Source: Caballeronia sp. NK8
GTDB lineage: Bacteria > Pseudomonadota > Gammaproteobacteria > Burkholderiales > Burkholderiaceae
Assembly: GCF_018408855.1 (NCBI RefSeq)
Contig: NZ_AP024323.1
Location: 1,240,001 to 1,304,000, forward strand
DNA: 64,000 nt
Reading direction: 5' to 3'
The notes beneath the pieces are model-generated. The model did no database searches and was not told the DNA's origin. It was given only the letters and a program-made list of their open reading frames with translations. The position numbers and the translations under genes are program-made. This document shows positions 1-64,000 of this stretch, piece by piece; the stretch's first letter is position 1; each line of letters opens with the position of its first letter.

Positions 1-70
1 GCGACATCGAAGGCGTATGGATCGCCCCGGTCGGCGCGCATGTGATGATGACCTTGCGTTTCGTTGCCAT
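1..70 (-). CDS. 3-keto-5-aminohexanoate cleavage enzyme (BKACE/DUF849), N-terminus only
   Basis: Only the first 23 codons lie in the window; the gene runs off the left edge. The translation starts MATKRKVIITCAPTGAIHTP, the typical N-terminal strand of the BKACE (DUF849) family. These Zn-dependent enzymes condense a beta-keto acid with acetyl-CoA to give acetoacetate and a CoA ester. A GAGGA ribosome-binding site sits about 6 bases before the ATG. It follows the SDR gene by 15 bases on the same strand and is probably cotranscribed with it and the GntR gene, which suggests a catabolic operon for a small beta-keto or beta-hydroxy acid. The substrate cannot be told from the sequence. Confidence 0.8.
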   Translation of the reverse strand, partial: MATKRKVIITCAPTGAIHTPSMS

Positions 71-85
71 GTGATCCTCGTTGTT

Positions 86-892
86 TTAAAGGACTTCCAC
101 GTTGCCGCAGACCGAGATCGCCTGTCCCGAGATGCCGCTGCCCGCGGGCGAGCACAGAAAGAGCGCGGTGGCCGCGACTTCCTCGGGCGTCGTCATGCGG
201 CGCAGCGAAACCTTCTCGAGATACTGCTTCTCCATCTCTTCATAGGAGAGGTTCAGTTGCTTCGCGCGCGCGGCGATCACGCGTTCGATGCGCGGCCCTT
301 TCACGATGCCCGGCTGAATCGCATTGACGCGGATATTCGACGGCCCCAGTTCGATCGCGAGGCTCTTGGTCATGCCGACGACCGCCCACTTCGTCGCCGC
401 ATAGGGCGTGCGAAACGCGTAGCCGAGCCGTCCCGCCACCGATGACAACGCGATGATCGTCCCGCCACCGTGCGCCTCGCGCAGAAGCGGCACTGCGCGG
501 CGCGCGAAATAGAACTGCGCATTCAGATTCACGTCGACGGTCTGCTCCCACTCGTTCACGTCGATCTCGTCGATGCCACCGGTCGGCCCCGCGATGCCCG
601 CGTTGTTCACGAGCACATCGAGTCCGCCGAGTTCGTTCTGCACGTCGAGGAACACGCGCTCGACCGCATCCTTGTCCGACACATCCGCGAGCGTCGAAGT
701 AATCGCATTGCACTCCGCGCTCGCTTCGGCTTGCGCCAGCGCATCGATCGCGTCGGGGCTCGCATCGCAGACGTGCACGCGCGCCCCCGCATCGACGAAC
801 GCGCGCGCGATCACGAGCCCGATGCCCGACGCGCCGCCCGTCACGAGCACGCGCAAGCCCGCGTGCGGTTTCAGCATCTGAAGAACCGTCAT
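86..892 (-). CDS. SDR family NAD(P)-dependent oxidoreductase
   Basis: A 268-residue classical short-chain dehydrogenase. Visible motifs are the Rossmann glycine motif TGGASGIG (about residues 18-25), NNAG after the fourth strand (about 95), a catalytic Ser in ALSSVAG and the YAATK catalytic Tyr/Lys pair (about 160). Length and motif spacing are those of the classical family, and an acidic Asp after strand 2 (HVCDAS) favours NAD over NADP. It lies between a GntR regulator and a BKACE gene on the same strand, so it plausibly oxidises a hydroxy acid to the beta-keto acid that BKACE then cleaves. That pathway role is an inference. Confidence 0.9.
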   Translation of the reverse strand: MTVLQMLKPHAGLRVLVTGGASGIGLVIARAFVDAGARVHVCDASPDAIDALAQAEASAECNAITSTLADVSDKDAVERVFLDVQNELGGLDVLVNNAGIAGPTGGIDEIDVNEWEQTVDVNLNAQFYFARRAVPLLREAHGGGTIIALSSVAGRLGYAFRTPYAATKWAVVGMTKSLAIELGPSNIRVNAIQPGIVKGPRIERVIAARAKQLNLSYEEMEKQYLEKVSLRRMTTPEEVAATALFLCSPAGSGISGQAISVCGNVEVL

Positions 893-939
893 GCCTGTCT
901 CCTTTTCTTGTTGTCGTTGCCGTGCTACTCAGGTACGAC

Positions 940-1650
940 TCAGGCGCTTGCTTCGTTCGACATGTCGCCGTTTTGCAGGCGCTCCTGCAGATCGGCGGCC
1001 GCATCGCCAATATCTTCTTCAATGCCGGCGCGCGCGCCTTCTCCGTCGCCTTTCCAGAGCGCTTCGACGATATGGCGATGCGCGGCCATCGAACGGCGCA
1101 TATGGGGAATGTCGGGTGCGACGAGATTCAGGAACGGGCCGATTCGCATCCAGAGGTTCTGGATCGTCGAGAGCGTCAGATCGCTCGCGCCGTGCGTATA
1201 AATGGCGATATGGAATTCGAAGTTGCTGCGCAGATACGCGGGTACGTCGCCCGCTTCGACATGCGCGTCCATCGTGTCGAAGATCGCCTGCAAGGCTTCG
1301 AGATGCGCGCGCGTCATGCGCGATGCCGCGCGCTTCGCAACCGCCCCTTCCAGTGCGATGCGCACGTCGCGCAGTTCGTCGAGCAGGTCGAGCGTCATCG
1401 GCGGCACCATCAACGCGCGGCCGGGGCCGTCGATCAATGCGCCTTCCGCCTGCAGGCGCGTGAGCGCGGCGCGCACCGGCATGGTCGAAGAGCCGACTGC
1501 CTCCGCGACACTGCGCAGGCTCAGCAACTGTCCGGGCGCAAAGCGGCCCGTCATGATCGCCTGCCGGAGCTGCGCGTGGACGCGGCCGGCCATCGTTTCG
1601 CGTGCAACTAATTCGAGCGCGGGTAAGTCCGTCGTCGAGCGTGTCGCCAC
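940..1650 (-). CDS. GntR (FadR/VanR-type) transcriptional regulator
   Basis: 236 residues. An N-terminal winged helix of the GntR type (about residues 20-85; RSVAEAVGSSTMPVRAAL is the recognition region) precedes an all-helical FCD-like ligand domain with the metal-ligand pattern EFHIAIY and HRHIVEAL. The start is GTG at 1650, chosen because GGAGG lies about 6 bases upstream. It is the first gene of the operon with the SDR and BKACE genes, so it probably controls that operon in response to a pathway acid. A perfect 10-base palindrome 51 bases upstream is a candidate operator. Confidence 0.88.
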   Translation of the reverse strand: MATRSTTDLPALELVARETMAGRVHAQLRQAIMTGRFAPGQLLSLRSVAEAVGSSTMPVRAALTRLQAEGALIDGPGRALMVPPMTLDLLDELRDVRIALEGAVAKRAASRMTRAHLEALQAIFDTMDAHVEAGDVPAYLRSNFEFHIAIYTHGASDLTLSTIQNLWMRIGPFLNLVAPDIPHMRRSMAAHRHIVEALWKGDGEGARAGIEEDIGDAAADLQERLQNGDMSNEASA

Positions 1651-1700
1651 TCTCTGCCTCCGTTCTTTCGTTCGGCTGCTGCGATGCGTTTTATGTGACC

Positions 1701-1710
1701 TGTGATCACA
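1701..1710. promoter_or_regulatory. Palindrome TGTGATCACA, candidate GntR operator
   Basis: A perfect 10-base palindrome in the 130-base gap between the GntR gene and the glycosyltransferase gene, about 50 bases before the GntR start. FadR-type regulators bind short palindromes near their own promoters. The match is by position and symmetry only. The half-site also resembles a CRP half-site, so the binder is uncertain. Confidence 0.35.
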
Positions 1711-1780
1711 CTTCAGTGGCTAAAGTTTCTGACGCGTGGGCGCGCGAGTCAACCTCGAATTGCTAGGTGAAAACGCGGAC

Positions 1781-2785
1781 TCAAAGGCCGGTTTGTTCGA
1801 GCATGGTGCGGACGGCCGGTGAAACGTAGGATCGCGCAGCCTGAATGGCAGACGCATCGAGATGGTCGCGGTAGTGATTGGCGAGATAGGCCAGACGGTC
1901 GACGACGACGCCGGGAACTATCGATGTGTTTTGCCCAAAGTCCATGACATTGGCGACGACGAGTCGGTCGACTGCGCGCATGGTGTCGAGGAAGCTGTCG
2001 GTGAAAGGCGGATCGAACCGTTCCCACATGGCCACGATCAGATCGATGTCACGCGCAGCGAGGCTCGGATACCAGACCGACAAGACGCGACACCGAAATT
2101 TTCGAAGACCCGGGCGTGCAAGGTCCTCTCGTGTCTTGGTGAAATTGCCGCTGTGGTTCCTGTGCTCGGTCAGCACCTCATCGACATTGGCAAGCTGTCC
2201 GCCCGCGATCATGACCGACACGGCGTAGTCCAGGTCCTCGGCGCTGCCCGCGTCGTCGTCGAAGCGGATGCGGTGCTCACGAACGAACGAGCGCCGCACC
2301 ATGAGCGTGCCGCCGCTCAACGTGTTGAAACCCTCGAACAGGCGAGCTTTGAGATCGGCGTCTCCCAGCGTGCAATACGCGACGCTGCCATCCGGAACGC
2401 CGTCGCCGAATACGCGAGCGTGCGATCCGGCTGCAGCCAGACGCCTGCTTTCCCTGAACGCCTCGACCTGGACGGCGAACCGCGTGGGAAGCGCCCGATC
2501 GTCGGAGTCGAGACGCGCGATGAACTCGCCTCGCGCCGCGTCGAAGCCGGCGTTCGACGCGATGCTGATGCCCTCGTTCCGGTCGAAGCGGATCAGGCGA
2601 ATGCGGCGGTCGTCGCCGGCGGCCTGACGCGCGGCGGCCAGGGTTTGATCGGCGGAGCCATCGTCCACGACGATGAGTTCCCAGTCTTCGAAGGTCTGAG
2701 CCTGGATCGAAGCAATCGCTTCGCCTATGAGCGATTCCGCGTTGAAAGCGGGAATGACGGCGGTGACGAGGGGCGAGGAATACAC
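1781..2785 (-). CDS. Family 2 glycosyltransferase
   Basis: A GT-A fold glycosyltransferase of family 2. The N-terminal strand LVTAVIPAFNAE, the VVDDGS nucleotide-binding motif and the metal-binding DSDD motif (RLDSDDRALP) are all present. A later AEDLDY matches the acceptor-side ED motif. No transmembrane segment is seen, so it should be cytoplasmic and transfer a sugar from a nucleotide sugar to a cell-surface glycan or protein. No ATG is available; GTG at 2785 puts the domain at its usual distance from the N-terminus, and an in-frame GTG at 2863 would add 26 residues. It stands alone, without other polysaccharide genes nearby. Confidence 0.85.
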   Translation of the reverse strand: MYSSPLVTAVIPAFNAESLIGEAIASIQAQTFEDWELIVVDDGSADQTLAAARQAAGDDRRIRLIRFDRNEGISIASNAGFDAARGEFIARLDSDDRALPTRFAVQVEAFRESRRLAAAGSHARVFGDGVPDGSVAYCTLGDADLKARLFEGFNTLSGGTLMVRRSFVREHRIRFDDDAGSAEDLDYAVSVMIAGGQLANVDEVLTEHRNHSGNFTKTREDLARPGLRKFRCRVLSVWYPSLAARDIDLIVAMWERFDPPFTDSFLDTMRAVDRLVVANVMDFGQNTSIVPGVVVDRLAYLANHYRDHLDASAIQAARSYVSPAVRTMLEQTGL

Positions 2786-2976
2786 GATCGCTGGTCCGGA
2801 AAGTTTTGCGGGACAGACCGCTCGGCGGCTGCGGGATAGCCGCGCAATTGTGCCGCAATCCACCCGCGATAGTTCGCGTTTATCAGCCGATGCAACCTTT
2901 TTGACGCATGTAACCAGATATTGACGTCAATTTGCAAAACCATGCAATCGCGGCGACCAATCCTTCGGAATCCCGA

Positions 2977-4896
2977 TCATGTGAACCTGTCCGACACCGC
3001 CCGCTGAATCTCCTCGAACGCGACCGGCTTCACGAGATGATGATCGAAGCCCGCTTCCTTCGAACGCTGCCGGTCATGCGCCTGCCCGTATCCCGTCACC
3101 GCGATCAGCAACGCATCGGCGGTTGCGGGCCGCGCGCGCATCTCGCCGGCAAGGCGGTATCCATCCATACCCGGCAGGCCGATATCGAGCAGCACGATCT
3201 GCGGCGCGAAGATATCGGATAGTGCGAGCGCTTCGATCGCGTCGTGCGCCGTGCGCACGTCGAAGCCGTCCGCTTCGAGCAGGAGCGCCATCGCGGTGGC
3301 CGCATCCACGCTGTCGTCGACGAGCAGCACGCGCCTGCCGCCTGCCACGCTCGCGGGCATCTGCGCGACGCCCTGCGCGGCCACCTGCGCATCCTTCGCG
3401 AGCGGCAGCCACACGATGAACTCGCTGCCCGCCTGCGGTCCCGCCGAATACGCCTCGATGCGCCCGCCCTGCAGTTCGACGAGCGTCTTCGCGAGCGGCA
3501 GGCCGATGCCGAGCCCGCCCTCCGAGCGTTCGAGCGACGTCTCCGACTGCACGAACAGATCGAAGATATGCGGCAGCATGTCGGGCGCGATGCCGATGCC
3601 CCGGTCGCGCACGACGATGCGTACCTCATCGCCGAACTGTGCGGTTTCGATCGCGATCTCGCCTTCTTCCAGGCTGTACTTCGACGCATTCGACAGCAGG
3701 TTGCCGAACACCTGCGCGAGCCGCACGTTGTCGCCGACGATATAGAACGGCGCATCCGGCAGATTCACCGTCAACGTATGACGCTTTCTGTCGAACGCGG
3801 GCTGCACGGTCTCGATCGCCGCCGCGATCGCCGCGGCGAGATCCACGGTCTCCTGGCGCAGCGTGATCTTGCCCTGCGTGATGCGCGCGACATCGAGCAG
3901 ATCGTCGACGAGACGGCTCAGATGCCGCACCTGTCTGTCGATGATCGCGCGCACCGTGGCGAAATGCTGCACCGACGGTTCGCGATGAGGGTCGAGCAAG
4001 TCCACCGCGTTGCGGATCGGCGCGAGCGGATTGCGCAGTTCGTGCGCGAGCATCGCGAGGAACTCGTCCTTGCGGCGATCCGCTTCACGCAACAGCAATT
4101 CGGCGGCCTTGCGCTCGGAGATATCGTTGACGATGCCCGCGATGCGATACGGCCGCGCCGGATGTCCCGCCGCGCCGTGCACCGGAAACGCGCGCTCCGC
4201 CACCCAGCGCGGGCCGCCGCTCGCGCGCACGATGCGATATTCCACCTGATACGGCGTACCGTTCGCGAGCAGTTGCCGGTACGCATCGGCAACGTGACCG
4301 CGATCCAGCGGAAGGATATCGCCGGACCAGTGATCCGGCCCGGGCACGGGCGCGGGCGCGCCGCCGCCGGTATCGAAGAGACGCGCGTAGGCCGGGCTCA
4401 CATACAGCAGTTCGCCGGACGTGGGATCGAGCATCCAGAATACGTCGTCGATATTTTCGGCGAGCTGGCGAAAACGCTCCTCGCTCTCGCGCAGCGCGTT
4501 TTCCGCGAGCCGCACGCGCAACAAGGCACGCACATGCGCGATCAGCTCAGCCGGCTCGACCGGCTCGGTCAGATAACTATCCGCGCCGCCTTCGAGACCG
4601 CGAATGCGATCGAGGCTGTGCACGGCCGCCGCCGATGTCTGCAACACGAGCGCGCTCGCGGTCTCCGGCGACGCCTTGATCTGCCGGCACACTTCGAGCC
4701 CGTTGATGTCGGGCAGCTTCACGTCGAGCAGCACGAGATCGGGCGCTTCGGCGCGCACGCGTTCCAGCGCGGCAGTGCCGGTCGCGGCCTCGATCACGTT
4801 GAAGCCCGCGCGCGACAGGATGCGCGTTTTCGCATAGCGCGCGCCGTCGTTGTCGTCGACGTTGAGGATGAGCACCTCGCTCCAGTCGCTTCTCAT
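2977..4896 (-). CDS. Hybrid histidine kinase: REC-PAS-HisKA-HATPase-REC
   Basis: 639 residues and no transmembrane segment, so cytosolic. The first receiver (about 8-125) has phospho-acceptor D58, but the usual switch lysine is replaced by glutamate (E111 in YLTEPVEP). A PAS domain follows (about 140-262), then the HisKA box AMLAHELRNP with H285, a HATPase domain (NLLSNASKYS, GLGIGLPLAK) and a C-terminal receiver (LVDDS, LLDIGLPGMDG, LVKPV). It is the last gene of the rsb operon and its ATG overlaps the stop of the preceding kinase gene. This suggests that the RsbR/S/T switch feeds into a His-Asp relay. No DNA-binding output domain is present. Confidence 0.92.
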   Translation of the reverse strand: MRSDWSEVLILNVDDNDGARYAKTRILSRAGFNVIEAATGTAALERVRAEAPDLVLLDVKLPDINGLEVCRQIKASPETASALVLQTSAAAVHSLDRIRGLEGGADSYLTEPVEPAELIAHVRALLRVRLAENALRESEERFRQLAENIDDVFWMLDPTSGELLYVSPAYARLFDTGGGAPAPVPGPDHWSGDILPLDRGHVADAYRQLLANGTPYQVEYRIVRASGGPRWVAERAFPVHGAAGHPARPYRIAGIVNDISERKAAELLLREADRRKDEFLAMLAHELRNPLAPIRNAVDLLDPHREPSVQHFATVRAIIDRQVRHLSRLVDDLLDVARITQGKITLRQETVDLAAAIAAAIETVQPAFDRKRHTLTVNLPDAPFYIVGDNVRLAQVFGNLLSNASKYSLEEGEIAIETAQFGDEVRIVVRDRGIGIAPDMLPHIFDLFVQSETSLERSEGGLGIGLPLAKTLVELQGGRIEAYSAGPQAGSEFIVWLPLAKDAQVAAQGVAQMPASVAGGRRVLLVDDSVDAATAMALLLEADGFDVRTAHDAIEALALSDIFAPQIVLLDIGLPGMDGYRLAGEMRARPATADALLIAVTGYGQAHDRQRSKEAGFDHHLVKPVAFEEIQRAVSDRFT

Positions 4897-6617
4897 GATG
4901 CCCGCCCCTTGCCCGTAACCACATCCAGCACGCGAGGCAGTTCGCCGCCGCCCACCGGCTTGCCGATGAACGCGGTCGCGCCCAGCGCCTGCGCTTCATG
5001 GCGATCGTCGCCCTCGCCGAGCACGACGATCGGAATGCTGCGCGTCGCGGCCTGTGCGCGCAGCGCCGCGAGCCAGATCCACGCTTCCGATGGCGCGGGC
5101 CGCACCGCGAGCAGCAGCGCGGCAGGCTGCGTGTGCACGAGCAGGCGGCCGGCTTCGTCGAGCGTCGCGGCGCTCATCGAGCGATACGGCGATTCGCGCA
5201 GCGCCGCTTCGCAATCGAGCCGCTCGACCGGATTGCTCGCGACGATCAGCACGGCGGGCCGCGTGTCGCTTGCCGCATGACGCGCCGCGTCGAAGTCCGC
5301 GCCGTAGTGCGCCGGAATCGTCGCGCTGAAGACCGAGCCGCGCCCGGCCTCGCTCGTGAGCGACACATCGCCGCCGAGCAGCTTGCAGAGCTTGCGGCAC
5401 AACGGCAATCCGAGACCCGTGCCCTTCGTGTATTGCTGAAGGCGATTCTCGACCTGACCGAACTCTTCGAACACGACTTGCTGATGCTCGGGCGCGATGC
5501 CGATGCCCGTATCGGCGACGGAGAACGTGATGAGCCGGCGCGTCTCGTCATAGCTCGCGCTGACGCGCACTTCGCCGCGCTCGGTGAACTTGAGCGCGTT
5601 CGACACGAAGTTACGCAACACCTGCGCGACCTTGGCTTCGTCGGTGCGGATGGGCGGCAGGCCTTCGCACGAATCGAACACGAGCTCCACCGCGCCGCCC
5701 GGCGACAACGGCCGCAGCATGCCGCGCAGCGCCGAGAACAAGGTATCGACTTCGAATTCGGCGGGACGCACTTCGATCTTGCCCGCTTCGATCTTCGCGA
5801 GATCGAGCAGATCGTCGACCGTTTCCGACAGATCTTCCGCTGCCTTGCGGATGAAGCGCACCTGCTTTTCCTGTTCTTCGGTCAGCTCGCCGTCGATACG
5901 TTCCAGCAGCAGCTTCGACAGCGCGCGGATCGACGAGAGCGGCGTGCGGAACTCGTGACTCATGTTCGAGAGGAAGCGCGACTTCGATTCGTCCGCGCGG
6001 CGCAGATGATCGGCGCGCGCATCGAGTTCCGCGTAAAGCGCGACGACACCGCGATTGGTGTCTTCGAGTTCGCGCGTGAGGCGCGTCAGTTCTTCCTGAC
6101 GCTCGCGCAGATCGGCGAGCGCGGCGATCAGCTCGCGGTTCTGGCGTTGCAGCTCGGCGGCGGTGTCCTGACTCGATGGACGCGAGAGGACGAGCTTCAC
6201 CGCTTGCACGTCGCACGGCGCGCCGTCGGGCAATGCCTTTTCCAGCGAGATCGACGTGACGCCGTTCGCTTCATCGGCGATCGCGCACTGGTCCATCAGG
6301 CGCTGCGCGGCGAGCAGGCCGAGCGCGGCTTGCGAGTCGTCGTGATGCATCGCGCGCAGCCGTTCGCCCGCGCCTGCGCCCGCCAGAAAACGCACGACGA
6401 AGCGCGCCGGACGCGCGGCGTCATCGACGAGAAATTCGGCGCGCGCCGCCGGTCCCGCGATCAGCACGGTGCGCGCGGCTTCGAGCACGGACGTGGCAAT
6501 GCGCGTCTGATCCTGCGCCGAAAAGCCGAGCGCCGCGCTCGCGTCGCGCGCCTTCACGCGGGCCGCGACGATATCGCGCTCGTCTTCGATGCCCATCGCG
6601 TAGAGCGGCTGCATCAT
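4893..6617 (-). CDS. Histidine kinase with RsbT-like N-terminal region and degenerate receiver
   Basis: 574 residues. The first 130 residues resemble the RsbT/anti-sigma HATPase fold (DIVAARVKAR, QDQTRIATSVLEAART). A coiled coil (about 155-215) leads into the HisKA box NMSHEFRTPL with H221 and a HATPase domain (NFVSNALKF, GTGLGLPLCRKL). The last 120 residues look like a receiver, but the strand that should carry the phospho-Asp reads LLLAVRP, so it is probably a pseudo-receiver. The start is ATG 6617 (or 6614), overlapping the stop of the PP2C gene. Position in the rsb operon points to coupling between partner switching and phosphorelay. Confidence 0.88.
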   Translation of the reverse strand: MMQPLYAMGIEDERDIVAARVKARDASAALGFSAQDQTRIATSVLEAARTVLIAGPAARAEFLVDDAARPARFVVRFLAGAGAGERLRAMHHDDSQAALGLLAAQRLMDQCAIADEANGVTSISLEKALPDGAPCDVQAVKLVLSRPSSQDTAAELQRQNRELIAALADLRERQEELTRLTRELEDTNRGVVALYAELDARADHLRRADESKSRFLSNMSHEFRTPLSSIRALSKLLLERIDGELTEEQEKQVRFIRKAAEDLSETVDDLLDLAKIEAGKIEVRPAEFEVDTLFSALRGMLRPLSPGGAVELVFDSCEGLPPIRTDEAKVAQVLRNFVSNALKFTERGEVRVSASYDETRRLITFSVADTGIGIAPEHQQVVFEEFGQVENRLQQYTKGTGLGLPLCRKLCKLLGGDVSLTSEAGRGSVFSATIPAHYGADFDAARHAASDTRPAVLIVASNPVERLDCEAALRESPYRSMSAATLDEAGRLLVHTQPAALLLAVRPAPSEAWIWLAALRAQAATRSIPIVVLGEGDDRHEAQALGATAFIGKPVGGGELPRVLDVVTGKGRAS

Positions 6618-7678
6618 CGTGCGCCTCCGGACACGCGCGCGACGAACACGGTGACGTCGTCGCGGCCGCGCGTGAAGTCGCGGTACAGCACCGCCGCGAC
6701 GAGCGCCGGATGCCGCATCGCGAGTCCCGGATAGCGCGCGAGATCCCAGCGCGAGGTGAGCCCGTCCGAATGCAGCACGACGAGCGCGTTCGGCGGATAC
6801 GGCACATCGAACAGTTGCGCGCGCCGCGCCGCATGCCCGACGATGCCTGCATGCGACACCAGATGCCTGTGCGACGCTTCGCTCCACACGCTCGCCGAGA
6901 TATTGCCGATGCCCGCGAACGTCACCGGCATGTCATTCACCGACGCTGACGCCGGCATGCGCGCGATGCCGACCGCCGCGCCGCGCGTCGGACGCAGCGC
7001 CGCGTTGGCGGCTTCCATGATGTGGTCGAGCGGCAGATCGCCATTCGCGGCGAGCGCCTTCGCCGCTTCGATCGCGGCGACATGCGCGAGCGGACCGTGG
7101 CCGAGGCCATCGGCGACGAGCACGGTGAATTCGTCCTGATTCGCGTGACACGCCCAGGCATCGCCGCTGACGGTTTCGGTTTGCAGCGGCAGGTTCACGA
7201 CGCCATACGTCAGCGGCGCCGCCGGCAGGTTCGCCGCGCGCGGCGCATTCCAGAACACGACGCGCAGCACGGTGCCGCGCCCCGGCGCGCTCCAGATGTC
7301 GAGCTCGCCGGAAAGACGCTCGATCGCGCCCATGCCGTTGCCGGGACTGCCCGCGGTCGTGTAGCCATCCTCGAAGCAGCGGTGCAGATCGGCGATGCCC
7401 GGGCCGCTGTCGATGCACAGCACTTCGATGCCGTAGCGCTGCGCGTCTGCGTTCTTGTCGACGAGCGGCCGCACGAGCAGCTCGCCGCGCTGTGCGTGCT
7501 TGAGCAGGTTCGTGCCGCACTCGGTGACGACGATCGCGAGCTCGCCCGCCGTCGTCTCGTTGAAACCGAGCCCGCGCGCGAGTTCGCCGATCGAGCGCCG
7601 CGCGTAGGCGATCTGGCTCGCCTCGGCGATCTCGTAGCGCTGCTGCGCGGCCATCGATTCCTTCAGAACGGTTTCCAT
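6614..7678 (-). CDS. RsbT-like ATPase fused to SpoIIE/PP2C-type serine phosphatase (RsbX-like)
   Basis: 354 residues in two domains. Residues about 1-140 form a HATPase of the RsbT/RsbW type (ECGTNLLKHA, DSGPGIADL, GNGMGAIERL). Residues about 160-354 form a PP2C-like SpoIIE phosphatase with metal-binding aspartates in VLVADGLGHG, LHSDGL and RDDVTVF. In Bacillus, RsbX resets RsbR and RsbS by dephosphorylation; the same role is likely here. ATG 7678 lies inside the rsbT coding end (16-base overlap), and the stop overlaps the kinase start, showing tight translational coupling. Confidence 0.88.
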   Translation of the reverse strand: METVLKESMAAQQRYEIAEASQIAYARRSIGELARGLGFNETTAGELAIVVTECGTNLLKHAQRGELLVRPLVDKNADAQRYGIEVLCIDSGPGIADLHRCFEDGYTTAGSPGNGMGAIERLSGELDIWSAPGRGTVLRVVFWNAPRAANLPAAPLTYGVVNLPLQTETVSGDAWACHANQDEFTVLVADGLGHGPLAHVAAIEAAKALAANGDLPLDHIMEAANAALRPTRGAAVGIARMPASASVNDMPVTFAGIGNISASVWSEASHRHLVSHAGIVGHAARRAQLFDVPYPPNALVVLHSDGLTSRWDLARYPGLAMRHPALVAAVLYRDFTRGRDDVTVFVARVSGGAR

Positions 7679-8103
7679 TTGGTGATCGAGACGTGCGTGC
7701 CTTCTCCTGGCGCCGAGCGGATATCGAACTCGTCGCACAGGCGTTTCGCGCCGCCGAGGCCGAGGCCCAGGCCGCTGCCCGACGTGAAGCCATCGGAGAG
7801 CGCGCGTTGAATGTCCGGAATACCGGGACCGTTGTCGACGAATTCGAGTCTGAGGCCGCGGCGGCCATTGCGCTCGACGAGATAGCAATGCACGTCGCCG
7901 CCGCCACCGTAGATGAGCGTATTGCGTGCCAGCTCGCTCGCGGCGGTCACGAACTTGGTCTGATCGATGAGCGACAGCCCCTGCGCGACGGCCTTCTCGC
8001 GCACGAACTGGCGCAACCGCACGATCTGCTCGTCGGAGCGGATCGGCAGCGTGTCGGGCGGCGACGAGGACGTCGGCGCGGCTGTGGAGTTGAGGATCAT
8101 CAT
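7663..8103 (-). CDS. rsbT: Anti-sigma-type serine/threonine kinase RsbT
   Basis: 146 residues, a single GHKL HATPase domain matching RsbT: SELARNTLIYGGGG (N box), DNGPGIPDI (G1) and SGSGLGLGLGGAKRL (G2). In the Bacillus stressosome RsbT phosphorylates RsbS and RsbR and, once released, activates a partner. Here it directly follows rsbS with a 20-base gap and overlaps the phosphatase gene. No RsbU or sigma-B gene is seen in the window, so the downstream partner is unknown; the two kinases that follow are candidates. The start could be either of the two adjacent ATGs. Confidence 0.92.
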   Translation of the reverse strand: MMILNSTAAPTSSSPPDTLPIRSDEQIVRLRQFVREKAVAQGLSLIDQTKFVTAASELARNTLIYGGGGDVHCYLVERNGRRGLRLEFVDNGPGIPDIQRALSDGFTSGSGLGLGLGGAKRLCDEFDIRSAPGEGTHVSITKWKPF

Positions 8104-8123
8104 GGCATCGTGTGCAGGCGGCC

Positions 8124-8483
8124 TCAGGCCATGCCGTTTTTCGCGAGAAGCGCCATGCCCTTCTCCACGTTGAGCGCCGTGCGCACGCCCGAGAGCGTGA
8201 GCCCGAGCTCGACCAGCGTGATCGCCACCGAGGGCTGCATGCCGACCACGACCGTTTCCGCATCGAGCACGCGCGCCATCGCCGCCGTGTTGCCGATCAT
8301 GCGTCCGATGAACGAATCCACCACGTCGAGCGAAGAGATGTCGATCAGCACGCCGCGCGCGTTGTCCTTTACGATGCGGCTCGTCAGATCGTCCTGCAGC
8401 GTGAGCGCGAGCCGGTCGTGCATGTCCACCTGAATGGTGACGAGCAGGAGCTTGCCCATCGTGAGAATCGGAATGCGTTCCAT
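8124..8483 (-). CDS. rsbS: Stressosome scaffold/antagonist RsbS (STAS)
   Basis: 119 residues, a lone STAS domain. The segment SSLDVVDSFIGRMIG carries the conserved serine that RsbT phosphorylates in the Bacillus protein, within the same DVVDSF context. STAS proteins of this type form the icosahedral stressosome core with RsbR and hold RsbT. It lies 43 bases after rsbR and 20 bases before rsbT on the same strand, the standard R-S-T order. Confidence 0.93.
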   Translation of the reverse strand: MERIPILTMGKLLLVTIQVDMHDRLALTLQDDLTSRIVKDNARGVLIDISSLDVVDSFIGRMIGNTAAMARVLDAETVVVGMQPSVAITLVELGLTLSGVRTALNVEKGMALLAKNGMA

Positions 8484-8526
8484 CGCTTGAGGCCCCGTTC
8501 AGTGCTTCGAGTGGCGCGATGCGCCG

Positions 8527-9444
8527 TCATTCCGCTTGCAGCGAATCGAATCCATCGCCCGGACGGCCGCCGCGCGGCGCGTCGTGCGCGAGCCCCGCCG
8601 ACACCGACTTGCCCGTGCGCTGCAGCGCGACGACGAACGCCGACGCGAGCGTCGCCTTGGTCGTCACGTTCGAGAGGTTCACGCCGAGATGCACGATGGT
8701 CTGCGCGATCTGCGGGCGAATGCCGCTGATGATGCAGTCCGCGCCCATCAGCCGCGCCGCCGCGACCGTCTTCAGCAAGTGTTGTGCGACGAGCGTATCG
8801 ACGGTCGGCACGCCGGTGATGTCGATGATCGCAATCGCCGCGCCCGTCTCGACGATCTTCTGCAGCAGGTTTTCCATCACGACCTGCGTGCGCGCGGAAT
8901 CGAGCGTGCCGATGAGCGGCAGCGCGAGCACGCCGTCCCACAACTGCACGACGGGCGTCGACAGTTCGAGGAGTTCCTGCTGCTGACGCACGATGACCTG
9001 TTCCCGGCTCGCCTGGAAGACTTCGGTCGTGAAGAGGCCGAGTTCGTCGAAGAGCGTGCTGATGGTCCAGGTGAGATCGGCGAGGGTCGCGGGATCGTCG
9101 GCGAGCGAGTCGCGCAGGCGCACGAAGAGCGGCTGCTTGAGCGAGAACACGAACATCGCCGTCTCGACCGGCGAGAAGCCCTGACGCGCGCGCTGGCCGG
9201 ACATGTCCGCGAGAAACGAGCGCACGTCCTGCCACGCGGGCAGTTTGAAATCGACGCGCTCGGACGTACTGAGCACCGTCACCAGAAGCGAGATGAATTG
9301 CGTGAACTGATTGCGCAATTCCGCCTCGCCGACGAGTCCACGCCGTGACGCGATGGCGTGCTGCTGCGTGAACCATTCCGCGAGCAACTCTTCCTGGTTG
9401 TTGTTGAACAACTGCGCAAGCCGCATTCCGCCGACCATTTCCAT
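8527..9444 (-). CDS. rsbR: Stressosome sensor RsbR
   Basis: 305 residues. An N-terminal globin-like RsbR sensor region (about 1-150, all helical; QEELLAEWFTQQ near the start) joins a C-terminal STAS domain (about 165-280). Both threonines phosphorylated by RsbT in the Bacillus protein are in conserved settings: DITGVPTVDTLVAQ and NVTTKATL. No obvious heme-binding pocket can be assigned by eye. The start ATG 9444 has AGGGA about 8 bases upstream; ATG 9426 is a possible alternative. It is the first gene of a six-gene minus-strand operon. Confidence 0.92.
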   Translation of the reverse strand: MEMVGGMRLAQLFNNNQEELLAEWFTQQHAIASRRGLVGEAELRNQFTQFISLLVTVLSTSERVDFKLPAWQDVRSFLADMSGQRARQGFSPVETAMFVFSLKQPLFVRLRDSLADDPATLADLTWTISTLFDELGLFTTEVFQASREQVIVRQQQELLELSTPVVQLWDGVLALPLIGTLDSARTQVVMENLLQKIVETGAAIAIIDITGVPTVDTLVAQHLLKTVAAARLMGADCIISGIRPQIAQTIVHLGVNLSNVTTKATLASAFVVALQRTGKSVSAGLAHDAPRGGRPGDGFDSLQAE

Positions 9445-9703
9445 GCCGCGATCCCTGTGCGAATGATGTTATTGGTTTGTTGCGTCGCCCGATGATCATC
9501 GACATCAAGCGCGACGCAAGGCGCTCGGAATGTAGCATGCCATCCCGAAATCTGACAGTCCGGAAAGCCTTATGGTGCAAGGGATTCGCGGATCATTTCG
9601 CCGCAGGGTTCGCGCGTCCGTGATGAATCGGCAATTGCTGCCGGTCGTTCGCGACGGGCTGAACAAAGACCGGTCAAATCTCCTGAGGAACATGCGCGAA
9701 CAT

Positions 9704-10051
9704 TCAGCGCGGCAGCATAAAGAGTTCGAGCGCCTGCAGGCTGATCGGTTTGAGAAGAAAGCCGTCGAAGCGGGTCTCGCCGCTCGTCGCGACGAAATCG
9801 GTGTGACCGGTCATCGCGATGATGCGCGCGCCGCTGTTCGGGCCCGCCGCGCGAATCGCGGTGCAGATTTCGCGGCCGTCGGAGTCGGGCAGGGAAATGT
9901 CGAGGAAGATGCTGTCGAAATGTTCGCGCGAAGCGAGCGCGAGGCAACTGGCGCCGTCGTGCGCCACGGCCGACGTGTGGCCCAGCCCGCTTGCGATGTC
10001 GACGAGGGTCTCGACGCAGGCGTGGTTGTCATCGACGAATAGCAGGTGCAT
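9704..10051 (-). CDS. Single-domain response regulator
   Basis: 115 residues, a receiver domain alone. The acidic pair D7/D8, phospho-acceptor D51 (FLDISLPDSDGR), T81 (AMTGHT) and switch lysine K101 (LLKPIS) are all present, so it should be phosphorylatable. There is no output domain; such proteins act as phosphate shuttles or sinks. It lies 260 bases upstream of the rsb operon on the same strand, so it may be a partner of the operon's hybrid kinases. That pairing is inferred from position only. Confidence 0.88.
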   Translation of the reverse strand: MHLLFVDDNHACVETLVDIASGLGHTSAVAHDGASCLALASREHFDSIFLDISLPDSDGREICTAIRAAGPNSGARIIAMTGHTDFVATSGETRFDGFLLKPISLQALELFMLPR

Positions 10052-10250
10052 CGTGGCTCGCTCCGGTTCGACGCGTCAGTCAGTGTAGTGCATCGCCGAA
10101 GGCGCTCATGCTTTCACTTCGTCAGCGGCGAGGCTTTGTCCGCTGGAAGCTGTATCGACATGCCATGCCATGTATAGCGGCGCGAATATTTTTTTGTGTA
10201 GCAGGCGGTGCAATACTCGGACGACTGTCTATCGAGCCGCCGGAGCGCAC

Positions 10251-11621
10251 ATGGCCCAAACGATCCATCCCGTCGACGAAGTGTTGCCCCTCGGTCAGAT
10301 GCTTGCGGTTGGCATACAGCACGTGCTCGTGATGTACGCGGGCGCGATCGCGGTGCCGCTCATCATCGGCGCGGCGTTGAAGCTGCCGAAGGAGCAGATC
10401 GCGTTTCTGATCAGCTCGGATCTTTTTGCGTGCGGGATCGTCACGCTGGTGCAGTGCATCGGCGTATGGAAGTTCGGCATACGGCTGCCGGTCATCATGG
10501 GCGTGAGCTTCGCGCCGGTCGGACCGATGGTCGCGATGGCTTCGTCCGGCGCGGGCCTTACGTCGATCTTCGGTGCAACCATTGCGGCGGGCGTGTTCGC
10601 CATACTGATCGCGCCGTTCTTCGGGCGGCTGATGCGTTTCTTTCCGCCGATCGTCACGGGCACGATCATTCTCACGATCGGCATGACGCTCTTTCCGGTG
10701 GCGATCAACTGGGCGGGCGGCGGGCGCGGCGCGGCGAATTTCGGCGAGCCGAAGAACCTGATGATCGCGGCCATCGTGCTGCTTGCGATTCTGCTCATCA
10801 ACAAATATCTGAAGGGCTTCATCGCGAACATTTCGGTGTTGCTGGGCATGGCGATCGGCTTTGCGATCGCGTTGCCGCTCGGCTTCGTCGATTTCTCGGG
10901 CATCGGTCAGGCCGCGTGGTTCGCGCCGGTGCGGCCGTTCGCGTTCGGCATGCCGACGTTCGATATCGCGGCGATCGCATCGCTGTGCCTCGTGATGGTC
11001 GTCATCATGGTGGAATCGCTCGGCATGTTTCTCGCGCTCGGCGACCTCGCGATGAGGCCGGTTTCCCGTATCGATGCGACGCGCGGGTTGCGTACCGATG
11101 GTCTCGGTACGGTGATCGGCGGCATCTTCAATACGTTTCCGCATTCTTCCTTTTCGCAGAATATCGGGCTGGTGGGGATTACCGGAGTGAAGAGCCGCTG
11201 GGTCGTTGCGGTGTCGGGGGTGATTTTGATTCTGCTCGGGCTGTTGCCGAAGCTTTCCAATCTGATTGCTTCGATACCGGTCGTCGTGCTCGGGGGCGCG
11301 GGGATCGCGATGTTCGGGATGGTCGCGGCGACCGGCGTCAAGATCCTGAGCAAGGTCGATTTCGATAGCAAGAACAACTTGCTTATTATCGCTATCAGTT
11401 TGGGGGTGGGAGTGATTCCGCTCGTTGCGCCCGCGTTTTTCGCGCATATGCCGGCGTGGGCGGGGCCGCTGACGCATAGCGGGATCACGCTTGCTGCTGT
11501 GTTTGCTATCTTGCTCAATGCGCTATTCAATCGCGGGCGGGATTCGGGGGACATTGAGATGGAGATCGCTGCGGAGATGCCGTTGAGCCTTCGGCAAGGG
11601 GATGTGGATGTCAGGGATTGA
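10251..11621 (+). CDS. NCS2 family purine/pyrimidine permease
   Basis: 456 residues with about 12-14 hydrophobic segments. The NCS2 signature QNIGLVGITGVKSR and the helix-8 motif ESLGMFLALGD identify it as a nucleobase-cation symporter of the xanthine/urate/uracil group. It would import a nucleobase across the inner membrane with protons. ATG 10251 was chosen over upstream in-frame codons because it leaves the usual short N-terminus (MAQTIHPVDEVLP). It stands alone, with a repeat element beginning 13 bases after its stop. Substrate specificity is not decidable by eye. Confidence 0.9.
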   Translation: MAQTIHPVDEVLPLGQMLAVGIQHVLVMYAGAIAVPLIIGAALKLPKEQIAFLISSDLFACGIVTLVQCIGVWKFGIRLPVIMGVSFAPVGPMVAMASSGAGLTSIFGATIAAGVFAILIAPFFGRLMRFFPPIVTGTIILTIGMTLFPVAINWAGGGRGAANFGEPKNLMIAAIVLLAILLINKYLKGFIANISVLLGMAIGFAIALPLGFVDFSGIGQAAWFAPVRPFAFGMPTFDIAAIASLCLVMVVIMVESLGMFLALGDLAMRPVSRIDATRGLRTDGLGTVIGGIFNTFPHSSFSQNIGLVGITGVKSRWVVAVSGVILILLGLLPKLSNLIASIPVVVLGGAGIAMFGMVAATGVKILSKVDFDSKNNLLIIAISLGVGVIPLVAPAFFAHMPAWAGPLTHSGITLAAVFAILLNALFNRGRDSGDIEMEIAAEMPLSLRQGDVDVRD

Positions 11622-11633
11622 ATTGTTGCTTTC

Positions 11634-11840
11634 GCCGGATCCCGTATTCGCGTCGGTCTATTAGCACTGCCCCTGTGCGGGGCGGCAGTCACTTTCTTTG
11701 CTGCTGCAAAGAAAGTAACCAAAGAAAGCAGCCCGACACGCCCGCGGTCACACGCAATTTGGGTGTTCTTCTCCTCGCTCGTGGCACTCAATAGCGAGTG
11801 CCCTCACAGGCCACATCGGGCTTGGACCGCGCACGGTCTG
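11634..11840 (+). repeat. Left arm of long inverted repeat (Burkholderiaceae repeat family)
   Basis: This 207-base arm begins GCCGGATCCCG and recurs in reverse complement at 12038-12243 with roughly nine bases in ten identical. It contains the small palindrome ACTTTCTTTGCTGCTGCAAA plus its mirrored partner, and the GGGGCGGCAGT block. Its spurious translation contains FFAAAKKVTAAPHR. It is an intergenic repeat, not a gene. Confidence 0.85.
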
Positions 11841-12037
11841 TCACATCGCGCCACATAACACGCTGGTTCAGCGCGAAATGGCTCCGGCCTGCTACGCGGC
11901 CGATGGGTCAATTGGGACTGCGTGTGCTTCTGCGTTTCTCTTTTCTCGTTGGTTTCCCATGTATACCCCACGGCAGCGCGTAGCGCTGTGCCGGAACTCT
12001 TTTGTGCTGAACCAACACGCTCAAACGACTAGCTAGT

Positions 12038-12243
12038 CAGACCGTGCGCGGTCCACGCCCGATGTGGCCTACGAGGGCACTCGCTACAGAGGCCACGAAC
12101 AACGAGAAGAACACTCAAATTGCGTGTGACCGCGGGCGTGTCGAGCTGCTTTCTTTGGTTACTTTCTTTGCAGCAGCAAAGAAAGTAACTGCCGCCCCGC
12201 ACAGGGGCAACGCTAATAAACCGACACGCTATCGGGATCCGGC
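12038..12243 (-). repeat. Right arm of long inverted repeat
   Basis: Reverse-complement partner of 11634-11840, ending GGATCCGGC. Together the arms could fold into a cruciform or, if transcribed, a long hairpin. The outermost 85 or so bases also recur at 37875-37958. Confidence 0.85.
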
Positions 12244-12311
12244 GAAAAACCACAAACCCAATCAAACCCACTACCATAGAGAGAACCCAAAATGCCGCCC
12301 CCGAAGAAAAA

Positions 12312-13136
12312 ATGCGCGATGTCCTGTGGATAACTCTGACCGCGATAGCCATCACTTACGCCATAGCCTTGGCGGGGCTCTATTGGCTACAAGGAAGGCT
12401 CGTCTATCCACTCGAACAGATCGAGGCTTTGAAGAACTCCGAGCTTGAAGCACTCACCGAACCGGTAACGGTGATAACCGAGGACGCCATAACCCTGATC
12501 ATGCGCTACAAGGCGCCCCGAACCAGAACCACCCCCACAATCATCCTCTTCCACGGCAACGGCGAAGACCTCACCCAACGCGCCCACATCGCGCTCGAAA
12601 TGATCGAAGCGGGCTACGGCGTGCTGCTCGCCGAATACCGCGGCTACGGCGGCAATCCCGGCAAACCCCACGAAGCCGGTCTCTACGCCGATGCCCGCGC
12701 CGCCTACGCCCATGCCGCCGCGCATTCGACGAACATCGTGCTGCACGGCTATTCGCTCGGCTCGGGCGTCGCCGTGCAACTAGCCAGCGAAGCAAAGATC
12801 AGCGCGTTGATCCTGGAAGCGCCCTTTACGAGCATCGTCGATGTGGCAGCGAAACGCTTCTGGCTCTTCCCCGTGCGCCTGCTCGCGCGCGACCGCTACG
12901 ACAGTCTTTCGAAGATCGCAGCCATCGATGCGCCGCTGCTGATCTACGGCGGCACGAAAGACGGCGTGATTCCCCCCGCGCACTTCCAGCGCCTGTTCGA
13001 CGCGGCGCACGGCGACAAGCGGCTCGCGCTCATCGAAAACGCCGATCATCTCGATCCATGGACGATGGGCGGCCGCGAACACGTCATGCAGTTTCTCGAA
13101 TCGCTGCAGTCGACGCGCGATGCCGTGCAGGCGTAA
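12312..13136 (+). CDS. Alpha/beta hydrolase, membrane-anchored (BEM46/ABHD13-like)
   Basis: 274 residues. An N-terminal hydrophobic helix (about 4-26) is followed by an alpha/beta hydrolase domain. The oxyanion region FHGNGED, nucleophile elbow GYSLGSG, catalytic Asp in GTKDGVIPP and His in NADHLDPW form a complete triad in the right order. The family resemblance is to BEM46/ABHD13 serine hydrolases, whose bacterial substrates are mostly unknown. It probably sits on the inner membrane with the catalytic domain on one side. It starts 68 bases after the repeat element. Confidence 0.87.
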   Translation: MRDVLWITLTAIAITYAIALAGLYWLQGRLVYPLEQIEALKNSELEALTEPVTVITEDAITLIMRYKAPRTRTTPTIILFHGNGEDLTQRAHIALEMIEAGYGVLLAEYRGYGGNPGKPHEAGLYADARAAYAHAAAHSTNIVLHGYSLGSGVAVQLASEAKISALILEAPFTSIVDVAAKRFWLFPVRLLARDRYDSLSKIAAIDAPLLIYGGTKDGVIPPAHFQRLFDAAHGDKRLALIENADHLDPWTMGGREHVMQFLESLQSTRDAVQA

Positions 13137-13139
13137 AGA

Positions 13140-13937
13140 CTAGGCCGTCTTCTTCCTGCTGCGCCCGAGCTTGAGCGTCACCCACGTCGGCGCATGATCG
13201 CTCGCATGCGGCTCGCCGCGCACCCATGTATCGACGCCCGCGTGCTCCAGCTTCTTCGCGAGATCCTTGCTGAGCAGGATATGATCGATGCGCAGTCCCG
13301 AGTTGGTCTGCCAGTGATTGCGGAAGTAATCCCAGAAGGTATAGACGCGCTCATCGGGAAACATCTTGCGCAATGCATCCGTCCAGCCCTGCGCGAGCAG
13401 GTCCGCATACGCCGCGCGGCTCTCCGGTTGCAGCAACGCGTCCTTGAGCCACGAGCGCGTGTTGTAGATATCCTCGTCGGTGGGCACGACGTTGTAATCG
13501 CCCGCGAGCACGACCGGATGACCGCTGTCGAACAATCCCTTCGCGTGCGCGTTGAAACGCTCGAACCACGCGAGCTTGTAATCGAACTTCGGGCCAGGCT
13601 GCGGATTGCCGTTCGGAAGATAAAGACAGCCGATCACCAGGCCACCCACCGCCGCTTCGATATACCGGCTATGCGTGTCGTCTTCGAAACCGGGCAGCCC
13701 GCGCCGGCTCAGCACGGGCTCGGCATCCTTCGCGAGAATCGCCACGCCGTTCCACGATTGCTGTCCATGCCATAGCGCGCCATAGCCCGCGTTCGCGATC
13801 GCGTCGGCGGGAAACTGCGCGTCCGTCGCCTTCAGTTCCTGCAGGCAGACGATATCCGGCGATTCGCGTTCGAGCCATGTCAGCAATGCGCCGAGCCGCG
13901 GACGGATGCCGTTGATGTTGAAGGTCGCGATTTTCAC
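13140..13937 (-). CDS. xth: Exodeoxyribonuclease III
   Basis: About 265 residues of the ExoIII/APE1 endonuclease-exonuclease-phosphatase fold. Motifs appear in order: ATFNINGIRPRL, metal-ligand Glu in LQELKATD, the central GDYNVVPTDEDIYN, DHILLS and the C-terminal SDHAPTWV. The enzyme repairs abasic sites and removes 3' blocking groups. The GTG start at 13937 is preferred because GGAGAG lies 8-9 bases upstream; ATG 13952 would add five residues and lacks such a site. It is divergent from the MFS gene and convergent, 3 bases apart, with the hydrolase. Confidence 0.93.
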   Translation of the reverse strand: MKIATFNINGIRPRLGALLTWLERESPDIVCLQELKATDAQFPADAIANAGYGALWHGQQSWNGVAILAKDAEPVLSRRGLPGFEDDTHSRYIEAAVGGLVIGCLYLPNGNPQPGPKFDYKLAWFERFNAHAKGLFDSGHPVVLAGDYNVVPTDEDIYNTRSWLKDALLQPESRAAYADLLAQGWTDALRKMFPDERVYTFWDYFRNHWQTNSGLRIDHILLSKDLAKKLEHAGVDTWVRGEPHASDHAPTWVTLKLGRSRKKTA

Positions 13938-14068
13938 TCGGCGTCTCTCCATCGGTGGATCGGAATCGATCCTACACGCGTCGCAGTTTGCGTGCCGCAT
14001 CATGCGCCAAGCGCGCTGCCGCAAAATCTGCGACAGTCTCACGCTGATCCCGACACCCGCCCGCATCC

Positions 14069-15262
14069 ATGTCCGAAGGCTCCGTTCACTGGCAGCGCAA
14101 TCTCTACGTCTGCGTATTCGGCTCGTTCACGACCATCATGGCGATGACGCTGCTGCTGCCCTTCCTGCCGCTCTATGTGCAGCAACTGGGCGCGTCGTCG
14201 GTGGAGGCGGCGGTGCAATGGTCGGGCGTCGCGTTCGGCGCGACCTTTCTTGCGGCGGGCCTCGTCGCGCCGCTCTGGGGACGGCTCGCCGACCGCTACG
14301 GCCGCAAGCCGATCCTGATCCGCGCGAGCCTCGGCATGGCGATCACGATGTCGCTGCTCGGCGTCGTGCAGACGGTCTGGCAACTCGTGGCGATGCGCTT
14401 TCTCGCGGGGCTCGTCGGCGGCTATGCGAGCGGCGCCATCGTCATGATCGCAACGCAGACGCCGAAGCACCGCACCGCGTGGGCGCTCGGCACGCACGCG
14501 GCGGGCATGATGGCGGGCAATCTCGTCGGGCCGCTCATCGGCGGGCTGTTGCCGGGTCTGATCGGCATACGCGCGACGTTCTTTCTCGCGGGCGGCCTCA
14601 TCTTCTGTTCGTTCATCATGACGACGCTCCTCGTGAAGGAAGAACGCCGCGCGCCCGATCACGCGAAAACGAAGCCGCGCGGCGGCTGGCGCGACGTGCC
14701 GCTCCTCACGCCCGTCATCGGGATGCTCGCGAGCGCGATGCTGCTGATGTTCGCCAATATGTCGATCGAGCCGATCATCACCGTGTATGTATCGCAGCTC
14801 GTGAAGGATCCGAAGCAGGTGACGCTCGTCGCGGGCTTCGTGATGTCCGCCGCAGCGCTCGGCAGCGTGCTCGCGGCGCCGCGCATCGGGCGGCTCGCGG
14901 ATCGCGTGGGCGCGCCGAAGGTGATCGTCGGATGTCTCGCCGCATGCGGCGTGCTGCTGATTCCGCAGATCTTCGTCACCAACGGCACGCAGCTCGTCGT
15001 GCTGCGCTTTCTGATGGGCCTCGCACTGGGCGGCCTGCTGCCCGCGATCACGAGCGTCGTGCGCCACAATGTGCCCGATAACGCGGTCGGCTACATCCTC
15101 GGCTACGCGACCTCGGCGCAATACATCGGACAGGTGACGGGGCCGCTCGCGGGCGGCTTCATCGCCGCGCATTCGGGCATGCCCTCTGTCTTCGTGATGA
15201 CGAGCGTGCTGATGTTCGTGGGCGCCGGGTTCAATGCGTGGGTGTTTCTGCGCAAGAACTGA
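14069..15262 (+). CDS. MFS transporter, MdtG-like multidrug efflux type
   Basis: 397 residues with 12 predicted membrane helices. The loop 2-3 motif GRLADRYGRKP of the major facilitator superfamily is clear, with a related copy in the second half (GRLADRVGAPK). Overall it resembles DHA1 exporters such as MdtG (LLLPFLPLYVQQLG early in helix 1). It probably exports drugs or small organic molecules with protons. It is divergent from xth and ends four bases before the aldo/keto reductase stop. No regulator is attached. Confidence 0.85.
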   Translation: MSEGSVHWQRNLYVCVFGSFTTIMAMTLLLPFLPLYVQQLGASSVEAAVQWSGVAFGATFLAAGLVAPLWGRLADRYGRKPILIRASLGMAITMSLLGVVQTVWQLVAMRFLAGLVGGYASGAIVMIATQTPKHRTAWALGTHAAGMMAGNLVGPLIGGLLPGLIGIRATFFLAGGLIFCSFIMTTLLVKEERRAPDHAKTKPRGGWRDVPLLTPVIGMLASAMLLMFANMSIEPIITVYVSQLVKDPKQVTLVAGFVMSAAALGSVLAAPRIGRLADRVGAPKVIVGCLAACGVLLIPQIFVTNGTQLVVLRFLMGLALGGLLPAITSVVRHNVPDNAVGYILGYATSAQYIGQVTGPLAGGFIAAHSGMPSVFVMTSVLMFVGAGFNAWVFLRKN

Positions 15263-15266
15263 ACGC

Positions 15267-16271
15267 TTACCGCTTCTCGCTGTCGAGATGCGCCATCTGC
15301 ACGGCCTCGTATCTATCGCCCGCCGCCGCGTCTTTCGGCACCGCCGCTTCGATCGCCGCGCGTTCCTCGTTCGTGAGCGTGATATCGAGCGCACCGAGCG
15401 ATTCCGTCAGCCGGTCGCGACGGCGCGCGCCGATCACCGGCACGATGTCATCGCCCTGCGCAAGTACCCACGCGATCGCAATTTGCGCAACGCTCACGCT
15501 CTTCGCGTCGGCGATCGCGCGCAACGCATCGACGAGCGCGAGATTGCGTTCGACGTTGCCTTGCTGAAAGCGCGGACTGTTCGCGCGCCAGTCGCCCGTT
15601 TGCGCGGCGTCCTTGCTCCAGTGTCCGCTGATGAGTCCGCGCGACAGCACGCCATACGCGGTGATGCCGATGCCCAGTTCCCGGCACACCGGCAGGATCG
15701 CTTGCTCGATGCCGCGCGAGATCAGCGAATACTCGATCTGCAGGTCGCAGACCGGATGCACGGCGGCGGCCTTGCGGATCGTCTGCGCGCCCACTTCCGA
15801 CAGCCCCACATGACGCACGTAGCCCGCCTGAATCATCTCGGCGATCGCGCCGACAGTATCTTCGATCGGCACGTTCGCATCGAGCCGCGCGGGCCGGTAG
15901 ATGTCGATATGATCCACGCCCAGGCGCTGCAAGGTGTACGCGAGCGAATTCTTCACGGCAACGGGGCGGCCGTCGAATGCGATGAAGTTGCCCGCCGGGT
16001 CGCGCATGCCGCCGAACTTCACGCTGAGAATCGCGGCGTCGCGGCGTGAAGGCGGCGCGCTTCGCAACGCCTCGCCGATCAGCATCTCGTTGTGGCCCAT
16101 GCCGTAGAAGTCGCCAGTGTCGAGCAGCGTGACGCCCGCTTCGAGCGCGGCGTGAATCGTGGCGATGCTTTCCGCGCGATCCGACGGCCCGTACATGCCC
16201 GACATGCCCATGCATCCGAGCCCGATGACCGACACCTGCGGTCCAATCTTGCCGAGTCCGTGTTGTTCCAT
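15267..16271 (-). CDS. Aldo/keto reductase
   Basis: 334 residues, a TIM-barrel NADPH-dependent oxidoreductase. IGLGCMGMSGMYG, LLDTGDFYGMGHNEMLIG (catalytic Asp and Tyr) and LSVKFG (Lys) match the AKR family. The strand that normally carries the catalytic His (consensus YYQHR) reads IYRPARLD here, so the tetrad His is absent; this may be a subfamily trait. C-terminal GARRRDRL binds the NADPH phosphate. The start ATG 16271 follows the family N-terminus. It is divergent from a LysR gene 107 bases away that is its likely regulator. Confidence 0.9.
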   Translation of the reverse strand: MEQHGLGKIGPQVSVIGLGCMGMSGMYGPSDRAESIATIHAALEAGVTLLDTGDFYGMGHNEMLIGEALRSAPPSRRDAAILSVKFGGMRDPAGNFIAFDGRPVAVKNSLAYTLQRLGVDHIDIYRPARLDANVPIEDTVGAIAEMIQAGYVRHVGLSEVGAQTIRKAAAVHPVCDLQIEYSLISRGIEQAILPVCRELGIGITAYGVLSRGLISGHWSKDAAQTGDWRANSPRFQQGNVERNLALVDALRAIADAKSVSVAQIAIAWVLAQGDDIVPVIGARRRDRLTESLGALDITLTNEERAAIEAAVPKDAAAGDRYEAVQMAHLDSEKR

Positions 16272-16378
16272 GATGGTTCTCCGCCAAAGAAGAAAGAAGG
16301 GATGACGGAGATTATGGGAGCAAACCGCGCGTGCGATAATCCGCCTCAATCTGCATGGGCTGTGCGCCGAGGCGAACA

Positions 16379-17272
16379 ATGAACGAACCGGACCTGTCGG
16401 ATCTGCATGCGTTTCTGGCGGTCGCGCGCTCGCGCGGCTTCAGGCAGGCGGCGTTGTTGCGGGGCGTGTCGGCCTCGTCGCTGAGCGAGGCGATTCGCCG
16501 GCTCGAAACGCGTCTGGGCGTGCGGCTCCTGAATCGTACGACGCGCAGCGTCACGCCGACCGAAGCGGGCGAACGCCTGATCGAGCGCCTCGCGCCCGCC
16601 TTCGCGGAAATCGCGGGCGCGCTCGATGCCGTGAACGGTTTCCGCGACAGCCCCACGGGCACGCTGCGCCTGAACGTGCCGACCATCGTGTCGCGCGAGG
16701 TGCTGCCGCCGATCATCGCGCGCTTTCTCGCGGCGCATCCGGGCATCACGCTGGAACTGAGCGCGAGCGATAACTTCATCGACGTGCTCGCCGCCGGTTT
16801 CGATGCAGGCATTCGCTATGACGAACGCATCGAGCGCGACATGATCGCCGTGCCGATCGGTCCGCAGACGCAACGCTTCGTCGCGGTCGCGTCGCCCGCT
16901 TATCTTGCGGCGCACGGCGAGCCGAAGCATCCGCGCGATCTGGTGAATCACGCGTGCATCGCCCATCGCTTCGAAAGCGGCGTGCTGGCGGTGTGGGAAT
17001 TCATGCGCGGCAAGGACGTGATACGCATCGTGCCGCAAGGGCCGCTCGTGACCTCGTCGATCGAGGTCAGCCGCGCGTGTGCCGTCGCCGGACTGGGGCT
17101 CGTCTATACCTTCGACGAATTCGTGCGCGAAGCCATCGACAGCGGCGCGCTCGTGCCCGTGCTCAAGCCGTGGTGGCAGAGCTTCACCGGGCCGAGGCTG
17201 TATTATCCGAGCCGCGCGCACATGCCGGGGCCGTTGCGCGCGTTCATCGATTTCATCCGGGCCGGAAGCTGA
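16379..17272 (+). CDS. LysR family transcriptional regulator
   Basis: 297 residues. The winged helix (about 5-65; HAFLAVARSRGFRQAA, LSEAIRRLETRLGVRLLNRT) is followed by a periplasmic-binding-protein-like effector domain. It resembles the LysR members that regulate adjacent oxidoreductases. ATG 16379 was chosen because it leaves the usual 5-residue lead before the first helix. The divergent arrangement with the aldo/keto reductase gene suggests control of that gene and autoregulation from the shared 107-base interval. Confidence 0.9.
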   Translation: MNEPDLSDLHAFLAVARSRGFRQAALLRGVSASSLSEAIRRLETRLGVRLLNRTTRSVTPTEAGERLIERLAPAFAEIAGALDAVNGFRDSPTGTLRLNVPTIVSREVLPPIIARFLAAHPGITLELSASDNFIDVLAAGFDAGIRYDERIERDMIAVPIGPQTQRFVAVASPAYLAAHGEPKHPRDLVNHACIAHRFESGVLAVWEFMRGKDVIRIVPQGPLVTSSIEVSRACAVAGLGLVYTFDEFVREAIDSGALVPVLKPWWQSFTGPRLYYPSRAHMPGPLRAFIDFIRAGS

Positions 17273-17279
17273 GGGCCGC

Positions 17280-18158
17280 TTATTGCTGCACGCCCCAGCG
17301 CCGCACCGTCACGCGCTCGACGGTATCGAACACGAGATGCTCCACCGCGAGTCCGATCACGATGACCGCGGCCAGTCCCGCGAACACGCGATCCGTATAA
17401 AGCTCGTTGCGGTTCTGGAAGATGTACCAGCCGAGACCGCCCTTGCCCGAACTCGCACCGAACACGAGTTCCGCCGCGATCAGCGTGCGCCACGCGAACG
17501 CCCAGCCCACTCGCAGCCCCGCGAGGATCGACGGCAATGCGGCGGGCACGAGAATCAGCATCACGTGCCGCATGCCGTTGAGGCCGTAGTTGCGGCCCGT
17601 CATGCGCAGCGTCGAGGGCACCGCCTGAAAACCGGCATACGTATTGAGCGCGAGCGGCCACAACACCGAATGCACGAGCACGAACAGCAGGCTTCCCGTG
17701 CCGAGGCCGAACCACAGCAGCGCGAGCGGCAGCAGCGCGATGGACGGCAGCGGATTGAACATCGCGGTGAGCATCGAAAGAATGTCGCGTCCGATGCGCG
17801 TCGATACCGCAAGCGATGTCAGCAGGAACGCGAGCACCGCGCCGAGCGCATAGCCGCGCAACAGCACCGACATCGAAATGCCGATTTTCTCGATGAGCTC
17901 GCCCGACGCGATGCCCTGCACGAACGCGACGAACGTCGCGCTGAAAGTCGGCAGCAGCAGATCGTTGTCGACGGCGCGCGCGGCGATCTCCCACAGCGCG
18001 ATCAGCACGATCGCGATGATGGACTTGCGCAGCCACGTGCGGTCCGCGAGACGCTTCGCAAGCGGCAGCGGCGCATGAGGTTCGACATCGAACGACGCGG
18101 AAGGTGTGACTTCGTATTCGGGCCGCACGGGCGGCACGGTCAGATGCGGCGTGCTCAT
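17280..18158 (-). CDS. ABC transporter permease, sulfonate/taurine type (SsuC/TauC-like)
   Basis: 292 residues with about six membrane helices and the EAA loop in the second half (ILVPAALPSILAGLRVGWAF), which contacts the ATPase. An N-terminal 40-residue cytosolic extension precedes the first helix. Family: binding-protein-dependent permeases for nitrate, sulfonate and taurine. ATG 18158 overlaps the ATPase stop by ATGA, which fixes the start and shows translational coupling. It is the last gene of the operon with the ATPase, binding protein and dioxygenase. Confidence 0.9.
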   Translation of the reverse strand: MSTPHLTVPPVRPEYEVTPSASFDVEPHAPLPLAKRLADRTWLRKSIIAIVLIALWEIAARAVDNDLLLPTFSATFVAFVQGIASGELIEKIGISMSVLLRGYALGAVLAFLLTSLAVSTRIGRDILSMLTAMFNPLPSIALLPLALLWFGLGTGSLLFVLVHSVLWPLALNTYAGFQAVPSTLRMTGRNYGLNGMRHVMLILVPAALPSILAGLRVGWAFAWRTLIAAELVFGASSGKGGLGWYIFQNRNELYTDRVFAGLAAVIVIGLAVEHLVFDTVERVTVRRWGVQQ

Positions 18159-18976
18159 TGCGCATCCTCTTCGAACAGCAGACGATGAATGCGCGCGACG
18201 CTCTGCTGAAACTCGCCGCGACCCATGCTCTCCTGCGTGTATTGATGACTGTTCAGTTCGGCGCGCACGCGTCCCGGATGCGGCGTCAGCAGCAGAATGC
18301 GATTGCCGACGATCAGCGCCTCCTCGATCGAATGCGTGACGAACAACAAGGTGAAGCGCTCGTCGCTCCACAGGCGCAGCAGCTCTTCCTGCATGCGGCG
18401 GCGCGTGAGCGCATCGAGTGCGGCGAACGGCTCGTCCATCAGCAGCACGCGCGGCTGCATCGCGAGCGCGCGCGCGATGGCGACGCGCTGCTTCATGCCG
18501 CCCGATAAGGTATGCGGATAGGCATCGGCGAATTTCGCGAGGCCAACCTTGTCGAGATAATGCAGCGCGCGCTCGCGTGCTTCGGCGCGGCCGAGCTTGC
18601 GCGCGACGCGCAGCGGAAAGGCCACGTTCTGCACGACGGTCTTCCACGGCGGCAGTTGATCGAACTCCTGGAACACGACGATGCGATCCGCTCCCGGACC
18701 CCGCACGCGCTCGCCGCCGATTTCGATGCTGCCCGCCACGGGCTCGATGAAACCGGCGACAGCCTTGAGCAAGGTCGACTTGCCGCAGCCCGATGGCCCG
18801 AGCAGCACGAAGCGGTCGGCGCCGTACACGTCGAAGCTCACATCGTGCGTCGCGCGCACGAGACGTTCGGGCGTGCGGTATTCGAGCGTGACGTTCTTCG
18901 CGCTGAGAAGCTTGTTGCTCGTCGCGACGTCGAGATCGGCGTCGCGCGAATAGAGCGCTTGGGGATTGGCGGCCAT
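18155..18976 (-). CDS. ABC transporter ATPase, sulfonate/taurine type (SsuB/TauB-like)
   Basis: 273 residues. Walker A LLGPSGCGKSTLL, Q-loop region VVFQEFDQLPPW, signature LSGGMKQR, Walker B VLLMDEPFAALD and switch His in VTHS are all present, so it should be active. ATG 18976 is used (MAANPQ); upstream frame codons look like leader sequence. It energises import through the downstream permease. The order dioxygenase, binding protein, ATPase, permease matches sulfonate scavenging operons. Confidence 0.92.
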   Translation of the reverse strand: MAANPQALYSRDADLDVATSNKLLSAKNVTLEYRTPERLVRATHDVSFDVYGADRFVLLGPSGCGKSTLLKAVAGFIEPVAGSIEIGGERVRGPGADRIVVFQEFDQLPPWKTVVQNVAFPLRVARKLGRAEARERALHYLDKVGLAKFADAYPHTLSGGMKQRVAIARALAMQPRVLLMDEPFAALDALTRRRMQEELLRLWSDERFTLLFVTHSIEEALIVGNRILLLTPHPGRVRAELNSHQYTQESMGRGEFQQSVARIHRLLFEEDAQ

Positions 18977-19082
18977 GTTCAATGTGCTCGAATGCAAATG
19001 AACACGATACCGGCGCGCAGCGCCCGTGATAACCAATCAATGCGCATATCTAATTCGCGCTCGCCGATAAGCGCGCGTTCGT

Positions 19083-20105
19083 TCAGCTTCCGTCCTTCGT
19101 CGCCGGATCGCTGAAGAAGTAGTCCTGCCACGACTTCGGCTCGTTTCTGATCGCGCCGACGCGATGCATGAATTTCGCGAGCGCCAGCGTGTTCTGCGGC
19201 GCGACCGTGAATTTCACCGACGGGTCCTTGATCACCTTGATGAGCAGATCGCGGTCGAGCTTCGCGTTGTTTACGCGCAGATAGATATCGGCGGCCTGCT
19301 CGGGATGCTGCGTAATGTATTGCGCGGCATCGGCGAGACCGGCGACGAACGCGCGATACGTCTTCGGATTCTCGTTGCGGAATTTCTCGGTCGCGTAGAG
19401 CACGGTCGCCGAACTGGGGCCGCCGAGCACGTCGTATGAATTGAGCACGATATGCGCCTTCGGATTGCCCGCGAGTTCCTGTTGCTGGAACGGCGGATTG
19501 CCGAAGTGCGCGTTGATCTCCGTGCCGCCCGCGATGAGCGCCGCCGTCGCATCGGGATGCGGCACCGCTTGCGTGAGCTTGTCGAGGCGGTCGAATTGCT
19601 TGTCGCCCCATTGCTTGGCCGCCGCGTATTGCAGGATGCGCGACTGCACCGACACGCCGACCGCCGGCACCGCGATGCGGTCCTTGTCGGTGAAATCGGC
19701 GATGGTCTTCACGCGCGGATCGTTCGATACGAGGTAATACGGAAAATTGCCGAGCGACGCGACGCCCTTCACGTTCTGCCGTCCGTGCGTGCGGTCCCAG
19801 ATCGTCAGCAAGGGGCCGACGCCCGCCGCCGCGATATCGACCGAGCCGGACAGGAGCGCATCGTTGACGCTCGAACCGCCCGACAGTTTGGCCCAGTCGA
19901 CCTTGATATCGAGCCCTTCCTTCCTGCCTTCCTGCTCGATGAACTTCTGATCGCGCGCGACATTGAGCAACAGATACACGACGCCGAATTGCTCGGCGAT
20001 GCGCAAGGTGCCTTCCGCATGCGCACTCGCCGATGTAATGCCGAGCGATACCGCGAGCGCGGCCACGAGCGCGCGTGCGGCGCCCTTGCCTGATCGAGAA
20101 TGCAT
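19083..20105 (-). CDS. ABC transporter substrate-binding protein, sulfonate/taurine type
   Basis: 340 residues. A Sec signal peptide is evident (MHSRSGKGAAR, hydrophobic ALVAALAVSLGITSASA, cleavage near AHA-EG). The mature protein has the SsuA/TauA/NMT1 fold (LRIAEQFGVVYLLLNVA; SGSVDIAAAGVGPLL). It would capture an aliphatic sulfonate or related anion in the periplasm. The start ATG 20105 is preferred to a TTG one codon earlier. A 106-base gap separates it from the ATPase gene, the largest inside the operon. Confidence 0.9.
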   Translation of the reverse strand: MHSRSGKGAARALVAALAVSLGITSASAHAEGTLRIAEQFGVVYLLLNVARDQKFIEQEGRKEGLDIKVDWAKLSGGSSVNDALLSGSVDIAAAGVGPLLTIWDRTHGRQNVKGVASLGNFPYYLVSNDPRVKTIADFTDKDRIAVPAVGVSVQSRILQYAAAKQWGDKQFDRLDKLTQAVPHPDATAALIAGGTEINAHFGNPPFQQQELAGNPKAHIVLNSYDVLGGPSSATVLYATEKFRNENPKTYRAFVAGLADAAQYITQHPEQAADIYLRVNNAKLDRDLLIKVIKDPSVKFTVAPQNTLALAKFMHRVGAIRNEPKSWQDYFFSDPATKDGS

Positions 20106-20138
20106 CAAAAACCCCGTGAATTAAGCGATATTATGTGT

Positions 20139-21056
20139 TCAGAAAGGCGCGTCGCCTTCGATGGTCGTGCGAAACAGCTTGCGCCTTTGATCGTCCGGCG
20201 TGCCCGCCGCGAGATGCATGACCGAGCGGTTGTCCCAGAACACCATGTCGCGCTCGCGCCATTGATGCCGGTAAATGAACTCGGGCCGCGTGCTGTACGC
20301 GAACAGTTCGGCGAGCAAAGCACGGCTTTCGTCTTCGGGCAGACCGATCACGCGCGTGGTGAAATGCTCGCTGACGAAGAGCGCGCGGCGCTTCGTTTCC
20401 GGATGCGTGCGCACGATCGGATGCGTCACCGGCTTGACCTGCGCGACCTGCTCTGCCGACAGATTGGGACGCCACGGACTGCGCTTCTGCAACTCGCCAT
20501 ACTTGGCGAGATAGGTATGCTCGGCAACGCGGCCTTCGACGGCCTGCTTCAGATGCGCGGGCAGCGTGTCCCATGCGAGATGCTGATTCGCGAACAGCGT
20601 GTCGCCGCCGACCGCTGGCAGCTCTTGCGCATGCAGCAGCGAACCGAGGCTCGGCTTCTCCTTGTACGAAAGGTCCGAGTGCCAGAAGTGACCCGCGTCG
20701 CCGAGCCCGATCGGCTTGCCGTTCTCGACGATGTTCGACACGATCAGCACTTCCGGATGCCCCGCCAGCCCGAACTGATGCAGGACGTGAATCTGCAGCG
20801 GGCCGAAGCGCTTGCTGAACGCGACCTGCTCGTCCGGCGTGATGCGCTGATCGCGAAACACGAGGACGTGATGATCCAGATGCGCGCGATGAATGCGCGC
20901 GAAGTCCGCGTGCGACAGCGGCTTCGACAGATCGAGCCCGATCACTTCGGCGCCGAGCGGCGCGTCGAACTTGCGAATCTCGATGGGTTGATCGGCGGCT
21001 TCCGCCGATGTCGCGAGTGAAGCGAGGGCGGGATTGGGGGCGGTCTGAATCGTCAC
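20139..21056 (-). CDS. TauD/TfdA family 2-oxoglutarate-dependent dioxygenase
   Basis: 305 residues. The iron-binding facial triad is visible as H126 and D128 (HFWHSDLSY) and H281 (SVMHLAAG), with the 2-oxoglutarate-binding arginine at R291/R292. TauD converts taurine to sulfite and aminoacetaldehyde; TfdA cleaves aryl ethers. Placement upstream of a sulfonate-type importer supports a desulfonating role. It starts with GTG at 21056 and is the first gene of its operon. No Cbl/CysB gene is near. Substrate could also be an alkyl sulfate. Confidence 0.88.
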   Translation of the reverse strand: MTIQTAPNPALASLATSAEAADQPIEIRKFDAPLGAEVIGLDLSKPLSHADFARIHRAHLDHHVLVFRDQRITPDEQVAFSKRFGPLQIHVLHQFGLAGHPEVLIVSNIVENGKPIGLGDAGHFWHSDLSYKEKPSLGSLLHAQELPAVGGDTLFANQHLAWDTLPAHLKQAVEGRVAEHTYLAKYGELQKRSPWRPNLSAEQVAQVKPVTHPIVRTHPETKRRALFVSEHFTTRVIGLPEDESRALLAELFAYSTRPEFIYRHQWRERDMVFWDNRSVMHLAAGTPDDQRRKLFRTTIEGDAPF

Positions 21057-21214
21057 GGTCGAGCGGATACCAGTCTATGACTTCGGGGAAGCGAAGAATC
21101 TAACGCGCGACGATCCGGGCGGCAACGAACGATGCGAGCTTTGGTTATGCGTCGACGTGATAAAGCGGAGAGCCGGGCGGATTGATCGGATCATTGATGC
21201 CTGAGCAAGCGCGA

Positions 21215-22390
21215 CTAATCGGCGATATCGAACGGCAATTCGACCTGCACCGGCTCGATGAAGCCGCTCTCGTCGCGCCCGGCGAGCGCGCTGACTCTGA
21301 CGCCCAGAAGCCGGATACGCCGGTCGAGCACGATGCGCTTCAGGCACTCGGTCGCGGCGCGGCGGATCTCGACGGGATCGGCCGTCGCCACGGGAATGGT
21401 CAGATCGCGCGTCACGGTGCGGAAGTCGTCGAAGCGCAGCTTGATGCCCACCGTGCGCCCGACATAGCCCTTGCGCTGCAAGTCGTCGGCGACGCGCGTG
21501 CACAGGCCGGTGAACTCCGCAGAGAGCGTCGCGCGATCCTGCTTCGGATGAAAGTCGCGCTCGAAAGTGGTTTCGCGGCTCATCGACTTGGGCGTCGAAC
21601 TCACCACGACGGGCCGCTCGTCCTGTCCCTGCGCGATGCGCGCGAGCCACGCGGCATACGTGTGACCGAAGTGCGTCTGCAGCAAGCCGGGATCGGCGGC
21701 GGCGATGTCGCCAACGGTGACGATGCCGAGCGCCGCGAGCTTCTCGCTCGCCTTCGGACCGATGCCGTTCACCTTGCGCGCGGCGAGCGGCCAGATGCGC
21801 GTGGGCAGATCGTCCATCGTGAGGAGCGTGAGGCCGTCCGGCTTGTCCAGCTCGGAGCCGATCTTCGCGAGCAGCTTGTTCGGCGCGATGCAGATGGAGC
21901 ACGTCAGCCCGGTCGCGTCGTGCACGGCGTCCTTCATGCGTCTGCCGATCTCAGCCGGCTCGCCAGGCAGCTCGCTCACATCGATATAGATCTCGTCGAT
22001 GCCGCGGTTCTCGATCTGCGCCGTGAAGGTCGCGATGGCCGCCTTGAAGAGGCGCGAATAATGGCGGTACGACTCGAAATCGGTCGGCAGGAGAATGGCG
22101 TCGGGCGCGAGTTGCGCGGCCTTCATCATGCCCATCGCGGAGAAGACGCCGAACTTGCGCGCTTCGTACGTGGAGGTGGTGACGACGCCGCGGCCCGCGT
22201 AGTCGCGCAGACGCCGGAAGCGGCGCGTGCCGTCGGGAAGCGTTTCGGGCGTGGCGCTGCGGCCGCCGCCCACCACGACCGGCATGCCGCGCAACTCGGG
22301 ATAGCGCAGCAGTTCGACGGACGCGAAGAACGCGTCCATGTCGAGATGCGCGATGCGGCGCGGTGCGGGGGTCAAGGACGGCGCGTCCAT
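21215..22390 (-). CDS. dinB: DNA polymerase IV (Y family)
   Basis: 391 residues. Catalytic carboxylates appear in LDMDAFFASVE (near residue 16) and RGIDEIYIDVSEL (near 128), followed by the helix-hairpin-helix thumb (VNGIGPKASEKLAALGI) and a little-finger domain. The C-terminus QVELPFDIAD is close to the beta-clamp-binding motif QLxLF but degenerate. It performs error-prone translesion synthesis. A perfect CTGT-N8-ACAG LexA box lies 28 bases upstream of the ATG, so SOS induction is likely. Confidence 0.94.
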   Translation of the reverse strand: MDAPSLTPAPRRIAHLDMDAFFASVELLRYPELRGMPVVVGGGRSATPETLPDGTRRFRRLRDYAGRGVVTTSTYEARKFGVFSAMGMMKAAQLAPDAILLPTDFESYRHYSRLFKAAIATFTAQIENRGIDEIYIDVSELPGEPAEIGRRMKDAVHDATGLTCSICIAPNKLLAKIGSELDKPDGLTLLTMDDLPTRIWPLAARKVNGIGPKASEKLAALGIVTVGDIAAADPGLLQTHFGHTYAAWLARIAQGQDERPVVVSSTPKSMSRETTFERDFHPKQDRATLSAEFTGLCTRVADDLQRKGYVGRTVGIKLRFDDFRTVTRDLTIPVATADPVEIRRAATECLKRIVLDRRIRLLGVRVSALAGRDESGFIEPVQVELPFDIAD

Positions 22391-22417
22391 TGGGGCGCTC
22401 AGAACAAAATGGCCCTA

Positions 22418-22433
22418 CTGTACATCCATACAG
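22418..22433. promoter_or_regulatory. LexA (SOS) box upstream of dinB
   Basis: CTGTACATCCATACAG is an exact CTGT-N8-ACAG match, the Gram-negative LexA consensus. It is centred about 35 bases upstream of the dinB ATG, where it would overlap the promoter. Confidence 0.8.
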
Positions 22434-22472
22434 TGAATCGCGCCAGACCTCACCGTGTGCGCGAGCGCTGCT

Positions 22473-22838
22473 TCACTCCGGAGTGCGCTTTTCGGCGAGC
22501 GCGCGGCGGCAATCGTCGAACACCTGACGCACGACATCCGATTGATAGTTGAGATCTTCGCTGTCGAGGATTTCCTCGACGGCATCGCGCGCCCAGTCGG
22601 CCTCGAGCATCGCGCAATGCTGGGTGGCGATTTCGCGGGCGATGGCCGCGAGCTTGGCGACCGTGAGCCAGTCCGCGAGCCGTTGATGCCGGTCGAGCCA
22701 CTTGTGCGCGGCCTGCACGTGAAACGAGGCCGCCGGCCAGTCGCCATTCAGGTAGTACGCGCCGAGACTGCCGCACGTGAGCCAGCAGAGCAGTTCGGCG
22801 CGGTCGCGGGCACTGAGGATACGAGACACATCGTTCAT
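22473..22838 (-). CDS. Conserved hypothetical protein, 121 residues
   Basis: The function is not recognised. The protein looks soluble and mostly helical (DRAELLCWLTCG, HVQAAHKWLDRHQRL, DVVRQVFDDCRRAL), with four cysteines and no signal peptide or membrane helix. Codon use matches its neighbours and the frame is clean, which supports a real gene. It sits upstream of dinB on the same strand, 82 bases from the dinB start, but the LexA box lies between the two, so cotranscription is doubtful. The ATG at 22838 has a weak GGAACGG-type site before it. Confidence 0.65.
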   Translation of the reverse strand: MNDVSRILSARDRAELLCWLTCGSLGAYYLNGDWPAASFHVQAAHKWLDRHQRLADWLTVAKLAAIAREIATQHCAMLEADWARDAVEEILDSEDLNYQSDVVRQVFDDCRRALAEKRTPE

Positions 22839-23080
22839 GGCGGCCGTTCCGTATGAAACCCCTATGAAAACACGATAGCACGGGATGGTGCGGCGCGGCG
22901 GTGGCTGCCCGCAATGCGATCGGTTTCACGGTGCGCTGGCGAACGCTTCGTCATGCGAAGGGCGGCAATGCGCGTGACGCGGGGCCGTCATCGGGGCCTC
23001 TCATTTGTTTCTAATTCGCGCGGCATAACCTGATTTCCGTCGGCCCCACACAGGCCTTCTTTCAATGACGGGAGCACATC

Positions 23081-23266
23081 ATGTTTGAACGTTTTTCGAA
23101 ATCCCTCGGCAGCTTTTTCCTCGACCGCGACGCCAGCGACGAATACCTCGCGTCATCGAGCGATCTGGCCGATCTCGAACGCCGCATGCGTCAGGTAGAA
23201 ACGCAGGATCACGACTACAACGCGTACTTCTGCGGCGCACTCGGGCGGCATCACGATGCGCCGTGA
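23081..23266 (+). CDS. DUF3563-like small protein
   Basis: 61 residues: MFERFSKSLGSFFLDRD, then a segment ASSSDLADLERRMRQVE and a short His/Asp-rich tail. This matches my memory of the DUF3563 family, which is widespread in Burkholderiaceae and of unknown function. The GGGAG ribosome-binding site 8 bases before the ATG supports translation. It ends 6 bases before the convergent response-regulator stop. No signal peptide is present; the first helix is amphipathic. Confidence 0.75.
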   Translation: MFERFSKSLGSFFLDRDASDEYLASSSDLADLERRMRQVETQDHDYNAYFCGALGRHHDAP

Positions 23267-23272
23267 CGCGCG

Positions 23273-23956
23273 CTATTTCGGCTCCTCGCGCCCCGCCTGC
23301 CCGAGCATCACGGTCCAGCCGAGCCCGCGCACGTTGCGAATGACGCTCGCGCCGAATTTCTTGCGCACCGAATGGATCAGCACGTCGACCGCGTTGCTCT
23401 CCACTTCCTTGCCCCATCCATAGAGGCGATCTTCGAGCTGATCGCGCGAAAAGATGGTGCCGGGACGTTCGAGCAGCGCGTGCATCAGCGCGAACTCGCG
23501 CGCCGACAGCACGCCGGAATTCTCGCCGCACGTGAGCGTGCGCTGATCGAGATTGAGGCAGAGCGAATCGTCGCCGAGACGCGAGACCGCGTAGCCCGCC
23601 TTGCGGCGCAGCACCGCGCGGATGCGCGCGAGCAGTTCCGGCATGTCGAAGGGCTTGAGCAGATAGTCGTCGGCGCCGAGATCGAGGCCCTGCACGCGCG
23701 TGTCGAGATCGTCGCGCGCGGTGAGGATCAGCACGGGCGTTGCGTTGCCGGCGGTGCGCGCCTGACGCAGCAGTTCGATGCCGGTCATGCCCGGCAAGCC
23801 GAGATCGAGCAGCACCACCGTGTATTCGGCGGCGCCGATGGCCTCGCGGCCCGCGTTGCCGTCGCGCACCCAGTCCACGGCGTAATCGGCATCCTTGAGC
23901 GCACGCATGAGGCTCGTGCCGATCTGCACGTCGTCTTCGATCAGGAGAATTCGCAT
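23273..23956 (-). CDS. OmpR/PhoB family response regulator (QseB/TctD-like)
   Basis: 227 residues. An N-terminal receiver has the acidic pair E7/D8/D9, phospho-acceptor D51 (LLDLGLPGMTG), a Thr in LTARDD and Lys in YLLKPFDM. The C-terminal winged helix (about 130-220; LSAREFALMHALLERP, VDVLIHSVRKKFG, VRGLGW) binds DNA. It pairs with the sensor kinase encoded immediately upstream on the same strand. Between the two genes is a 153-base gap. The output regulon is not evident; one neighbour, the DHA2 exporter, is divergent to the kinase. Confidence 0.92.
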   Translation of the reverse strand: MRILLIEDDVQIGTSLMRALKDADYAVDWVRDGNAGREAIGAAEYTVVLLDLGLPGMTGIELLRQARTAGNATPVLILTARDDLDTRVQGLDLGADDYLLKPFDMPELLARIRAVLRRKAGYAVSRLGDDSLCLNLDQRTLTCGENSGVLSAREFALMHALLERPGTIFSRDQLEDRLYGWGKEVESNAVDVLIHSVRKKFGASVIRNVRGLGWTVMLGQAGREEPK

Positions 23957-24109
23957 GTTCCACCCCGCACCCGGCGAGAAGGGCGCGCCACGCGCCCGGG
24001 ATGCGGCACAAACGAATAAAACGCACGACCGGTCTTTTCGAATGCTTTTACTGACCGGCCATATTCGCCTTGCGCCACGCAGCGAATGCATTGTAATCGG
24101 CGCAAAACC

Positions 24110-25459
24110 TTATGTGTTCAATGCCGGCGCGGCCGCGTTCTCGCTGACCTCCTCCACTGGAAAACTGATCGATGCGACGATGCCCGAGCGAGCGTCGGTG
24201 CGATTTTTGAGCGTCACGTCGCCGCCATAACGCGCGGCGATCGCTTTCACGATGGAGAGGCCGAGCCCGCTGCCCTCCACGTCCGGGTTCGCGCGAAAGA
24301 AACGGTCGAATACGCGCGGCAGCAACTCCTCGGCGATGCCCGGCCCCGTATCGACGACATCGACCCACACCAGGTCGCCGTCGCGCCGCATGCGCAGATC
24401 GATGGTGCCGCCATCGGGCGTATAGCGCACCGCGTTCGACACGAGATTGCGCACCGCCATGCCGATGTCCGTCTCGACCGCGCGCACATGCACGTCGAGC
24501 ATTTCCTCCGCGCCGATGTCCATGCCGCGCGCAATCGCGATCGGCAGCACGTCGGCGACCGCGCCCGTCACCACTTCCGACAGATCCACGCGCACCAGCG
24601 GCGTGCCGCTCACCGGCGCATCGGCGCGCGCGAGCCGCAACAGCTGCGCGATGAGCTTGCCGCTGCGCGCAATGCCCTTGCGCAATTCCTGGAACCGCTC
24701 CTGATTGCCGGCGACGATATGCGGCGCGAGGTTATCCGCCTGAAGCTGAAGCGCGGTGAGCGGCGTGCGCAGTTCGTGCGCGGCATCGGCGATGAACTTG
24801 CGCTCCTTTTCGATCGAAGTCGCGAGGCGCTCGATCATCGTGTTGATCGAATGGATGAAGGGCGCGAGCTCGGTGGGCACGCCGACCGTCGGCAGCGGCT
24901 GCAGATGACCCATGTCGATGGCCCGCACCTCCGCGCCGAGTTCATTCAACTGCCGCAGCGAACGCCGCACGACGAGCGCGACGGCGATCCACACGAGCGG
25001 CAGCAGCACGGCGATCGGCCAGAGCGTTTGCGTCGCGGCTTCCTGCGCGATCTCGCGGCGCACCGACGAACGTTGCGCGACCTGAATCGTCATGGTCGGC
25101 TCCTGGCGCGTGAAGACGCGCCAGTGCTCGTCGTTGACTTCGGCGCCGGAGAAACCCGCGTGCGCGTCGCGCGGAAAATGCAGGGACGGGTCGGTGGTGC
25201 GGAACGGCAGATCGGCGTCGGCCTTCCACACGACGACCACGACATCGCGATCGTCCTGAGAGCCGCGCGCGGGATTTTCCGGAATGCCTTCGGCATAGCC
25301 GTCGCGCATGCGCGCCGCCACCTGTTCGAGCCGCAGGTCGAGCAGCGCGCTCATGCCGGTCTTGCTCAACTGATATGAACTCACGCCCTGCACGACGCCG
25401 ATCACCGTCACGAGCAGCCCAAGCGCGACGACGAGTTGATTTTTCAGTGATTTGATCAT
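24110..25459 (-). CDS. Sensor histidine kinase (QseC/TctE-like)
   Basis: 449 residues. One membrane helix near the N-terminus (QLVVALGLLVTVIGVVQGV), a periplasmic region of about 130 residues (residues 30-160), a second helix (LWPIAVLLPLVWIAVALVV), a HAMP-like linker, the H box DAAHELRTPLTAL (near 240) and a HATPase domain (NLVSNAVRYTPDG, DTGPGI, GSGLGLSIV). The fold and arrangement are those of QseC/TctE kinases paired with OmpR-type regulators. ATG 25459 (MIKSLKNQ) gives the usual short cytosolic lead. The signal is unknown. Confidence 0.92.
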   Translation of the reverse strand: MIKSLKNQLVVALGLLVTVIGVVQGVSSYQLSKTGMSALLDLRLEQVAARMRDGYAEGIPENPARGSQDDRDVVVVVWKADADLPFRTTDPSLHFPRDAHAGFSGAEVNDEHWRVFTRQEPTMTIQVAQRSSVRREIAQEAATQTLWPIAVLLPLVWIAVALVVRRSLRQLNELGAEVRAIDMGHLQPLPTVGVPTELAPFIHSINTMIERLATSIEKERKFIADAAHELRTPLTALQLQADNLAPHIVAGNQERFQELRKGIARSGKLIAQLLRLARADAPVSGTPLVRVDLSEVVTGAVADVLPIAIARGMDIGAEEMLDVHVRAVETDIGMAVRNLVSNAVRYTPDGGTIDLRMRRDGDLVWVDVVDTGPGIAEELLPRVFDRFFRANPDVEGSGLGLSIVKAIAARYGGDVTLKNRTDARSGIVASISFPVEEVSENAAAPALNT

Positions 25460-25905
25460 TCGAGATCGCCGCTTCGGAAGGGAACGGGGCGTTTCGCCAG
25501 CCCGTTCGATTTTAGGCGACATTCCCGGTGATTTCGGTCTGAAAGGGGACATGTGCTTGGCGCGCCGAAAAAAACGCCGGTCCGCACGCGGCCGGCGCCA
25601 AGGGCTGAGGAGATACGAGAACGTGAAACGGACCGTCGTCCGCCGGAGGAAGCGCGCTGTCCGTCCACGAAATCAAGCCTAGGCGCGAAGAATTAGCATT
25701 GAATGAGCGCGCGGGAAGCTTCGTCGAGCAGCGTTTCGCCGCGCGGGATAACATTGCATCCGGCGCATTTTCATCGGCGACATTGCTTTGGCTGCAAGGA
25801 ATTCGCAAGCCAGAGGCCGCCGCCGCATTCCATCCATCGTGCATGGCTTCGCTCGCGCGCATCGTCGTCGGTTGCGCGCCGTGGAAGGCATGTCATCCGA
25901 AACGC
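25460..25905. other. Divergent intergenic interval with imperfect GC-rich hairpin
   Basis: This 446-base gap lies between the kinase (minus) and the DHA2 exporter (plus). At 25557-25602 an outer stem CTTGGCGC/GCGCCAAG encloses a second imperfect stem CGCCGGTC/GGCCGGCG with an A-rich loop. No credible gene is seen. The remainder probably holds both promoters. Confidence 0.4.
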
Positions 25906-27426
25906 ATGTCACAGAACAGAAAAACGGCACGTCCCCTCGTCATCGCAGCGGTGATGGCCTCGATGGCCATGGTCGCGATCGAAGCCACCATCGTCTCCAC
26001 CGCGATGCCGCAAATCGCCACGCAGCTCGGCGGCCTCAATCTATATAGCTGGGTGTTCTCGTCGTTCCTGCTCACGCAGACGGCGCTCACCGTCGTATTC
26101 GGCAAGCTCGCCGATCTGTACGGCCGCAAGCCCGCCCTGCTCGCGGGCATCGCGATCTTCCTGATCGGCTCGGTGCTCGCGGGCTTCGCCTGGTCGATGC
26201 CCGCGATGATCGTGTTCCGGCTGGTTCAGGGCGTCGGCGCGGGCGCGATCCTGCCGGTCGCGCTGACAGTCGTCGGCGATCTCTATCCGGCCCGCGAGCG
26301 CGGCAAGGTGCAAGGCTATCTCGCGAGCGTGTGGGCCGTGTCCGCCGTGCTCGGCCCGATGGTCGGCGGCCTCTTGATCCGGCAGTTCTCGTGGGCGTGG
26401 ATCTTCTGGATCAACGTGCCGATCGGCATTCTGGCCGCCCTGCTCTTCACGCTCTTCCTGCACGAGGAAAAGCGTCACGACCGTCCGGCGATCGACTTCG
26501 CCGGCGCGTTCTTTTTCACGGCGGCCGTTGCCGCGCTGATGATGGCGCTCACCGACGCCGGACATGCGAGCAGCACGCGCGTCGGCGTGGAGATCGCGGT
26601 GCTGGTGCTCGCGATCGTGGGCTTCGTGGTGCAGGAACGCCGCGCCGCCGATCCGATGATCTCGTTTCGCCTGTGGTCGCATCGGCCGATCGCGGCGAGC
26701 AACGTCGCGACCCTCCTGGCCGGCATGGCGATGATGGGCCTCACCACCTTCCTGCCGATGTACGTGCAGGGCGTGATGCACCGCACGCCGGTGGAAGCGG
26801 GCCTCGCGCTCACCATGATGATGATCGGCTGGCCGAGCGGCGCGACCTTCACGTCGCGCGCGTTCAGCCGTATCGGCCTGCGGCGTCTCCTGATGGTCGG
26901 GCCGGTGTTCATTCCGCTCGGCGCCTTGCCGTTCGTGCTGCTCGGCCCGCAATCGAGCCCGGTCTGGGCGGGCGTCGGCTCCGCGGTGCTCGGCTTCGGC
27001 ATGGGCATCACGAGCGTGTCGTGCCTCATCCTGATTCAGGAGATCGTGCAGCCGCTCGAGCGCGGCAGCGCCACCGCATCGAACCTGTTTTCGCGCAATC
27101 TCGGCAACACGCTCGGCGCGGCCGTCTTCGGCGCGGTGCAGAATTACGGCCTCATGCATACGGACGGCCTGCCGCCCGTGCATGCGGATCAGCTCAAGCA
27201 ACTGCTGTCGAGCGTGCCGGGCGATTTCGCGATGAACAACGAAATTCGCCTCGTGCTGCATCATTCGCTGCACATGACCTTCACCGCGATGTTCGTGATC
27301 GCGCTCGGCACCGTGATCGCGATGCTGTTCATGCCAAAGATCGAGATCGGGCGCGCGAAGGAGACGGTCGAGAAAGTGGGCGCGGAGAACGCCGCGAAAT
27401 CCGCCGCGAATCAGGCGTTCCACTGA
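25906..27426 (+). CDS. MFS transporter, DHA2 (EmrB/QacA-type) multidrug exporter
   Basis: 506 residues with about 14 membrane helices. Motif A GKLADLYGRKPA and helix-5 motif C region (AVSAVLGPMVGG) mark a drug:proton antiporter of the DHA2 family; ATIVSTAMPQIA in helix 1 is typical. ATG 25906 is the first start in this frame, but its spacing from the GGAAGG at 25883-25888 is long. An overlapping frame from ATG 25890 would join this frame if one A were removed from the A5 run at 25920-25924, giving a more family-like N-terminus. It is followed after 13 bases by the ATPase gene. Confidence 0.87.
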   Translation: MSQNRKTARPLVIAAVMASMAMVAIEATIVSTAMPQIATQLGGLNLYSWVFSSFLLTQTALTVVFGKLADLYGRKPALLAGIAIFLIGSVLAGFAWSMPAMIVFRLVQGVGAGAILPVALTVVGDLYPARERGKVQGYLASVWAVSAVLGPMVGGLLIRQFSWAWIFWINVPIGILAALLFTLFLHEEKRHDRPAIDFAGAFFFTAAVAALMMALTDAGHASSTRVGVEIAVLVLAIVGFVVQERRAADPMISFRLWSHRPIAASNVATLLAGMAMMGLTTFLPMYVQGVMHRTPVEAGLALTMMMIGWPSGATFTSRAFSRIGLRRLLMVGPVFIPLGALPFVLLGPQSSPVWAGVGSAVLGFGMGITSVSCLILIQEIVQPLERGSATASNLFSRNLGNTLGAAVFGAVQNYGLMHTDGLPPVHADQLKQLLSSVPGDFAMNNEIRLVLHHSLHMTFTAMFVIALGTVIAMLFMPKIEIGRAKETVEKVGAENAAKSAANQAFH

Positions 27427-27439
27427 ACGTGCGGCGCCG

Positions 27440-28195
27440 ATGATCTCGAGCCAGTACATCAGCCGCATCACGCTCATGCGCGACAAGGCGCCGTCTTTCG
27501 ACGTCTGGCCGTTCTCGCTGCCCGCCGTGCGCGCGCTCGACACGCTCGAACCGCATCCGAAGGTCACCTTTCTCGTCGGCGAAAATGGCTCGGGCAAGTC
27601 GACGCTGCTCGAAGCGATCGCGGTCTCGATGGGCTTCAATCCCGAAGGCGGCACGAAGAACTTCCGCTTCGGCACGCGCGTGTCGCATTCGGCGCTGCAT
27701 GAGTATCTGCGCATCGCGAAAGGCTTCAAACGGCCGCGCGACGGCTTCTTTCTGCGCGCGGAAAGCTTCTTCAACGTGGCGACGGAAATCGAGCAGCTCG
27801 ACGACGAACCGGGCTTCGGCCCGCCGATCATCTCGTCTTATGGCGGCAAGTCGCTGCACGAGCAATCGCACGGCGAGTCCTTCCTCACGCTGTTGATGGA
27901 ACGCTTCGGCGGACAAGGCCTCTATCTGCTCGACGAACCCGAGGCGGCGCTGTCCCCGCAGCGCCAGCTCGCCGCGCTTGCGCGCATCCACGATCTCGTC
28001 AATGACGATTCGCAGTTCATCATCGCCACGCATTCGCCGATACTCATGGCCTACCCCGATGCGTGGATCTATCAATTCACGGAAGACGGCCTCGCGCGGG
28101 TCGCCTATGAAGACACCGAGCACTTCAAGGTGACGCGTGCGTTTCTCGCCAACCCCGAACGCATGTTGCGCACGCTCTTCGACGGCGAGCGCTGA
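27440..28195 (+). CDS. AAA family ATPase (ABC-like/RecF-like)
   Basis: 251 residues. Walker [14 protein letters not shown] (about 47-58), an ABC-type signature SHGESFLTLL, Walker B LYLLDEPEAALSP and a switch His in ATHSP show an ATP-binding head domain without coiled coil or membrane part. It resembles the stand-alone predicted ATPases (COG3910-type), whose role is unknown. It follows the MFS exporter by 13 bases and may be cotranscribed, but there is no functional link evident. A strong hairpin at 28198 follows the stop. Confidence 0.85.
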   Translation: MISSQYISRITLMRDKAPSFDVWPFSLPAVRALDTLEPHPKVTFLVGENGSGKSTLLEAIAVSMGFNPEGGTKNFRFGTRVSHSALHEYLRIAKGFKRPRDGFFLRAESFFNVATEIEQLDDEPGFGPPIISSYGGKSLHEQSHGESFLTLLMERFGGQGLYLLDEPEAALSPQRQLAALARIHDLVNDDSQFIIATHSPILMAYPDAWIYQFTEDGLARVAYEDTEHFKVTRAFLANPERMLRTLFDGER

Positions 28196-28197
28196 AC

Positions 28198-28226
28198 GCG
28201 TCCCGCCGGCGTGACCGGCGGGACGC
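28198..28226. terminator. Bidirectional terminator-like hairpin
   Basis: Perfect 12-bp stem GCGTCCCGCCGG/CCGGCGGGACGC with loop CGTGA, directly after the ATPase stop and between convergent genes. No long T run follows, so it may act in a factor-assisted way. Confidence 0.7.
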
Positions 28227-28243
28227 GACGTGATGCGGCACGC

Positions 28244-28471
28244 TCAATCCTGTGCCTGAATCAGCGGACTTTGCTGCTTGGATTTATCGACGCTCGCGTC
28301 ATTGCTCTGTTGCGCATCCTGAGCAATGGTCTGCATGTTCATGCCTTGTTGTGATGTGGGCGCGCCGTCCATCGGTGCGTAATGCGGCGCGGGACCATAC
28401 CCGCTTGCGAGTGCGTAGGATGCGCCCGCGAGCGCCGCGACGAAGATGATGCCTTTAAGATTGCTGATCAT
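28244..28471 (-). CDS. Small exported protein, hypothetical
   Basis: 75 residues from ATG 28471. The N-terminus MISNLKGIIFVAALAGASYA is a signal peptide or membrane anchor. The mature part is polar, rich in Gln, Asp and Ser (SQQGMNMQTIAQDAQQ), with no cysteines and no recognised domain. It is convergent with the ATPase gene. Small exported proteins of this composition are common in Burkholderiaceae; the function is unknown. An upstream in-frame start at 28507 would spoil the signal peptide and is not used. Confidence 0.7.
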   Translation of the reverse strand: MISNLKGIIFVAALAGASYALASGYGPAPHYAPMDGAPTSQQGMNMQTIAQDAQQSNDASVDKSKQQSPLIQAQD

Positions 28472-28844
28472 GATAGTGCTCCTGAGGGTTTCACATAACC
28501 ACTTCAATCGGCCTCATTGCACTGCCTGCCAAGCAACCGACCTTCTGAAATGTGCACGCAGTCTACGTGCGTGAACCGGCGTTGAAATCCCCTCAAAAGC
28601 AAGGATAGGAATGGATGGCTACGCGCGCTGTGTAGGGAGCGCTTTGCGCATTACTCCTTGTCCACGACAGCGCCGCGCGCGGCTCGCCGGCGCCTGTTGA
28701 AGAGGCACGGGTGCGATGGGTCGTCAACGGGTAAACTGGCGAAATCAGACTTCCTCCGCTGCGTTGACCATCAGAACCATGACCAGATCGAGAGCAGCCG
28801 TGCCCCAGCTCGACCACGGACCCGACACGCCAGGCGAGCCCACG

Positions 28845-30728
28845 ATGAGTCACGCGCAATATCACGCGCTCGTCGATGCGATCGAAGACTGCGCGATCTT
28901 CATGCTCGACCTGAACGGCCGCATCACGAGCTGGAACACGGGCGCGCGCAGGATCAAGGGCTACGAGGCGCACGAGATCATCGGTCAGCATCTGTCGCGC
29001 TTCTATCCGGCGGAGGCGGTCGAGCGCCGCTGGCCCGAGTACGAGCTGAAGCAGGCATATGCGACCGGGCGCTTCGAGGATGAAGGCTGGCGCGTGCGCA
29101 AGGACGGCACGCTGTTCTGGGCGAACGTCGTCATCACGGCGGCGCGCGATACGAAGGGCGAGATCATCGGCTACGCGAAATGCACGCGCGACCTCACCGC
29201 GAAGCGCGCCGAAGAGGAAAAGCTGCGTCTGTCGGAAGAACGCTTTCGTCTGCTCGTGGAAAGCGTGAGCGACTACGCGATTTTCATGCTCGACCCGGGC
29301 GGCCATATCGCGAGCTGGAATACGGGCGCGATGCGGATCAAGGGTTATCAGCCGTCAGAGATCATGGGCAAGCATTTCTCGACGTTCTACTGTCCCGAGG
29401 ATCTGGCCGCCAACCTGCCCGAGATCGAACTGCAGACCGCGATCCGCACGGGCCGCGTGGAGAATGAAGGCTGGCGCGTGCGCAAGGACGGTTCGCTATT
29501 CTGGGCGAACGTCGTCATCACCGCGGTGTACGACGAGCATCGCGTGCTGCGCGGCTTCGCGAAGGTCACGCGTGACATGAGCGAGCGCAAGCGCCTCGAG
29601 CAGCTCGAAGTATCGTCGCGGCGCATCAGCGAGTTTCTCGCGACACTCGCGCACGAGTTGCGCAATCCGCTCGCGCCGGTGCGCAACGCGATCGGCGTGA
29701 TGCAGATGGAAAAGGGCATGCCGCAGCGGGTCAACGCGTGCCGCGACATCATCGACAGACAGACCTCGCATCTCGGCCGGCTCGTCGACGATCTGCTCGA
29801 CATGGGCCGCATCACGACGGGCAAGATCGATCTGCGCATGGCGCGCGTCGATGTGAGCGATATCGTCGCGCGCAGCATCGAGCTGGTGCATCCGTTCATC
29901 GACGAACGCACGCAGCGCGTCGTGACGAAGCTGGCGCGCGATCCCGTCCATGTGATGGGCGACCCCACGCGGCTCGTGCAGGTCGTGCAGAACCTGTTGA
30001 ACAATGCGTCGAAGTTCTCGCCGCGCGGGAGCACGATCACGGTCGAAGTCGAGCCCGAGACGAGCGCGCTGCTGCTCAAGGTATCCGATACCGGGCGTGG
30101 CATTTCGCAGAAGGGGCTCACCTCCATCTTCGATCTGTTCGTGCAGGAGGACCACTATCTCAATCCTGGCGAGGCGGGGCTCGGCATCGGGCTTACGTTG
30201 TGCAGGTCGATCGTCGAGATGCACGGGGGGTCGATTTCCGCCGCGAGCGACGGGCCGAATCAGGGCAGCACGTTCACGGTGCGATTGCCGTATGCATCGG
30301 TGGATGACGCGCCGCGTCCGCATCGCGTGCTCGCGCAAAGCGCCGCGCGGGAGGTCGGCGATGGGTTGCGCGTCGTCGTGATCGACGATAACCAGGATTC
30401 GGCGGACAGTCTCGCCATGCTGTTGCAGATGAAAGGGCATGACGTGCGTATCGCGTATCACGGCAAGGAAGGGCTCGATGTGGTTCGGCATTTTCCGCCG
30501 GAGCTGATTTTGCTCGATCTCGCTTTGCCGGATATGGATGGGTATGCGGTGCTGCGGGCGCTGCGCTCGAAGCGGCTCATCGGGGGGGCGATGGTCGTCG
30601 CGATGACGGGGTTTGGGCAGGACAGCGACAAGGAGCGCTCCGCGCAGGCGGGGTTCGATGCACATCTTGTCAAGCCGGTGGATTTCGAGGTGCTGGATCG
30701 GTTGTTGGTTCGGGTGGCGGGGCGGTGA
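28845..30728 (+). CDS. Hybrid histidine kinase: PAS-PAS-HisKA-HATPase-REC
   Basis: 627 residues, soluble. Two PAS domains in tandem (about 10-125 and 135-250) are close copies: each has IFMLD, SWNTGA and RIKGY in the same places and ends GWRVRKDG, LFWANVVITA. The H box TLAHELRNPLAPV (near 275), HATPase (NLLNNASKFS, DTGRGIS, GLGIGLTLCRS) and a C-terminal receiver (VVIDDNQDSAD, LLDLALPDMDG, LVKPVDF) follow. ATG 28845 has a weak GGCGAG site; ATG 28779 would add 22 residues. The gene is a close relative in design of the hybrid kinase at 2977-4896. Its partner is unknown. Confidence 0.9.
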   Translation: MSHAQYHALVDAIEDCAIFMLDLNGRITSWNTGARRIKGYEAHEIIGQHLSRFYPAEAVERRWPEYELKQAYATGRFEDEGWRVRKDGTLFWANVVITAARDTKGEIIGYAKCTRDLTAKRAEEEKLRLSEERFRLLVESVSDYAIFMLDPGGHIASWNTGAMRIKGYQPSEIMGKHFSTFYCPEDLAANLPEIELQTAIRTGRVENEGWRVRKDGSLFWANVVITAVYDEHRVLRGFAKVTRDMSERKRLEQLEVSSRRISEFLATLAHELRNPLAPVRNAIGVMQMEKGMPQRVNACRDIIDRQTSHLGRLVDDLLDMGRITTGKIDLRMARVDVSDIVARSIELVHPFIDERTQRVVTKLARDPVHVMGDPTRLVQVVQNLLNNASKFSPRGSTITVEVEPETSALLLKVSDTGRGISQKGLTSIFDLFVQEDHYLNPGEAGLGIGLTLCRSIVEMHGGSISAASDGPNQGSTFTVRLPYASVDDAPRPHRVLAQSAAREVGDGLRVVVIDDNQDSADSLAMLLQMKGHDVRIAYHGKEGLDVVRHFPPELILLDLALPDMDGYAVLRALRSKRLIGGAMVVAMTGFGQDSDKERSAQAGFDAHLVKPVDFEVLDRLLVRVAGR

Positions 30729-30753
30729 TTTTTTTGCCGGAGCTTGGGTTGTC

Positions 30754-30776
30754 GCCGGATCCCGTGTTGGTGTCGG
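30754..30776 (+). repeat. Fragment of the repeat-arm end
   Basis: GCCGGATCCCG and the following TGTCGG match the outer end of the repeat arms at 11634 and 12243, in the orientation of the left arm. Only about 23 bases are alike, so this is a suggestive remnant. Confidence 0.4.
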
Positions 30777-30882
30777 GCGCGTCAAATCGGTCGACGCGAC
30801 AAACATCACCATCGAATACTGCTGCGCCTGCTGGCTCGCAGGTCTCGTTCGGCATTCAGGCACGCGTCAACGGAACGCTGCA

Positions 30883-31063
30883 ATGTTTCGTCCTCTCGTT
30901 ACGTTCGCGCTGGCGTTGCTCGCGTTGAGCACTAACCTTCGTTTATATCGAAGGCGATCACAACAGCGTCCGCGATACGGGCGGGCATGGCGGCGTCGTG
31001 CAATTGCCAGACAGGACAGACCGCGCAAACTCGGAACCGCATGCATTTCGACCACTACGCTGA
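30883..31063 (+). pseudogene. Possible frameshifted small exported protein
   Basis: ATG 30883 begins a signal-peptide-like MFRPLVTFALALLALST. From 30941 the +1 frame reads VYIEGDHNSVRDTGGHGGVV and continues to a stop at 31061-31063, with composition like a real protein. A single-base indel near 30930-30940 would join the two. No homologue is recalled; this may be chance. Confidence 0.25.
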
Positions 31064-31086
31064 ACGAGTCCAGAGGGCATGATAAC

Positions 31087-31107
31087 AAGCCCGCGCTCGG
31101 CGGGCTT
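31087..31107 (-). terminator. Terminator-like hairpin after the repeat-protein gene
   Basis: AAGCCCGC-GCTCG-GCGGGCTT, an 8-bp perfect stem with a 5-base loop, 18 bases past the stop codon of the minus-strand repeat protein. The TT on the far side is short, so strength is moderate. Confidence 0.7.
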
Positions 31108-31125
31108 GAGTGCGAGGTTCGCTCG

Positions 31126-33642
31126 TTACGCGCTGGCAGCCAACAGCATCTGCGTGTCATTCTGCGCTGGCGCTACGAACGCCGACGTCGCGGATGAGTC
31201 TGCTCCGTACACAGCCATAGCGGCCACGAGACTATCCACTTGCTGCGTGGTGCTGTCCGCAGGACCGATATCGCGGCCACTCATCATAGTCATAGGTCCG
31301 ACATCGACGTGCCCTTCACGATCGTCGCCACCGCGACCCGTACCAGCGCCTTCGCCGCCGTGGCCTCCCGCTCCCTTGTCGGAACCATTCATGTAAACGT
31401 GGGCCTTCGTTGAACCTACCGAATTGCCATTGCCGAAGACTTGAATCGTCATGTTGTAGTTAGCATCCGACGAGTAAATCGTGTTGTTGTCTCCGTACAC
31501 ACAGAAATTTCCGGTTGCGCCGCCGAGCGTGATGACCGCGCCGGACACATACATGTCGCCGCCGCCAGTGCAAGCAAGCGAAGACCCAACACCAGCCTTG
31601 ATCGTGTTGCTGTTCCCATTCGCCGATACACTGCTGTGAGCGCCAGCGGTAATGGTATTGCCCGATCCAGATATGTTAGCCCCTGCGTTATCCGTCATGC
31701 TAACCGTCGTGTTGCTGCCTTTGATTACCGACCCTTTAACATTTGCAACAGCGCTTACGATTGACCCTGCCGTCGTAAGCGTTACCGTCTGATTGTTGCT
31801 GGTCATCCAGACTGTATTCGCCCCGTTTACAGTGGCGCTGGTTCCTGCACCGCCTAGAGCAACGGTATTGCCGACAGAATTGACGGTCATGTTTTGGCCG
31901 AATACGCCGGCATATTCACCACTGTACGAGATCATGGTGATTCGCCCGTCAACTCCTGACACGTCTGCGCTCGATCCTGTACCCTTTAAATTAACCGTAT
32001 TGCCATTTGACTGCACACCGTTACCTTTGCCGGTCAAGTTCGCGTTTGCGCCGCTGTAGGCCCCCAGCGTGACGAAATTGTTGGAACCATTGACGTCACC
32101 CCAGAACCCGGTTCCGCCATTGATCGTCGAATTGTTGGTATTGATCGTTGTGCCGGTCACGGTTGGCGACGTGTTGATCGTGGAGCCCGGCGAGGCGAAG
32201 GTGATCGTCTGATTGTTGCTGGTCATCCAGACCGTATTTGACCCGTTGATCGAAGCGCTCGTTCCTTCGCCTCCGAGCGCGATAACGTTGCCAGCCGAAT
32301 TGACCTTGAAATTTGCTCCGAACAGTCCTACCGATGCGCCACTAGAAGCTCCTAGTGTAAGTGTATTGTCTGAACCACTGATGCTACCTCCGAACCCGGT
32401 TCCACCATTGATCGTCGAATTGTTGGTGTAGATTGCTGTGCCGGTCACGTTCGGCGACGCGTTGATCGTGGAGCCCGGTGAGGTGTAGTCGAGCGTCTGA
32501 TTGTTGCTGGTCATCCAGACTGTATTCGCCCCGTTTATGGCGGCGCTCGTACCTACGCCCCCTAGAGCGACAACATTACCAACGGAATTGACGTGAAAGT
32601 TTGCTCCGAACAGTCCTGTGTACGCACCACTGTTCGCGATCATGTCCACGACATTGTCCGATCCAACGACGTTTGCGCTTGACGCGTTCAACCCGAAACT
32701 GATACCGCCGCCGTTCGCCGCTACGTAATTGTCTTTACCAATCAACGCCACCCGGCTTCCGCTGTAAGACGCCATCGAGATACTGTTACGAGAACCATAA
32801 ATACCTGCCGATGATCCATTACCGAGATTGAAATCGTTGTCATCTCCATGGAATTCGCCGCGTGAGTTCGTGGTCAAGTTGATATGGAAGCTCGATACGT
32901 CCGAGACGACATCCTGACCGTAGAAAGTTTCGGATCCGATGCCTCCGTTAAACGCCAGCAGCACGCTGCTACTCCGAGAGCCGATCTCGGAATATTCGAA
33001 CGCGTTACCGGCGAGGGAGTTGGTCGTGAGAGCGTCGCCAGCCTGACCGGCCATGACGAGAATCGACTGACCGTTTTGGTTGATGCTTCCAAAATCCAGG
33101 ATGAAGTCGTTCCAGTCTTTCGATCGCATGAGCTGGTTATCAAGCTCTTGGAAGTAGTCCGCGATTCCGTAGATGGTCGACATGCCCCAACCTACAGCCG
33201 TAGCGACTGCTCCGATCGCGCCCGCTGCGGTACCCATTGATGCCGCGGCAGCGACGAGAGCTCCTTCCCCCGCTAGTGATGCCATCGCTCCCACTCCAGT
33301 GGCAACCACTTGACCTAACCCGGCCGCGTCGCCGACGATCGCGACAAAAGCCGCATCGCGCGCGCGCGTGTCGCTCGCTGTCGACGCGATATGGAAGTTA
33401 TCCAAGTCATTGCTCAAACTAGCAGCGCTAGCAGTTAGGCCGGCGAGGTTGGAGAAGCCCTTTGCGAAAGGCGATGAAGCAAGTGCAGTGGTCGCCGCTA
33501 CGAAGTTTGCGCCAGCTCTTGCAACGTCTTGCTGAGTTGCGTTGCCCATCCGATTATCGGCGAGGGTACTTGCGAACGAACTCCATGCGCCCATCGCAAT
33601 CGCTATATCAGATGAAGTTTGGATCGTTGTAACACCCGACAT
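31126..33642 (-). CDS. Large repetitive protein, probable type I secretion substrate
   Basis: 838 residues, no signal peptide. Residues about 1-200 are Ala/Ser-rich and helical with a hydrophobic stretch (GALVAAAASMGTAAGAIGAV). Residues about 225-760 are Asn/Gly/Ser/Thr-rich beta-helix-like repeats; NTVWMTSNNQT occurs three times and VNSVGN/VNSAGN marks each unit. Underlying DNA repeats have a period near 290 bases. A Gly/Asp/His-rich linker (about 750-775) precedes an Ala-rich C-terminus. No RTX nonapeptides are visible. Being last in an operon that begins with HlyB/TolC remnants, it looks like that exporter's cargo. GC is visibly below the flanks. AAAGGGA precedes the ATG. Confidence 0.75.
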   Translation of the reverse strand: MSGVTTIQTSSDIAIAMGAWSSFASTLADNRMGNATQQDVARAGANFVAATTALASSPFAKGFSNLAGLTASAASLSNDLDNFHIASTASDTRARDAAFVAIVGDAAGLGQVVATGVGAMASLAGEGALVAAAASMGTAAGAIGAVATAVGWGMSTIYGIADYFQELDNQLMRSKDWNDFILDFGSINQNGQSILVMAGQAGDALTTNSLAGNAFEYSEIGSRSSSVLLAFNGGIGSETFYGQDVVSDVSSFHINLTTNSRGEFHGDDNDFNLGNGSSAGIYGSRNSISMASYSGSRVALIGKDNYVAANGGGISFGLNASSANVVGSDNVVDMIANSGAYTGLFGANFHVNSVGNVVALGGVGTSAAINGANTVWMTSNNQTLDYTSPGSTINASPNVTGTAIYTNNSTINGGTGFGGSISGSDNTLTLGASSGASVGLFGANFKVNSAGNVIALGGEGTSASINGSNTVWMTSNNQTITFASPGSTINTSPTVTGTTINTNNSTINGGTGFWGDVNGSNNFVTLGAYSGANANLTGKGNGVQSNGNTVNLKGTGSSADVSGVDGRITMISYSGEYAGVFGQNMTVNSVGNTVALGGAGTSATVNGANTVWMTSNNQTVTLTTAGSIVSAVANVKGSVIKGSNTTVSMTDNAGANISGSGNTITAGAHSSVSANGNSNTIKAGVGSSLACTGGGDMYVSGAVITLGGATGNFCVYGDNNTIYSSDANYNMTIQVFGNGNSVGSTKAHVYMNGSDKGAGGHGGEGAGTGRGGDDREGHVDVGPMTMMSGRDIGPADSTTQQVDSLVAAMAVYGADSSATSAFVAPAQNDTQMLLAASA
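31780..32690 (-). repeat. Intragenic direct repeats, period about 290 bases
   Basis: Three copies of a block of about 115 bases (near 31783, 32202 and 32492) carry GATTGTTGCTGGTCATCCAG; the latter two belong to full units of about 290 bases that also share AACCCGGTTCC near 32105 and 32395. The copies keep the reading frame and code for the repeats of the 838-residue protein. Confidence 0.8.
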
Positions 33643-33662
33643 TGTTTTTCCCTTTACTTTAA

Positions 33663-34607
33663 TTAGAAACCTGTCGCGAGGCGAAATCCGATAGCTGAAT
33701 TCCTGATGCCTCTACTGCCTCCACCCCAGCTAGCGGCCCGAACCCCTTGAGGAATCGTTGCCCAACTGGCACCTCGTATGGAATGCGAGCGGCATTGGTC
33801 TTCGGGGACGCGCGGGAGCGCGGCTGTTAGTGCATTACTATTCTCGGAGCATCCAGACAGCCATTGGCTTGCGTCTCCCAACATGTCGTACAGGCCCCAA
33901 GGATTCGGCCTAAACGAGCCAACCGGAGAGGTCCATAGATAGTTATCGTTGCAGGGAGCAACCGGAGAATCCGGATCGAGCGCTTTAGCGGTCTCATCAC
34001 GCGTATTTTCGTACAGACACTGCTCTTTTCTGCCACTTCCCCAATACCTAGACGTTGTAGTGCCCGCGCGAGCCGCGTATTCCCATTCTTCGTTAGTCGG
34101 TAGTCGGTAACTGTGCTTAATTTTTCCGGAAAGCTTTGTATTCAGCCAAGCGATATATTTCTGAGTGTCATCCCATGACACGCATACGACTGGATCATCT
34201 TCGGTTTGGGGGAATCCCGGGTGTTTCCAATCTGCATCTCTGACAAACGCCCAATCGGTACGATTGAAAGTCCTACAGCCTTTGCCTTCAAATCCTGTCT
34301 CGTTTGCAAAAACCGCAAATTGCTTTCGCGTCACGTGATATCGGCCGATCGCGAATGATCTAACTTTCACAGAACGTGGGGGACCCATGACCGTGAGGTC
34401 GAACTGATATTCCTTTTCATCACCCTCAAAATCCTCTCGATTTGCACCCATCATGTACTCGCCCGCCGGCAACACGACCATCTCCGAGCAATAGTCGCAG
34501 TCCTTGAACGTTGTTGCGGGCGGCACAGTCTTCGCATAAAGCGGAACCGCCGTAAGTGATGCGAACCCCAGACCGATTAGTAACCGCATTCGATAACGCT
34601 TAAACAT
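33663..34607 (-). CDS. Exported SUMF1/FGE-domain protein, copy B
   Basis: 314 residues. A Sec signal peptide (MFKRYRMRLLIGLGFASLTAVPLYA) is followed by a SUMF1 domain: MVVLPAGEYMMGAN, a VTRKQFAVFANETGF strand, DPVVCVSWDDTQKYIAWLN, YRLPTNEEWEYAARAG and the C-terminal SIRGASW with IGFRLATGF. True formylglycine-generating enzymes carry two cysteines just after RGGS; here that segment reads ATIPQGVRAAS, so catalysis is unlikely and a binding or structural role is more probable. ATG 34607 is fixed by AAAGGAGCAC just upstream. It lies 20 bases before the repeat protein and is a tandem paralogue of copy A. Confidence 0.85.
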   Translation of the reverse strand: MFKRYRMRLLIGLGFASLTAVPLYAKTVPPATTFKDCDYCSEMVVLPAGEYMMGANREDFEGDEKEYQFDLTVMGPPRSVKVRSFAIGRYHVTRKQFAVFANETGFEGKGCRTFNRTDWAFVRDADWKHPGFPQTEDDPVVCVSWDDTQKYIAWLNTKLSGKIKHSYRLPTNEEWEYAARAGTTTSRYWGSGRKEQCLYENTRDETAKALDPDSPVAPCNDNYLWTSPVGSFRPNPWGLYDMLGDASQWLSGCSENSNALTAALPRVPEDQCRSHSIRGASWATIPQGVRAASWGGGSRGIRNSAIGFRLATGF

Positions 34608-34706
34608 CAGTGCTCCTTTGGTTGTAGAAGTTTTTGTCGTTAGTGTTAATTCACGCTGACCCATTCGAGCCGGCCCAACTTTGCGGCAAGATCAATCCGC
34701 GCATCG
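34450..34706 (-). repeat. Direct repeat, copy 2 (SUMF1 5' end plus TolC tail)
   Basis: 257 bases nearly identical to 35575-35831, exactly 1125 bases away. It covers the SUMF1 signal peptide region, its leader and the last codons of the TolC-like gene. Only about two differences were noted by eye. Confidence 0.9.
34646..34706 (-). pseudogene. Remnant of TolC-like 3' end
   Basis: This segment encodes ARIDLAAKLGRLEWVSVN and a stop, the same C-terminus as the HlyB-TolC chimera, but nothing of the gene remains upstream. It is the scar left by tandem duplication of the SUMF1 gene with the end of its upstream neighbour. Confidence 0.85.
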
Positions 34707-34787
34707 AGTGCCAATGATAAAAATTTAATAAAATTTAGCGCCTTTTCAACTTGAGAGCGCTTGTATCCACCGCTGTTTCTATGATTA

Positions 34788-35732
34788 TTAGCGTTCTGCA
34801 GCGAGACGAAATCCTTGCGTAGAATCTCGAGTATTTGAATAATTCCCCCCCCAGCTTGCAGCGCGAATGCCGGTCGGAATCGAGGCCCAGCTTCCGCCCC
34901 TCTGCTTGTGTCCGCGACATCTAACCTCTGGAACAGGAGACAAGTTAGCGGTAAGTCTTCCTCCGTTTTCGGAACACTCCAGCATCCACTGCGTCGCATT
35001 GCCCAGCATGTCGTACAAACTCCATTGATTAGGCTGAAAGGAACCCACCGGCGAGGTCCAAAGAAAATGATCATCGCAGGGTGCAACAGGGACGTCTGGT
35101 CCCAGGGCCTTGGCCGTTTCGTCGCGTGTGTTTTCGTAGCGGCATTGCTCTCGTCTGCTAGTTCCCCAGTACATCGGCGTTGTCGTTCCGGCTCGCGCGG
35201 CATACTCCCATTCTTCTTCGGTTGGCAGCCTGTAGCGATGTGTGGTCTTGCCTGCAAGCTTGCTGTTAAGCCATTCGATGTACTGCTTGACGTCGGTCCA
35301 TGAAACACAGACGACCGGATCGTCGTCGGTCTGCGGAAAGCCAGGGTTCTGCCAGTCAGCATCCGCAACGAGATCCCAGTCGACTCGTTTGAAGGTCATA
35401 CAACCCTTTCCTTTAAAGCCTGTCTCCCTCGCAAAGACGCCAAACTGTTTGCGGGTAACATGAAAGCGCCCGATGGCAAATGAATTGACATGCACGCTAT
35501 GGGGTTCTCCCTGTACAAGACGTTCAAGTTGATACGCTCTGGAATCGTCCCCAAAGTCCTCCTTCGTGGCTCCCATCATGTACTCGCCCGCCGGCAACAC
35601 GACCATCTCCGAGCAATAGTCGCAGTCCTTGAACGTTGTTGCGGGCGGCACAGTCTTCGCATAAACCGGAACCGCCGTAAGTGATGCGAACCCCAGACCG
35701 ATTAGTAACCGCATTCGATAACGCTTAAACAT
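34788..35732 (-). CDS. Exported SUMF1/FGE-domain protein, copy A
   Basis: 314 residues, the same length as copy B. The first 56 or so residues (signal peptide to EYMMGA) are nearly identical to copy B; the rest is similar but diverged. Domain marks are VTRKQFGVFARETGF, DPVVCVSWTDVKQYIEWLN, YRLPTEEEWEYAARAG and RGGSWASIPTGIRAASW. The FGE active-site cysteines after RGGS are absent, as in copy B. ATG 35732 has AAAGGAGCAC upstream. It follows the chimera by 38 bases. The very similar 5' ends imply a recent duplication or gene conversion. Confidence 0.85.
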   Translation of the reverse strand: MFKRYRMRLLIGLGFASLTAVPVYAKTVPPATTFKDCDYCSEMVVLPAGEYMMGATKEDFGDDSRAYQLERLVQGEPHSVHVNSFAIGRFHVTRKQFGVFARETGFKGKGCMTFKRVDWDLVADADWQNPGFPQTDDDPVVCVSWTDVKQYIEWLNSKLAGKTTHRYRLPTEEEWEYAARAGTTTPMYWGTSRREQCRYENTRDETAKALGPDVPVAPCDDHFLWTSPVGSFQPNQWSLYDMLGNATQWMLECSENGGRLTANLSPVPEVRCRGHKQRGGSWASIPTGIRAASWGGNYSNTRDSTQGFRLAAER

Positions 35733-35831
35733 CAGTGCTCCTTTGGTTGTAGAAGTTTTTGTCGTTAGTGTTAATTCACGCTGACCCATTCGAGCCGGCC
35801 CAACTTTGTGGCAAGATCAATCCGCGCATCG
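35575..35831 (-). repeat. Direct repeat, copy 1 (SUMF1 5' end plus TolC tail)
   Basis: Partner of 34450-34706. This copy is in its original setting, running from the SUMF1 coding start into the uninterrupted TolC-like coding end. Confidence 0.9.
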
Positions 35832-37336
35832 TCCCATTCCGCCGACGTCTGAATGCGCCGTTGCTTCGCATTGGCCAACGCGGTCTGCGTGTTGAGCAGT
35901 TCGACAATGTTGCCGACTCCAGCGTCATATCGACGTTGCGCAGCAACCCACGAACGCTCAGCGATCGCCAGTAAGCTCGCGCTGGTCTCGGCATTCTTCG
36001 TCGCGCCGTTCAATGTCTGGTAGCTGGTCCAAACCTCAAGCGCAACCTGCCGCCGAGTCCCGTCCAGCGAAACAAGTTGCCGCTCGGCTTGTGCAGTGGC
36101 CTGCTTGATCTGATATTGCCGACCGAATCCCTCAAAAAGAGGAATGCTTATTTGCACGCCGATAAAGGCGTCGTTCCCGGTTGCCGGATACGTCGGCATA
36201 CTGAGTCCCAGACGCTGCGGTTGATCGTTCCGGCTGTATTTGCCGACTAGGCTGATGCTCGGCAGGCCCTGTGCACGCGTCTGCGTGACCTTCGCGACGG
36301 CGGCATCGTACTGTGCCTGTGCTGCGCGCACCGAAGGATGGCGCTCCTTGGCGCTCGCAATCATCTCGTCAATGGATTCGGCGATGTCTCGGACAGTCGG
36401 CGCATCGGCTGAAGAGAGCGGCACGTCAACGGGGAGCGTGGGATCGAATCCCATGTCCGATGCAAGCGTGCCGAGCGCCTTTTGCGCGTCGGTATATGCC
36501 TTATTGAGGGCAAACACCGCTTGTTCGTACTGTGTTTGCGCTTGCAAGGCATCCGTGACGGGTGCGACGCCCTTATCGCCCACTCGACGCGCGCCGAAGT
36601 AACCGAGCGGCAAGGCAACCAGATGCCGGAACAGGCGGGCTCCGAGTTCGACGTCGATCCGGTTTGTGGTGTGAGCAAAAACATAGTTGCGCAGACCTGT
36701 CAGCAAAACTTCGAAAATGGCGCAGATGAATAAGGCCATGCAGACCACATTGAGGGTGCTGAAGGTGCGATTCACCAACACCTTATCCATCACGACCTGG
36801 AACATGAGCGGCGTAACCAGCCCGAAGACTTGCAAGGCGAGCGATACGCCGAGCACTTCCAGCAGCAGCTTTCGATAACGGACGATCGCGGGGATGAACC
36901 ATGAGAAATCAAAGCGCGCCAGTTCGCCCGCGAGGGAGGCACGAGATGCGAACAGAATCATTCGCCCATCGCTGAACGCACTCACATCCTCAAGCGGTTT
37001 AATGATTGGCGTGGCAGCTCCGGGTCCCAACAACAACGCCGTTTTTCCATCGGATTTGGCAAGGATGAAATGCCTTCCGTCACGGCCCAATATCAGCGCG
37101 GGGAGAGGGGTCGTCGCAAGCGCTTCCGCTCGAAGCATGACAGTCCGTGCTTTGAGCCCCAGTGAGCGCGCTGCGCGTAGTAAATCTTTTTCCGTGATCT
37201 GCCCGTCATGCCCGACGCAATGGTGCTTTAATTGCGCCGCGTCTGCTGAAATTCCGTGAAAGCGCGCAATCGTAACCAGTGCTGCTATCCCGTAGTCTTC
37301 AACTGGATTTGATTTATCATTTTTTTGATTCGACAT
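35771..37336 (-). CDS. Chimera: N-terminal HlyB-type ABC exporter fused to C-terminal TolC-type protein
   Basis: 521 residues in one frame. Residues 1-254 match the start of an HlyB-type exporter: a C39-like domain with Tyr where the peptidase Cys would be (DYGIAALVTIARFHG), then membrane segments (LLLEVLGVSLALQVFGLV, FQVVMDKVLVNRTFSTL) up to LPLGYFGARRVGD. Without transition, residues 255-521 match the second half of TolC/CyaE-like outer-membrane factors (KGVAPVTDALQAQTQYEQA to the C-terminus). The rest of the permease, the ATPase domain, the HlyD adaptor and the TolC signal peptide are missing. An internal deletion that happened to keep frame is the simplest origin; it cannot be a working exporter. 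The junction is near 36577. Confidence 0.85.
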   Translation of the reverse strand: MSNQKNDKSNPVEDYGIAALVTIARFHGISADAAQLKHHCVGHDGQITEKDLLRAARSLGLKARTVMLRAEALATTPLPALILGRDGRHFILAKSDGKTALLLGPGAATPIIKPLEDVSAFSDGRMILFASRASLAGELARFDFSWFIPAIVRYRKLLLEVLGVSLALQVFGLVTPLMFQVVMDKVLVNRTFSTLNVVCMALFICAIFEVLLTGLRNYVFAHTTNRIDVELGARLFRHLVALPLGYFGARRVGDKGVAPVTDALQAQTQYEQAVFALNKAYTDAQKALGTLASDMGFDPTLPVDVPLSSADAPTVRDIAESIDEMIASAKERHPSVRAAQAQYDAAVAKVTQTRAQGLPSISLVGKYSRNDQPQRLGLSMPTYPATGNDAFIGVQISIPLFEGFGRQYQIKQATAQAERQLVSLDGTRRQVALEVWTSYQTLNGATKNAETSASLLAIAERSWVAAQRRYDAGVGNIVELLNTQTALANAKQRRIQTSAEWDDARIDLATKLGRLEWVSVN

Positions 37337-37530
37337 CGGTCTTTTTGTATAGTCTTTTCGCGAAAATTCAGCAACGTATTGCGTTACTTCTTAGCTTGAT
37401 TTCGGTGGCAAAATTTGCTTTATGATTATTTCAATTTGCAAAAATCAAAAACGCTAGCATGTTCCGATGATTAATATCAGTCAATAAATCGGAAAAATCC
37501 CAAAATCTTTAAAGGCTTAAGCAGCGCATG
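37337..37530 (-). promoter_or_regulatory. AT-rich region upstream of the secretion relic
   Basis: About 190 bases markedly richer in A+T than anything in the flanks, with runs such as TTTTTGATTTTTGCAAATTG on the minus strand. It must contain the operon promoter. A TTGACT at 37479-37484 is a possible -35 element, without a well-spaced -10. AT-rich leaders like this are usual targets of H-NS-type silencers. Confidence 0.4.
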
Positions 37531-37986
37531 CGTGGAACTCCGGCGCGTGGTGTCTCCCTGCATTTCGACAGCGATGGCACGGCAAGGCGCACGCGGGTGG
37601 CCCCGTTTCTTTGGACGGTTCAGTGGTAACCCGAGGGTAAGTCAAGAGTTGAACGCGCGGAGAGAAGCGTTCATATACGCCGCGTTCAACGAGCACGCCG
37701 CGAAACCTTTACCCGTGCGAGTGGTCCTAAAGCGGTTGCGAACGTGCGACAGTCCCGCGACCAGTGTGTCAAAGTCTGTCGACGTGGCAGATTTTTAGCG
37801 GGGATATTGAGGAGGTAGACGCGCTGAATATTCGGCGAAATCTATATCAATCGATGATTTGCGATTTATAAACAAATTTCTTTGCAGCAGCAAAGAAATT
37901 GACTGCCGCCCCGCACAGGGGCGACGCTAATAGACCGGCGCGAATACAGGATCCGACGACAACTCAAGCGCAAGCAAAAAGTCCCC
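37531..37986. other. Gene-free right edge of the island
   Basis: This stretch returns to higher GC. An open frame from 37528 encodes about 33 residues (MRGTPARGVSLHF...) and then stops; no family is recognised. The interval ends with a partial repeat copy at 37875-37958. Confidence 0.5.
37875..37958 (-). repeat. Partial copy of the Burkholderiaceae repeat
   Basis: TTTCTTTGCAGCAGCAAAGA, ACTGCCGCCCCGCACAGGGG and GGATCCG occur in the same order as in the right arm 12038-12243. This is the outer 85 bases or so of the element in right-arm orientation, directly 3' of the FUSC gene. Confidence 0.85.
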
Positions 37987-39117
37987 TCACTCCCTAACCA
38001 CCCGCAACGGAAAAACGATCCGCGAAGCCACCAACCCCAACGCCCCACCAAGCAACGTCTCCCAGGCCCGCGCGGTCAGCAGCCCGACCGAATGCACCCC
38101 ACTCGCGGCCAGCGTCACGACCAGCACGAACGCGAACGCCCCGCAGGCGATGTCATACCGCTCCGGCAACGCCATCGCATAAGCGATCATCGCCAATGCG
38201 GACAATGTCCACACGACAACCGGCCAATGCTCCGCGAGCGGCAGACACACGAGCCCGAGCGGCACCCCGACAAGCGTCCCATAGATACGTCGCCGCACGC
38301 GCTCCGCCGTACCCACCGCCGACGTCGCCACGACATACACACACGCCGTGATCGCCCATGCCGATTCCACGAGCCCGATCGCACGATTCAGCAGCACCAC
38401 CACGAGCGCGCCGCACGTCGCCTGCAACCCCATCGCGAACGCGGGCGATATCGCGTGACGTCCATAAGCGGGCTCGGACGCCAGCGCCGGCAGCACGGCC
38501 GGATGCTCCGCCGGCCCGCTCAGCACCCGCGGCACGATCGCCGCCAGCATGCCGATCAGCAGCGCGAACAGAATCGCCCTTGAATCGCCGGGCGCGAGAT
38601 TCATCCCATAGGCGAGTAACTGTCCGATATAAAGCTGCGAGCCGATGCCAGCGCCAGTCACCCCGAAGCGCTTCAGATAGCCCGCGAAGAACGCGCCCGT
38701 GACGAGCACGAGCTCGGAGCCGCCGCGCCCGTATTCACGCAGCATCGGCCCGAACAACGCGAACGTGAGCGCGCCGAACGCAGCGGCGATGCACAGCACG
38801 GCGAGATCGCGGCTCGATTCGAAACGCGTCGTGCGCGCTTCGGACACGCTCGCCCACAGCGCGAATCCGCCCGCCAGCGCGCCGACGGACACGCCGGCCG
38901 GCACGCTCTGCGTCACGTCCTGCAACGCGCCGAGCGCCGCCGCGAGACCGTATGCGGTGACGAGCCGCAAACCCTTGATGCGCCGATGCGTACCCGGATC
39001 GATGCGATCCAGCCACGCGAGCGCCGCCCGCCCGCGACGCGCGGCCGACTGCACAAGCGTCAACGCCGATTCCGCGAGACGCGTTTTCGCGTCGCCGATG
39101 TGCTGCTCGTCGTCCAT
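37987..39117 (-). CDS. FUSC family inner-membrane protein
   Basis: 376 residues with about 10 hydrophobic segments in two sets of five, the pattern of FUSC/aromatic-acid-exporter-like (AaeB/YccS) proteins. RRIYGTLVGVPLGLV in the second half is the typical FUSC motif. The protein would be an inner-membrane exporter component; the adaptor and outer-membrane partners are not nearby. ATG 39117 is favoured over an upstream start at 39147 because it gives a polar 40-residue lead as in the family. It is followed by the LysR gene upstream on the same strand, 36 bases apart. Confidence 0.8.
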   Translation of the reverse strand: MDDEQHIGDAKTRLAESALTLVQSAARRGRAALAWLDRIDPGTHRRIKGLRLVTAYGLAAALGALQDVTQSVPAGVSVGALAGGFALWASVSEARTTRFESSRDLAVLCIAAAFGALTFALFGPMLREYGRGGSELVLVTGAFFAGYLKRFGVTGAGIGSQLYIGQLLAYGMNLAPGDSRAILFALLIGMLAAIVPRVLSGPAEHPAVLPALASEPAYGRHAISPAFAMGLQATCGALVVVLLNRAIGLVESAWAITACVYVVATSAVGTAERVRRRIYGTLVGVPLGLVCLPLAEHWPVVVWTLSALAMIAYAMALPERYDIACGAFAFVLVVTLAASGVHSVGLLTARAWETLLGGALGLVASRIVFPLRVVRE

Positions 39118-39153
39118 GGAGATCCACCGAGGGAGAACGCGCTCCAACGCATT

Positions 39154-40074
39154 CTAGGCGATGCCGCGCCCCGCGTTCCGCCTTCGTGCGCGTGCGCCGC
39201 GCGCCGCCGCTTCGACGATGCAGTCGGCAAGGCGCGTCGCCGCGTCCGGCTCATCGGCACGCGCACGCCGCGCCCGCTCGACAAGACCGATCTCGCGATG
39301 AAACGTCTCGTCGCCGAGATCGAGCGCCACCACACCGCGCGGCCACGCGCCGATGCCGTCCGACACCGGCACGAGCGCCACGCCCAGGCCCCGCGCCACC
39401 AGCTGCGCGATGCCCGGCAACTCGTCGACTTCGATCGAATCGCGCACCGCGATGCGGCGCTTCGTCAGAAACGTGTCCACCTGCCGGCCGCCGAACGAGC
39501 GCCGGTCGTAACGGATGAAGGGCTCCGACTCGATCAGCTCGCGCCATCGCGCGCCCTTCTTCGCAGCGGGCGCGAGCAGCACGAACGGCTCGGCGGCGAG
39601 CGTGCGCCATCGCAGTTCCGCAGGCAGCGAAAACGGCGGACGGATGAGCACGGCCATGTCCATCTCGCCCGCATCGACGCTCGCCAGCAGACTCAGCGAC
39701 ACGCCCGGCACCAGCCGGATGCGCCACGCGGGAAGCACGCGCCGGAACGCGCCGATCGCATCGGGCAGCAGCGCCGCATGCGCCGACGCGATTGCGCCGA
39801 CCGACAGCGAGCCGCCACGCCCGTCCTCGCCGTCCGGCTCGGCGAGGCGCGCATAAAGCGCGATCAGTTCGTCGGCGAGTTCGAGCGTGCGCTTGCCCGC
39901 CTTGTTGAGCGTCGCGGAGCGGCCGGTGCGGTCGAACAGCGCGACGCCGAGATGCGCTTCGAGCCGCTGCATCTGCGCGCTCACGGCCGATTGCGTGAGA
40001 CCGATGTGCGCGCCCGCGCCCGCGAATGTGCCGTGGCGCGCCACCGCGATGAAAGTCTGAAGTTCGCGCAGCAT
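39154..40074 (-). CDS. LysR family transcriptional regulator
   Basis: 306 residues. The winged helix is clear (LQTFIAVARHGTFAGAGAHIGLTQSAVSAQMQRLE), followed by a two-lobe effector domain (about 90-290). The C-terminus is unusually Arg/Ala-rich. It is divergent from the VOC-family gene with 115 bases between them, and 36 bases upstream of the FUSC gene on its own strand, so it may regulate either or both. The effector is unknown. Confidence 0.9.
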   Translation of the reverse strand: MLRELQTFIAVARHGTFAGAGAHIGLTQSAVSAQMQRLEAHLGVALFDRTGRSATLNKAGKRTLELADELIALYARLAEPDGEDGRGGSLSVGAIASAHAALLPDAIGAFRRVLPAWRIRLVPGVSLSLLASVDAGEMDMAVLIRPPFSLPAELRWRTLAAEPFVLLAPAAKKGARWRELIESEPFIRYDRRSFGGRQVDTFLTKRRIAVRDSIEVDELPGIAQLVARGLGVALVPVSDGIGAWPRGVVALDLGDETFHREIGLVERARRARADEPDAATRLADCIVEAAARGARARRRNAGRGIA

Positions 40075-40189
40075 GTCGATTCATCGAAAATATTGGGGCT
40101 GACTCCCGCAATATATCGTTTTTCAACACAAATATTTATCAATACACTGAGGCCTTCGTTCCCCACACGTCGAATAAGGATTCATCGCC

Positions 40190-40624
40190 ATGAGCACGAC
40201 TCAGCACGCCATGCCGCCGTTTCACCTCGCGTTTCCCGTTCACAGCCTCGCCGCCGCGCGCGAGTTTTACGGCGAGTTGCTCGGCTGCCCGGAAGGCCGC
40301 AGTTCCGACGCCTGGGTGGATTTCGATTTCTACGGGCATCAGATCGTCGCGCATCTCGCACCCGATGAAGCCGGGCATCGCACGACGAGCGCGGTCGATG
40401 GCGACGCCGTGCCGGTGCGCCACTTCGGCGTCGTGCTGTCGATCCCGCAATGGGAGGAACTGGCCGACAAGCTGCGCGCCGCCGGCACGCGCTTCGTCAT
40501 CGAGCCGCATGTACGCTTCAAGGGCGAAGTCGGCGAACAGGCGACGATGTTCTTCCTCGATCCGTCCGGCAATGCCGTCGAGATCAAGGCGTTCGCCGAC
40601 ATGTCGTCGCTCTTCGCGAAGTAA
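40190..40624 (+). CDS. VOC family protein (glyoxalase/bleomycin-resistance fold)
   Basis: 144 residues. Two beta-alpha-beta-beta-beta modules are visible: [23 protein letters not shown] at the start and [14 protein letters not shown] at the middle, with metal-ligand candidates H12, H77 and E125 ([13 protein letters not shown]). The family covers dioxygenases, isomerases and resistance proteins, so the reaction is not assignable. Divergent arrangement with a LysR gene suggests inducible expression. The intergenic region is AT-rich for this genome, consistent with promoters. Confidence 0.85.
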
Positions 40625-40725
40625 CGCGCGTCGCGCTTCCAGTCCCACGACACGCGCCTGACGGATTCTTTACCGGATAGAATCCGCTCTGCGCGCGACG
40701 TGCGCGACATCGGGGAGACGCGAGT

Positions 40726-42291
40726 ATGGGACCTTCTGAAGGACGCCGCCGCTTTCTGGGCGCGGCGCTATGCAGCACGATCGCCGCATGCGGCGGTGGT
40801 TCGGATTCCGACAACGCCAACGCATCGGAATCGTCGGGCGGCACGCAAACCGGCCCCGTGCCGGACGCGCAAGTCAACGCCGCTCTATCCCAGCTCGACA
40901 CCCTAGCCAACAATCTTTTGAGCAGCACCGGCATACCGGGCATGGCCATCGCGGTCGTGCGCGGCACGCAGACCGTCTACGCGAAGGGCTTCGGCACGCG
41001 GCTCATCGGTTCGGGTCAGCAGGTCGATGCCGATACCGTGTTTCAGCTCGCGTCGGTGTCGAAGTCCGTGGGTGCGTCGGTCGTGGCGCATCAGGTGGGC
41101 GCGGGCGGCATCGCGTGGAACACGCCGGTGCGCGCGCATCTGCCGTGGTTCACGCTCTCCGATCCAGAAGTGAGCGCGGCCGTCACCATCGGCGATCTGT
41201 ATTCGCATCAGTCCGGCTTGCCCGACCACGCGGGCGACAAGCTCGAAGACATGGGCTACTCGCAAACGGAAGTGCTTCAGCGGCTGCGCTTCCTGCCGCT
41301 GCATCCGTTTCGCCATTCGTACTTCTACACGAACTTCGGACTTACGGCGGCGGCGGAGTCCGTGGCGGCCGCTGCGGGCATCGACTGGGCGACGCTCTCC
41401 GATACCGCGCTCTACAAGCCGCTCGGCATGACGAGCACGAGTTCGCGCTATGCCGATTTCATCGCGCGGTCCAATCGGGCGACCGGACATGTGAAGCGCG
41501 GCAATCAGTGGGTGCAAGGGCTGGGCACGACGCCCGATGCGCAATCGCCCGCGGGCGGAGTGAGTTCGTCGGTCAACGACATGGCGAAGTGGCTCGCGAT
41601 GATGCTCGGCGCGGGTGTCTTCAACGGCAGCCGCATCGTCGATGCGGCCGCCCTCGCCGCGGCCACCACCGCGCAGGCGCAAAGCTCGCCGCCGGGCGGT
41701 GGCAATCCCGCGGGCTATTACGGCTACGGCTTCAACGTGGGCCAGACGAGCGCCGGGCGTGCATCGTACAGCCATTCGGGCGCGTTCAGCGCGGGCGCGG
41801 CGACCAACTTCATGGTGGTGCCGTCGACGAATCTCGCGATCGTCGCGTTGACGAACGCATTTCCGATCGGCGTGCCGGAAGCGCTCAACCAGCAGTTCTT
41901 CGACATCGTGCAGTTCGGCTCGATCCAGCGCGACTGGTACAAGCTGTACAGCGATGCGCTGGCGCCCCTGTCGAAGCCGTCCGGCTCGCTCGTCGGCGCG
42001 ACGCCGCCGGCCTCGCCGCTGCCCGCGCGTGCGCTGTCGACTTACATCGGCACGTACAGGAACGACTACTTCGGGCCGATTCAGGTGGTCGATCAGGGCG
42101 GCGCGCTCGCGATTCTCATCGGCCCGCGTCCGATGACACTGCCGCTCTCGCATTGGGATGCCGATGTCTTCACCTTCACGCTCGTCAACGAGAACGCGAA
42201 TCCCGGCACGATATCGAAGGTATCGTTTCTCAGCGATCGCGTGACGCTCGAGTACTACGACGAGGACGGGCTCGGCACCTTCGTGCGCTGA
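40726..42291 (+). CDS. Lipoprotein serine hydrolase (beta-lactamase class C/PBP4-like)
   Basis: 521 residues. The N-terminus has GRRRFLG, a twin-arginine-like motif, and a lipobox STIAAC with lipidation at Cys22. The catalytic domain carries SVSK (S110, K113), a YTN motif in YFYTNFGL and HSG in YSHSGAF, the three motifs of serine beta-lactamases and esterases. A C-terminal lipocalin-like domain (about 430-521) follows, as in many PBP4/EstB relatives. It is probably anchored outside the inner membrane and acts on peptidoglycan peptides or esters rather than on antibiotics. Confidence 0.88.
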   Translation: MGPSEGRRRFLGAALCSTIAACGGGSDSDNANASESSGGTQTGPVPDAQVNAALSQLDTLANNLLSSTGIPGMAIAVVRGTQTVYAKGFGTRLIGSGQQVDADTVFQLASVSKSVGASVVAHQVGAGGIAWNTPVRAHLPWFTLSDPEVSAAVTIGDLYSHQSGLPDHAGDKLEDMGYSQTEVLQRLRFLPLHPFRHSYFYTNFGLTAAAESVAAAAGIDWATLSDTALYKPLGMTSTSSRYADFIARSNRATGHVKRGNQWVQGLGTTPDAQSPAGGVSSSVNDMAKWLAMMLGAGVFNGSRIVDAAALAAATTAQAQSSPPGGGNPAGYYGYGFNVGQTSAGRASYSHSGAFSAGAATNFMVVPSTNLAIVALTNAFPIGVPEALNQQFFDIVQFGSIQRDWYKLYSDALAPLSKPSGSLVGATPPASPLPARALSTYIGTYRNDYFGPIQVVDQGGALAILIGPRPMTLPLSHWDADVFTFTLVNENANPGTISKVSFLSDRVTLEYYDEDGLGTFVR

Positions 42292-42304
42292 TGCGCGTCG
42301 CGCG

Positions 42305-42589
42305 CTACTGGCCCGAGCCGCTCGCGCTGACGGGCGCGCCGGGGCCGCTCGGCGTCGCTGTCCCGCTCGGCGCGGTGGACGAGCCCGCGTTCATCGGACT
42401 CTTGTGCGCCTGCTTCGAATGCGTGGACTTGTGCGCGTGGGACTTCGACTGTGCGGGCTGCGTCGTCGTTTGCGCATTGTCGCCGGCCTGCAGGCCCGTG
42501 TTCGAGCTCGGCGGATTGTCCTGCGCGAAAGCGGACGCACAGACGAGCGCAAATGCGCCCGCGGTGGCGGGAAGGGCGAAACGTTTCAT
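42305..42589 (-). CDS. Small exported low-complexity protein
   Basis: 94 residues from ATG 42589. A signal peptide (MKRFALPATAGAFALVCASAFA, cut near AFA-QD) is followed by a Ser/Thr/Gln/His/Pro-rich tail without cysteines (QPAQSKSHAHKSTHSKQAHK). No domain is recognised. CGGAG about 8 bases upstream supports the start. Similar small periplasmic His/Lys-rich proteins are common in Burkholderia; some are proposed metal or stress-related proteins, but nothing here decides that. Confidence 0.7.
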   Translation of the reverse strand: MKRFALPATAGAFALVCASAFAQDNPPSSNTGLQAGDNAQTTTQPAQSKSHAHKSTHSKQAHKSPMNAGSSTAPSGTATPSGPGAPVSASGSGQ

Positions 42590-42646
42590 GTCGATCACTC
42601 CGGTTGGCGGTTTGCAAAATGCGATTCGTGCGGCTTGATTTGCCTG

Positions 42647-42672
42647 CCGGCCGCCGCGCGCGCAGCGGCCGG
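42647..42672. terminator. Hairpin between small protein and chemoreceptor genes
   Basis: CCGGCCGC and GCGGCCGG form an 8-bp stem around a 10-base GC-rich loop, 92 bases past the chemoreceptor stop on the minus strand. No T run is present. Confidence 0.4.
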
Positions 42673-42763
42673 TTCGCACGATACGAGTCAGCACGCGCTA
42701 TGCCACGGTCTGACGATTCACAAACACCGGAGCGCGCACTGAAAGGCGCGTCCGCCCGGATCT

Positions 42764-44302
42764 TCAGGTTCTGAACACGGCGACCGCGCGCTTCAGTTCT
42801 TCCGCCTGCACCGCGAGCGCGGCGGCGGCGGCCGTCGCCTGTTCGACGAGCGCCGCGTTCTGCTGCGTGACGGCGTCCATCTGCGTGATCGCGACACCCA
42901 CCTGCTCGATGCCCTGCGTCTGTTGCGACGAAGCGGACGAGATCTCGCTCATGATGTCGTTCACGCGCGTGACGGACGTGAGGATCTGCTTCATCGTGTC
43001 GCCGGACTGCTGCGCGAGATCCTGCCCCGCCGTGACGTTCGTCACGGATTCGTCGATGAGCGTCTTCACATCCTTCGCCGCCGCCGCGCAGCGCTGCGCG
43101 AGCGCGCGCACTTCCGATGCGACCACCGCGAAGCCGCGCCCGTGCTCGCCCGCGCGCGCCGCTTCCACGGCCGCGTTCAGCGCGAGAATGTTGGTCTGGA
43201 ACGCAATGCCTTCGATGACGCCGATGATATCGACGATCTTCTCCGAGCTGCCCGCGATCCTGTCCATCGTCGCAACGACGCCGAGCACGACGCCACTGCC
43301 GCTTTCCACCGTCGACGACGCGCTCGCTGCAAGCTGGCTCGCCTGTCCGGCGTTGTCGGAATTCAGACGCACGGTCGAGGTGAGCTCTTCCATGCTCGAT
43401 GCCGTTTCCGCAAGCGACGCCGCCTGTTCTTCGGTACGCGACGAAAGATCGTGATGGCCGTCCGCGATTTCGCGGGACGCCGCCGTGATGCCGTCCGCGA
43501 CCAGCTTGATCTGCGCGATGGTCTGCGTGAGACGCGACTGCATCGTGTGCATCGAATGCATGAGGCTCGATTCGTCGCCGCGCGTCAATTGCACGGTCTG
43601 CGCGAGATCGCCCGCCGCGATGCGCTGACAGACGATCGCCACATCGCGCGGATCGCCGCCGATGCTCTTCAGCACGCCGCGGATGATGAACGCCATCGCG
43701 AGCGTCAGCGCCGCGCCGATCACAACGATCAGCAGCAGCGACTTGAGCACGATCGCATGAAAGGCCGCGTCGATGTCGTCGATATACGCGCCCGTGTAGA
43801 CGTGCCAGTCCCATTCGCGCACGTAGTCGCCGTAGGTCATCTTCTGCAGCGGCTCCTGCTCGCCCGGCTTCGGATACAGATACGTCGTGATGTGCGAGCC
43901 GTCGAGACCATGTTTCACGATCTCGGCGGTGAAATGCTTGCCGGTGCTGTCGATGAAATCGTTGATCTTGTTTTCCGTGTCGGGGCGCACGGGATTCAGG
44001 ACCTGGAACAGCTTCGAATCGAGGATGCCGAGATAGCCGCTCGTGCCGTAGCGAATCGCCCGCACGCTGGCGATGGCCAGCTTCTTCGCTTCGTCTTCGG
44101 GCAGCGCGCCGCTTTGCGCCTGTTTGACGTAGAACCTGACGACGCTGGTCGCGGATTGAACCTGCTCGGCGAGCGCGCTTTCACGGTTGCGCATCAGCGA
44201 GTGTTTCGTGGAGATCGCGTTGAGCGCGCACAGCAGGATGAGACTGAGCCATACGAAGCCCACGGTGCTCATGAGCTTGGTCTTGAAGGAAAGTTTATTC
44301 AC
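42764..44302 (-). CDS. Methyl-accepting chemotaxis protein with single Cache domain
   Basis: 512 residues. A membrane helix (about 10-30), a periplasmic sCache_2-type sensor (about 35-185, [11 protein letters not shown] and [21 protein letters not shown]), a second helix ([19 protein letters not shown]), a HAMP domain and a methyl-accepting signalling domain with the hairpin tip [20 protein letters not shown]. No C-terminal CheR-docking pentapeptide is present. Such Cache domains often bind small carboxylates. The start is GTG 44302. It is an orphan receptor, without che genes nearby. Confidence 0.92.
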
Positions 44303-44484
44303 GATCGGGTTGAAGGGGCCGGTGGGTGCGCCGGGGCAGGCGCTCGCTTGCGAGCTTCCGATCGTGAGCCGTTTTACGTTTGCGCGCGCGCATGCGGCGC
44401 GGCCTCGTGATCGAAAGCTACGTGCAATTTATCGGCAGGGCGTGAGGGTTCTTTAGCGGCGCGATGCGTGGCGCAGAAAATGAC

Positions 44485-44518
44485 AACGCCCCGCGTAACC
44501 AAAGTCACGCGGGGCGTT
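44485..44518 (-). terminator. Terminator-like hairpin after the AAHS transporter gene
   Basis: AACGCCCCGCGT and ACGCGGGGCGTT form a perfect 12-bp stem with a 10-base loop, 20 bases beyond the MFS stop on the minus strand. Confidence 0.75.
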
Positions 44519-44538
44519 GCCTGCCACGATCAATCGAA

Positions 44539-45903
44539 TCAATGCCCGACTGGCTCGGTCGATTTGAGATCGCGAGCCGCGGCTGTCTGCGGATGCGCAG
44601 CCTGCTTGATCAGCAGCGCGACCGCCGAAATGACGCCCGCCACCGCGATGGTCGCGAAGATGCCGCCGAAGCTGAAATGCAGGCGCGTCAGCTCGGCGAC
44701 GAGGAACGATCCCGCGATGCCGCCGAAGCGACCGATGCCGAGCATCCACGCGACGCCCGTGCCGCGGCCCTGGGTCGGATAGAACGCGGCGGCGAGCGCC
44801 GGCATCGACGATTGCGCGGTGTTCATCAGCACGCCCGCGAGGAACACGATGAGCACGAGCAGGCCCACGTTGCCCACCGCCTGGCCGATCAGATACACGC
44901 TCACGGCGGTGAGCGCGTAGCACGCCGCGATGATGCGGTTCGCGTTGAACTTGTCCATCAGCACGCCGCACAGCACCGCGCCGACGCCGCCGAGCGGGAA
45001 CAGCGCGGAGATGAGCGTCGCTTTTTGCGGCGGCAGGCCGGATTCCTTGAGCAGGATCGGCATCCAGTTGATCGACGCATAGAAGATCACGAGGCCCATG
45101 AAGTACGCGAGCCATAGCATCACCGAACCGACGATGTACGGGCGCGACAGCACCACGCTGATGCCGCTTTGCCCCGTTGCTGCGGGCGCGGTTTCGGTCA
45201 TGAAGAACGAGCCTGCCTGCATCGCGTCGGACGAAATGCGCGCGAGCGTCGCGCGAATCCGTTCGACGGGCTTCGCCTTCGCCACCATGTAGCGCACCGA
45301 TTCCGGCAGCTTGACGATCAGCAGCACCGACAGCACGAGCGGCGCGATGCCGCCGAGCATCAGCACGCTGCGCCAGCCGAAATGCGGAATCATCCACGCC
45401 GCGAGAAAGCCGCCGAACGCCGCGCCGAGCGGAAAGCCGCAGAACATCAGGTTGATGAGCGTCGCGCGGCGCTTGTCGGGGCAGAACTCGCTCATCATCG
45501 TGACGGCGTTCGGCATCGCCGCGCCGAGACCGACGCCGGTGATGAAGCGCAGTGTCGTCAGTTGCGTGATGTCGGCGGAGAACGACGACGCGAGGCACGC
45601 GAGCCCGAACAGCAGCACCGACGAAAGCAGCATCGCGCGACGGCCAAGCTTGTCCGACAGCGGCCCGGACAGCAGCGCGCCCGCCGCCAGCCCGAACAGC
45701 GCCGCGCTCAGCACGGGCGCGAGCGCCGGACGGCTGATCTGCCATTCGGTGACGAGCGAAGGGGCGATGAAGCCGATGGCGGCGGTATCGAAACCATCCA
45801 GCAGCACGATCACGAAGCACATCACGAAGATGAGCCACTGAAACGGCGAGAACGGATGTTCGTTGATGAACGTCTGTACGTTCACGGCAGGACTTCTACT
45901 CAC
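44539..45903 (-). CDS. Aromatic acid:H+ symporter, AAHS family MFS (PcaK/BenK-like)
   Basis: 454 residues with 12 helices. Helix 1 carries LLDGFDTAAIGFIAPSL, the AAHS motif with the essential Asp, and the 2-3 loop has GPLSDKLGRR. These transporters import benzoate, 4-hydroxybenzoate or related acids with protons and may act in chemotaxis. The start is GTG 45903 with GAGGGA upstream. A long dyad in the leader (45949-45982) resembles operators of IclR-type regulators that control such genes, but no regulator or catabolic gene is adjacent. Confidence 0.9.
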   Translation of the reverse strand: MSRSPAVNVQTFINEHPFSPFQWLIFVMCFVIVLLDGFDTAAIGFIAPSLVTEWQISRPALAPVLSAALFGLAAGALLSGPLSDKLGRRAMLLSSVLLFGLACLASSFSADITQLTTLRFITGVGLGAAMPNAVTMMSEFCPDKRRATLINLMFCGFPLGAAFGGFLAAWMIPHFGWRSVLMLGGIAPLVLSVLLIVKLPESVRYMVAKAKPVERIRATLARISSDAMQAGSFFMTETAPAATGQSGISVVLSRPYIVGSVMLWLAYFMGLVIFYASINWMPILLKESGLPPQKATLISALFPLGGVGAVLCGVLMDKFNANRIIAACYALTAVSVYLIGQAVGNVGLLVLIVFLAGVLMNTAQSSMPALAAAFYPTQGRGTGVAWMLGIGRFGGIAGSFLVAELTRLHFSFGGIFATIAVAGVISAVALLIKQAAHPQTAAARDLKSTEPVGH

Positions 45904-45948
45904 TTCATTCCCTCTTCGATAGTTGATGCGTGCCCGATCGGCATTAAA

Positions 45949-45982
45949 GTTCGCTATACGAACACTGATTCACATAGCGAAC
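45949..45982. promoter_or_regulatory. Dyad operator upstream of the AAHS transporter
   Basis: GTTCGCTAT and ATAGCGAAC form a perfect 9-bp inverted repeat with a 16-base gap; the left part alone, GTTCGCTATACGAAC, is also a palindrome. The word is close to the PcaR/PobR (IclR family) box GTTCGATAATCGCAC as I remember it. It lies 46-79 bases before the GTG start. Confidence 0.55.
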
Positions 45983-46091
45983 TCGCGAGAGGGTACTGAA
46001 GAAGCTTGCGCCTCGTCAACGCGGGCTTACCCGTGTATGACGAAGCGCTGACGCGTGGCTATCGGAAAGAAGGGAAATGAAGCGCGCGCCG

Positions 46092-47225
46092 TCAGGACAC
46101 GCGCCGGCCCGCGCGCCAGGTTTCGCGCGGCACCTGCACGCCGTCCACCGACGCAACGCGCACGAAGTCCGCGCGCAGGCCCGTCGCGATGGCGCCGCGA
46201 TCGGTCAGACCGGCCGCGTGCGCGGGCGCCCACGACACCGTCGCGACCGCGCGCGGCAGCGACCAGCCCGCCTTCGCGACCAGATCGAACACGGCGATCA
46301 GCAGGCTCGACGGCACATAGTCCGACGACAGAATGTCGAGCAGACCTTCGCGCGCCAGTTCCAGCGCCGACACGTTGCCTGAATGCGAGCCGCCGCGCAC
46401 CACGTTCGGCGCGCCCATGATCGTCGCGATGCCGTGCTCGCGCGCGGCGCGCGCCGCTGCGAGCGTCGTCGGGAATTCGGCGAGCGAGATGTTGTCGCGC
46501 GCCGCTTCCTCGACGTGCTCGACGAGCGTGTCATCGTGGCTCGCGAGCGAGATATTCAGCCGCCTGCAACGCTCGACGATCTCCGCGCGATGCTTGGCCG
46601 CATAGCGTTCCTGATGCTCCGCGAGTTCGGCGAGGATCTTGCTGGCGTGCTCGTCGCTCCACTTGCCGTGACGCTCCTGGTACTTGCGCCACTTCGCGTG
46701 GTCCTGCCATTGCCGTTGCCCCGGCGTGTGATCCATCACCGAAGCCAGTCTGAACAGCGGATGCGTGGACAGCGAATCGAACACTTCGACCACATCCGTC
46801 GTGCCCACTTCGCAGCGCAGATGCAGGAAGTGATCGGCGCGCAGGAGATCGCGCTCGACGAACTTGCCGATCGACTTCGCGCACTGCACCTGCAACTCGC
46901 GGCCGCGCACGCCGTCTTCGGGACGCGAACCGACGCCGAGCGCATCGAACACGGTCGTGATGCCCGCCGACGCCACTTGCGCGTCATGGACGATGATCGC
47001 CGCTTCGTGATTCCACAGCACGCCCGGACGCGGCGCGAGATGCTTCTCGATGTTGTCCGTATGCAGCTCGACGAAACCCGGCAACAGATAATCGCCACCC
47101 CAGTCCGCTGCCTCGCGCGCGGCAGTATTGCCCGGCGCGATCTCCGCGATACGCCCGTCCTCGACGCGCACGGTTCCTACGAAATCTTCGTCGCGCGTCA
47201 CGATGCGCGCATTACTGATCAGCAT
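46092..47225 (-). CDS. phnM: Alpha-D-ribose 1-methylphosphonate 5-triphosphate diphosphatase PhnM
   Basis: 377 residues, an amidohydrolase-fold enzyme that removes pyrophosphate from the triphosphate made by PhnGHIL. The metal-binding motif GFVELHTDNIEKH and later SHDDT and APNVVRGGSHSGN are characteristic of PhnM. It is the last gene of the minus-strand phnGHIJKLM run; its ATG lies 7 bases inside the phnL end, so translation is coupled. Length matches the family. Confidence 0.94.
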   Translation of the reverse strand: MLISNARIVTRDEDFVGTVRVEDGRIAEIAPGNTAAREAADWGGDYLLPGFVELHTDNIEKHLAPRPGVLWNHEAAIIVHDAQVASAGITTVFDALGVGSRPEDGVRGRELQVQCAKSIGKFVERDLLRADHFLHLRCEVGTTDVVEVFDSLSTHPLFRLASVMDHTPGQRQWQDHAKWRKYQERHGKWSDEHASKILAELAEHQERYAAKHRAEIVERCRRLNISLASHDDTLVEHVEEAARDNISLAEFPTTLAAARAAREHGIATIMGAPNVVRGGSHSGNVSALELAREGLLDILSSDYVPSSLLIAVFDLVAKAGWSLPRAVATVSWAPAHAAGLTDRGAIATGLRADFVRVASVDGVQVPRETWRAGRRVS

Positions 47226-47986
47226 GTCTGCAACACTCCGGAGTCGGTTTGGATGGATGCTGCGCTGGCGCTCGCGAGCCGCACGAGGCGGGTCGCGACG
47301 CGCTCGCGCGTGTCCTCGTCGTGAAAGATGCCGACGATCGCAGCGCCCTTCTCGCGCGCCTCGACGATCAGATCGGCGACCACGTCGCGGTTCTCGGCAT
47401 CGAGCGACGCGGTGGGCTCATCGAGCAATAGCAGCGGATGCGCCGCGATCAGCCCGCGCGCGATGTTCACGCGCTGCTGCTCGCCGCCGGAGAACGTCGC
47501 GGGCGCGAGCGTCCACAGGCGGCGCGGCACGTTGAGGCGTTCGAGCAACGCGCTCGCGCGTTCGCGCGCTTCGGCTTCATCGACGCCACGCGACACCAGC
47601 GGCTCGGCGACCAGATCGAGCGACGATACACGCGGTATCGCGCGCAGAAACTGGCTGACGTAACCCATCGTCGTATTGCGCAAGCGGATGATGTCGTTCG
47701 GCGCGGCGTCGGTCAGGATGACATGGCGCGACGAACGGCTGTCGTCGCGAATCGCGATGGTGCCGCGCGTGGCGAGATAGTTGCCGTACATGCAGCGCAG
47801 GAACGTGCTCTTGCCCGCGCCCGATGCGCCCGCGAGCACGACGCACTCGCCGCGCTCCACATCGAGCGACACACCCGAGAGCGCGGCAATGCGCGCCCCG
47901 CCCTGCTGATGCAGCGTGAAGGTCTTTTCGATGCCGCGCGCCTGCAACATCAGACGGTTGTTGTCGATAAAGGAATTCATGGTCAT
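47219..47986 (-). CDS. phnL: C-P lyase complex ABC-type subunit PhnL
   Basis: 255 residues. An ABC ATPase without membrane partner: Walker A GASGAGKSTFLRCMYGNYL, signature FSGGEQQR, Walker B LLLLDEPTASLD. The Walker-A-adjacent CMYGNY is typical of PhnL. PhnL is needed with PhnG, PhnH and PhnI to couple ATP to methylphosphonate at ribose C1. ATG 47986 was picked for the GAGGTG 8 bases upstream; ATG 47980 is possible. The gene lies 10 bases after phnK. Confidence 0.94.
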   Translation of the reverse strand: MTMNSFIDNNRLMLQARGIEKTFTLHQQGGARIAALSGVSLDVERGECVVLAGASGAGKSTFLRCMYGNYLATRGTIAIRDDSRSSRHVILTDAAPNDIIRLRNTTMGYVSQFLRAIPRVSSLDLVAEPLVSRGVDEAEARERASALLERLNVPRRLWTLAPATFSGGEQQRVNIARGLIAAHPLLLLDEPTASLDAENRDVVADLIVEAREKGAAIVGIFHDEDTRERVATRLVRLASASAASIQTDSGVLQTC

Positions 47987-47996
47987 GTCTCGCACC

Positions 47997-48767
47997 TCAA
48001 ACGGGCAGCACCGACGCAACGAGCGTCTGCGTATAAGGATGTTGCGGATCGTCGAGCACCTGATCCGTCAGGCCGCTCTCGACAACACGTCCGTCCTTCA
48101 TCACCATCAGCCGATGCGCGAGCAGACGCGCCACGCCGATATCGTGCGTGACGATCACGGCCGCGAGATGCAGCTTGCTCGTCAGTGTGCGCAGCAGATC
48201 GAGCAGACGCGCCTGCACGGATACATCGAGGCCGGCGGTGGGTTCATCCATGAACACGAGGCGCGGTCCCGTCACCAGATTACGCGCGATCTGCAGACGC
48301 TGTTGCATGCCGCCCGAAAACGCCGCAGGCAATTCGTCGATGCGCGCCGCATCCAGTTCGACGCGGCTCATCCAGTCCGCCGCCGTCTCGCGCAGGCGAC
48401 CATAGTGGCGCGCGCCGATCGCCATCAACGGCTCGCCGATGTTCGCGCCCGCCGATACATTGCGGCGCAGGCCGTCGCGTGCGTTCTGGTGCACGAAGCC
48501 CCATTCGGTGCGTGACAAGAAACGCCTGCGCGGTTCGGCGAGCGTCAGCAGATCGAGCGTTTCGCCGTCGCGCGTGCTGTACGCGAGCGCGCCGCCGTCG
48601 ATTTCGCTGCGTAACGCGAGCGCGTTCAGCAAGGTCGACTTGCCCGAACCCGATTCGCCGACGATGCACAGCACTTCGCCCGGATGGACCTCGAGATCGA
48701 CATCGACGCAACCGCCGCGTCCGTCGTAGCGCTTGGTCAGGCGCGTTGCTTTGAGCAGTGCGTTCAT
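47997..48767 (-). CDS. phnK: C-P lyase complex ABC-type subunit PhnK
   Basis: 256 residues. Walker [16 protein letters not shown], signature FSGGMQQRLQIA, Walker B LVFMDEPTAGLD and switch VTHD are present. PhnK docks on the PhnJ subunit of the core complex as a dimer and acts in the lyase cycle, not in import. WGFVHQNARDGLR is typical of PhnK. The ATG overlaps the phnJ stop (ATGA). Confidence 0.94.
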   Translation of the reverse strand: MNALLKATRLTKRYDGRGGCVDVDLEVHPGEVLCIVGESGSGKSTLLNALALRSEIDGGALAYSTRDGETLDLLTLAEPRRRFLSRTEWGFVHQNARDGLRRNVSAGANIGEPLMAIGARHYGRLRETAADWMSRVELDAARIDELPAAFSGGMQQRLQIARNLVTGPRLVFMDEPTAGLDVSVQARLLDLLRTLTSKLHLAAVIVTHDIGVARLLAHRLMVMKDGRVVESGLTDQVLDDPQHPYTQTLVASVLPV

Positions 48768-49618
48768 TGCGCCACCTCATCGTCGTCGCGACGGCTGTGG
48801 CAGTAGTCGCTGTCGGAACAGACGAACATGCGCGTGCCCTGATCGTCGACGATCATCTCGTCGAGAAAGCTTTCGTGCGATCCGCACAGCGCGCAGGCGT
48901 GTTCCCACTTCTGCACGCTGAAGGGATGATCCTCGAAATCCAGGCTTTTCACTTTCGTATAAGGCGGAATCGCATAGATGCGGCGTTCGCGGCCCGCGCC
49001 GAAGAGTTGCAATGCGGCGTTCATGTGCATCTTCGGGTTGTCGAACTTCGGGATCGGCGAGGGCGATGTCAGATAGCGGTCGTTCACCAGCACCGGATAA
49101 TCGTAGGTCGTCGCGATGCTGCCGTGCTGCACGATATCCTCATAGTATTTCACGTTGATGAGGCCGTAGTCCGCGAGCGCGTGCAGTTTGCGGCACTCGG
49201 TCACGCGCGGCTCCAGCCGGAACAGTGGCTCGGGCATCGGCACCTGATAGACGATGATCTGTTGCTCCGTGAGCGGCGTTTCCGGAATGCGGTGACGCGT
49301 CTGCACGATGCTCGCATCGGCGGTGCGCGTGGTGGTCGCGACGCCCGCCGTGCGCGCAAAGAAGCGGCGGATGTTCACCGCGTTCGTGGTCTCGTCGGAG
49401 CCTTGATCGATGACCTTCAGCGTATCGCTCGCGCCGATGATCGCCGAGGTCACCTGCAAGCCGCCCGTGCCCCAACCGTAAGGCAGCGGCATTTCGCGCG
49501 ACGCGAACGGCACCTGATAGCCCGGCACCGCCACCGCCTTGAGCAGCGCGCGGCGGATCATGCGCTTGGTCTGCTCGTCGAGATAGGCGAAGTTATAACC
49601 TTCGGTGAGTGCGTTCAT
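48764..49618 (-). CDS. phnJ: Carbon-phosphorus lyase PhnJ (radical SAM)
   Basis: 284 residues. The defining pattern C-X2-C-X21-C-X5-C is complete: C242, C245 and C267 bind the [4Fe-4S] cluster and C273 corresponds to the thiyl-radical cysteine of E. coli PhnJ. The central glycine region GWGTGGLQVTSAIIG is also conserved. The enzyme cleaves the C-P bond of ribose 1-phosphonate 5-phosphate, releasing the hydrocarbon and a cyclic ribose phosphate. It overlaps phnI and phnK by ATGA at both ends. Confidence 0.96.
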   Translation of the reverse strand: MNALTEGYNFAYLDEQTKRMIRRALLKAVAVPGYQVPFASREMPLPYGWGTGGLQVTSAIIGASDTLKVIDQGSDETTNAVNIRRFFARTAGVATTTRTADASIVQTRHRIPETPLTEQQIIVYQVPMPEPLFRLEPRVTECRKLHALADYGLINVKYYEDIVQHGSIATTYDYPVLVNDRYLTSPSPIPKFDNPKMHMNAALQLFGAGRERRIYAIPPYTKVKSLDFEDHPFSVQKWEHACALCGSHESFLDEMIVDDQGTRMFVCSDSDYCHSRRDDDEVAQ

Positions 49619-50715
49619 GCCGCATTCTCCTTGTTGTCATCCGCGCCATGCGCCGCACGCAAGCGGCGAAGCAATTCCAGCTCGGATTGAAAATCGACGT
49701 AGTGCGGCAGCTTCAGATGCTGCACGAATCCCGACGCTTCCACGTTATCGCTGTGATACAGCACGAACTCCGGGTCCTGCGTGGGCGAGCCCACGGATTC
49801 GCCCAGCTCTTGCGCGCGCAATGCGCGATCCACCAGCGCCATCGCCATCGCCTTGCGTTCCGAATGGCCGAACGCGAGGCCATAGCCTTGCGTGAAGGTC
49901 GGCGGCACGTCGCCGCTGCCCGCGAACTGGTTGATCATCTGACACTCGGTGATGTCGATGTCGCCGATCTCGACCGCGAAGCCCAGTTCGTCGATATGCA
50001 TTTCCACCGCGACTTCGCCGTGACGGATCTCGCCCGCGAACGGATGACTGTGCGCGTAGCCACGCTGTGTCGCATAGCCGATCGCGAGCAGAAAGCCTTC
50101 GTCGCCGCGCGCGAGATTTTGCAGACGCGTCGGGCGATCGGCGGGAAACGACAGCGGCTCGCGCGAAAGGTCGCCTGGTTCCGGCGCGTTCTCGTGCGCG
50201 CGCTCCTGCTCGATCAGACCTTCCTTGTCGAGCATCGAAAGCACGCGCGGCATCGCGCTCGCTTCCACGTCCTTGCGCGCGATCGTTGCATCGCTCACCG
50301 CTTCGCCTTCGGCGAGCAGGGTGAAATCGAGCAGGCGTTGCGTGTAGTCGTACGTGCCGCCCAGCATCTGGCCGCCGGGAATGTCCTTGAAGGCCGCCGA
50401 GATGCGGCGCTCGACGCACATCGCTTCCGTATCGACCGGCAGCGTGTAACCGAAACGCGGCAATGTCGTGCGATACGCGCGCAGCAGGAAGATCGCTTCG
50501 ACGAGATCGCCCGCCGCCTGCTTGATCGCGAGCGCGGCGAGGTCTTCATCGTAGACGGAGCCTTCCGTCATCACGCGCGCAACGGCAAGACGCATCTGCT
50601 CGCGAATCTGCGCGACGGACAACTCCGGCACGGCGACATCGCCGCGACGCTGCTTCGCGAGCACGTCCCATGAACGTTCGATGGCGCGTTCGCCACCCTT
50701 GACCGCGACGTACAT
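49615..50715 (-). CDS. phnI: C-P lyase core subunit PhnI
   Basis: 366 residues beginning MYVAVKGGERAIERSWDVLA, the standard PhnI start. Conserved PhnI segments such as FGYTLPVDTEAMCVERRISAAFKDIPGGQML (split here: FGYTLPVD, RRISAAFKDIPGGQML) and HIDELGFAVEIGDIDITEC are present. PhnI is the nucleosidase that places phosphonate at ribose C1 with PhnG, PhnH and PhnL. ATG 50715 shares a base with the phnH stop (TGATG), fixing the start. Confidence 0.95.
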   Translation of the reverse strand: MYVAVKGGERAIERSWDVLAKQRRGDVAVPELSVAQIREQMRLAVARVMTEGSVYDEDLAALAIKQAAGDLVEAIFLLRAYRTTLPRFGYTLPVDTEAMCVERRISAAFKDIPGGQMLGGTYDYTQRLLDFTLLAEGEAVSDATIARKDVEASAMPRVLSMLDKEGLIEQERAHENAPEPGDLSREPLSFPADRPTRLQNLARGDEGFLLAIGYATQRGYAHSHPFAGEIRHGEVAVEMHIDELGFAVEIGDIDITECQMINQFAGSGDVPPTFTQGYGLAFGHSERKAMAMALVDRALRAQELGESVGSPTQDPEFVLYHSDNVEASGFVQHLKLPHYVDFQSELELLRRLRAAHGADDNKENAA

Positions 50716-51338
50716 CAGTTCACCTCCACGAGCGTCGTGCGCGGCAGGCCGACGAGCGCGCCGCCCGCCACGAAGTAGCAATCGATGCCGCACGGAAACA
50801 GCGCGGTGAGCGCCGCGCGCTCGCGCCAGAACTCGCGCGACAACCCCGCGATGCCGACGGTGCGCGACTCCGCGATGCCGGGGCCGCGCCACACGAGCGG
50901 CTCGCCTTCGCTCAGCGACGGCACGCGGATGAACAGCGTCGCGGCGTCCTCGGGCGCTTCGGGATCGCCGTGCGAGAACGCATCGAGCGAAGGCATGGCG
51001 CGCGCATCGTCGAGATAGGCGAACGCGGCCGCGCGGCGATCGCGTGTCAGGGGCGCGCTCGCGTGAAAGCGCAGCGCATCGCCGAGCACCGTGTCTTCGC
51101 GTTCGATGAACACCGGCGTCGAATAATCCGTCAGCGCCAGCAGCGAGGCGAACGCCGCGAGCGGCACGCGTCCGGCGAGGCCATCGCGCATGGCGTGATT
51201 GTCCGGCAACGCGGCATCGATCGCGACGATGCTGCCCGGGCGCGACAGCGCATCGAGCAGCGCGCGGAATACGCGCTGTGCGTCGTGCACTGTGTCCTTG
51301 AAGCCGGGCACGAGCGTGGTCATGTCGATCTGCATCAT
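50715..51338 (-). CDS. phnH: C-P lyase core subunit PhnH
   Basis: 207 residues. FRALLDALSRPGSI near the N-terminus, DYSTPVFI and the C-terminal GIDCYFVAGGALVGLPRTT match PhnH. It is part of the PhnGHIJ core complex. Two adjacent ATGs (51338, 51335) are possible starts; the second has better spacing from GAGAGG. It overlaps the phnG stop and the phnI start, consistent with stoichiometric expression. Confidence 0.94.
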   Translation of the reverse strand: MMQIDMTTLVPGFKDTVHDAQRVFRALLDALSRPGSIVAIDAALPDNHAMRDGLAGRVPLAAFASLLALTDYSTPVFIEREDTVLGDALRFHASAPLTRDRRAAAFAYLDDARAMPSLDAFSHGDPEAPEDAATLFIRVPSLSEGEPLVWRGPGIAESRTVGIAGLSREFWRERAALTALFPCGIDCYFVAGGALVGLPRTTLVEVN

Positions 51339-51817
51339 TCGCCTCTCACCATCGTGAAGAATTCGACCTTGGTCGCCGCCGCTTCGGCCTCTTTGCGTCG
51401 CCGTTCATCGGCGATGTGCGCGGCCAGCGGCGCGATCAGTCGCGTCTGCAAGGTGTCCTTGAAACGCGGCATTTGCAGAAGCGCGTCGGCGAGCGCGGCG
51501 AGTGTCGCGCGCTCCTTGTCGCGGCCCATGTGCACCGCGACGCCGACGGGCGCGCTGCCGTCGCCGGTACGCAAGCGCAGCGTGGCGCGCGTGACGGTCG
51601 TTTCGCCGAGATTGAACGCATCGCCCGTGCCGCCGATGCGCGCGCGCACCATCGCAAGCCCGATGTCCGGCGCGCGCAGCCACTCGTAGTCGGGCACCTT
51701 CGCGCCGTCGAGCGCCGCGTCCAGCGCCTGTTTCAGCGTGTCGCGCGGCGTGCGCGCCAGCACCGCCATCCATGCGCGGCGGGCCGGGGCGTCCTGCGGC
51801 TCCATTGAAGTACTCAT
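51335..51817 (-). CDS. phnG: C-P lyase core subunit PhnG
   Basis: 160 residues. RRAWMAVLARTPRDTL at the start, YEWLRAPDIGLAMVRARIGGTGDAFNLGE in the middle (two short parts: YEWLRAPDIGLAMVRAR, GGTGDAFNLGE) and ATKVEFFTMVRG at the end are PhnG hallmarks. It is the first gene of the lyase operon; the phnF gene lies 163 bases away on the other strand. Expression is presumably controlled by PhnF through the dyad at 51878-51887. Confidence 0.94.
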   Translation of the reverse strand: MSTSMEPQDAPARRAWMAVLARTPRDTLKQALDAALDGAKVPDYEWLRAPDIGLAMVRARIGGTGDAFNLGETTVTRATLRLRTGDGSAPVGVAVHMGRDKERATLAALADALLQMPRFKDTLQTRLIAPLAAHIADERRRKEAEAAATKVEFFTMVRGE

Positions 51818-51870
51818 CGCTTTCCCTATGTCTGGAAGGATCCGGTCGTCGTTATGCTACTCGTCGTCTT

Positions 51871-51888
51871 ATCTAGTCGTCTAGACGT
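51871..51888. promoter_or_regulatory. Candidate PhnF operator in the phnG-phnF interval
   Basis: The stretch ATCTAGTCGTCTAGACGT contains the palindrome CGTCTAGACG and a second TCTAG. The word ACGTCTAGA (minus strand) also occurs at 57093-57101 before phnC. GntR/HutC regulators of phn operons bind short dyads of this kind. Confidence 0.55.
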
Positions 51889-51980
51889 TTAATCATGTGG
51901 AGAAGCTTTCACATTTTCATCACGAGTTGCGCACTACAATCCGGGAGAACGATATTCAAACCGACAGGAATGACAGCGCA

Positions 51981-52739
51981 ATGACATCCAGTGAAAATGC
52001 CGCGCCTCTTCATGCGGTCGAGCGCGGTGCGGGGGTCGCGGTCTGGCGGCAGATCGAACAGATCCTCGCCGCCGAGATCGCCGCGAAGAGCTTCGGCGAC
52101 GAAGGACGCCTGCCGAGCGAGGCGGAGCTCGCGAAGCGCTTCGACGTGAACCGCCACACCGTGCGCCGCGCGATGCTGCGGCTCGCGGCGACGGGGCTCG
52201 TGAGCGTCGAGCAGGGACGCGGCACGTTCGTTCAGCCTGGCGCGATCGACTATCAGATCGGGCGGCGCACGCGTTTCACGGAGAACCTGCGGCGCCAGAA
52301 GCATACGTCGGCGGGCGTCGTGCTGAGCTCGGAGCGCGTGAAGGCCGATCCGTCCGTCGCGAAGGCGCTAGGCGTGCGCGCGGGCACGCTCGTCTACCAG
52401 ATCGAGACGCGTCACGATTCCGACGGCATCCCGATGACCTATGCGCGCAACTGGTATCCGGCCGCGCGTTTCAACGATCTGCCCGAGGCCATCGAGGCGG
52501 CGGGCGGCATGAGCGCCGCGCTCGAACGGTTTGGCGTGAAGGACTACACGCGCAAATGGAGCCGTATCGGCAGTGTGCTGCCTTCGTCGGATGTGGCGCG
52601 GCGTTTGCAGATCAATCGGCAGCAGCCGGTGCTGTGGGTCGAGAACGTCGACGTCGACGAAAAAGGCGTGCCGATCAAGTACGGCATCACGCATTTCGCG
52701 GCGGATCGCGTGCAGCTGCTGGTCGAGCACGATCTATGA
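51981..52739 (+). CDS. phnF: Phosphonate operon GntR/HutC regulator PhnF
   Basis: 252 residues. A GntR winged helix (about 18-85; RLPSEAELAKRFDVNRHTVRRAM) and a UTRA/HutC effector domain (about 100-245) match PhnF. It is divergent from phnG and begins a plus-strand operon with the DUF1045 gene, phnN and an unknown gene. ATG 51981 has AGGAA 10 bases upstream. PhnF proteins repress phn genes and respond to a phosphonate-related ligand; the ligand here is unknown. Confidence 0.92.
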   Translation: MTSSENAAPLHAVERGAGVAVWRQIEQILAAEIAAKSFGDEGRLPSEAELAKRFDVNRHTVRRAMLRLAATGLVSVEQGRGTFVQPGAIDYQIGRRTRFTENLRRQKHTSAGVVLSSERVKADPSVAKALGVRAGTLVYQIETRHDSDGIPMTYARNWYPAARFNDLPEAIEAAGGMSAALERFGVKDYTRKWSRIGSVLPSSDVARRLQINRQQPVLWVENVDVDEKGVPIKYGITHFAADRVQLLVEHDL

Positions 52740-53431
52740 GCGTCGCCGCCAAGCCACGCGTGGCGCTCTATTACGCGCCGCCCGCGACGTCCGCCTGGTG
52801 GCGCGAAGGCTGCGACTGGCTCGGGCGCGATCCCGAAAGCGGTCGCGAAACTGCGACGCCCGCGCATGCCGTCACGCACGCGCCGCGCCGTTACGGCTGG
52901 CACGCGACGCTCATCGCGCCGTTTCATATGGCGCCGGGCGTCGAGCCGGCGGACGTGCTCGCGTGCGCGCGTGCATGGGCCGCTGCCGTGCCGCGCTTCG
53001 AGATGCCCGTGCGGCCCGCCGAAATGGGCCGTTTCGTCGCGTTGCGCCCAGCCGTTGCCCGCGACGACGACACGCTTCGCACCCTCGCCGCCGGCGCGCT
53101 GCAGGCGCTTCGCGCGGTGCGCGCGATGCCCTCGCGCGAAAGCATCGAACAGCGCATCGTCGATGGCATGAGCGCGCGGCAAATCGCGTTGCTGCGCGAA
53201 TGGGGCTATCCGTATGTCTTCGACGAATATCGCTTCCACATGACGCTCTCCGACTCGCTCGATGACGCGAACGCACGCGCGTCGATCGTGTCGGAGTGGA
53301 ATCGCCGCATCGAGACGCTCGGCCCCTTGCCGATGCATGGCGCGGCGCTTTTCATCGAGCCGGAACCGGGCGCGCCGTTCACGCTGTGGCAGCGCCTTCC
53401 GTTCAACAACGCACAGGATGTCGTGGCATGA
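52736..53431 (+). CDS. 2H phosphoesterase superfamily protein (DUF1045)
   Basis: 231 residues. Two HxT motifs mark the 2H phosphoesterase fold: GWHATLIAPF (about residue 55) and YRFHMTLSD (about 167). The family DUF1045 is known mainly from phosphonate loci. It starts in an ATGA overlap with phnF and ends in one with phnN, so the three are coupled. No PhnP-like metallo-hydrolase is present in the window, and 2H enzymes open cyclic phosphodiesters; it may therefore open the cyclic ribose phosphate made by PhnJ. That function is an inference. Confidence 0.85.
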   Translation: MSVAAKPRVALYYAPPATSAWWREGCDWLGRDPESGRETATPAHAVTHAPRRYGWHATLIAPFHMAPGVEPADVLACARAWAAAVPRFEMPVRPAEMGRFVALRPAVARDDDTLRTLAAGALQALRAVRAMPSRESIEQRIVDGMSARQIALLREWGYPYVFDEYRFHMTLSDSLDDANARASIVSEWNRRIETLGPLPMHGAALFIEPEPGAPFTLWQRLPFNNAQDVVA

Positions 53432-53988
53432 CCAAGGTCGACAGCGCAAAGCTGATCTATGTAATGGGGCCTTCGGGCGCGGGCAAGGACTCGCTGCTCG
53501 GCTTCGCCCGCGAACGCGTCGGCACACGCGTGATGTTCGCGCACCGCTATATCACGCGCCCGGCCGCCGACGGCGAGAACCATATCGTGCTCTCGCACGA
53601 CGAATTCGCTTCGAGGCTGTCGTACGGCCTCTTCGCGATGCATTGGGAAAGCCTCGGGCTGCGCTATGGCATCGGCATCGAACTGGATGCGTGGCTTGCG
53701 CGCGGCATGCCGGTCGTCGTGAACGGCTCGCGCCAGCACGCGGAACTCGCGCTCGCGCGTTATCCCGACGCGCGCTTCGTGCATATCGATGCGACGCCTG
53801 CGGTGCTCGCCTCGCGCCTCGCGCGGCGCGCACGCGAAGATGCGCGGCAGATCGAAGCGCGTCTCGCGCGCCGGCCAGCGTTCGAATTGCCGCCGCATGC
53901 GCAGGTCGTGAAGATCGACAACTCCGGCATGCTCGCGGACGCCGGCACGCAGTTCCTCGACTTGCTCTCGCTGGCAAGCTGCGCCTGA
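53428..53988 (+). CDS. phnN: Ribose 1,5-bisphosphate phosphokinase PhnN
   Basis: 186 residues. P-loop MGPSGAGKDSLL near the N-terminus, then YITRPAADGENH and ELDAWLARGMPVVVNGSR, typical of PhnN within the guanylate-kinase-like fold. It phosphorylates ribose 1,5-bisphosphate to PRPP, the last step of the C-P lyase route. It overlaps the DUF1045 gene by ATGA. Length and motifs are normal. Confidence 0.93.
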   Translation: MTKVDSAKLIYVMGPSGAGKDSLLGFARERVGTRVMFAHRYITRPAADGENHIVLSHDEFASRLSYGLFAMHWESLGLRYGIGIELDAWLARGMPVVVNGSRQHAELALARYPDARFVHIDATPAVLASRLARRAREDARQIEARLARRPAFELPPHAQVVKIDNSGMLADAGTQFLDLLSLASCA

Positions 53989-54023
53989 CGCCACCCCTCG
54001 TTATCGAGGATTCGATCGGCAAT

Positions 54024-54350
54024 GTGGAAGGCTTCATCGCGCAGTTATCGCCTGCGGATTTGCGCGGCGCCGCGCGTCTGCTCGCCGATACGAAGCGCGG
54101 GCGCGTGCATGGCCTGCGCCAGTTCAGCGCGCTCACGAATTTCGTCTGCTATGGCTTCGGCGTGCCGCCCGCGCGGCACGCGTTCCTCATTCCACACGAG
54201 AGCAGTTTCTTCAGCAACAGCATGGGCGCGTATCTCGTGTTCTGCGAGGGTCTGCTCAATCTCGTCGCGGCCCATCTCGGCAAGCGTTCGCTAGAGGCGC
54301 TGGAACGACGCGAACGCCTGATCACGGCGCTCGGCATCGAAAGCTCATAG
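54024..54350 (+). CDS. Unknown protein encoded after phnN
   Basis: About 108 residues if the GTG at 54024 is used. A GAGGA lies 13 bases upstream, which is far, and non-ATG starts further upstream would overlap phnN. The sequence FIAQLSPADLRGAARLLADT begins it, and LTNFVCYGFGVPPARHAFLI and MGAYLVFCEGLLNLV are the distinctive parts. I do not recognise the family. Two or more cysteines and no signal peptide are seen. It is the fourth gene of the phnF operon and ends 6 bases before the convergent phnE stop, so it belongs to the phosphonate locus by position. Confidence 0.6.
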   Translation: MEGFIAQLSPADLRGAARLLADTKRGRVHGLRQFSALTNFVCYGFGVPPARHAFLIPHESSFFSNSMGAYLVFCEGLLNLVAAHLGKRSLEALERRERLITALGIESS

Positions 54351-54356
54351 CGTGCT

Positions 54357-55175
54357 TCAGATCACGCGCTCGCGCACCCAGCCCGACACGAGATCGATCA
54401 GCGACACGATCACGATGACGATCAGCATCACCGCCGCCGTCTGCGCATAATTGAACGAGCGGATCGCCTCATACAGCACGACGCCGATCCCGCCCGCGCC
54501 GACCATGCCGACGACCATCGCGGAGCGCACGTTCGATTCGAAGCGATACAGCGCGAACGAGATCCACAGCGGCAGCACTTGCGGCAGCACGCCATAGACG
54601 ATTTCATCGAGGCTGCTCGCGCCCGTCGCGCGCACGCCTTCTGCCGGCCTCGCATCGACGGCTTCGACTGCTTCGGCAAAGAGCTTCGCGAGCACGCCTG
54701 TCGTGTGCACCCACAACGCGAGCACGCCCGCGAACGGCCCGAGGCCCACCGCGACGATGAACAGCATTGCGAAGACCATCTCGTTGATCGCGCGGCACGC
54801 GTCCATCAATCGACGCACCGGCTGCGCGATCCACACCGGCGCGATGTTCTGCGCCGACAGCAGTCCGCACGGCACCGCGCAGATCAGCGCGAGCGCCGTG
54901 CCCCATACCGCGACCGCGAGCGTCACGATCATTTCATGCACGTACGTGCGCCATTCCGCGAAGTCGGGCGGAAAGAAGTCGCGCGCGAACTGGCTCATGT
55001 TGCCCGATGCGCCGAGCAGATCGAGCGGACGCATGTCCGCGCTCTGCCATGAAAGCCCGAGCACGGCGATCAAGACGATCCAGCCGAGCATCGACGTCCA
55101 GCTTCGCTTGGGCGCGCTCGCCTGCACGGGACGTGCAATGCCGGCCTCGAAGGTGCTGATATCGAGTGGCTTCAT
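54357..55175 (-). CDS. phnE: Phosphonate ABC transporter permease PhnE
   Basis: 272 residues with about six helices. The EAA-type loop in [22 protein letters not shown] and [16 protein letters not shown] are typical of PhnE. Its start is adjacent to the phnD stop (no gap). With PhnC and PhnD it imports phosphonates. It is the final gene of the phnCDE operon and converges with the plus-strand phnF operon. Confidence 0.94.
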
Positions 55176-56147
55176 TTACTTCGCCGCCGTGGCGTCGAGC
55201 GCGGCGATCTTCTGATCGAGCGCCGCGATCTGTGCGTTCTTGTCGGCGGTGTCGAGATGCGCGTCGTTCTGCACCTGCTCCTTCTTCTGGAACAGCGCCA
55301 TCTGGCGAATCGGCACGAGTTGCGCGTTCGACGAATCCGCGAAACCCGAATAACCCGAGATCGCCGTCATCACGGCTTGCTCGCGCGGATCCTTCTCCGC
55401 GTAGTGATCGAAGAAGCCGCGCAACTTGTCCTTCGTCGCCTGCGGCAGATCGCGACGCCACACGAGCGGGTCCGACGGAATCAGCGGCGACTTCCACAGC
55501 ACGCGGACCTTCGGATACAGCTCCGGATGTTGCGTCTTGATGGTGTCGAGCATGTCGGTGTTGTTGGTCGCGACATCGATCTTGTCGTTCACGACCGCCA
55601 GCATGTTCGCCTCATGACTCGACGGCAGCACGCTCTTGAACGCGCGCTTCGCGTTGATGCCGTTCTTCGCGAACAGATAGTACGAAGGCACGAGCGTGCC
55701 CGAGGTCGAATTCGGATCGCCGAAACCGAGATTGATGTCCTTCGTGTTCTTCAGCACCTGATCGAGCGACTTCCACTTGCTGTTCGCATTCGTGATGAGC
55801 AGCGAATAGTAGCCCGCTTCGCCGTTCTTGTACTTCACCTTCGCGAACACTTCGCCATTCGAGCGATCCACCGCTTCGATGGCCGATGCATTGCCGAAGA
55901 AACCGATCTGCACTTTGTTGAAGCGCATCGCTTCGATGATGCCCGCATAGTCGGTTGCGAAATACGCCTTCACGTCGAGACCGGTCTGCTTGTTCAGATC
56001 GTCGATGAGCGGTTGCCAGCGCTGTTTGAGCGCGGCGGAAGAATCTGTCGAGATGATGCCGAAGTTGATCGTCTCGGCAAGAACGCTCTGCGTCAGAAGG
56101 CACGACGCGAGCGCGGCGCCAGCCAGGAAGAAACGGGCTGTTTTCAT
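55176..56147 (-). CDS. phnD: Phosphonate ABC transporter substrate-binding protein PhnD
   Basis: 323 residues. Signal peptide MKTARFFLAGAALASCLLTQ...LA is followed by INFGIISTDSSAALKQRW, the PhnD N-terminal strand. YFATDYAGIIEAMRFNKVQIGFFGN and FGDPNSTSGTLVPSYY (parts) carry the phosphonate-binding residues of the family. It is exported to the periplasm and passes the ligand to PhnE. A C-terminal coiled stretch (TADKNAQIAALDQKIAALDA) is an extra. Confidence 0.94.
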   Translation of the reverse strand: MKTARFFLAGAALASCLLTQSVLAETINFGIISTDSSAALKQRWQPLIDDLNKQTGLDVKAYFATDYAGIIEAMRFNKVQIGFFGNASAIEAVDRSNGEVFAKVKYKNGEAGYYSLLITNANSKWKSLDQVLKNTKDINLGFGDPNSTSGTLVPSYYLFAKNGINAKRAFKSVLPSSHEANMLAVVNDKIDVATNNTDMLDTIKTQHPELYPKVRVLWKSPLIPSDPLVWRRDLPQATKDKLRGFFDHYAEKDPREQAVMTAISGYSGFADSSNAQLVPIRQMALFQKKEQVQNDAHLDTADKNAQIAALDQKIAALDATAAK

Positions 56148-56179
56148 GATGCGATCCAGGGTTGATGAATGAGTGGGAT

Positions 56180-57001
56180 TCAGCCTGCGGCCGATGCGAA
56201 TGACGGCGACGCCTGCATGCGCGTGTCCCGCGCGAGCAGTTCATCCGCCGACGATCCGTATAGCTCGCGCAGAACCGCGGGCGTGAGGCGTTCGGACGGG
56301 CCATCGAAGACGACGCGGCCATCGCGCAGGGCGACGGCGCGCGGGCAATATTTCATCGCGATATCGATCTGATGCAGCGACACGACGACGGTCAGCTTGC
56401 GCTCGCGGTTGAGCGTCTGCATCAACTCCATGACGCGGCGCGCGGACTCGGGATCCAGCGATGCGATCGGCTCGTCGGCGAGCACGATGCGCGCGCGCTG
56501 CACGAGCGCGCGGGCCAGCGCGGCGCGTTGCTGCTGGCCGCCCGAAAGATGGCTCGCGCGTTCGAACGCGTGTTCGCCGATGCCCATCGCGGTAAGCGAG
56601 TCCATTGCGAGTGTGCGTTCGCCGCGCGGAAAACGCCCTGCGAGACGACGCCACAGCGACACGCGCGACAGCGCGCCGATCAGCACATTGGTCAGGACCG
56701 AAAGACGTCCGACGAGATTGAACTGCTGAAACACGAAGGCGACATCGCGGCGAATCGAACGCACTTCACGCACGATCTTGCCGTTTTGCTGAATCGGCCG
56801 GCCGAGCAGCGTGATATGCGACGGCGCGGGGTCGGATGCCGTGAAGCCCGCGATGTGCCGCAACAGCGTCGACTTGCCCGATCCCGACGCGCCGATGAGC
56901 GCGACCATTTCGCCCTCCTCCACGCGCAGATCGACGGAGTCGAGCGCCTTGCGGCCGTTCCTGAACGTCTTGGTGAGACGCTCGATGCGAATTGCGTCCA
57001 T
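56180..57001 (-). CDS. phnC: Phosphonate ABC transporter ATPase PhnC
   Basis: 273 residues. Walker [18 protein letters not shown]-loop [11 protein letters not shown], signature [12 protein letters not shown], Walker [12 protein letters not shown] and switch VVSLHQ are as in PhnC. It is the first gene of phnCDE. The 229-base region to the divergent flavoprotein gene carries the word ACGTCTAGA (57093-57101) shared with the phnF-phnG interval, so PhnF control is likely. Confidence 0.94.
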
Positions 57002-57092
57002 AGCTTTCCTCGATGGGCGCGCTCGAAACGGCGCGCTGAAACGTTCGGGAGATTCTAGAAAGCGAACATGACGAGACGGTGACGCGGATGAG

Positions 57093-57101
57093 ACGTCTAG
57101 A
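57093..57101. promoter_or_regulatory. Candidate PhnF half-site before phnC
   Basis: ACGTCTAGA is identical to the minus-strand word at 51880-51888, and the following bases (TGAATA versus CGACTA) stay partly alike. It is about 92 bases before the phnC ATG. Confidence 0.5.
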
Positions 57102-57230
57102 TGAATACATCACTTCGTCGCGTGGACGGATGAGACGATCGAGCAGGAAATCGATCCGAACGAGCATTCGCATTTGCGGCGCCGCGCGCGATGATGGTCG
57201 GCAGATGCAACAACCATTCGGGACACCATC

Positions 57231-58619
57231 ATGAACACGATCCATACGGATGTAGCCATCATCGGCGCGGGCAGCGCGGGGCTTTCCGCGTATCGCGCGG
57301 CGAAAGCGGCGGGCGCGTCGGCGATTCTCATCGAAGGCGGCGCGCATGGGACGACGTGTGCGCGCGTCGGCTGTATGCCGTCGAAGCTGTTGATCGCCGC
57401 CGCCGATGCCGCTTATCACGCGGCGCACGGGGCGGCGTTCGGCGTGCATGTCGATGGCGCCGTGCGCGTCGACGGGCGCGAGGTGATGGCGCGGGTGAAG
57501 CGCGAGCGCGATCGCTTCGTCGGCTTCGTCGTCGCGGGCGTCGACGCGATGCCCGACGCCGACAAGCTCACCGGCTATGCGCGGTTCATCGACGATAACC
57601 TGCTGCAAGTGGGCGACCACACCAGAGTGCATGCGAAGAGCGTCGTGATCGCGACGGGATCGAGTCCCGTCATGCCGGCGATGTATCGCGCGCTAGGCGA
57701 TCGCGCCGTCATCAACGACGATGTGTTCGCGTGGGATGACTTGCCGAAGCGTGTTGCTGTGATCGGCGCGGGCGTCATCGGCCTCGAACTCGGGCAGGCG
57801 CTGGCGCGGCTGGGCGTGCGGGTGTCGGTGCTGGGTGCGCGCGGGCGCGTCGGGCCGCTGACCGATCCCGATGTGCGGGCTTATGCGCAGCGCGTGTTCA
57901 GCGAGGCGTTTCATTTCGAGCCGCGCGCGCAGGTGGAGAGCGCTGTGCGCGAAGGCGATGAAGTGCGCCTGCGTTACGTCTCCAGCGAGGGCGCGTTGGT
58001 CGAGGATACGTTCGATTACGTGCTGGTGGCGGCGGGGCGCAAGCCGAATGTCGGCGGACTTGCCTTGCACGATACGTCGCTCGAACTCGATGACGATGGC
58101 TTGCCCGTCTATGATCCGCTGACGCTGCAGGCGGGCACGCGTCCGGTGTTCATCGCGGGCGATGCGAACGGCGTGCTGCCCTTGCTTCACGAAGCCGCCG
58201 ATGAAGGTCGCGCGGCGGGTACGAATGCGGCGCGTTATCCGCAGGTTGTGCCGGTCGAGCGGCGGGCACCGATCGCGATCGCGTTCACCGATCCGGGTAT
58301 TGCAATGGTCGGTGCGCGTCATGTAGACCTGGCGGTGGATTCCTTTGTGACTGGGGAAGTGAGCTTCGAGGATCAGGGGCGCAGCCGCGTGATGCTCAGG
58401 AATCGCGGGCTGATGCATGTGTATGTCGATCGCGGGAGCCGCAGGTTTGTCGGTGCGGAATGGATCGGGCCGGATGCGGAGCATATTGCGCATCTGCTTG
58501 CGTGGGGGTTGCAGATGAAGCTCACCGTCGATGAGATGTTGAGGATGCCGTTTTATCATCCCGTGGTGGAGGAAGGATTAAGGACGGCATTGCGGGATGC
58601 GGCTTCGAAGTTGGCTTGA
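57231..58619 (+). CDS. Dihydrolipoyl-dehydrogenase-like pyridine nucleotide-disulfide oxidoreductase
   Basis: 462 residues. FAD-binding AIIGAGSAGLSAYRAAK at the N-terminus, redox pair C-X4-C in TTCARVGCMPSK, NAD-binding VIGAGVIGLELGQAL, FAD-contact FIAGDANG and the dimer-interface His-Glu in YHPVVEEGLR are present, so it should be catalytic. Dihydrolipoyl dehydrogenase is the closest function, but no E1 or E2 subunit genes are near, and the CARVGC sequence differs from the usual CLNVGC. A related NAD(P)H-dependent disulfide reductase is possible. A strong terminator follows. Confidence 0.85.
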   Translation: MNTIHTDVAIIGAGSAGLSAYRAAKAAGASAILIEGGAHGTTCARVGCMPSKLLIAAADAAYHAAHGAAFGVHVDGAVRVDGREVMARVKRERDRFVGFVVAGVDAMPDADKLTGYARFIDDNLLQVGDHTRVHAKSVVIATGSSPVMPAMYRALGDRAVINDDVFAWDDLPKRVAVIGAGVIGLELGQALARLGVRVSVLGARGRVGPLTDPDVRAYAQRVFSEAFHFEPRAQVESAVREGDEVRLRYVSSEGALVEDTFDYVLVAAGRKPNVGGLALHDTSLELDDDGLPVYDPLTLQAGTRPVFIAGDANGVLPLLHEAADEGRAAGTNAARYPQVVPVERRAPIAIAFTDPGIAMVGARHVDLAVDSFVTGEVSFEDQGRSRVMLRNRGLMHVYVDRGSRRFVGAEWIGPDAEHIAHLLAWGLQMKLTVDEMLRMPFYHPVVEEGLRTALRDAASKLA

Positions 58620-58640
58620 TAGTTGATGCGTGATGCTATC

Positions 58641-58670
58641 GGTTTGTCGCCTTGGCCCCGGCGACAAACC
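58641..58670. terminator. Bidirectional terminator hairpin
   Basis: GGTTTGTCGCC and GGCGACAAACC form a perfect 11-bp stem with an 8-base loop, between the convergent flavoprotein and LysR genes. The ACAAACC arm gives T-rich ends on one strand. Confidence 0.8.
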
Positions 58671-58689
58671 CAAACGCCAAGCAAAACAG

Positions 58690-59580
58690 CTACTCCAAAA
58701 ACCACCTCCCCTCACATTCCTTCCGGATGAAATCCGCCAACCATTTGACCCGCGCGACATCCCGCGTTTCGGCGAGCGTCACGAGCCAATAAGACCGCGA
58801 CAACGCGATCTCCTCCGGCAGCAACCGCACGAGATTGGCATCGGTCCGCGCGATGAAGCACGGCAAGACCCCGAGCCCCACACCACCCGATACTGCCGCC
58901 GCCTGACTGATAACATTTGAAATACGAATCGCAGGCACGAGAGAAGATGAAATCTGCGGCAGATAATTCAACTCCGCCGACCACATCTGATCTTCCACAT
59001 ATCCGACCCAGGGATGCCTGAGCAAATCGCGCCGCGATGCGATCTTGCGATGCCGCTCCAGATAATCCCTCGACGCATAAACCCCCAACGCGTAATCCGT
59101 TAGCTTGTGTGCATACACACGCCCTTGCGCGGGCCGCGTCATGCTGACCGCAAGATCCGCCTCGCGCTTCGAAAGACTGAACATACGCGGATTCGCGATC
59201 AACTCGATCTCGAGCTGCGGATGCACCGCCGCAATCTGCGCGATCCGTGGCGCCAGAAAATACGTGCCGAAGCCCTCCGGCGTACCGATACGCACGCTAC
59301 CCGTCAGACCAATGGACGCATCCTCCAGCCGGTGACGCATGCGCGTCGCGAGGCTTTCCATGCCTTCCGCGTCGCTCAGCACGCGCTCACCCTCGGGCGT
59401 GAGCACGAACCCCTGCGAACTGCGATCGAAGAGCCGCACGCCGAGCGCCGTTTCGAGCGCGGCCACGCGCCGGCTCAGCGTCGAATGATCGACGCCCATC
59501 TGCTGCGCCGCAACCGTGAGCCGGCCCGAACGCGAGATGGCGAGGAAAGCCTGAATGTCGTCCCAGTCGAAGCCACGCAT
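58690..59580 (-). CDS. LysR family transcriptional regulator
   Basis: 296 residues from ATG 59580. The DNA-binding domain (DWDDIQAFLAISRSGRLTVAAQQ, then HSTLSRRVAALE) is followed by an effector domain with LTGSVRIGTPEGFGTYFLAP. The helix start DDIQAFLAI is typical of regulators of oxidoreductase and transport genes. It is divergent from the NAD(P)-dependent oxidoreductase (124-base interval) and is likely its regulator. Confidence 0.9.
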   Translation of the reverse strand: MRGFDWDDIQAFLAISRSGRLTVAAQQMGVDHSTLSRRVAALETALGVRLFDRSSQGFVLTPEGERVLSDAEGMESLATRMRHRLEDASIGLTGSVRIGTPEGFGTYFLAPRIAQIAAVHPQLEIELIANPRMFSLSKREADLAVSMTRPAQGRVYAHKLTDYALGVYASRDYLERHRKIASRRDLLRHPWVGYVEDQMWSAELNYLPQISSSLVPAIRISNVISQAAAVSGGVGLGVLPCFIARTDANLVRLLPEEIALSRSYWLVTLAETRDVARVKWLADFIRKECEGRWFLE

Positions 59581-59704
59581 GGGGATTTGTGCACAGAGCG
59601 ATTGCCGATTTGCCCATTCTATTGCAAGAAAGTCGCTGCTATCTTTTTCCTGAACTCTGCAAAGGCAGAGCAGGCAGACGCGAAACAATCAGGAGACACA
59701 CAGC

Positions 59705-61084
59705 ATGTCGCTCATCGCGAAACTCAAGGCTCGTGCGCAGGAAGGCAAGCCGGTCAAGGTCGGTCTGATCGGCGCAGGAAAATTCGGCTCGATGTATCTG
59801 TCGCAAGCGCCGCGCACGCCGGGCATTCATCTCGTCGGCGTCGCGGACCTTTCGCCCGATCGCGCGCGCGCATCGCTCAAGCGCGTGGGCTGGGAAGAAG
59901 CGCGCTACGCCGCGCGTTCTTGGAGCGAAGCCAGAGCCAACGGCTCCACCTTCATCACCGACGATGCCGACGCGATGATCGCAAGCGATCACGTCGATAT
60001 CGTCATCGACGCGACCGGCAGCCCCGCCGCGGGCATTCATCACGCGCTGCTGTGCTGCAAGCATCGCAAGCACATCGTGATGGTCAATGTCGAAGCGGAC
60101 GTGCTCGCCGGCCCCCTGCTCGCGCGACGCGCCGAGGAGGCAGGCATCATCTATTCGATGGCCTCCGGCGATCAACCCGCGCTGATCGCGGAACTGGTGG
60201 ACTGGGCGCGCACCATCGGCATGGAAGTGATCTGCGCGGGCAAGGGCACGAAGTACCTGCCGATCTATCATCAATCGACGCCCGATACCGTCTGGGGCCA
60301 TTACGGCTTCACCGAAGAACAGGTCGGCTCCGGCGACTTCAACGCGCAGATGTTCAACTCGTTTCTCGACGGCACGAAGTCCGCGCTCGAAATGGCCGCG
60401 GTCTCGAATGCCTGCGATCTGCGCCCGCCCGCCGATGGCCTCGCGTTTCCCGCATGCGGCGTCGACGATCTGCCGACGCTGCTGCGTCCCGCATCCGATG
60501 GCGGGATTCTTCCGCATCGCGGCAGCGTCGAAGTGGTGTCGTCGCTCGAACGCGACGGACGTCCCGTGTTCCGCGATCTGCGCTGGGGCGTGTACGCGGT
60601 CTTCGAAGCGCCGACCGACTACGTGCGCGACTGTTTCGCGCAATACGGCCTCAAGACCGACAGCACGGGCCGCTTCGCCGCGATGTACAAGCCGTACCAC
60701 CTGATCGGTCTCGAACTCGGGCAATCGATCGCGAGCATCGCCGTGCGCGGCGAAGCGACCGGCGCGACCTCGGGCTTTCATGGCGATGTCGCCGCCACCG
60801 CGAAGCGCGATCTGCGCGCGGGCGAACGTCTCGACGGTGAAGGCGGCCACACCGTCTACGGCAAACTGATGCCCTCCGCCGATTCGCTGATTCAGGGCGC
60901 ATTGCCTATCGGGCTCGCCCATAACATGGTGCTGCAACGTCCGGTCGCGGCGGGGCAACCCGTGCGCTGGAGCGATGTCGCATTCGACGCGAACAAGGAA
61001 GCGGTGCGCGTGCGCCGCGAGATGGAAGAGATCTTTCGCGCCGAAATGAAGCTGGAGGTGCCCGCGCAGAAACTCGCCAGCTAA
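59705..61084 (+). CDS. NAD(P)-dependent oxidoreductase, homoserine-dehydrogenase-like with SAF-like C-terminus
   Basis: 459 residues. The N-terminal Rossmann motif VKVGLIGAGKFGSMYLSQA and a middle catalytic domain (about 130-300; GKGTKYLPIYHQSTPDTVWG) are like COG4091 proteins, which combine a homoserine-dehydrogenase-like fold with a SAF/AFP-like segment (about 385-440; KRDLRAGERLDGEGGHTVYG). The substrate is unknown; members occur in sugar-acid and polyol catabolic loci. It is followed after 97 bases by an ACS-family transporter, likely its importer, and faces a divergent LysR gene. Confidence 0.85.
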   Translation: MSLIAKLKARAQEGKPVKVGLIGAGKFGSMYLSQAPRTPGIHLVGVADLSPDRARASLKRVGWEEARYAARSWSEARANGSTFITDDADAMIASDHVDIVIDATGSPAAGIHHALLCCKHRKHIVMVNVEADVLAGPLLARRAEEAGIIYSMASGDQPALIAELVDWARTIGMEVICAGKGTKYLPIYHQSTPDTVWGHYGFTEEQVGSGDFNAQMFNSFLDGTKSALEMAAVSNACDLRPPADGLAFPACGVDDLPTLLRPASDGGILPHRGSVEVVSSLERDGRPVFRDLRWGVYAVFEAPTDYVRDCFAQYGLKTDSTGRFAAMYKPYHLIGLELGQSIASIAVRGEATGATSGFHGDVAATAKRDLRAGERLDGEGGHTVYGKLMPSADSLIQGALPIGLAHNMVLQRPVAAGQPVRWSDVAFDANKEAVRVRREMEEIFRAEMKLEVPAQKLAS

Positions 61085-61112
61085 GGATATGCACGTTCTT
61101 TGACCCCCTTGT

Positions 61113-61141
61113 GCGCCCGGGACATTCGATGACCCGGGCGC
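61113..61141 (+). terminator. Hairpin between oxidoreductase and transporter genes
   Basis: GCGCCCGGG and CCCGGGCGC form a 9-bp stem with an 11-base loop, then CTTCGCACTC. It could end most transcripts or only attenuate expression of the downstream MFS gene, which is codirectional. Confidence 0.5.
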
Positions 61142-61181
61142 TTCGCACTCTCAACGCCCGGCAAAGGGCGACGGAGGAGAC

Positions 61182-62486
61182 ATGAGCCAAATCAGCGAAA
61201 CGCTAGGCGTCGCACAATCCACCACGACGGACGTGTACCGCAAGATCACGTGGCGCATCATGCCGTTCATCGTGCTGTGCTATCTCTGCAATTATCTGGA
61301 TCGCGTGAATGTCGGCTTTGCGAAGCTGCAAATGCTGTCCGATCTCGGCTTTTCCGATGCAGTCTACGGACTCGGCGCGGGCATCTTCTTTATCGGCTAT
61401 TTCATCTTCGAAGTACCGAGCAATCTGATCCTGCATCGCGTGGGCGCGCGGCGCTGGATCGCGCGCATCATGATCACGTGGGCGATCATTTCCGCGCTCA
61501 CGCTCTTCGTGAAGACACCGTCCCAGTTCTATATCGTGCGCTTCCTGCTGGGCGTCGCCGAAGCGGGTTTCTCGCCGGGCATCATGCTCTATCTCACCTA
61601 CTGGTTTCCGGCGAAGAAGCGCGGTTTCGCTTACGGCGTGTATTACATCGCGATTCCGCTCGCGGGCATCGTAGGCGGCCCGCTGTCGGGCTGGATTCTC
61701 TCTGCGTTCAGGCACTCGGGCGTCATGGCCGCGTGGCAATGGCTCTTTCTGATCGAAGCGATTCCCGCGTTCGTCGTCGGCATCATGGTGCTGTGGCTCA
61801 TGGTCGACAAGCCCAGTCAGGCGAAATGGCTCACCGACGAGGAAAAGCGCCTCGTCACGCATGCGGTCGAACGCGAGGACGCGGACAAGACGGCGCATCA
61901 CAACGCGCGCGCGTTCCTCTCCGACATCAACATCTGGAAGCTGTGCGGCGTGTATTTCTGCCAGATCATCGGGCTCTATGGAATCAGCTTCTGGCTGCCG
62001 TCGATTATCAGGGACAGCGGGCTCACGAACGTCGAAGTGATCGGCTGGCTTTCGGCGGTGCCGTATCTCGTCGCGATTCCCGCGATCATTCTCACGGGCA
62101 TCAGCGCCGACAAGTTCCGCTCACGCCGCATGCACTTTTCCATTGCGCTCGTGATCGGCGCGATAGGCTTTGCCGCGAGCGGTTATGTCGGGCATCAACC
62201 GGTGCTCGCGGTCATCGCGCTATCGGTTGCGGCGGCGGGCATTCTGTCGGCGCTGTCGTTGTTCTGGGGCATTCCTGCCGCGTTTCTCGCGGGCACGTCC
62301 GCTGCGGCAGGCATCGCGGGGATCAATTGCGTCGGCAATCTCGCGGGTTTCGTGTCGCCCTACATGGTCGGCTGGCTGAACGTGACGACGCACAACAACA
62401 GCATCGGGCTGTATGCGGTCGCGGCGTTCATGATCGTCGGTGCGTTCGCGGTCAGGGCGATTTCGGGACAGCTCGCGGATCGTTGA
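61182..62486 (+). CDS. MFS transporter, anion:cation symporter (ACS) family
   Basis: 434 residues with 12 helices. RIMPFIVLCYLCNYLDRVNVGFA in helix 1 (two parts: RIMPFIVLCYLCNYLDR, NVGFAKLQM) and the loop-2 region are typical of ACS transporters for tartrate, glucarate, 4-hydroxyphenylacetate and other organic anions. GGAGGAG lies just upstream of ATG 61182. It probably brings in the substrate of the preceding oxidoreductase. A clear terminator follows. Confidence 0.88.
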   Translation: MSQISETLGVAQSTTTDVYRKITWRIMPFIVLCYLCNYLDRVNVGFAKLQMLSDLGFSDAVYGLGAGIFFIGYFIFEVPSNLILHRVGARRWIARIMITWAIISALTLFVKTPSQFYIVRFLLGVAEAGFSPGIMLYLTYWFPAKKRGFAYGVYYIAIPLAGIVGGPLSGWILSAFRHSGVMAAWQWLFLIEAIPAFVVGIMVLWLMVDKPSQAKWLTDEEKRLVTHAVEREDADKTAHHNARAFLSDINIWKLCGVYFCQIIGLYGISFWLPSIIRDSGLTNVEVIGWLSAVPYLVAIPAIILTGISADKFRSRRMHFSIALVIGAIGFAASGYVGHQPVLAVIALSVAAAGILSALSLFWGIPAAFLAGTSAAAGIAGINCVGNLAGFVSPYMVGWLNVTTHNNSIGLYAVAAFMIVGAFAVRAISGQLADR

Positions 62487-62504
62487 TGGCGTGGCGATGA
62501 GCGA

Positions 62505-62531
62505 AAGCGCCCGCAGTCGATGCGGGCGCTT
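62505..62531 (+). terminator. Terminator hairpin after the ACS transporter
   Basis: AAGCGCCCGCA-GTCGA-TGCGGGCGCTT, a perfect 11-bp stem with a 5-base loop, 18 bases past the stop, ending in TTCC. Confidence 0.75.
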
Positions 62532-62574
62532 CCGCTTCAATCGGCGGTGGCCGCCATGCACGTAAAATGGCCCC

Positions 62575-63297
62575 ATGTCGAAATTGCCTTCCACCGATTC
62601 CCGGCAAGCGCCCGAGTTGCCGCTTCACACGCCAAGCACCGCGTCGCTCGCGCTCGCGGCCGCCATCGCGATGATCGCGTGGCTCGCGTTCGCCGCGCAG
62701 ACGGACATCACCATCGCGCGCCTCGTCAATCGCGGCTTCACCGTATTCGAGGGCGTGGCGCGTATGACCAGCTATCTGACGAATCTGACCGTGCTGCTGA
62801 CTGCGTTCTGCTTTACGTGTGTCGCGACGCGCGCGCGGTTTCCATTCGCGCGGTTTTTTCGCCAGCCGACCGTCGTGACGGCGGTGGTCGTGTATATCGT
62901 GTTCGTCGGGATCGCGTACAACGCGTTGCTGCGTTATCTGTGGACGCCGTCGGGGTATCGCGCGCTCGTCAACGAATCGCTGCACACCGTGGTGCCCGCG
63001 CTCGCGGCCTTGTACTGGTTCTTCTTCGTGCCGCGCTTTCATCTGTCGTTGCGACGATGCGCGCTATGGCTCGTCTATCCGCTGTCTTATCTTTGCGTGA
63101 CGCTATGGCGCGGAAGACTGTCCGATTTCTATCCCTATCCGTTCATCAACGTCGCGGAACTGGGTTATGAGCGCGTGCTCTTCAACGCGACGATGCTCGT
63201 CGTCGCGTTCGTCGTGCTGATGTGCGTCTTCCTCGTGATCAATCATCGGCGCGAGGATTTGAGTGTGGCTGATTCGGACGCCGAATCCGGCGACTAG
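62575..63297 (+). CDS. Pr6Pr family membrane protein
   Basis: 240 residues with six membrane helices. TSYLTNLTVLLTAFCF in helix 2 and DFYPYPFINVAELGYERV near the end resemble the Pr6Pr family (related to FAR-17a/AIG1-like proteins) of unknown function. Asn/His residues in the helices (NLT; ESLHTVVPALAALYW) suggest a buried polar site. The stop shares the four bases CTAG with the stop of the convergent MFS gene. Confidence 0.75.
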   Translation: MSKLPSTDSRQAPELPLHTPSTASLALAAAIAMIAWLAFAAQTDITIARLVNRGFTVFEGVARMTSYLTNLTVLLTAFCFTCVATRARFPFARFFRQPTVVTAVVVYIVFVGIAYNALLRYLWTPSGYRALVNESLHTVVPALAALYWFFFVPRFHLSLRRCALWLVYPLSYLCVTLWRGRLSDFYPYPFINVAELGYERVLFNATMLVVAFVVLMCVFLVINHRREDLSVADSDAESGD

Positions 63298-64000
63298 CCG
63301 GTCACCCGCTTGCGGTTCACGACGAGATCGGCGATGAACGCGATCGCAAGCGCACTCGCCCCACACGCGAAAATCAACGCGTAGTTGTCGTGCGTGTGCG
63401 AGAACAGGAACGAATAGCCATAGCCCGCCATCGCCTGGCATAACGCAAACGCCGATGTCGCCCGGCTCCATGCCGCACGCTGCCCCGCGTGATCGTGCGG
63501 CAGCAACTCATGCACACGCCCGAGCGCAAGCGGCACGATACCCGGCGTCGAAACGCCGAGCGCGATGGTCGCGACACCGATCGCATAAGGATTCGCCGAC
63601 AACGCCAGCAACGCCGCCGACAACGCCTGCAATAACAACGAAAAACGATAAGCCATGCCGAAGCCGATGCGATCGCCCACGCTTCCGCAAATAAGCGGCC
63701 CGAAAATCGCCGCGACGCCATACATAACCCAGTAACGCGCGCCCACATCGGCGCCACGGCCATAACCACGCGCGATGCAATCGACGAGCAGAATCATCAC
63801 GGGCACGAGGCCCAGCGCGTTCGCCGCATATTGCGCATACAGAAGACGCAAGCGCGCGCCATCGTGTGCATTGAGACGCGGGGCCGCGTCCTGCGCGGCG
63901 ATGGCGGGCGGATTGGACGCCGGCCAGCCGAACCACGCGATCGCCGTGAGCGCGAGCGAGAACACGCCGAGACCCATCCACGTATCGTGCAGACCGTAAT
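63294..64000 (-). CDS. MFS transporter (YbfB/YjiJ-like), C-terminal part
   Basis: Runs off the right edge; about 235 C-terminal residues are in the window. Six or seven hydrophobic helices and a loop motif GSVGDRIGFG in the second half fit an MFS protein of the YbfB/YjiJ type. The residues before the first in-window Met (YGLHDTW) show that the true start lies beyond the edge. The stop codon overlaps that of the Pr6Pr gene in the palindrome CTAG. Confidence 0.75.
   Translation of the reverse strand, partial: YGLHDTWMGLGVFSLALTAIAWFGWPASNPPAIAAQDAAPRLNAHDGARLRLLYAQYAANALGLVPVMILLVDCIARGYGRGADVGARYWVMYGVAAIFGPLICGSVGDRIGFGMAYRFSLLLQALSAALLALSANPYAIGVATIALGVSTPGIVPLALGRVHELLPHDHAGQRAAWSRATSAFALCQAMAGYGYSFLFSHTHDNYALIFACGASALAIAFIADLVVNRKRVTG

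What the first reader, a model, noticed from the sequence alone, without database searches (positions are those of the whole stretch)
35771..37336. In-frame HlyB-TolC chimera: a collapsed type I secretion operon
One uninterrupted frame joins the first 254 residues of an HlyB-type exporter (C39-like domain and part of the membrane domain, ending GYFGARRVGD) to the C-terminal 267 residues of a TolC-type protein (from KGVAPVTD). The rest of hlyB, all of hlyD and the 5' part of tolC are gone. Either this is a deletion relic still being translated, or the short fusion has gained another role. Preserved frame and codons suggest that the event is recent.
Basis: partly seen in the sequence, partly recalled or inferred. 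Interest (0 to 1): 0.75.

Follow-up and report, generated by a model that had tools for sequence, protein, structure and literature searches.

The report
Deletion-made HlyB-TolC secretion gene relic
A stretch of a bacterial protein-export operon was deleted so that the front of one gene runs in frame into the back of another; this looks like an ordinary deletion relic, in a genome that keeps a second, complete copy of such an export system.

Summary
One open frame on the minus strand (37336..35771, 521 aa) joins residues 1-254 of an HlyB-type exporter to the last 267 residues of a TolC-type channel; no hlyD match is in the window. The uncollapsed architecture exists: Caballeronia ptereochthonis (L162/L163) has hlyB-hlyD-tolC followed by the same FGE-type gene, with a further FGE copy and the putative substrate gene on another contig. 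About 3.4 kb is missing relative to it. The window's genome also keeps an intact paralogous hlyB-hlyD-tolC operon (75%/70% identity). The module is a lower-GC insert of about 7.25 kb, absent in 13 of 13 relatives whose fetched stretch holds both flanking genes. In 58 genus and 398 sampled family genomes only the window's own gave a full-length match. One other HlyB-TolC chimera was found (Burkholderia sp. BCC0419), with other breakpoints, which favours chance deletions over a selected architecture. Lacking the ATPase domain, most of the membrane domain and the first half of TolC, the product should be neither exporter nor channel. Best reading: a fairly recent in-frame deletion relic with open downstream genes. 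A new role is not excluded but unsupported. Expression and assembly error could not be tested; no structure model was obtained.

The parts
35771..37336 (-). HlyB-TolC chimeric ORF, 521 aa
36575..37336 (-). HlyB part: C39-like domain plus first part of the membrane domain (residues 1-254)
   Evidence: 75.6% identity to the HlyB of contig C4 and to that of C. ptereochthonis
35771..36574 (-). TolC part: last 267 residues (from K255)
   Evidence: 70-71% identity to intact TolC
36572..36579 (-). Deletion junction; the parent genes share a short tract around the Asp codon (GACA in the C. ptereochthonis genes)
   Evidence: by comparing the C4 and L162 genes
34788..35732 (-). FGE/SUMF1-type gene, copy 1; likely start ATG at 35732 after AAAGGAG (the listed ORF begins at 35789)
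   Evidence: the start is read from the sequence
34646..34706 (-). Duplicated 3' stub of tolC in front of the second FGE copy
   Evidence: repeat D1, 288 nt, 95%, spacing 1125
33663..34664 (-). FGE/SUMF1-type gene, copy 2 (as listed ORF)
31126..33642 (-). Putative type I secretion substrate, 838 aa, repeat-rich
   Evidence: its role as substrate is inferred
30734..37983 (.). Insert carrying the module (GC 54.6% against 63.4% for the window), between a sensor kinase gene and an FUSC gene

Best explanation
It is a relic of a type I secretion operon, without its original function. An hlyB-hlyD-tolC-FGE-FGE-substrate module entered this site in the window's lineage. A deletion of about 3.4 kb, between a short shared tract in the first cytosolic loop of HlyB and the H3/H4 turn of TolC, removed the rest of hlyB, all of hlyD and the 5' part of tolC, and happened to keep the frame. 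If translated, the product would be a cytosolic C39-like domain with two membrane helices and a TolC fragment left in the cytosol: neither exporter nor channel. The downstream genes stay open, and their putative substrate could still leave through the intact paralogous system on contig C4. Shown: architecture, intact relative, paralogue, insert, no other copy in the genomes searched. Inferred: a single deletion event, the topology and lack of function of the product, and export in trans.
For: Uncollapsed relative with the same FGE gene directly after tolC (L162), and tolC stub, FGE and substrate gene on a second contig (L163). Intact paralogue around C4:1577764-1582710, 75%/70% identity. A single match over 1-521 occurs in 1 of 58 genus genomes and 1 of 398 family genomes, the window's own both times; 0 of 717 plasmid records with a match cover 80% of the query at one place; no ORF of the 85 loci examined matches two of HlyB, HlyD and TolC. 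A second, differently cut HlyB-TolC chimera, P0003. Other damaged operons: TolC-substrate chimera in L166, tolC fragments in L165 and L186, split hlyB in L185 and L064, split tolC in L040. Short shared tract at the junction. The chimera scores far below NCBI's cut-offs for both parents.
Against: In the broad comparison the HlyB half looks unspoilt: 0 of 37 invariant sites changed among 74 intact homologues. Both breaks seem to fall at turns of the parent structures, which could spare folding. Neither is strong: in the closer set of 14 the fusion has the most changes (7 of 123 invariant sites), and the chance of no stop codon without selection is 0.23-0.62 at 1-3% divergence, indels ignored. 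Split genes in relatives may be draft errors. No reads were available.
Confidence: 0.84

Rival explanations
1. The chimera has a role: its C39-like domain on a membrane anchor binds or chaperones the downstream substrate and hands it to the intact C4 exporter.
For: The C39-like domain and the first part of the membrane domain are kept, with 0 of 37 broadly invariant positions changed. In HlyB this domain tethers its cargo (PMC8277102, passages). The downstream ORFs are open and an intact exporter exists.
Against: Only the window's genome has it among those searched. The other known chimera is cut elsewhere. Against 14 closer homologues the HlyB half has 7 of 123 invariant sites changed, the most of all, though it is also the most diverged; the TolC half has 3 of 29 changed, more than any of 44 intact proteins. 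Such a role has no need of the TolC fragment.
Confidence: 0.05
2. The protein is useless, but the in-frame deletion was kept because it is non-polar: it avoids a premature stop and so keeps the downstream FGE and substrate genes expressed. (A refinement of the best explanation, not exclusive with it.)
For: Frame kept and downstream ORFs open; two other chimeras in such operons are also in frame (P0003; L166).
Against: A random deletion keeps frame one time in three, and chimeras are noticed because they are in frame, so the sample is biased. Transcription was not tested. Truncated or frame-broken relics exist too (L165, L186, L185, L064, L040).
Confidence: 0.15
3. An assembly error joined hlyB to tolC.
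For: No reads could be examined; the protein collection shows the locus on one contig only (P0002).
Against: Seven contigs for 9.2 Mb. The shared tract at the junction is only a few bases. Both parts differ by 25-30% from the C4 paralogue, so it is not a mix with that copy.
Confidence: 0.05

Closest known systems
HlyB-type type I secretion ATPase (TIGR01846; E. coli HlyB, PDB 7sgr/8dck)
   Same: C39-like domain with Tyr in place of the catalytic Cys, and the start of the membrane domain, to about HlyB residue 250
   Different: Everything after that is missing, including the rest of the membrane domain and the ATPase domain
TolC-type outer membrane channel (TIGR01844; PDB 1ek9)
   Same: Second part of the protomer, from about residue 146
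   Different: The first part, with the signal peptide that TolC proteins carry (recalled), is replaced by HlyB
P0003, 852-aa chimera of Burkholderia sp. BCC0419
   Same: In-frame HlyB-TolC joining without HlyD between the parts
   Different: HlyB kept to about residue 509 of the chimera and TolC from profile position 89: other breakpoints, hence probably an independent event
hlyB-hlyD-tolC-FGE operon of Caballeronia ptereochthonis (L162/L163)
   Same: Same gene order and downstream genes; 71-76% protein identity in the HlyB, TolC and first FGE parts
   Different: Transport genes whole; the module is split over two contigs; the substrate is only about 40% identical overall

Membership tests
HlyB family (TIGR01846) | Score above NCBI cut-off 725.55 | tested here: not met
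   253.3 bits, positions 1-238 of 694
HlyB family (TIGR01846) | ABC ATPase domain (PF00005) | tested here: not met
   no match at E<=1e-3 in the Pfam scan
HlyB family (TIGR01846) | C39-like domain with Tyr instead of the catalytic Cys | tested here: met
   DYG aligned to DYG of HlyB; meaning of Y9 from passages of PMC8277102
TolC family (TIGR01844) | Score above NCBI cut-off 225.15 | tested here: not met
   112.3 bits, positions 149-401 of 414
TolC family (TIGR01844) | Two OEP repeats (recalled as the usual make-up) | tested here: not met
   one OEP stretch, 323-509
TolC family (TIGR01844) | Sec signal peptide at the N-terminus | tested here: inconclusive
   the N-terminus is HlyB; no signal-peptide program was run
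Type I secretion system | Adaptor HlyD in the operon | tested here: not met
   no HlyD match in the window at E<=1e-3
Conserved fusion protein family | Same architecture and breakpoint in several species | tested here: not met
   limits of each search are given in the text
Pseudogene / relic | No expression or function | not testable with these tools
   no transcript or protein data

The most novel reading that the evidence does not exclude
The short chimera is a retained membrane-anchored cargo-binding protein: its C39-like domain captures the substrate encoded downstream and feeds it to the paralogous exporter on contig C4, so that an operon collapse turned an exporter into an accessory of its own paralogue.
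Probability: 0.05. Interest if true: 0.65.

Novelty: new member of a known kind. Interest (0 to 1): 0.27.

Why it matters
It is a clear example of how a secretion operon can decay on an insert while its putative cargo genes stay open, with an uncollapsed relative and a paralogue at hand for comparison. With two other in-frame chimeras seen in related operons, it suggests that internal deletions of such operons recur. As a new protein function it has little support.

Tried and rejected
Loci L085 and L091 first looked like full-length matches (residues 11-516 and 1-515); ORF listing shows tolC just upstream of an intact hlyB, so no fusion. G347 and G176 had frames of 847 and 850 aa at the HlyB match; the ORFs there are intact HlyB with separate TolC. 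Search for more chimeras with P0003 as query: among the 120 best listed of 7908, only P0003 itself carries both parts by its domain list; weaker chimeras could lie below. dN/dS was not attempted, because the nearest intact genes are only about 72% identical in DNA; invariant-site counts and Tajima counts were used instead.

in full: 79 intact HlyB and 56 intact TolC sequences were found. After leaving out L037 (same locus as L162), sequences under an identity limit, and near-identical rows, 74 and 44 were used. Broad set: HlyB half 0 of 37 invariant and 2 of 95 near-invariant sites changed (ordinary); TolC half 3 of 29 invariant (at most 2 in any intact protein) and 7 of 76 near-invariant (three intact proteins have more). 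Close set: HlyB half 7 of 123 invariant and 14 of 168 near-invariant, the most of 15 sequences; TolC half 14 of 120, the most of 10. The fusion is also the most diverged sequence of the close set, so this is weak evidence of relaxed constraint. Tajima counts against C. ptereochthonis: the fusion has more unique changes with all 7 outgroups in both halves; chi2 exceeds 3.84 in 0 of 7 (HlyB half) and 2 of 7 (TolC half); the outgroups are not independent.

Mobile origin: the best plasmid match covers 18% of the insert at about 72% identity and is an ordinary T1SS operon. Structure prediction was asked for four times and never ran.

Literature: two searches (5 papers, 6 papers; listings with titles and abstract starts seen) showed no paper evidently on such chimeras; that is no proof that none is in print. 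Of PMC8277102 I saw passages only.

Full report
What is there. The frame at 35771-37336 is open on the minus strand for 521 codons. Its first 254 residues are HlyB (C39-like domain and the start of the ABC membrane domain) and its last 267 are TolC. Residue 254 aligns with about residue 250 of E. coli HlyB, before F264 and T266, which a review places in TM3 (PMC8277102, passages). By the recalled topology of such exporters this is the first cytosolic loop, after two membrane helices, so whatever follows should lie in the cytosol. The TolC part begins at about residue 146 of TolC. Gate residue D153 lies in helix H4 by the same review; if the alignment has no gap there, which I did not see, the fusion's TD at 261-262 corresponds to T152-D153. 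Both breaks would then lie at turns; this is inference, since no model could be run. HlyD has no match in the window.

Where it comes from. Handle G025 is C. ptereochthonis, recognised by the contig lengths 170386 and 164335. There hlyB, hlyD and tolC are intact and an FGE-type gene follows directly until the contig ends (L162). The second contig ends with part of an FGE gene, then a tolC 3' stub, an FGE copy and the substrate gene (L163). The window has the same module minus about 3.4 kb: the matches end at L162 position 7247 and resume at 10659. Around the Asp codon the parent genes share a short tract, GACA in the C. ptereochthonis genes; this fits, but does not prove, a microhomology deletion. 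The window's genome also has a complete paralogous operon on contig C4 with its own repeat-rich neighbour of 858 aa.

The insert. The sensor kinase gene (28716-30728) and the FUSC gene (37987-39147) are neighbours in relatives. A FUSC match at E<=1e-80 was found in 41 of 58 genus genomes, the window's own included. I fetched the site in 16 of the other 40. In 13 of the 16 both genes are on the stretch, and none of these 13 shows a match to the module; nor do the other three stretches, which lack the kinase match. In 12 of the 13 the gap between the coding ends is 10-673 bp; in G023, the closest by FUSC (flanks 94-96% identical in DNA), it is 28 bp. In G017 it is 3.2 kb and holds other ORFs. 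The insert has 54.6% GC against 63.4% for the window. The simplest reading is that the module arrived after the split from G023; the deletion may have come before or after that.

How common. With the fusion as query, one match spanning 1-521 was found in 1 of 58 genus genomes (11 had any match at E<=1e-60) and in 1 of 398 family genomes (85 had any match at E<=1e-55; only 3 candidates per genome were scored), both times the window's own. Of 717 plasmid records with a match, none covers 80% of the query at one place. In the protein collection (5.8 billion sequences, of which the 7995 candidates sharing most words were scored) the two best hits were the window's own protein with a later start (P0002) and one other chimera, P0003 from Burkholderia sp. 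BCC0419, with HlyB to about its residue 509 and TolC from profile position 89. Another kind of in-frame joining, a TolC N-terminus to a substrate-like C-terminus, is in G037 (L166, 570 aa). Truncated or frame-broken genes are in L040, L064, L165, L185 and L186; some may be draft errors. Different breakpoints fit chance deletions, not a selected architecture.

Is it decaying? In the broad comparison the HlyB half has 0 of 37 invariant positions changed (74 intact homologues) and 2 of 95 near-invariant ones, which is ordinary. The TolC half has 3 of 29 (at most 2 in any of 44 intact homologues) and 7 of 76, which three intact proteins exceed. In the closer set the fusion has the most changes in both halves (HlyB 7 of 123, 14 intact; TolC 14 of 120, 9 intact), but it is also the most diverged member. 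Tajima counts against C. ptereochthonis give more unique changes to the fusion with all 7 outgroups in both halves, above chi2 3.84 in 0 of 7 and 2 of 7 (all). Without selection the chance of no stop codon by substitution is 0.62, 0.38 and 0.23 at 1, 2 and 3% divergence, indels ignored, so the open frame is no evidence of use. Together: a fairly recent loss with at most slight decay.

What the neighbours may do. The last 58 residues of the 838-aa protein match stretches beside T1SS genes in L163 (its relative), L055 and L057, and more weakly in L050, L067, L044, L036 and L061; and also L120, whose surroundings I did not examine. I read this as a C-terminal export signal; that is an inference. 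With its first 260 residues as query, the only database hits at E<=1e-10 were the window's own protein and one from C. ptereochthonis (7996 candidates scored); weaker matches occur in G021 and G035. With its own exporter broken, the C4 system is the likeliest route out; this was not tested.

Verdict. It is a well-explained deletion relic of modest interest; the fusion-with-a-role reading is possible but has no positive support.

Noticed in passing
34419-34706 and 35544-35831: Tandem duplication (period 1125) of the tolC 3' end plus the FGE gene; over the first 300 aligned bases the copies are 90-99% identical, further on mostly 57-70%, as if the front part were kept alike by gene conversion. 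C. ptereochthonis also has a tolC stub before an FGE copy.
   Followed up: partly
L166 5538-7250 (minus): In-frame chimera of a TolC N-terminus (residues 1-123) with a repeat-rich substrate-like part, next to intact hlyB and hlyD.
   Followed up: partly
L161 about 7280-10500: A different insertion of about 3.2 kb at the same intergenic site in relative G017, so the site may be an insertion hot spot.
   Followed up: partly
37877-37978 and 30742-30776: Stretches near the two ends of the insert match the same intergenic repeat of L156 in opposite orientation; further copies of the first lie at 11632-11714 and 12163-12266 and in relatives such as L159 and L164.
   Followed up: no
31126-33642: 838-aa repeat-rich protein whose N-terminal region has one strong database relative besides itself.
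   Followed up: partly
P0234: A 1190-aa HlyB-type protein with extra domains, perhaps an HlyB-HlyD fusion (the meaning of the extra domains is a guess).
   Followed up: no
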